The position numbers were made by a program, and so were the translations under genes. A stretch of DNA of 22,272 nucleotides from an uncultured Cellvibrio sp. (GTDB lineage: Bacteria; Pseudomonadota; Gammaproteobacteria; Pseudomonadales; Cellvibrionaceae): contig CAMLOU010000073.1 in NCBI GenBank assembly GCA_946481735.1, positions 1-22,272 on the forward strand, read 5' to 3'. Shown piece by piece: positions 1 through 22,272 of the stretch. The notes below the pieces were generated by a model. It was not told the DNA's origin. It made no database searches and saw only the letters and a program-made list of their open reading frames with translations. How positions within the stretch are numbered: position 1 is the stretch's first letter; each line of letters opens with the position of its first letter.

Positions 1-929
1 CTGATGTAATCCACCTGCACATCGCGGTTACCGCTGTCGTTGGTGAATTCCACCACGCTGCCGCCAGAGAGGTTGGTTGACGCGGTGTAGTTAGTCATGT
101 TGGTGCTCAACGTCCAGGTTTGCACCGCCGTGTTGTTCACTCTCAGTGTGATGCTCTCCTGGCCGGTTGTACCGCGTGCACGCACTACGATGGTTTTGCT
201 ACCGCCTGATGGTGCAGAGCTGGAGCTACCGCCGCCACCGCCAGTGCTACCTGAACTCACGGTAATGTCGGAGCTACCACGGCTTTGATAACCTTCGGTC
301 GCCAATACCATGTAATCGTGCGAGCCGAGGTTCAAGCCTTTGCTGGCCCAGAAATTAAAGTGGTTAGCCACCGTAATGGTGCCGGAGATATTGCCGAAAC
401 CTTTCTTCGGTGTTCTCACGCTGAAATATTGATAGAAGGTGCGAGTGCCCTCGATGGACGGTTGGTTAACACGTTGACAGCGGCGCACATTGTAGGTCGC
501 GCCATCGCTCTGGAAGCTGCCGTAGTCAACACCACCGGAACAAGAGGATGGGTTATACGAGCCGTAACTTTCAATAACGTAGTATTCGACCAACGGGTTT
601 CTGGTCCAGCCATACAGGGCCAGGTAAGAGTTTTGCGAATTGTCTACGCCATAGTAGCCCGAGTAATTTACAACGCGCGGGCCACCGGGATTCCAGCCTT
701 TACCGCCAACCCAGTTGTTGGTGCTGTTGTCCCATTGTGAGGTATAACGTCCGCCGCCTTGCAAGCCGAACGAAGCGTTACCGGAATCTTTCCAGAACGA
801 ATAATAGAATCCGTTGTGGGTGCCGGTTTGGTTTGACGTAAGGGTTTGCGCGCTAACGGCCGATACACACAGCGCGGCGGCCCAAATCATTGAAGAGATC
901 ACGCGTTTACTGGCGATTGTTAATTTCAT
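1..929 (-). CDS. Secreted GH11 endo-beta-1,4-xylanase with CBM60-like module (3' end cut by window)
   Basis: Reading leftward from ATG 927-929, the first 309 codons are visible and the frame is still open at base 1. A signal peptide (about residues 1-27, ending VSA-Q) precedes a complete GH11 domain (about 30-225). The family's nucleophile is E115 in NPLVEYY and its acid/base is E212 in ATEGYQSRG. A Gly/Ser linker (about 222-245) leads to a module beginning TIVVRARGTTGQESI and reaching NDSGNRDVQVDYI. This resembles CBM60, the Ca2+-dependent xylan-binding family that is circularly permuted relative to CBM36. GGAG lies about 8 bases before the start. The enzyme should hydrolyse xylan backbones outside the cell. 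Cellvibrio GH11 enzymes of this build can carry further modules such as a NodB-type esterase and CBM10; whether this one does lies outside the window. GH11 assignment is very secure, CBM60 fairly so. Confidence 0.95.
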   Translation of the reverse strand, partial: MKLTIASKRVISSMIWAAALCVSAVSAQTLTSNQTGTHNGFYYSFWKDSGNASFGLQGGGRYTSQWDNSTNNWVGGKGWNPGGPRVVNYSGYYGVDNSQNSYLALYGWTRNPLVEYYVIESYGSYNPSSCSGGVDYGSFQSDGATYNVRRCQRVNQPSIEGTRTFYQYFSVRTPKKGFGNISGTITVANHFNFWASKGLNLGSHDYMVLATEGYQSRGSSDITVSSGSTGGGGGSSSSAPSGGSKTIVVRARGTTGQESITLRVNNTAVQTWTLSTNMTNYTASTNLSGGSVVEFTNDSGNRDVQVDYI

Positions 930-997
930 TATTAGACTCCAGGGGTTAGCCTTTCGACCAATACCACTCATAGAGGAGGAAGGACTGTGAAGGATTT

Positions 998-1021
998 CTG
1001 TTCGTTGCGAACAGGTTTTTT
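998..1021. other. Stem-loop in the GH11 leader, T-tract on the plus side
   Basis: A perfect 7-bp stem (CTGTTCG / CGAACAG, 3-base loop) lies at 998-1014 and is followed on the plus strand by GTTTTTTT. On the plus strand this is the form of an intrinsic terminator, yet no plus-strand gene precedes it. On the minus strand it lies in the predicted 5' leader of the GH11 gene, about 70 bases before its start. It could block antisense transcription or structure the leader. Confidence 0.45.
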
Positions 1022-1085
1022 TACCGGAGGAACCATTCAGCCTGCTGTTATTGTTAAACCGAGTCATGGTTACTTCGATCCCAAA

Positions 1086-1114
1086 TTTATAAAGCTGCCC
1101 CTTCATATTGTCAA
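1086..1114 (-). promoter_or_regulatory. Sigma70-type promoter of the GH11 xylanase gene
   Basis: On the minus strand TTGACA (1109-1114) and TATAAA (1086-1091) are separated by exactly 17 bases, a near-consensus sigma70 promoter. Transcription would start near 1079 and give a leader of about 150 bases. Just upstream of the -35 box is the palindrome ACCATATGGT (1125-1134), where a regulator could bind. A promoter of this quality suggests control by repression or substantial basal expression. Confidence 0.75.
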
Positions 1115-1225
1115 TCGAACAATAACCATATGGTCAAATAAACTATATAACAATATCTCTATAGCGATAAGTTGTTTAAAACCCTATTTTTACCGATTGT
1201 TTTTTCAAAAGAATTTGATCTACAA

Positions 1226-1239
1226 CGCTGAATTCAGCG
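1226..1239. promoter_or_regulatory. 14-bp perfect palindrome upstream of the GH11 promoter
   Basis: CGCTGAATTCAGCG is a perfect palindrome about 110 bases upstream of the GH11 -35 box. It could be a binding site for a dimeric regulator, but no second copy was seen in the window. Weak evidence. Confidence 0.25.
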
Positions 1240-1410
1240 CAATTGTTTGCGGATAAAAATATTGTTGTGAATGAATGAAGCTGGCAGGTCATTTTTCTTT
1301 TTCATGAAGAAAATTGCTTTTATTTTTGAACCTATTCCCCGCTTTTGCGGCGCTGATCGAAGCCGCAGGTGGTGTTAGTGACGTGCTTTATGAAAAGTTT
1401 CGCCTGCACC

Positions 1411-1507
1411 TGTAGGTCGAATTAGCGCCAGCGTAATCCGACACCCAACTCAAACCATTTTATTCGTAAGCACTTGTCGGATTACGCTGCGCTAATCCGA
1501 CCTACGG
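1411..1507. repeat. REP-like palindromic intergenic element
   Basis: Two 32-33 base arms, 1411-1443 and 1475-1507, form an imperfect inverted repeat with a 31-base centre. The arms have the core GTAGGTCGGATTAGCG / CGTAATCCGAC and differ by one mismatch and one inserted base. This resembles, from memory, an interspersed extragenic palindrome common in proteobacterial genomes. It is noncoding and lies in a terminator-rich gap. Whether it is a REP, a miniature transposable element or a transcription-end structure cannot be settled from one copy. Confidence 0.7.
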
Positions 1508-1513
1508 TTAGGG

Positions 1514-1541
1514 CAAAAAAAAGCGCCTGTCGCCAGGCGCT
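1514..1541 (-). terminator. Rho-independent terminator (leftward)
   Basis: Read on the minus strand, an 8-bp perfect stem (AGCGCCTG / CAGGCGCT, 4-base loop) is followed by a run of eight T. It lies about 200 bases beyond the GH62 stop and would act as a second stop for leftward transcripts. Confidence 0.75.
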
Positions 1542-1665
1542 GCAATGCCAATGTCAGTTTGCTGCTGCGCATTAAAGATGGCGTTCTTTCACCTTTATCG
1601 CGACATCAGCGCTATTCATTGGCGGGGTCTTACCCATCTCACATGATTACCCTGGTGGTTCCGTG

Positions 1666-1708
1666 AAAAAAAGCTGCAATGGATTGCGGGAAATAATTCA
1701 TTGCAGCT
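1666..1708 (-). terminator. Rho-independent terminator after the GH62 gene
   Basis: On the minus strand a perfect 10-bp stem (arms 1672-1681 and 1699-1708, AGCTGCAATG / CATTGCAGCT, 17-base loop) runs into a T-tract. It starts 36 bases after the GH62 stop codon and probably ends the xylan enzyme transcript. Confidence 0.8.
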
Positions 1709-1743
1709 AACACGAGCACACCACATTTAAAATGCGGTAGCGC

Positions 1744-3633
1744 TTATCGTTTTAACCGCAGCAAACCAAGCTTGTAAGGAATTCGCCCGTAGGACGATGC
1801 CGTGCCGGCTTCACCCTGGTAGAGGAATTCCAGATTGCACGGATCAATCGTAAGCCGCTCGTCGTAACCGGAGCGCACTAACTCGCCGTGGCTGATACCG
1901 CGTGACCATTTGCCTTGCGGCCATTCCACATTGTTCTCGCCCGCAAAAGGATTGGCTTCGGTATCGGCAAGCGGCGTCCAGGGACCATCGAGGCTGGACG
2001 ATGTCCAGGAGCGGAAATAACGCGGGCCGTAACCGGGTGTGTAATAGGCTTCCACCAACAATAAATATTGATTGAAGCCATCAACCTTATACACATTCGC
2101 CGCTTCAAACAGGAAGCTGTTGCCATTGCCGCGATGATCTTCCATCACGATGGAATAGCCGGAGAAGTTGGGGAAATTACCGATGGTAGTTTTGGACATA
2201 TACAACACACCGTCGTCACGCGAGAAATACAGGTAACAATGGGTCGCGTTACAAATTACCCAGAAATCCAGCGCGCCAGCGGGTTCGCCTTGCAATAATT
2301 TTTGTTTCGGTGACCAGCTGTTCGGGTTGGTGATATCGGTGGTGGTTGAATAGGCACCGGCCCATTGCGTGATTTGATACCAGCGATTGTGCGGGCGGAA
2401 GAAAAACACTTGCGGCGCAACGGCGTTACCCATCGCTGTTCCCCGGAAAGGAACCTGTGTTGCAGAACCGGCCTGATTCCAATCGGCAAAATTCATATAG
2501 ATCGAACCCCAACTGCCATCCCCGCCGGTAGAGGTATCAAACACCGTTGCAAAGATATGATACAAGCCGTTGTAACGCACAATGCTTGGATCTTTTACCG
2601 ATGCCCAGTTGGAACGCTGCGGTGAAATCAGCGGCGGTGTCGAGGTCCAGGAAAAACGGTTCGGCAACGCGCAGGACGGCGAGCTGGATGACGAACTGCT
2701 GGAAGAAGAACTGGAGCTGGTATTACCGCAGTTGCCTGCCGTTACACTGGCACCGGCGACGCTCAGTGAATCAACATTCGGCAAACCTTCTGCCGTCGAC
2801 GCCGACAACTGCAACACGTTATTGCCCTGCACCAGATCCACTTCGACAGAAACGGTTTGCCAGTTTTCCCAGCCGCCCGTTGCAGGCAAGCTGACGGAAT
2901 AATTTCCGTTACTGCCGCCATTAATCAACAAGGCACCATTGCGATTGCCGGTACCGCCATTGGCCATGCGGAAGGTCAAGGTGCGCGGACCGCTGCTGGC
3001 GGCCTGTACGGCCCACACAATCGCTGCGCCTTGCGCGTTGTTGGTGTTGGCAAATCCTGCACCGGTAAAACCGCTGTGGTTATTATCGACAGTACCGTCA
3101 ACGCGACAGAAACCACCCTGGGATTCCTGCAGCACCAGCGTTGATGGTGCGACAGAACTGGCAACCGAACTGCTGCTGGAACTGGTGCTCGGCGCGCTGG
3201 AAGAACTCGCCGGTGTTGAGGAGGTTGAACCGCCACCACACACACTGCCGTTGATGGTCGGGCGCTCTATGCTGCCGCCGTTGGTTTCACCTTGCACACC
3301 AAAACTGACCGATTGGCCCGGCGCAATGTTGCCGTTCCAGCCCATGTTGGTCGCGGTATAAGGATTGGAGCCGGAAAAATTCGCATTCCAGCCGCTCGAC
3401 ATGCGATTGGTGTTGTATTGCCAATTCACACTCCAGTTACTGATGGCTGTGTTGGTGTCGTTGGTGATGGTAATGCTCGCCACAAAACCCGAGCCCCATT
3501 CGTTATCGATAGAATAAGTACACGCGGCGGACGCGCCATGCGTGAAGGCGGCAAGCGCCGCACTCACACCAATGACACTGCACGCCCGCTTGATCGCGCT
3601 CGGCAGTATCGGGTTGAGGTTTATTAAATACAT
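1744..3633 (-). CDS. abf62A: Secreted CBM2-CBM35-GH62 alpha-L-arabinofuranosidase
   Basis: 629 residues. Signal peptide about 1-37 (ending ASA-AC); CBM2 about 37-132 with the typical aromatic residues NEWGSG, SGWNA and MGWNG; Ser linker; CBM35-like module about 166-302; a run of 15 Ser (305-319); GH62 catalytic domain about 321-629. Catalytic residues by family pattern are D348 (VKDPS, base), D456 (ALDFW, pKa modulator) and E510 (LFEAAN, acid). GH62 enzymes remove single arabinose side chains from arabinoxylan. CBM2 should anchor it to cellulose or xylan; CBM35 of the Cellvibrio homologue is known to bind glucuronic-type sugars with Ca2+. AAGGAGA sits 9 bases before the ATG. It is last of the leftward group, 112 bases after the GH43 gene. 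It matches the architecture of C. japonicus Abf62A (XynC); the symbol rests on that. Confidence 0.95.
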   Translation of the reverse strand: MYLINLNPILPSAIKRACSVIGVSAALAAFTHGASAACTYSIDNEWGSGFVASITITNDTNTAISNWSVNWQYNTNRMSSGWNANFSGSNPYTATNMGWNGNIAPGQSVSFGVQGETNGGSIERPTINGSVCGGGSTSSTPASSSSAPSTSSSSSSVASSVAPSTLVLQESQGGFCRVDGTVDNNHSGFTGAGFANTNNAQGAAIVWAVQAASSGPRTLTFRMANGGTGNRNGALLINGGSNGNYSVSLPATGGWENWQTVSVEVDLVQGNNVLQLSASTAEGLPNVDSLSVAGASVTAGNCGNTSSSSSSSSSSSSSPSCALPNRFSWTSTPPLISPQRSNWASVKDPSIVRYNGLYHIFATVFDTSTGGDGSWGSIYMNFADWNQAGSATQVPFRGTAMGNAVAPQVFFFRPHNRWYQITQWAGAYSTTTDITNPNSWSPKQKLLQGEPAGALDFWVICNATHCYLYFSRDDGVLYMSKTTIGNFPNFSGYSIVMEDHRGNGNSFLFEAANVYKVDGFNQYLLLVEAYYTPGYGPRYFRSWTSSSLDGPWTPLADTEANPFAGENNVEWPQGKWSRGISHGELVRSGYDERLTIDPCNLEFLYQGEAGTASSYGRIPYKLGLLRLKR

Positions 3634-3745
3634 TGTCAGGTTCTCCTTTCGTTATGTTTTACGCCGCGTTCCGGGTGAAAAGCGGCGCTGTCTTTTTTGC
3701 CGGTGAAGTCTTACTGTTATTTTTTTCTGTTGATAAACGCGATGA

Positions 3746-6193
3746 TTACTCCAAACGGTAGTAATCGAAATCGACGTAGCCGCCGGTGGATTGCGTGCCG
3801 TAGTTAAACAACGCAAAGCGATAACCCATGAAATGATCCAGGTCATAGGTCATGCGCAGCGTGTTGCCGATGGCGCGCCAGTTGGAACCGTCGAGGCTGA
3901 AATAAAACCGCGCCTGATCGGTCTGGTTGCGGAAGTCCATATCGATGCGGAAATACACACGATTTTGATTGAGGCTGATGCGTTCGATTTCCTGCGGGCT
4001 GCCGGAGGTGGTGTCCACCATGATGATGGATTTATTGCCGCCGGATTGCGTCACGCCCACATAACCGTAACGCGCTTGCAAGGCACCGAGCCCGGCGTAG
4101 TCACCATCGCGCATGCCGTTGGTTTCCATCGCCACGCGCGCGGAACTTTGCGGGCCGAAAGTGCGTTGCGTGAGTGTATTGCGCGTGTTGACAAAACTGC
4201 TGTCGCGGCGCGTGTTGGTGATACGCATAAACCCGGGGCGTGCCTGTAACGACCAGCCGCTGTTATCCGGGTTGTGGTTCCATTGCCACTGCAAGGGCAA
4301 ACGTGTGCTATTGAATTCATCCGCCGTCACCACGCCGGCCAGCCCGTAATTTTCCACCGCAAAACCCAGTTGCTGCGGCACGCGCCCATTCACCCCAAAC
4401 ACCGGCCAGCCATTTTCCCAACGCACCGGCACCAGGTAAGGAATACGCCCGACGGCGCCGCTGTCTTTAAATAAAAACGCATACCAGTCACCGGTGGGTG
4501 TATCAATTAAATTGCCTTGCGCCACGCCTTGATCCTGCAAAGCAATGCGGCCTTGATAGGGGCCGGTTAAATTGTCGGCGCGATAAATTAATTGCGAACG
4601 CCCGCTGCCCACTGGCCAACTGATTAGTGAGATGTAATAGCGGCCATTGATTTTTTGCAGGTGTGCGCCTTCGGCGGGAACGTAAAAATTGGTACCGGCG
4701 ATGGCGGAAGCTTTGGTGATGATGGTTTGATTGATACCGCCGGGCTTGATGGCGGTGGCATCGGCGGTGAGTTCGATTAATTTAATATCGTCAACGCCGT
4801 AAACCAGAAACACGCGCCCGTTTTCAAAGAACAAGGCGGAGTCGTGATACAGGCCATTAAGCACCGAGGTCGTCCAGGAACCGCCTTCAATATTATTGGT
4901 TCGGTAAATATAGGTGCGGTTGGTGGTGTAGGAAAAGGTACTCACATAGAAGGTACCGTCCAGATACCGAATGCTGCTCGCCCAGGAACCATTACCATAA
5001 GCTTCTTGCCCGTTTTCCAGGTTCAATTGCGCGGTATTGGCAAGGGTGGAGTAGGCGTAATTTATCAGCGTCCAGTTTTTCAGGTCAGTGGATTTCATCA
5101 CCGGCACACCGGGACTCATGTGCATGGTGGTGCTGGTCATGTAGTAAGTATCGCCCACGCGAATCACCGAAGGATCGGGCACATCGGCCCAGATAATCGG
5201 ATTGCTTGCTTCCACTAAATCAACCGGTTCGTCATCGCGTTCACCGCCCACAGAAAAATCATCGGCGTAATAACTGACGCTGGTGTTGGACGATTCAATA
5301 ATAAAATGTTGAAAGGGCGTTCCACTCTGCGTGTAGTTGCCGCGTAACAAGGTCCAGCTAGTGGCGTTGGCGGTTACGCGCGCGATATTGGAATATTCGT
5401 TGTAGCTGCTGCTGTCCGCATCGTCTTCGCGTTTTGCTGTGAGAATAATTTCTGCTGCTGGCGAACCGGCGGCCAGTTTTACCCACACGGCTACATCATA
5501 GGTGTTGCCTTGGGTGAGTGAACCAACATTAAAAGTTAATCCGTTCCACGCAGATGTACGGCCAGTAATTAACGCACTGGCTGAACCGCTGCGGCGTTCC
5601 TGCGTCGAACGCGCCACGCTACCGGCGGTGGTTGCCCAGTTCGTTAAGCCATCTTCCACGCCGCCATTTTCGGCAAAGTTATTTGCGGGTGGAGAATAGG
5701 ACGAGCTGCTCGCGCTTGTCGTTACAATGGAACTGGACAGCGCGCTGCTGGATGACACAACAACGGAAGATTGTGCGGAAGAACTGCTGGAAGAAATCGG
5801 ATTACTACCGCCACACAGCGTGCCGCTCAGCGCGGGAATTTCCGGCGCGGCGTTGCCTTTAGTGCCCTGGAAACCGAACTCGGTTGATTGGCCCGCTGAT
5901 AAATTGCCATTCCAGCTCGCGTTGCTTGCAGCGTAAGGATTTGAACCACTGACCGTGGCATTCCAGCTGTTGGTGATGCGGTTATCGCCCGCATATTGCC
6001 AACTGACATTCCAGTTGTTCACGGCGGCGTTGGTGTTGTTGGTGATTTTTATCGAGGCCGTAAAACCATTGCCCCATTGATTGGTGACAGTGTATTCGCA
6101 CGCAGCCTGTACCGGTAACGCCATCGACGCTGCAGCTGTTGCCAGCATCACGAATTGCGTCGCGCGTTTGCGTAAATTGAGGGTGATGTTCAT
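3746..6193 (-). CDS. Secreted CBM2-CBM22-GH43 arabinofuranosidase/beta-xylosidase
   Basis: 815 residues. Signal peptide about 1-30 (VQA-AC); CBM2 about 31-128; Ser-rich linker; CBM22-like module about 171-318, closely related to those in the two neighbouring GH10 proteins ([30 protein letters not shown]); GH43 five-blade propeller about 330-620; C-terminal beta-sandwich about 625-815 (DUF1349-like accessory domain seen in longer GH43 enzymes). Predicted catalytic residues are D340 (VPDPS), D451 (YHDSALF) and E508 (PAEGAH). The MKSTDLKNW and STTMHM region recalls GH43 enzymes related to subfamily 12. Substrate choice between arabinofuranosidase and xylosidase is open. GGGAGA lies 11 bases before the ATG, a slightly long spacing. 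It stands between the GH10 and GH62 genes, whose Cellvibrio counterparts are adjacent, so it may be an insertion into an ancestral pair. Confidence 0.92.
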   Translation of the reverse strand: MNITLNLRKRATQFVMLATAAASMALPVQAACEYTVTNQWGNGFTASIKITNNTNAAVNNWNVSWQYAGDNRITNSWNATVSGSNPYAASNASWNGNLSAGQSTEFGFQGTKGNAAPEIPALSGTLCGGSNPISSSSSSAQSSVVVSSSSALSSSIVTTSASSSSYSPPANNFAENGGVEDGLTNWATTAGSVARSTQERRSGSASALITGRTSAWNGLTFNVGSLTQGNTYDVAVWVKLAAGSPAAEIILTAKREDDADSSSYNEYSNIARVTANATSWTLLRGNYTQSGTPFQHFIIESSNTSVSYYADDFSVGGERDDEPVDLVEASNPIIWADVPDPSVIRVGDTYYMTSTTMHMSPGVPVMKSTDLKNWTLINYAYSTLANTAQLNLENGQEAYGNGSWASSIRYLDGTFYVSTFSYTTNRTYIYRTNNIEGGSWTTSVLNGLYHDSALFFENGRVFLVYGVDDIKLIELTADATAIKPGGINQTIITKASAIAGTNFYVPAEGAHLQKINGRYYISLISWPVGSGRSQLIYRADNLTGPYQGRIALQDQGVAQGNLIDTPTGDWYAFLFKDSGAVGRIPYLVPVRWENGWPVFGVNGRVPQQLGFAVENYGLAGVVTADEFNSTRLPLQWQWNHNPDNSGWSLQARPGFMRITNTRRDSSFVNTRNTLTQRTFGPQSSARVAMETNGMRDGDYAGLGALQARYGYVGVTQSGGNKSIIMVDTTSGSPQEIERISLNQNRVYFRIDMDFRNQTDQARFYFSLDGSNWRAIGNTLRMTYDLDHFMGYRFALFNYGTQSTGGYVDFDYYRLE
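5240..5686 (-). repeat. CBM22-like coding repeat, copy 1 (in the GH43 gene)
   Basis: Encodes residues 170-318 of the CBM2-CBM22-GH43 protein. The same module, with very similar protein and DNA sequence, recurs at the 5' part of 6366-7694 and of 8445-9752. Shared blocks include [22 protein letters not shown] and YYADDF/FYADDF. The copies probably arose by duplication and module shuffling within the locus. Confidence 0.8.
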
Positions 6194-6264
6194 GGTTGTT
6201 GATATCTCCCGGATACTATTGCTCGCTAATTCGCTCTGATTAGCTGGCTGTTATTTTCGAAACG

Positions 6265-6301
6265 CGGGATTTCCTGGCAAATAAATGCGCAGAAAATCCC
6301 G
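6265..6301. other. Intergenic stem-loop between GH10 and GH43
   Basis: An 8-bp perfect stem (CGGGATTT / AAATCCCG) with a 21-base loop lies in the 172-base gap before the GH43 gene. There is no T-tract on the minus strand, so it is more likely an mRNA-stability or processing structure than a terminator. Confidence 0.4.
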
Positions 6302-6323
6302 TGAGCTTTACTTTCAGGTTGCA

Positions 6324-6352
6324 GGCGATCCTCCCCGAGAAGAGGATCGCCG
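6324..6352. other. Stem-loop just after the GH10 stop codon
   Basis: A 9-bp perfect stem (GGCGATCCT / AGGATCGCC, 10-base loop) starts 14 bases after the GH10 stop. Its T-tract (GTTTTTC) is on the plus-strand side only, so for the leftward GH10 transcript it lacks a U tail. It may be a weak terminator or a 3'-end protecting hairpin that sets relative expression of GH43 and GH62. Confidence 0.45.
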
Positions 6353-6365
6353 TTTTTCAAGGCTA

Positions 6366-7694
6366 TTAACGCCCGATGTAATTCATCAACCAGGTCATGG
6401 CAGGACGGGGTGTGCCGTTTTCCGAAATCAAACCGGAACCTTCAATCCAGGTTCTGCCGTTGACATAGCCCCACAGAGTGATGCCTCTGACATGAGGGTG
6501 ATTCCAGAACACGGGGAAGTGCGCCTGGTAGTTTTGCAGTTGTACTTGATCGTTGTTATCGCCGATATCGTATTCCGAAATGTAGATGGGCTTGCCCACC
6601 TGGTTCCAGATATTGTCGATGGCAGTTTTAACTTGCGCGGCGGTCATACCCTTCAACTCGTGCGCCTGCAGGCCGACGGCATCAATATAATTGCCTTGTG
6701 CTCTGGCAAGCGTAATAAACTCGTTGTGTTGCCAGCGAATATTGTTGTAGTCGTTCAGGATCAGGATGGAGTTGGGGCAATATTGACGCGCGAGCTGGAA
6801 CGTCCGTTGAATCCAGTTATTGCCAAAGGCACGTTGTGCATAACCGGCAGGCTGATGGCCAGGCACAGCTTCGTTCACCACGTCGATCATCGCGGTATCC
6901 GGGTAGCGGGTGCAGTAATCGCGAATCCACTGTTCAATTTCAACGGCAACTTCCGGGCCGCTCAAATTGTTAAGCCATGACGGTGACTGCGCACCCCACA
7001 CAAAGGTGTGAGCTTTTACCGGAATATTATTTTGCCGCGCGTAGGCGTAGATGCGATCAAGCGGTGCCCAGTTGTAAACGTTGCGCGTACCTTCAACAGA
7101 ACCCCATTTACCTTCGTTTTCCGGGGTAATCTGATTCCAGTAACGGGTGAAGTCTGATCTCACCGCACCGGAGGTGGTGATGTTACCGACGAACTTACCG
7201 GTGTTGCCTGCACTGCTGGATGAACTTGATGAAGAGCTGGACGAGGGACGATCACCCGCCACTACAAAATCATCGGCGTAGTAACTGACGGTAGTGTTGT
7301 CGGACTCAATAATAAAGTGTTGGAACGGTGTACCCGATTGCGTGTAATAACCTTCCAGCAGCGTCCAGTTGTTAGCCGACACTTCCGCCATGGCAACGCG
7401 GGTATATTCGTTGTAGGTGGACGTGTCTGAATCGTCCTGCCGTTTGGCTGTCAGCATCACCACCGCATCCGGTGAACCCGCAGCCAGCCTGACCCAAACA
7501 CCCACGTTATATTCGCTGCCGTTGTTTAAGGCACCCGCATTAAACGTCAAACCATTCCACGCGGCTGTGCGACCGGTGATGTATGCACTGGCTGCGCCGG
7601 TGCGGCTCACAGAAGTAGTACGGGTGACCGTACCGGCAGTCGTTCCCCAGTTAGTCAGTCCACTTTCCACTCCACCGTTTTGCGCAATATTATT
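6366..7694 (-). repeat. CBM22-GH10 coding repeat, copy 2 (single GH10 gene)
   Basis: Residues 169-610 of the CBM2-CBM22-GH10 xylanase. They align along their whole length with residues 761-1195 of the neighbouring double enzyme (8445-9752), including the identical ends [15 protein letters not shown] tandem intragenomic duplication. Confidence 0.85.
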
Positions 7695-8198
7695 GCTCGG
7701 CGACGAGTAGCTGGATGATGAGCTGCTGACCGGTGGTGTACTGCTGGAAGACGACGAGGGTGTAGAAGAGGGCGCAGAACTGGAACTCACGCTGCCACCA
7801 CACAGTGCGCCGGTCACAGCAGGCACCTGCGCCGCTGCGCCGCCTTTGGTGCCCTGGAAACCAAACTCGGCCGATTGGCCCGGTTGTAAGCTGCCGTTCC
7901 AACTCGCGTTACTTGCACTATAAGGATTGCTGCCACTGACATTGGCATTCCAGCTGTTCGTCACGCGGTTATCGCCGGAATATTGCCAGCTGACATTCCA
8001 GCTGTTTACCGCCGCGTTGGTGTTGTTGGTGACTTTGACGGATGCAGTAAAGCCATTGCCCCACTGATTCGTTACCGTGTATTGGCAGGCTGCGTGAGCG
8101 GTGCTGGTCAAGGCCGCCGCCGCGAGTGTCAGCATCACACACTGCGCTGGCCGTTTGAGTAATGCCGGGCAAGACATTGTTTTTATCGATCTATACAT
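6366..8198 (-). CDS. Secreted CBM2-CBM22-GH10 endo-beta-1,4-xylanase
   Basis: 610 residues. Signal peptide about 1-36 (AHA-AC); CBM2 about 37-133 with Trp at NQWGNG, NSWNA and ASWNG; Ser linker; CBM22-like module about 169-316; short poly-Ser linker 319-329; GH10 catalytic barrel about 335-610. The acid/base is E443 (DVVNEA) and the nucleophile E542 (YISEYD); HTFVWG and GITLWG, typical GH10 motifs, are present. GAGG lies 8 bases before the chosen ATG; a second in-frame ATG at residue 8 is less well placed. It cuts internal xylan linkages outside the cell. The CBM22-GH10 half is nearly repeated in the next gene upstream, so the pair is a local duplication. By position and build it may correspond to C. 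japonicus Xyn10B (XynB), which is not certain enough for a symbol. Confidence 0.95.
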
Positions 8199-8218
8199 GA
8201 TGTATTCCTCAAAAGAAC

Positions 8219-8272
8219 TACTGATAAAAGTCAGTAATCGGATACAGATATATTCACAAACATTTGTGAATA
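8219..8272. promoter_or_regulatory. Two dyads in the GH10 upstream region (candidate operator)
   Basis: At 8251-8272 a perfect 10-bp inverted repeat (TATTCACAAA / TTTGTGAATA, 2-base centre) lies about 53 bases before the GH10 start. A second dyad, TACTGA / TCAGTA with a 6-base centre, lies at 8219-8236. The 22-bp element has TCACA-N6-TGTGA geometry, the reverse of a CRP site (TGTGA-N6-TCACA), so it is probably not CRP. The region may hold an internal promoter for GH10, GH43 and GH62, but no clean -35/-10 pair stands out. Confidence 0.45.
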
Positions 8273-8360
8273 CGACGGTTGCAGAATAACTTGCACCGGC
8301 ACCCTGCCAGGCAGCGGCGGCCAGTGAAGTTTTCAGCGTTCAGATCGATGCAGGTATATG

Positions 8361-8434
8361 CCTGCGCAGCAGTACTGCGCAGGTCGATTATTTTTGGGTG
8401 TTGCTACTGCCAGTGATGGAAATCCTTTTCCATC
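8361..8434. other. Hairpins after the GH43/GH10 double-enzyme gene
   Basis: Two perfect 8-bp stems follow the stop at 8445: GATGGAAA / TTTCCATC (8415-8434) and CCTGCGCA / TGCGCAGG (8361-8383). Neither has a T-tract on the minus strand. They may slow 3' decay or partly terminate transcription between the long first two genes and the rest of the cluster. Confidence 0.4.
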
Positions 8435-8444
8435 GGGTATCGCT

Positions 8445-9752
8445 TTAACGATCCAGATAATTCATCAACCAGGTCATGGCCGGGCGCGGTGTGCCATTTT
8501 CCTGGATCAAACCACTGCCGTTCACCCAGGTGCGGCCCACGACATAACCCCACAGGGTGATGCCTCTTACCGACGGGTGGTTGTAGAACAGTGGGAATTG
8601 CGTCTGCATGATTTGCAGTTGTTGTTGGTCGTTGGTGCGCGCCACATCGTACTCGGAGATATAAATCGGCAAGCCCAATGCAGCCACCTGATTCAATTTG
8701 CTACTCACATCATTAAACGACCAGTCTTCCAGACCGTGCGCCTGTAACCCCAGGGCATCCACCACACCCGCTTGCACCGCCGGGCGCGCCATGGCGATAA
8801 ACTCGTTGGTGTTCCAGCTCAACACGTTGTAGTCATTCAGAATGAGAATGGCGTTGGGGCAATACTGCCGCGCAATCTGGAATACGCGAATAATCCAGTC
8901 GTTGCCGTAAGCGCGTTGCGCATAGGTTGCTGGCGCATGGCCGGGTGTAGCTTCGTTCACCACGTCGATCATCGCCGTATCGGGGTAGCGCGCGCAGTAA
9001 TCGCGAATCCATTCTTCAATTTCGGCGGCAACTTCCGGGCCACTCAAATTGTTGAGCCAACTCGGCGATTGATTACCCCACACAAAGGTGTGTGCTTTTA
9101 CCGGGATATTATTCGCGCGCGCATAGTTATAAATGCGGTCGAGTGGTGCCCAGTTATACACATCCCGTGTGCCTTCAATGGAACCCCACTTGCCTTCGTT
9201 TTCCGGCGTGATTTGATCCCAGTATTGAATAAAGTCGGAACGCACATTGCCGGAGGTAGTGATATTGCCGACAAAGAATTCATGATCGCCGCCACCTTGT
9301 TCCACTTCACCGCCGATAGAAAAATCATCCGCATAAAAACTGATGGTTTCGTTTTCTGATTCAATGATGAAATGCTGGAAGGGTGTACCGGATTGCGTGT
9401 AGTAACCTTGCAACAAGGTCCAGCCGTTAGCCGAGGCGGTAGCCATCGCCACTTGCGAATATTCGTTATAGGTCGAAGTATCCGCATCGTCCTGACGCTT
9501 GGCCGTTAACATCACCACCGAATCGGGCGAACCGGCGGCGAGCCTGACCCACACGGCTACGTCGTATTCGTTACCGGTCGTTAAGGCGCCGACAGTAAAG
9601 GTCAAACCATTCCACGCAGCCGTGCGACCGGTGATGTAGGCACTGGCAGAACCGCTACGGCGCTGGGAGGTATTGCGGCTTGCAGTACCGGCGGTTGACC
9701 CCCAGTTGCTGAAGCCACTTTCCACACCGCCGTTTTGCGCGAAATTATTCTC
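8445..9752 (-). repeat. CBM22-GH10 coding repeat, copy 3 (in the double enzyme)
   Basis: Residues 761-1195 of the double enzyme, paralogous to 6366-7694. Both catalytic Glu are kept. The main difference is the segment before the nucleophile (GLEDWSFNDVSSKLNQ here, [16 protein letters not shown] in the paralogue), suggesting diverged substrate binding. Confidence 0.85.
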
Positions 9753-12032
9753 CGGCACTTCATAACCAACGGAGGACGAAACGCTTGAAGATGGCGCACT
9801 GGATGACGGCGTGCTTGATGCAACACTGCTGGACGATACCGGCGGTGTGCCGCCACGGTTTGCGCAGAAACCGATAGACGAATCACTCTGGCCCGGTTGC
9901 AGGATGCTGTTCCAGCTAACACCGGACACATTTAACGTTGAACCGCTTTGACTCCATTCGCCATTCCACAAACTGCTCACGGTACCCTCAACCGTAATAC
10001 CCAGATTCCAGGTGACCGCTGAACCGCTGCTGTTGGTCACGGTGAGCGACGCACAATAACCGCCACCCCAGTCGTTGGTGATTTGTATCGAACCGGACAC
10101 ATTCCCGCCGGTGGGCGTCGAACTGGCCACGCTGCTCGCAACGCTTGAACTTACCGCACTGGAACTAAGGCTTGAGCTGACTGAACTGGCGCTGCTTGAC
10201 GTATTGTTGCTCGCACTGATGGTGCCGGCGCTCGCGGTAAGCGTCACCGCATCCAGACGCGTGCCGTCTTCGCGGCGCAAAATTCTCAGCACATGATTGC
10301 CCGCCGCCAGATTTTCAAAATTCGCGACAGACACGTTTTGCCAACCGCTGGTAGCGGTATTGTTTTGTGTGGTCCAGGCGCCGTTATCCAGTTTGTAATA
10401 GAACGAATCGTCGTCCGCATTGAGCATGGCCGCGCGCATCTGGAATTGCACACTGGCGGCTTGCGACAGCGAAAATGCAATCTGGATTTGTCCGCTCTCG
10501 TTGTCGGCGGGCGTGCCCAGCAATTGATTATTGTTGTTGGGCCATTCGATGTATTGGCCACCGGAAGCGGCGCTGTCGGATTGCACCAGGAACGGGCTGA
10601 AGCTGCTTTGATTACGCAACGATTCCAGCTCAACAGTTAATTGCCCGCTGCCGCCGGTCGTGCCGGTAAATTGATACCAATTCAAATTGTGCCCGGCGGT
10701 TGAACGCAGATACACATCGTGCACGCCGGTGACGCGGCTGAAAGAAACGGATTGCGTCTGCCAGGTTTGCCAGCCGCCGGTGTTTTGCACTTGCAAGGTG
10801 GCAATAGGCGCGTTGTTGATACTGTCCAGGCGAATTTCCAGACCGGAATTAATCGCCGCGGCCACACGCGCATTCATGCCCGTTGCACCCGCCCCGAAAT
10901 CCACAGCGGCAATTTTTACCCAATCGCCAGAACCCATCATCAGGTTCATGGTGCCTTCGCTGGCGCGCTCGGTTTCGATACCGTTTTCGTTATCAAACAT
11001 CTCCGCCTGATTGATGTTAAATGCGTTCACATTTTTTAATTGCGGAACGCCCACACGCCCAGCGTTCACGCGCTGCATGGTGCCATCGGCGTTGTAGTAC
11101 AAACGGTCCACGTTGATAGAGCGCGAAAAGGTGCTGTGACCCACTTCATTGGCCACCGCGCGATTGTGGTAAAAGATGTACCACTGATCTTTGTATTGAA
11201 TAATCGACTGGTGATTGTTGTTGCTGTTATTTTCCCAGGGCTGACCCAACACGGTGCCGCGACGGGTAAAACCGGACGTGGGATTGTTGCTGGTCATGTA
11301 GTCAATGGTTAAACCGCCGGCAGTGTCGGTGGAATAACTCAAATAGTAAGTGCCGTTTCTTTTGTGCATGTACAGCGCTTCAAAGAAATTTGGCACATCC
11401 AGGGTGATCGCCGAACCGCTGGTGCTGATCATGTCGTTGTTCAACCGAATCACGCGCGCGTTACCCGGACCGCCGCCGCCGAAATATAAATAAGCCTGGC
11501 CGTTATCATCGATAAACACACCTGGATCAAACAACCAGGTCACGTTGGCGTTGGGCGTGCTTCTGCTCACTAACGGACGCCCAAGTGGATCGGTGTAGGG
11601 GCCTTCGGGACGATCCGCGACGGCAACACCAATTGAACCGGCGCCGTCAGGAAAATATAAATAATATCGACCGTTGCGCTCGATAAAATCCGGCGCATAC
11701 GCCAGGTTCGCCCAAGAGGTATTGGTGCGCGAGTTCCAGATGATCCCGTGATCCTGCCAGTTGACCATGTCGTCGGAGGAAAACAGGTAGTAATCAATCA
11801 GCCCGCCGTAGTCCGCCTGGTTATCCTGATCGTGGGTGACTACCACATAGACGCGATCATTAAACACCCGCGCCGCCGGGTCAGCGGTATAAACATGGGA
11901 CACAAGGGGATTGTCGGCGTGAACTACCGATGCCGTTAACAACATCAGCCCGGCCAGCACGCGCAAGCAAACCTGTGTTGACGATATCACTCGATGATGG
12001 AACGATTTTTTTTCAGTCAGGTTGTTATTCAT
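8445..12032 (-). CDS. Secreted bifunctional GH43-CBM6-CBM2-CBM22-GH10 arabinofuranosidase/xylanase
   Basis: 1195 residues from ATG 12030-12032. This start, not an ATG 49 codons earlier, has AGGA 9 bases upstream and begins a clear signal peptide (about 1-39, VHA-D). Order: GH43 propeller about 40-335 with D51 (TADPA), D169 (LFDPG) and E218 (FFEAL); CBM6 about 338-457; a galactose-binding-like beta-sandwich about 464-601, not assigned to a family; Ser linker; CBM2 about 645-727; Ser linker; CBM22-like about 761-908; GH10 about 917-1195 with E1027 (VVNEA) and E1127 (YISEYD). The GH43-CBM6 half resembles arabinoxylan arabinofuranohydrolases such as XynD. The protein should debranch and cut arabinoxylan in one chain. 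The CBM2 is most like that of the GH30 upstream, the CBM22-GH10 most like the gene downstream, so it looks like a fusion made from its neighbours. It starts 29 bases after the GH30 stop, implying co-transcription. Confidence 0.93.
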   Translation of the reverse strand: MNNNLTEKKSFHHRVISSTQVCLRVLAGLMLLTASVVHADNPLVSHVYTADPAARVFNDRVYVVVTHDQDNQADYGGLIDYYLFSSDDMVNWQDHGIIWNSRTNTSWANLAYAPDFIERNGRYYLYFPDGAGSIGVAVADRPEGPYTDPLGRPLVSRSTPNANVTWLFDPGVFIDDNGQAYLYFGGGGPGNARVIRLNNDMISTSGSAITLDVPNFFEALYMHKRNGTYYLSYSTDTAGGLTIDYMTSNNPTSGFTRRGTVLGQPWENNSNNNHQSIIQYKDQWYIFYHNRAVANEVGHSTFSRSINVDRLYYNADGTMQRVNAGRVGVPQLKNVNAFNINQAEMFDNENGIETERASEGTMNLMMGSGDWVKIAAVDFGAGATGMNARVAAAINSGLEIRLDSINNAPIATLQVQNTGGWQTWQTQSVSFSRVTGVHDVYLRSTAGHNLNWYQFTGTTGGSGQLTVELESLRNQSSFSPFLVQSDSAASGGQYIEWPNNNNQLLGTPADNESGQIQIAFSLSQAASVQFQMRAAMLNADDDSFYYKLDNGAWTTQNNTATSGWQNVSVANFENLAAGNHVLRILRREDGTRLDAVTLTASAGTISASNNTSSSASSVSSSLSSSAVSSSVASSVASSTPTGGNVSGSIQITNDWGGGYCASLTVTNSSGSAVTWNLGITVEGTVSSLWNGEWSQSGSTLNVSGVSWNSILQPGQSDSSIGFCANRGGTPPVSSSSVASSTPSSSAPSSSVSSSVGYEVPENNFAQNGGVESGFSNWGSTAGTASRNTSQRRSGSASAYITGRTAAWNGLTFTVGALTTGNEYDVAVWVRLAAGSPDSVVMLTAKRQDDADTSTYNEYSQVAMATASANGWTLLQGYYTQSGTPFQHFIIESENETISFYADDFSIGGEVEQGGGDHEFFVGNITTSGNVRSDFIQYWDQITPENEGKWGSIEGTRDVYNWAPLDRIYNYARANNIPVKAHTFVWGNQSPSWLNNLSGPEVAAEIEEWIRDYCARYPDTAMIDVVNEATPGHAPATYAQRAYGNDWIIRVFQIARQYCPNAILILNDYNVLSWNTNEFIAMARPAVQAGVVDALGLQAHGLEDWSFNDVSSKLNQVAALGLPIYISEYDVARTNDQQQLQIMQTQFPLFYNHPSVRGITLWGYVVGRTWVNGSGLIQENGTPRPAMTWLMNYLDR

Positions 12033-12061
12033 AGTGATTATCCTGTTGTAAAAAAATGAGG

Positions 12062-13660
12062 TTAACGCGACGCACAGAAACCGACGGACGACTCGGTCTG
12101 GCCCGGTTGCAATTGGCTGTTCCAACCCACACCGGCCACCGTGAGTGTCGAACCGCTTTGGCTCCAGCTGCCGTTCCACAAATTGTTCACCGTGCCCTGA
12201 ACCGTCACGCTGACATTCCAGGTCACCGGCGCGCCCGTATTGTTATTGACGAGCAGGTTTGCGCAGTAACCGCTGCCCCAATCGTTGCTGATTTCAACGC
12301 TCGCCGTGACACCGCCGTTAGCGCTGCTGGCACTGGAGGAAGGCTGTGAGGAGGCTTGCGAGGAAACCGCTACCGAAGAGCGGGACGATGCGGTACTGCT
12401 GACACTGGATGAACTGCCGCTGCCCGCTTCACTGACGAAGGTGGCAACGCTTTGCGGATCAACCCACACCGATGCGCTATTACCGGCAACGCTGGTGCGG
12501 CCACCGTAGCCGAGGTTCAATGACGCAGAGGTGCTGTATTTAACAAACTGCCCGACATTCACGTTCTGCAAATTCAGGTTCAGATTGCGGTGGGAGGTAG
12601 TGGTATTAACCGCGATCACCACCACGCGATTGTCCGGACCTTTATAAGCCGTAACAAAAACCCCCGTGAGCGGTTGTTCCGTAGCGGCAATGCGCACATA
12701 ACCGGGCCGCACAAATTTCGAGTACTGCGCCATCAGATAACCGCGCTTGCTGATGGCACCGTCTTCCGTCAACAGGCCATAACTGCGGCGGATATACCAC
12801 CAGATATACGCGTTAAAGTTGGCCACCATGCTCTGGTGCAACTCCGTGCCGACATCCAGTGCCAAGGGCCAGGCGTTAGCGGAATTCTGGCTTTCGGTGT
12901 AGTGCTCCGTCATCCAGAGTTCCTTGCCCTTGCTGCGCGCCAATGGATAATCGCGCGGCGCGCGGCCATACAAATGGCCACCGATAATATCCACGTGTTG
13001 CGCGGTGTTAGCGTTGTTCAGCATGGGATCAGAGAGCGCCGGATTAAAATTGAGCGACTCAGGCGCCACCACCTTCAGCGAGCCAAAACGCGAACCCTGG
13101 CTCAACAAATAATTTACAAAATCCGTCGCGCTCCAGTCGGCGGATTCGTAATTGGGATGCCAATCCGGTTCGTTCTGGAGCGACAACGCATAGATCGAAG
13201 CGTTATTCGAGGCCATAAAGTTGGTAAAGCTCAACAGATGATCCGTGTAAGCGCCGTAATATTCCGGCCGCAGTTTGCCGCCGTTATTCAGGTTGTTATT
13301 GGTTTTCATATAGGCTGGCGGCGACCAGGGCGAGGCCAGCAGAATCGCGCCGTGGGATTTTGCGCGCACGGCTGCGGGCACCTGAATGCCCCAGTTATTG
13401 GAATTGGGATCAATGCGCATCCGCATGATCGATAGGCCCAACTGCCCGTCGCCATTACCAAAGGCGGTGTCCACTTGGGCAGAGGTCAGGTCGGCAATCC
13501 AGCCGGGGGCATTCATACCACCGAAGCCACGAATGGTTTGGTGTTCGGTTGACGGGTTGATGTTGACGGTTTGTGCAAAGGCCGGGCTGCAAATCAAACA
13601 CACACCGACCAACGACTTAAACACTATCTCTCTAAAGCTCTTTATCTTATTAGTCTCCAT
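12062..13660 (-). CDS. Secreted GH30-CBM2 glucuronoxylan endo-xylanase
   Basis: 532 residues. Signal peptide about 1-29 (AFA-Q); GH30 barrel plus side beta-domain about 31-412; Ser-rich linker; C-terminal CBM2 about 450-532 with Trp at NDWGSG, NLWNG and VGWNS and a Cys pair (C466, C529). The acid/base is E164 (LQNEPDW) and the nucleophile E252 (WMTEHYT). The motif WWYIRRSYG (R291-R292) matches the element that subfamily 8 glucuronoxylanases use to recognise a methylglucuronic acid branch, so cleavage guided by MeGlcA is expected. GCAGGGAAA sits 6 bases before the ATG. It is the first gene of the leftward enzyme series, directly downstream of the regulator gene, and the double-enzyme gene follows 29 bases later. 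Family assignment is very secure; subfamily is inferred from the Arg motif. Confidence 0.94.
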   Translation of the reverse strand: METNKIKSFREIVFKSLVGVCLICSPAFAQTVNINPSTEHQTIRGFGGMNAPGWIADLTSAQVDTAFGNGDGQLGLSIMRMRIDPNSNNWGIQVPAAVRAKSHGAILLASPWSPPAYMKTNNNLNNGGKLRPEYYGAYTDHLLSFTNFMASNNASIYALSLQNEPDWHPNYESADWSATDFVNYLLSQGSRFGSLKVVAPESLNFNPALSDPMLNNANTAQHVDIIGGHLYGRAPRDYPLARSKGKELWMTEHYTESQNSANAWPLALDVGTELHQSMVANFNAYIWWYIRRSYGLLTEDGAISKRGYLMAQYSKFVRPGYVRIAATEQPLTGVFVTAYKGPDNRVVVIAVNTTTSHRNLNLNLQNVNVGQFVKYSTSASLNLGYGGRTSVAGNSASVWVDPQSVATFVSEAGSGSSSSVSSTASSRSSVAVSSQASSQPSSSASSANGGVTASVEISNDWGSGYCANLLVNNNTGAPVTWNVSVTVQGTVNNLWNGSWSQSGSTLTVAGVGWNSQLQPGQTESSVGFCASR

Positions 13661-13963
13661 AAATTTCCCTGCTGTTTTTGATTATTGGACAAGGTAAGGC
13701 TTGGCGACGAGGTTGAGCGCCGGGCAATGCCGAGGCGGGAGAATAATGACGCGGGCAGAAAGAAGGTTTGCACTTATGAAAGAGTTTTTAAAAAATGCAA
13801 AAAATTTCAGTAGTAATGTAAATAGTTAAATGAATCTTGTGCCAGCCCGACGTAAAGTGTGAAACACACCACGCTCCGCTTTGGGCGATTCTGCAGTGAG
13901 TAGGTGTGTTGAAAGAAAGAGCTATGGCGAGAAAGGGCACTTCAAAAAATCAAACACGGAGGG
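13661..13963 (-). promoter_or_regulatory. Upstream region of the GH30-led enzyme operon
   Basis: 303 noncoding bases between the regulator stop and the GH30 start. On the minus strand TTTACA followed after 17 bases by TGCATT is a poor sigma70 match, as expected for an activator-dependent promoter. An inverted repeat AACACACC / GGTGTGTT (13863-13870, 13903-13910, 32-base centre) could be a weak terminator for the regulator gene or a regulator site. No strong terminator follows the regulator, so read-through into GH30 is possible. Confidence 0.4.
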
Positions 13964-15124
13964 TTAAACGTCTTCTTTGGATTGATACAAGGTTTTAAAT
14001 GTTTTCGGTGTACAACCGTATTCATTTTTAAATAGCTTATTGAAATAAGAAACATTGTTGTATCCAACTAAATAAGCAATTTCCGATACGTTGGCATCTT
14101 CATTTTCTGACAGAAGTCGCGCAGCTTCTGTGAGGCGCAACTTGTTCAAATAGGCGGTGAAGGTGAGACCCAGTTCTTCTTTTAATATTTCATTTATCTT
14201 GGTTCGATTGATACCCAGCGACAGTGTCGCTGATTCGAGGCTGATATCCGGGTTCGCATATTCTGTTGCCATCAAACGTAACAGTGCGCTTTTTTCTTTG
14301 TCTTTTTGCGGTTCAATCGACAGCTTTTTATAGGCCAGCAACGGCTGATCCAGTCTGACTTTTTCTCTGATATCCGCCGTTAGTACAAAAATGTAACGAC
14401 GAAACAACCCGATCAAAAACAATGCCCAGATCAATACGCTTATCAACACTGCTATATAAATATATTGAGGCGCCGTGCCTTCGAACTTCACGTCCGTGAG
14501 TCTTACATGGGAGAGCGTGTTCAAGGGGCTTTGCAATGAATTGACAAAGGCAATACCCATGGTCTTGTGTAATTGATAGCCTTGATCGCTGAATTCATAG
14601 CCATATCTGTCCAGCCACCAATGGGGTGTATCCAGTTCATCAAATCCGATCGTTATCGTTGTCCATTGGTTATCGCAGGAGAAAGCGCTGGAAGAAACGC
14701 GCCGCGTCACCGGCCTGATCGGGTCGGTCACTTTTTCGTCATAACTGAACAACACAAACAGCAACACATTTTTAGGGTCACATAAAATTCGAAACGAGAC
14801 GTTACTATAGCGAGTGAGATCGACCAGTTTGTATGGCTGCGCGGAGTCAATAAAATAAAAAGAATAGTGTGTGTAGGGAAACTCGGCATCAGGATCAAGA
14901 AAGAATTCGTAATCGATGGTTCCCACTTCGCTTTTGACATTTAATACCGTTTTATTTTCTTGTTCTGAGGGTTCAATCGCAGGCGCCCACACCAGCGTCG
15001 CGTCACGCTTGGGAAATAGCGACGTGCTGAGCTGTGACTTCGCCACGCCAACCGCGATGATAAGCGCAGTGAGCAAGAGCAGCATTAAAAATGCGAGCGC
15101 CGCATTGCGATAAAATTTAAGCAT
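13964..15124 (-). CDS. Membrane-anchored AraC-family regulator with extracytoplasmic sensor domain
   Basis: 386 residues. One membrane segment at about 8-28, an extracytoplasmic region about 29-219, a second membrane segment about 220-240, a short linker, and an AraC-type double helix-turn-helix about 285-382 (NRTKINEILKEELG, VSEIAYLVGYNNVSYFNKLFKN, C-terminal GCTPKTFK). The outside region has the pattern of a galactose-binding-like beta-sandwich (VDLTRYSNVSFRI, WTTITIGFDEL, VRLTDVKFEG), as in CBM11 and related carbohydrate-binding folds. It is therefore a one-component transmembrane sensor-regulator, probably detecting a sugar in the periplasm. Only this ATG is usable: upstream in frame is a stop with no start between. 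No Shine-Dalgarno precedes it, but a short ORF with a good one ends across its start. Its position between the TonB receptor and the GH30-led enzymes points to control of the xylan cluster; ligand and targets are inferred. Confidence 0.9.
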   Translation of the reverse strand: MLKFYRNAALAFLMLLLLTALIIAVGVAKSQLSTSLFPKRDATLVWAPAIEPSEQENKTVLNVKSEVGTIDYEFFLDPDAEFPYTHYSFYFIDSAQPYKLVDLTRYSNVSFRILCDPKNVLLFVLFSYDEKVTDPIRPVTRRVSSSAFSCDNQWTTITIGFDELDTPHWWLDRYGYEFSDQGYQLHKTMGIAFVNSLQSPLNTLSHVRLTDVKFEGTAPQYIYIAVLISVLIWALFLIGLFRRYIFVLTADIREKVRLDQPLLAYKKLSIEPQKDKEKSALLRLMATEYANPDISLESATLSLGINRTKINEILKEELGLTFTAYLNKLRLTEAARLLSENEDANVSEIAYLVGYNNVSYFNKLFKNEYGCTPKTFKTLYQSKEDV

Positions 15125-15173
15125 GCACGAAAAAGGGGTTGTGGCGTCCGTTGGAAAGAGTCGTTAACGGCAT
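15117..15173 (-). CDS. 18-codon leader ORF overlapping the AraC regulator start
   Basis: On the minus strand ATG 15171-15173, preceded by AGGAG at 8-base spacing, opens a frame encoding MPLTTLSNGRHNPFFVHA. Its TAA overlaps the regulator's first codons (ATGCTTAA), an 8-base overlap in a different frame. Since the regulator lacks its own ribosome binding site, translational coupling is the simple reading. The peptide resembles nothing I recognise. Too short to be proven coding from sequence alone. Confidence 0.5.
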   Translation of the reverse strand: MPLTTLSNGRHNPFFVHA

Positions 15174-15205
15174 CTGATTAACTCCTGCGATTAATTAGAA
15201 TTATT

Positions 15206-15235
15206 TAAATAGGAGATTTCGCTTATCCATGGCAA
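15206..15235 (-). promoter_or_regulatory. Possible promoter of the regulator gene
   Basis: On the minus strand TTGCCA (15230-15235) and TATTTA (15206-15211) are 18 bases apart, in an AT-rich stretch about 35 bases before the leader ORF. The -35 is good and the -10 weak. No other pair in this gap is clearly better. Confidence 0.35.
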
Positions 15236-15429
15236 GTGGGAGAAAGCCCGAACCGTGGCGCTAAACTGACATCTTTACATATCTTGTCATACTATCTGAC
15301 GTAACAGCAACTCTGGCGCTTAATTGCCTTCGCAAAATCGAGATGAGCTTAAGTAAACACGGAAATATGCGCCATTGCGGGGATGGTTCAGACAAAGGAA
15401 GGGCTGCCCGCTGTGTATGTTAAACCGGA

Positions 15430-15461
15430 AAAACATGGCGGATACCTGCCCGCCATGTTTT
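15430..15461. terminator. Strong bidirectional terminator-like hairpin
   Basis: A perfect 12-bp stem (AAAACATGGCGG / CCGCCATGTTTT) with an 8-base loop, T-rich on both strands (TTTTT on the minus strand). It lies 15 bases beyond a stop codon at 15477-15479 and would end leftward transcripts before the regulator. Confidence 0.75.
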
Positions 15462-15476
15462 CAATACTATTAGCGA

Positions 15477-15539
15477 TTACTCAATGATTTGTTCGGTCCA
15501 GGTGGGACCATTGATATAAAACAAGTCGTTGCGAGTGAG
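15477..15539 (-). pseudogene. Possible 3' remnant of a lost gene
   Basis: On the minus strand, between the two terminators, a frame reads ...NDLFYINGPTWTEQIIE and stops with TAA, followed at once by a strong terminator. It has no start codon. The protein-like composition and the stop-plus-terminator arrangement suggest the tail of a gene otherwise deleted. It may also be chance, because the stretch is short. No family recognised. Confidence 0.25.
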
Positions 15540-15567
15540 TAAAAAACCCCTGCCTTGCGAGCAGGGG
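15540..15567 (-). terminator. Rho-independent terminator of the TonB receptor gene
   Basis: On the minus strand a 7-bp GC-rich stem (CCCCTGC / GCAGGGG, 7-base loop) is followed by TTTTTT, starting 18 bases after the receptor stop codon. A clear intrinsic terminator. Confidence 0.85.
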
Positions 15568-15584
15568 AAAGCGGAAAGCTTTAA

Positions 15585-18566
15585 TTAAAACGAGGCGCGA
15601 ACACCCAAGGTGACAAACATGCCCGGGTCGTAGTAACTGAAGGTTGCGGAATCGTAGTGGAACGTCTGCCGAATGGGTTCACTGGTTAAGTTGGTGATAT
15701 TCAAACTGACCTGGGGTGCACCCGTGATATTTTCAAAATCATAACTGGCTGACAAATCCAGCTGGCCGCGTGCATCGGTTTTTAATTGTGCGTAGGGAAT
15801 ACCATTTTGATTTAACCCGGAAGACAACTGCTCGTCATTCCACACATAGGTTAAACGAATGGCTGCGCCGTAATTTTCCCAGTAGGCCGTGAAGTTGTAG
15901 GTTTCCGGCGATACCCCAATAGCTTGTGCCGGTGCACCCTGGCCTTCGCTGCGTTGATGGATATGGGTGTAGTTGGCGTTGATGCCCAGGCCTTCCAGAA
16001 TCATGTCCAACGGTTGTACCCAGGTCACCTCTGCGCCTTCAATCTCCAGATTTCCATCCGCGTTCACTTGTTGGGTAACCGTCACCTGGGCCACATCCGG
16101 CCCACCGCGGCTCATGATCGCGGCCTGTGCCGTGGGGGATAAGGAATCAAACGGAATCATGAAGGGATTACCAATCGCCACCGGCAATTGCGCAAAGGGA
16201 ATGGTGGTATTTTGATTGACGGTAAAACCGGTCAACTGTTTTCCGAATAACGTCAAACCGATATAGCCTTCGTTACCGGTATACCATTCACCACCGATAT
16301 CCAGATTGGTGGACAGGTAGGGTTGCAGATCCGGATTGCCTTGCGAGGCATTTTGCGCGGAGGGATCGCTAAAATTGGTGGCCGGCAACATCGCACTGGG
16401 GTTGGGACGCGTCATGGTTCGGGAGGCGGAAAAGCGCAACACCACATCCTCCGCCGCATCAAAACTGACGTTCAGCGACGGCAAAAAATAATTGTAGTTG
16501 GATGATACGCCGCTATAAAACCGTTGCGCTGCCACCGGCGGATTGGCCGTGGGTTGCGCGGCAATGGACACCGGGCCTTCAATTATCTGATCGGTTTCCA
16601 CATAGCGGCCACCGAGGTTGAGCCGCATCGCGCGCCCGGCGACATCCGTGGTTGCATTGAATTCGAGGTAAGCCCCCACCGTGTCTTCATCTACGATGCC
16701 GGTTGACGCACCCGTTGCCGAACCGCCACCTTCCGGCGCATTTCGGGCGAGGTTGTAGTAATCCGTGGCCGCAAAGAAACGGTTGAAATCCACACTGATA
16801 AAACCGGCCGGGCCGGGAATTAAATAGGACGCCAGTTCTGATTGCGGCACGGCAGAATTCGGGTTTAAGCCGTTACAGGGCGCGCGATCGGTGGTGGGCG
16901 AATCGCCATTCTCATCCAGGCCATTGCGACACACCACATCCTCCCACCGGCCACTGTTGTCGTAGCCGCGAATCGCGCGGCGAATGGTGTCTTGGGCTAC
17001 ACCTACCTTGATGTTGTTGTCGTCATCGCCAAACCGATAATCCACATGGATACCATCAGTTTCAGTATCGCGCTCTTCCAGCGAAATATTTACGCGTCCA
17101 CCGCCGGTCCATGTCCACCCGGCATTGGGGTCATTCAGATCCACCGCCGAGGTATAGCTGGGCACTTCACCGTTCACGAAATCGACTTGCCCGATGGGTG
17201 TATTCACCAGCACGGTGGGTTGCGAACGCTTCCAATCGCTGCGGCTTGAATTTAGTTGCACATCCAGCGCGTGTGCATCGCCAAATTCAAAATGCGCACC
17301 GGGATTGATGTTGTAGAAATCCAGATCTTCGGTGTAGGGCCGTGCTTCGAGCATGAACTGCGCACCACCGAAGGTGGCCGACTGCACGACGTTGTTCGCA
17401 TCCAGCACCATGTCGGTCGGTATGGCCGTGCCGTTACGGCCGATAAACGCTAGCGCCAGGCGATCAAAGTCGCGGGTCTGATTGGTGGCGATAACGTCCA
17501 GATAAAATTGCATGGCGTCGCTCGGGCGATACTCAAATGACACGAGACCACTCACGCGATCCTGCTCACCATCCATGTACGCCGTGCGACCCAAACGCGG
17601 AATCAGCGCTTCGGAAATTTGCGTGATATCAAGTCCCGGATTTTGCGCCAGTAAAAAGCTTTGATCGATGATCGTGCCCGCCACCAAACCCGCGCCGGCA
17701 TTGGCCGGCACCACGCCATAACCAAAATTGGGATCATTCGCGTCCTGGATCAGTCCCGCCACATTCCAGTTGTTGCCGCCCGAGGGATTGCAACCACCGG
17801 TGGTCGCCTGGGTTTGGCCTGCACCTGGTGTGGTGCCGCAAATTCGGTGCGAGGTATTGAGGTTGGTCCAACCGATGGTTTCAAATCCTTCCGTGGTTAA
17901 TTGTTTATTAAAAACGGAAATACCACCCAACACACCGAAGGTATCATTCGTCCAACTTCCCAGGGCCGACAATTTTGGACTGATCTCATCATTGATATCG
18001 GTATAAACACCTTGGGCGTTTACTACTGAGTGGAAGCCTTGCTCACTGTTATCAAACGGGCGCGCGTTACGAATGTTGACCACACCCGCCGCACCACCTT
18101 CCAGCATGCTGGCCGTCGGCGTTTTTTGTACATCGAAGCGCGTAAAAAGCTCGGTGGGAAACAGATCCAGATCGATCTCGCGATTCTGGTTTTGTGAATC
18201 AACACTGCCGGCAGAAGCAACAGCGATTTGTGCGTTGTTGAGCGTTACCTTGGTAAAACTCGTGCCCAGGCCGCGAATGGACACGTTGGTGCCATCGCCA
18301 AACACGTTGCGATTGATCTGGATGCCGGGCATGCGGTTGATCGCTTCAGCGATATTGGCGTCGGCAAATTTACCGATGTCTTCTGCGAACACCGATTCCA
18401 CTAACGCCGTTGAAGCGCGCTTGGCATTGGTCGCGTTCTGCAAACTGCCCTTGTAACCCGTCACCACCAATTCTTCAATCTGGTCCTGCGCAATAGCCCC
18501 CGATGATGCCACCGCAAGGCTGAGTAAACTGATCGTAAACAGAGGAGAAAGACGTGTTGAGTCCAT
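15585..18566 (-). CDS. TonB-dependent outer membrane receptor (probable xylo-oligosaccharide importer)
   Basis: 993 residues from ATG 18564-18566, chosen because AAGGGA lies 7-8 bases upstream and the signal peptide (about 1-26, AIA-Q) starts there; an ATG 14 codons earlier has no ribosome binding site. TonB box EELVVTGYK at 31-39; plug domain about 45-170 (IAEAINRMPGIQI, VSIRGLG, EGGAAGVVNIR); beta-barrel to the C-terminus, ending in Phe (VTLGVRASF) as in most outer membrane barrels. It resembles the large TonB-dependent receptors of Caulobacter and Xanthomonas type often linked to polysaccharide use. Standing beside the regulator and xylanase genes, it probably takes up (arabino)xylo-oligosaccharides; the substrate is inferred from context only. 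It is a single-gene transcript by its terminator. No SusD-like partner is present, as expected in gammaproteobacteria. Confidence 0.93.
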   Translation of the reverse strand: MDSTRLSPLFTISLLSLAVASSGAIAQDQIEELVVTGYKGSLQNATNAKRASTALVESVFAEDIGKFADANIAEAINRMPGIQINRNVFGDGTNVSIRGLGTSFTKVTLNNAQIAVASAGSVDSQNQNREIDLDLFPTELFTRFDVQKTPTASMLEGGAAGVVNIRNARPFDNSEQGFHSVVNAQGVYTDINDEISPKLSALGSWTNDTFGVLGGISVFNKQLTTEGFETIGWTNLNTSHRICGTTPGAGQTQATTGGCNPSGGNNWNVAGLIQDANDPNFGYGVVPANAGAGLVAGTIIDQSFLLAQNPGLDITQISEALIPRLGRTAYMDGEQDRVSGLVSFEYRPSDAMQFYLDVIATNQTRDFDRLALAFIGRNGTAIPTDMVLDANNVVQSATFGGAQFMLEARPYTEDLDFYNINPGAHFEFGDAHALDVQLNSSRSDWKRSQPTVLVNTPIGQVDFVNGEVPSYTSAVDLNDPNAGWTWTGGGRVNISLEERDTETDGIHVDYRFGDDDNNIKVGVAQDTIRRAIRGYDNSGRWEDVVCRNGLDENGDSPTTDRAPCNGLNPNSAVPQSELASYLIPGPAGFISVDFNRFFAATDYYNLARNAPEGGGSATGASTGIVDEDTVGAYLEFNATTDVAGRAMRLNLGGRYVETDQIIEGPVSIAAQPTANPPVAAQRFYSGVSSNYNYFLPSLNVSFDAAEDVVLRFSASRTMTRPNPSAMLPATNFSDPSAQNASQGNPDLQPYLSTNLDIGGEWYTGNEGYIGLTLFGKQLTGFTVNQNTTIPFAQLPVAIGNPFMIPFDSLSPTAQAAIMSRGGPDVAQVTVTQQVNADGNLEIEGAEVTWVQPLDMILEGLGINANYTHIHQRSEGQGAPAQAIGVSPETYNFTAYWENYGAAIRLTYVWNDEQLSSGLNQNGIPYAQLKTDARGQLDLSASYDFENITGAPQVSLNITNLTSEPIRQTFHYDSATFSYYDPGMFVTLGVRASF

Positions 18567-18687
18567 AGAAAAATCCCTTACTGGTTGATTATTGTTGAGC
18601 CCTTGCATAAACCCGGTGGCTGATGCAAAAGCCGTTATTCAGGATCGTCATGCACACTTGCGTACTTGTATACAGGCGTGTCGCTCA

Positions 18688-18716
18688 ATCCTATTCCTTG
18701 TCTGTTTATAGATCAA
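18688..18716 (-). promoter_or_regulatory. Candidate promoter of the TonB receptor gene
   Basis: On the minus strand TTGATC (18711-18716) and TAGGAT (18688-18693) are 17 bases apart, each matching four of six consensus bases. The leader would be about 115 bases. A moderate match, fitting a regulated promoter. Confidence 0.4.
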
Positions 18717-18733
18717 TATATTGTCTGATTATA
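18698..18733. repeat. 13-bp direct repeat at the TonB receptor promoter (candidate activator site)
   Basis: TTGTCTGTTTATA (18698-18710) and TTGTCTGATTATA (18721-18733) match at 12 of 13 bases, start to start 23 bp, about two helical turns. AraC-family proteins commonly bind direct repeats with about this spacing, so this could be the site of the nearby regulator. One copy overlaps the -10/-35 spacer of the candidate promoter, the other lies just upstream of its -35. Confidence 0.5.
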
Positions 18734-18914
18734 TGGAGGTTTTGGCGCAGGATTGCACGAGATCAGAGAGACAGGATCACAGGCGCCACATTTGTTACTG
18801 GTACGCGTGAGAGAAAGCGCGGCCTGGCGTGTTGAAAAATGCGAGAAACACCTGCGCAAGAAACCCAATGAAAAATGATTGTCACGACATTTAGCAAGTA
18901 AACCGCCATGGCAT

Positions 18915-18942
18915 TTGCGTAATCGCCATTCCTGACTATTAT
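18915..18942 (+). promoter_or_regulatory. Candidate promoter of the anchored coiled-coil protein
   Basis: TTGCGT (18915-18920) and TATTAT (18937-18942), 16 bases apart, lie about 37 bases before the start codon. A reasonable but unproven sigma70-type pair. Confidence 0.4.
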
Positions 18943-18979
18943 TTTTCATTTATAAAAATATCCACGCTGAGTGAGTCGC

Positions 18980-19666
18980 ATGCAAAAAATAATAATGATC
19001 GCCGCCGTCTTTGCCGCCGGATTTATCGCTGGCACGCAATTCAATTCTTCATGGGAACCGGCACCCGTTAACGAATCCGTAGCGATCAATGCCGATGTTC
19101 AACAATTACAGGATCAGATTGCTGCGCTCACCCGCTATGTGGAGCAACTGGAGTCTCGCCCGTTGTTGGCACACGAACCACCATCACCCGGAATAACACA
19201 ACCGCTGCCGGCGCAAAGGCCGGTACCACAGGAACCACCGGCCGATGCCACCGCAGATGAACTCGCACGCTTGCGGGAATATCAACTTAATAATGAAATT
19301 GAACAGCATCAGGCCCGCCTGCAAACCCTCGGCGCGGACGCGCGCAGTGTCGGGCCAACACTGGAACAGCAATTTGCTGCGGAGGCGATAGATGCGGTTT
19401 GGGCGAATGACAAAAAAGTAAATCTGGATGCGGCCATAGAACAGGATAACAACCTGCGGGCATTACCGAGTCTGTCGAGCGAATGCCGTTCACAACAATG
19501 TCGCTTGTCCGTGCTTACCACCGATGCGGACCAGCTTGCCAGCCTCAACGCATCGCTCAATAACATCGTCACGCAGCAACAATTATTTGATTCTTACACA
19601 GTGGTTGTGGATGAAGAAAATTACCGCACGCAGATTTATTTTGAGCGCGCGGCGGCAACCCACTGA
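18980..19666 (+). CDS. Signal-anchored coiled-coil protein of unknown function
   Basis: 228 residues from ATG 18980; a GTG at 18971 is also possible, and neither has a strong ribosome binding site. An N-terminal hydrophobic segment (about 5-20, IIMIAAVFAAGFIAG) is an uncleaved anchor or signal peptide. It is followed by a heptad-like stretch (about 39-60, VQQLQDQIAALTRYVEQLE), a Pro-rich linker, a second helical region, and a C-terminal domain with a Cys pair (ECRSQQC) probably forming a disulfide in the periplasm. The final part (about 165-228) looks like a small alpha/beta domain. I do not recognise the family. It is divergent from the TonB receptor gene and upstream of a small secreted protein gene with its own leader. 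No visible link to xylan use. Confidence 0.8.
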   Translation: MQKIIMIAAVFAAGFIAGTQFNSSWEPAPVNESVAINADVQQLQDQIAALTRYVEQLESRPLLAHEPPSPGITQPLPAQRPVPQEPPADATADELARLREYQLNNEIEQHQARLQTLGADARSVGPTLEQQFAAEAIDAVWANDKKVNLDAAIEQDNNLRALPSLSSECRSQQCRLSVLTTDADQLASLNASLNNIVTQQQLFDSYTVVVDEENYRTQIYFERAAATH

Positions 19667-19675
19667 GTAAACCGG

Positions 19676-19741
19676 TTTTGGGGTAACCCCAAAAAAATAT
19701 CTGTTGATCTACAGAGTCGTGAATACAAAACGATTTTTGTA
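19676..19741 (+). other. Stem-loop and dyad between the two plus-strand genes
   Basis: TTTTGGGG / CCCCAAAA with a 3-base loop (19676-19694) starts 9 bases after the upstream stop. It lacks a U-tract on the plus strand, so termination is doubtful. TACAAAA / TTTTGTA with a 4-base centre (19724-19741) is an AT-rich dyad that could be an operator for the small secreted protein gene. Confidence 0.35.
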
Positions 19742-19783
19742 CCTGACTGAGCGGCCACTCTTCAACAGAGACTATCGACGCTA

Positions 19784-19799
19784 GAGAGCTTCGGCTCTC
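19784..19799 (+). other. UUCG tetraloop hairpin in the leader of the small secreted protein gene
   Basis: GAGAGC-TTCG-GCTCTC is a perfect 6-bp stem capped by the very stable UUCG loop. It ends about 23 bases before the start codon, just upstream of the ribosome binding site. It is not followed by T, so it is not a terminator; it may stabilise the mRNA or hold the translation start open. Confidence 0.55.
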
Positions 19800-19822
19800 C
19801 TTATCAATCAAAGGAAATCAAG

Positions 19823-20104
19823 ATGAACAAAAACGTCAAATTGAGTCTGAAAGGTCTTGTTGCTGGTTTGTTGGCCATGAGTGCCGTCGCGCAGGCGGGA
19901 TCAGAAACTTATCAGTATCCCTGGTGGGGCAATCCCTATGCTTACACTAGCGTCCGCGATTGCACCTGGACGTTCATTACCTCTTACGGTGGCAGCTGGG
20001 GCTCGCAATTCCTGTATGAGTCAGTCGGTGCCTGTCCCTGGACAGACATGCAGGTTAATCATCCGGCAGGCGCTAGCTACGCGAATGTTGTGCTGATCAA
20101 TTAA
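19823..20104 (+). CDS. Small secreted aromatic-rich protein, unknown function
   Basis: 93 residues. AAAGGAAA lies about 7 bases before the ATG. Signal peptide about 1-25 (AVAQA-G), leaving a mature chain of about 68 residues rich in Trp, Tyr, Gly and Ser (YQYPWWGNPYAY, TSYGGSWGSQ) with exactly two Cys (C47 and C71) that could form one disulfide. No known domain recognised. A structured leader, a strong ribosome binding site and a strong terminator 21 bases after the stop argue that it is a real, self-contained gene and possibly well expressed. It could be a secreted binding, surface or antimicrobial-type peptide; nothing in the sequence decides this. Confidence 0.8.
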   Translation: MNKNVKLSLKGLVAGLLAMSAVAQAGSETYQYPWWGNPYAYTSVRDCTWTFITSYGGSWGSQFLYESVGACPWTDMQVNHPAGASYANVVLIN

Positions 20105-20125
20105 TCGATTTTTTAAACGCGTTGT

Positions 20126-20160
20126 CCCGTTCACGTTGGATAAACGTGAACGGGATTTTT
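20126..20160 (+). terminator. Rho-independent terminator of the small secreted protein gene
   Basis: A perfect 12-bp stem (CCCGTTCACGTT / AACGTGAACGGG) with a 5-base loop is followed by ATTTTT on the plus strand. It lies between convergent genes; for the leftward protease gene the stem lacks a T-tract. Confidence 0.88.
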
Positions 20161-20172
20161 ATTGAGGGCTAA

Positions 20173-21270
20173 TCAGTTAATGCGAATCGGGATGTAGGTG
20201 GCGTTGTTACTGGTAACCGTTTCCGCGAGTGTATCGTCGTAATCAATGACTGCACCGATCCAGTAATCTTTACCCGCCGTCAAATCGCCAGGTATCATCA
20301 GATTGCGTTTGAAGGTATTGGGTTGATTGCGACCCACCGATATGATTCCCGTACCGATCAAACGATCCAATGTGGAAATAGTGCTGTTGCTTGAGATGTA
20401 ATAGGCAATTTTTCTTTGTTGAAAACTCTTGCCATTATTTTCTGCCGTCAGCTCCAATTTCACCGCTTGATTTTTGTTGACCCGATAACGCCGCTCACCG
20501 TCATCGATAAACGAACTCAATACGGCATCAAATGAGTTATATAGGCGCGTGGGTTGATGCGTACTGTACTCACCGCTGGTGCCCTGATATTTAAAATTGG
20601 TCAGCGATACATCTTCCATCGTTCCGGTGGTAGCGCCGTATAAATGCACTGCACCGTCCGCTGCATCTTCACCCAAATAGGAACGCGCGGTGTTGCCATT
20701 CACGTGTATGTGATCCCAATCCTGGCCCATGATGTTGTACCAGCGGTTTTCGTGTTTCAGACCCAGCGCATGACCAAACTCATGGATTGCTGTGGTCTGG
20801 AATGGACGCGCCGGACCACCGAAAGGCCAGAGGCTGGTTTTGGCCATTGAGGTGGTGTAGTTGGTCGCCACATTGAAAACCACGTCCACTTCATCAATGC
20901 CGTAGTGCCAGCCGAACAACCAGTAGCAATGCCTCCAGCTCAGGGCAATTGCCGGCGCACCGTCCAGAATATCCGGATTATCGCTGAACCAGACTTCATT
21001 CTGATTATTATTACGACCTACTGACGAATCACCGAGTACCAACGAGAAATTAAACTTGCTGGGATTATCGTTAACCCGGGCGATGGTGGTTTGCAGCGAA
21101 CTGGTAAACGACGAGCCAGGGGCAAAACTGACATTGCTCGCGCGCATGGTTACGGTGTTGCTGCCCCATTTGATTTTATTGCCATTGCAGGTGCGCCATT
21201 GCGCGGCATTCACCTGGGCGGCAATCAGAGTGATAAATAGTGCGGTGATGGTTAAAAAAATTCTGTTCAT
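20173..21270 (-). CDS. Secreted matrixin-like metzincin metalloprotease
   Basis: 365 residues. Signal peptide about 1-22 (VNA-A). A catalytic domain about 25-215 holds the zinc motif HEFGHALGLKH (163-173: ligands H163, H167 and H173, general base E164) and a Met-turn at M181 (YNIMGQ), the metzincin signature. The C-terminal part about 225-365 looks like a CARDB-type beta-sandwich (SLTNFKYQG, AVIDYDDTLAETVTSNNATYIPI), probably for adhesion or substrate presentation. There is no obvious propeptide cysteine switch. AAGGAAG lies 7 bases before the ATG. It follows a secreted protein gene by 41 bases, so the two are probably co-transcribed. The substrate is unknown; it could process surface or plant wall proteins. 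Protease assignment is secure, subfamily approximate. Confidence 0.9.
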   Translation of the reverse strand: MNRIFLTITALFITLIAAQVNAAQWRTCNGNKIKWGSNTVTMRASNVSFAPGSSFTSSLQTTIARVNDNPSKFNFSLVLGDSSVGRNNNQNEVWFSDNPDILDGAPAIALSWRHCYWLFGWHYGIDEVDVVFNVATNYTTSMAKTSLWPFGGPARPFQTTAIHEFGHALGLKHENRWYNIMGQDWDHIHVNGNTARSYLGEDAADGAVHLYGATTGTMEDVSLTNFKYQGTSGEYSTHQPTRLYNSFDAVLSSFIDDGERRYRVNKNQAVKLELTAENNGKSFQQRKIAYYISSNSTISTLDRLIGTGIISVGRNQPNTFKRNLMIPGDLTAGKDYWIGAVIDYDDTLAETVTSNNATYIPIRIN

Positions 21271-21311
21271 TTTATGCTTCCTTGTCCAAGACGATGACTA
21301 TGTTGCGATGA

Positions 21312-22160
21312 TTATCTGATAACGGGATTGCCGTTATTTTTCTCAACCATCTCCTCTTCCCAGCGATCAAAATCACTGGCATCCGGCGTACGGGTGGAGG
21401 TAAATTCAAGGTCCCTTGGGGTAGTCGGTTTCAATACCGGGACTTTGATGGCGTCTTTGATATTGGCAGAGATAAAACGAACAGAACCGTCCTGCAATGC
21501 GGGGAAACCTTGCGCCAGGTCTTTCAGGTCGGCAATAAATTGCTCCGCTTTTACGGCGTTGGCAGGCACCGGGTCGGGCTGTGGTTCAGACGAATCAAGA
21601 CGCGGTGCGGATAGGCCGCGACCATACTCTATCGCTTCCCCGGTAGCAGGATTAATTACCGCTGACGAGACGCGCAGCTCCTTTTCACTCGTCGCCACAA
21701 TGGCCAAATCATCTTCCGTGGTCAGCACCCCATCGCGAATGCGAAACCGACCTTTGCTGCATTCCACCAGTGGGCAAAAGCTGGTGTTATTTTTGCGCAC
21801 AAATAACACATCCGTTTCACCCACATGAAAGTCCGGTGACTCCGAAACGTCCAGGTAACGAATCACGTCACCCTTCTGCTGGCGGCCACCCATAAAGCGC
21901 AACGTAATCTGTTTGTCGTCCGGACGGCCGGCAATCACATCGCTTAATGCGTAGGTCACAAAGGTATGCGGCGTGCCGTCTTCGGCGTCCTTGTATTGAA
22001 TATCAACCACCTTGCCGGCAACGACCAATTCGGCTTGCTGCATCAGTTCGCGCGGCTCGATTTTGGTCCTGGTGTCGTCAGCGATGGCAGAGGAAGAATA
22101 AAACGGGGCTTGAAGGGTGAGTGCGGCCAGCACACCCACCCATAGAGGGGATTTTTTCAT
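21312..22160 (-). CDS. Secreted protein of unknown function, metalloprotease partner
   Basis: 282 residues. Signal peptide about 1-27 (AIA-D). An N-terminal beta-rich domain about 35-155 has the pattern AELVVAGKVVDI, FVTYALSDVIAG, GETDVLFVRKN and GRFRIRDG, and a Cys pair (C128 and C133, CPLVEC). A pattern of this kind recurs, to my recollection, in uncharacterised secreted proteins encoded next to matrixin-type proteases. The C-terminal half is Pro-rich then helical and charged. AAAGGAA precedes the ATG by about 7 bases. The protease gene follows 41 bases downstream, so a functional pair (inhibitor, chaperone or co-substrate) is plausible but unproven. Confidence 0.85.
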   Translation of the reverse strand: MKKSPLWVGVLAALTLQAPFYSSSAIADDTRTKIEPRELMQQAELVVAGKVVDIQYKDAEDGTPHTFVTYALSDVIAGRPDDKQITLRFMGGRQQKGDVIRYLDVSESPDFHVGETDVLFVRKNNTSFCPLVECSKGRFRIRDGVLTTEDDLAIVATSEKELRVSSAVINPATGEAIEYGRGLSAPRLDSSEPQPDPVPANAVKAEQFIADLKDLAQGFPALQDGSVRFISANIKDAIKVPVLKPTTPRDLEFTSTRTPDASDFDRWEEEMVEKNNGNPVIR

Positions 22161-22163
22161 AAC

Positions 22164-22203
22164 AACATTCCTTTTGAGTTAAACATTCCTTTCGGATTGA
22201 GTT
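22164..22203 (-). repeat. Duplicated ribosome-binding-site block upstream of the protease operon
   Basis: On the minus strand the unit AACTCAA...AAGGAATGTT occurs twice in a row (22182-22203 and 22164-22180), the distal copy carrying five extra bases. Only the proximal copy is correctly spaced from the ATG at 22158-22160. A short inverted repeat GTTGAC / GTCAAC (22205-22221) lies just upstream. Probably a small local duplication. Confidence 0.55.
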
Positions 22204-22272
22204 CGTTGACATCGCGTCAACGGTTACCACTTTATGATTGTGTTGGTTTAGCAGCTAGTGATAAACGGCTGT

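Follow-up and report, generated by a model that had tools for sequence, protein, structure and literature searches.

The window (the whole stretch of DNA analysed, 22,272 nucleotides) contains the gene of an AraC-type regulator with five enzyme genes downstream of it on the same strand, each with a CBM2 module, that is, a locus of the xylan type (Table 1). The question raised by this locus is what such a regulator senses and which genes it controls. The answer given here is built on the family, the gene context and a conserved repeat, all computed, and on the topology and the fold, computed as models. We consider it likely that the regulator is a one-component transmembrane switch, whose sensor, with the predicted fold of a carbohydrate-binding module, would respond to an (arabino)xylan oligosaccharide and act via a 21-bp repeat on the xylanase cluster.

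Table 1. Features of the locus; positions are those of the window unless another locus is named.
Feature	Coordinates	Strand	Basis or remark
GH62 enzyme with CBM2 and CBM6	1744..3633	-	ORF, Pfam
GH43 enzyme with CBM2 and CBM4/9	3746..6193	-	ORF, Pfam
GH10 enzyme with CBM2 and CBM4/9	6366..8198	-	ORF, Pfam
GH43-CBM6-CBM2-CBM4/9-GH10 enzyme	8445..12179	-	ORF, Pfam
GH30 enzyme with CBM2, first gene past the predicted operator	12062..13660	-	ORF, Pfam
Predicted operator, two direct half sites 21 bp apart	13796..13831	-	135 bp before the GH30 start codon
Half site ATTTAACTATTTACA	13817..13831	-	
Half site CTGAAATTTTTTGCA	13796..13810	-	
Membrane-bound AraC-type regulator, 386 aa (P0001)	13964..15124	-	ORF, Pfam, AlphaFold2 model
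AraC/XylS DNA-binding domain, residues ~285-381	13982..14272	-	HTH_18 303-377, structure matches
Second TM helix, residues ~221-241; model helix continues to residue 262	14402..14464	-	hydropathy, model
CBM11/CIA30-like extracytoplasmic beta sandwich, residues 29-219 (C115, C150, W169-W170)	14468..15040	-	model, fold search, alignment of 69
First TM helix, residues ~7-28	15041..15106	-	hydropathy; model helix 2-30
TonB-dependent receptor, upstream of the regulator	15585..18608	-	Pfam
TM-sensor-TM-GGDEF proteins of other loci	L072 3398-6379; L073-L077; L083; L154; L067; L121 3589-4884		

The GTG start listed for the GH43-GH10 frame lies inside the end of the GH30 gene; the true start is probably an internal ATG, followed, by eye, by a signal-peptide-like stretch. 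A terminator-like hairpin with a T run (15567-15547) directly follows the receptor gene, hence the receptor is possibly a separate transcript and the regulator may start its own. In the near-identical relative L113 (99% in the sensor) a 370-aa open reading frame is situated between the receptor and the regulator; the window has no such frame. The protein at 20173-21270, adjoining that at 21312-22160, has a HEFGHALGLKH motif of the metalloprotease type (by eye).

The coordinates given in the earlier note correspond to exactly one 386-codon frame, running from 15124 to 13964, while the plus strand of the same region has many stops in the regulator's frame. The C-terminal AraC helix-turn-helix seen in that note is confirmed by HTH_18 (E 3e-21) and HTH_AraC (E 1.4e-10), and the protein has the DNA-binding domain with two helix-turn-helix motifs typical of AraC/XylS proteins. 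In the 386 residues no Pfam family other than the HTH ones scores above its own cut-off. A K_trans match (E 0.017 for the whole protein, 0.0083 for the sensor piece) was rejected, being below the cut-off and lying over the second helix. So was a hybrid two-component system, as the Pfam scan yields neither histidine kinase nor receiver domains.

The two hydropathy peaks enclose residues 29-219, in agreement with the suggested pair of membrane segments around some 190 residues. Among 69 family regulators from the fetched loci, two hydrophobic peaks at the cut-off used are seen in 62, three in five and one in two, and lysine plus arginine is more frequent on the cytoplasmic flanks in 45 of 67 (equal in 10, opposite in 12). 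A soluble AraC protein was rejected because the two hydrophobic segments are seen both in the regulator and in its relatives. The predicted topology comprises two TM helices, an extracytoplasmic domain and a cytoplasmic helix-turn-helix, and by this prediction the regulator belongs with the membrane-bound one-component proteins (the two-TM AraC proteins of PMC2386152). The AlphaFold2 model (145 sequences, mean pLDDT 87.7) shows helix 2-30, then beta strands between residues 31 and 217 and helix 219-262; its C-terminal domain is made of helices. A regulator with a membrane-flanked sensor is real, well supported in the predicted structure and in the gene context.

For the sensor, structure prediction and fold search agree on a sandwich of the carbohydrate-binding type, and not on an unrelated fold, which the earlier note had named as the refutation of its proposal. 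Of the rows that the fold search lists for the sensor range, most are carbohydrate-binding modules or stem from enzymes that degrade polysaccharides, as domains of these. The predicted model has the beta-sandwich fold of CBM11, and the sensor-type fold is common to CIA30-type complex-I assembly factors. By sequence, the sensor lies outside CBM11, and the Pfam scans of the regulator and of the sensors give no match to any CBM family. The CBM_11 profile does not match the regulator at E 0.1 or any of 16 sensors at E 1, its scan of three genomes and 14 controls is silent throughout, and the hhalign match of the sensor to eight CBM11 domains is poor (probability 10.2, E 0.0031). The source of these domains was a set of 391 genomes, in the class to which a Clostridium relative belongs; ten matched, of which eight were aligned and two partial ones omitted. 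The weak alignment pairs W169-W170 with the DY of an RRLDY stretch, which is a lead only. CtCBM11 of Lic26A-Cel5E is of a different sequence family and belongs to an enzyme rather than to a regulator. The sensor profile finds no match among the sequences of solved structures, and a viral fold library produces mixed matches, including CBM-like, AraC-type and phage tail proteins.

C115 and C150 are cysteines in all 69 relatives and may be joined by a disulfide, as would suit a domain in the periplasm. The W169-W170 pair is invariant in the same 69 proteins and may be structural, since it is also conserved in the GGDEF proteins described below. A sugar is the presumed ligand, and the mechanism overall is likely.

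A protein search with the full regulator yields 1474 matches, many of them presumably through the DNA-binding half; residues 26-265 alone yield 240 proteins at E <= 0.01, more than by chance. Among 144 genomes of the family to which a Cellvibrio relative belongs, 53 have a sensor-profile match at E <= 0.001; in 48 the match is strong (best E 2.2e-51 or better), in five only weak. With weak matches counted in, 29 of the 53 have more than one match, the maximum being eight; of strong matches, a single genome has at most six or seven. The weak matches that were followed up are GGDEF proteins. Family members are also present in Alteromonas and in an Alteromonadaceae MAG (L015, L016). The mean pairwise identity of the 69 regulators is 63% in the DNA-binding domain and 35% in the sensor. 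A plasmid-borne family was rejected: 285 plasmid records match, none covering over 80% of the query.

Gene context was considered in 40 loci, fetched around the better matches and not at random; counts across them are not independent, because they are the best matches and many are orthologues. A next gene of at least 200 aa is found within three genes in 39 loci, on the same strand in 38. By Pfam, it encodes a glycoside hydrolase (GH10, 30, 43, 5, 39) or a pectinesterase in 32 of the 39, the other seven being two TonB receptors, a cytochrome-type protein, a sulfatase, an M23 peptidase, a CBM-only fragment and an esterase-type protein. For scale, PMC2386152 counts 128 glycoside hydrolases and 4008 genes in the S. 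degradans genome. On the sensor tree, nine neighbour labels require 8 changes, the minimum, against 19.1 when shuffled; the tree is a quick one, with 22 of 66 inner branches open, 22 of 69 rows unlabelled and a contribution from orthologues. Taken singly, GH5 requires 3 changes and xylan 5, thus the xylan-type sensors are not one clade. The labels of the second L111 copy, L156, L198 and L201 come from BLAST likeness or cluster and not from a Pfam scan.

In 33 of 39 loci, 73-547 bp separate the regulator from the next gene. Of 41 regions of 600 bp following the regulator, 15 contain the word CTTCAACTTT on either strand; in the regions before the regulator, this word is not one of the commonest. 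In the GH5 sensor clade this word gives two direct half sites with the consensus CTTCAACTTTTTGCA, 21 bp apart. AraC/XylS factors bind direct repeats, araI1-I2 with about 21 bp; the conserved 21-bp direct repeat adjoining the family genes is a candidate site of this sort.

A half-site model was trained on ten loci of the GH5 sensor clade (of which L133 and L140 have GH39 and sulfatase as the next gene) and tried on 28 other loci (of which L130, L131 and L142 have GH5 neighbours) at spacings 12-44. The mean score at spacing 21 is 13.7, against 1.6 (sd 2.2) at other spacings, with the next best 8.5 at 38; without the three GH5-neighbour loci, z is 5.1. The 21-bp spacing had been spotted by eye in some held-out loci before the test. 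A cleaner test, though scanned once earlier with the fixed model, is provided by 19 further intergenic regions, where spacing 21 scores 3.9 versus -3.5 (sd 0.96, z 7.7). Region by region, it ranks first among the spacings in only 16 of the 28 held-out and seven of the 19 further regions. There is no peak at 21 upstream of the regulators (z -0.3 and -0.4) or in shuffled sequence (z 0.5). The spacing signal is not entirely clean: for the regulator coding sequence z is 2.2, the opposite strand of the held-out regions has a much lower maximum, likewise at 21 (-1.5 versus -6.0, z 3.4), and for that strand of the second set z is 1.6. The control run included L198 and L201, fetched for their operator matches; the 19-region figures are without both.

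When all sites of a locus are ranked, both strands included, the intergenic one comes first in 18 of the 28 held-out loci, second in two, third in two and lower in four; in two it is not found. A clear site at the expected place is missing in L117, L122, L125, L127, L128 and L129. In the GH10-glucuronyl-esterase loci L112 and L118, an inverted half-site copy is seen by eye after the operator (TTTTTCGCA...TGCGAAAAA), a possible extra site.

In the window, the predicted operator is the top site of the whole sequence under the half-site model trained on other loci. The joint model, built from 28 loci with clear misses omitted and with the window and its closest relative L113 excluded, scores it 30.4, whereas the maxima in 100 random sequences with the window's length and dinucleotide make-up have a mean of 7.7 (sd 2.9, largest 16.1). 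A second operator, before the TonB receptor (18698), is not claimed, the next unrelated score, 8.5, being within this null. The control of adjacent genes proposed in the earlier note is supported, as a prediction, by this conserved intergenic direct repeat.

In seven genomes, the xylan-clade pattern with at most two mismatches has 23 matches versus 14 for the reversed control, hence many weak matches are due to chance. Four of the five exact matches adjoin a family regulator, and the fifth precedes an unlinked gene. The longer GH5-clade pattern has eight matches in five of the seven genomes and none in the reversed control; six of the eight adjoin a family regulator. The regulator-linked matches arise partly by construction, since the patterns were written from such loci, and the unlinked ones do not. 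In three genomes, sites with at most one mismatch (L196 ~6528, L199 ~6913, L200 ~6088) precede SASA-esterase/CBM2 genes by 116-132 bp; the products of these genes would be acetyl-xylan-esterase-like. Another site is 121 bp before a pirin-like gene. A site with two mismatches precedes a GH30 gene, and the half-site model does not rank it. Judged from these sequence patterns, the unlinked copies suggest a small trans regulon.

The proposed switch would work as follows. The periplasmic domain would sense an oligosaccharide released from (arabino)xylan, such a fragment being the presumed inducer, and the signal would pass through the membrane helices to paired cytoplasmic AraC domains. These, presumably as a dimer, would bind the 21-bp-spaced direct repeat upstream of the GH30 gene, activating rather than repressing, so that the xylanase cluster would be switched on in cis, together with a few related genes elsewhere.

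The sensor seems not to be confined to AraC proteins. Weak sensor matches of about 445 aa resemble TM-sensor-TM-GGDEF proteins, and the one scanned matches GGDEF at E 2.1e-41. Eleven proteins of the GGDEF type were aligned, the L121 member having been found by likeness to L154 and not by the sensor profile, and all have an intact GGEEF motif and the WW pair. Comparison of the GGDEF-type and AraC sensor profiles gives a probability of 98.3 (E 1.9e-14, 171 columns), and the predicted model of one GGDEF-type protein has a similar strand order; a fold search with the GGDEF-fusion model returns rows only for the GGDEF half. The profile comparison, the weak search matches and the predicted strand order are the grounds for a sensor shared by the two groups. 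The neighbours of the GGDEF-type genes in L072, L077 and L083 are, by eye, what we take to be translation and nucleotide genes, and in L121 the GGDEF-type gene adjoins a GH43 gene that comes after an AraC-type member. It is possible, as far as sequence likeness goes, that polysaccharide signals are linked to c-di-GMP via the shared sensor.

Other explanations should be considered. The sandwich might sense a protein partner, such as a part of the TonB system, a periplasmic binding protein or a secreted enzyme, or be there for dimerisation, with no sugar bound. We find this rather unlikely, given the prevalence of carbohydrate-binding modules and polysaccharide-degrading enzyme domains among the fold rows listed and the fact that the sensor sequence follows the neighbouring enzyme class. 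The cluster could also be mainly under another system, the regulator being accessory or a repressor; a candidate is AbfS/AbfR, a two-component system of Cellvibrio japonicus reportedly described by Emami in 2009. Indeed, a paper cited in PMC10766802 reports that xylan degradation in C. japonicus is regulated by a two-component system. However, in many loci a conserved direct repeat of AraC geometry is situated between the regulator and the enzyme genes, and this makes the dominance of another system improbable.

Finally, the repeat might be the site of another transcription factor or a core promoter element, near the regulator by chance. The half sites are AT-rich, and the repeat is missing at some family loci and present at some unlinked genes. 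On the other hand, it produces no peak upstream of the regulators, and the GH5-clade pattern falls mostly beside family regulators and never in the reversed control, even if its six linked matches are partly by construction. A chance neighbour of this kind is quite improbable, and the one-component switch acting via the repeat is retained as the preferred reading.

This kind of switch is already known, since two-TM AraC proteins beside polysaccharide genes are described in PMC2386152. The earlier note considered such a sensor little described. This does not hold for a two-TM AraC protein beside cellulase or xylanase genes and the hypothesis of polysaccharide sensing, both published in 2008 (PMC2386152), and does hold for the sensor fold and the operator, of which the literature searched gave no account. 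In S. degradans, 16 of 31 AraC regulators are membrane-bound, detection of extracellular polysaccharides is proposed for such proteins, and Sde_0324 and Sde_3613 of strain 2-40 are two-TM AraC proteins beside a cellulase and a beta-1,4-xylanase, respectively (PMC2386152, Table 2). These two have the same TM number as the regulator and a like kind of neighbours; section 9 of that paper gives TM counts and neighbours and names no sensor fold, operator or GGDEF relation. Genome G128, taken to be that of S. degradans, has family members beside GH5 and GH43-GH10 genes (L145, L146), which from their position would be the same two locus tags. The GH5-linked member has a strong site (29.4, 148 bp upstream), and the GH43-GH10-linked one has none. 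In the literature searched, with subscription papers mostly outside, PMC2386152 is the only source on membrane-bound AraC proteins beside polysaccharide genes, and nothing was found on the sensor fold, the operator or the GGDEF sharing. In PMC10318527, "two transmembrane" describes an ABC permease.

Transfer of a signal across the membrane to DNA binding is common to the regulator, ToxR/CadC and the Bacteroides HTCS. In ToxR/CadC the winged helix is N-terminal and the TM segment single, whereas the regulator has two such segments and a C-terminal helix-turn-helix; HTCS end in an AraC domain, as the regulator does, but carry kinase and receiver domains, absent here. RsgI factors carry external carbohydrate-binding modules. 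In Clostridium thermocellum, outside substrate sensing by RsgI likewise gates transcription inside, with nine RsgI for different substrates. RsgI, however, is an anti-sigma factor that a membrane protease cleaves, whereas in the regulator a single chain carries both the sensor and the DNA-binding domain, with no protease implied.

Passages of a 2024 review discuss two-component, sigma-factor and repressor systems for Cellvibrio-type bacteria (PMC10766802). The choice of wall-degrading enzymes by these bacteria is only partly known. There is an about even chance that the Cellvibrionaceae use an interchangeable periplasmic plug-in sensor with the CBM fold, where AraC fusions would be paralogous switches, each tuned to one plant polysaccharide via a shared 21-bp operator on the neighbouring enzyme gene, and GGDEF fusions would report similar signals to cyclic-di-GMP. 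If this holds, Gram-negative bacteria would have, on one chain, an equivalent of the polysaccharide-gated sigma factors of clostridia. The family has as many as six or seven AraC-type members in one genome, next to genes of different enzyme classes and with an operator predicted; the question of enzyme choice thereby becomes directly testable, and paralogues with known neighbours could yield modular sugar biosensors.
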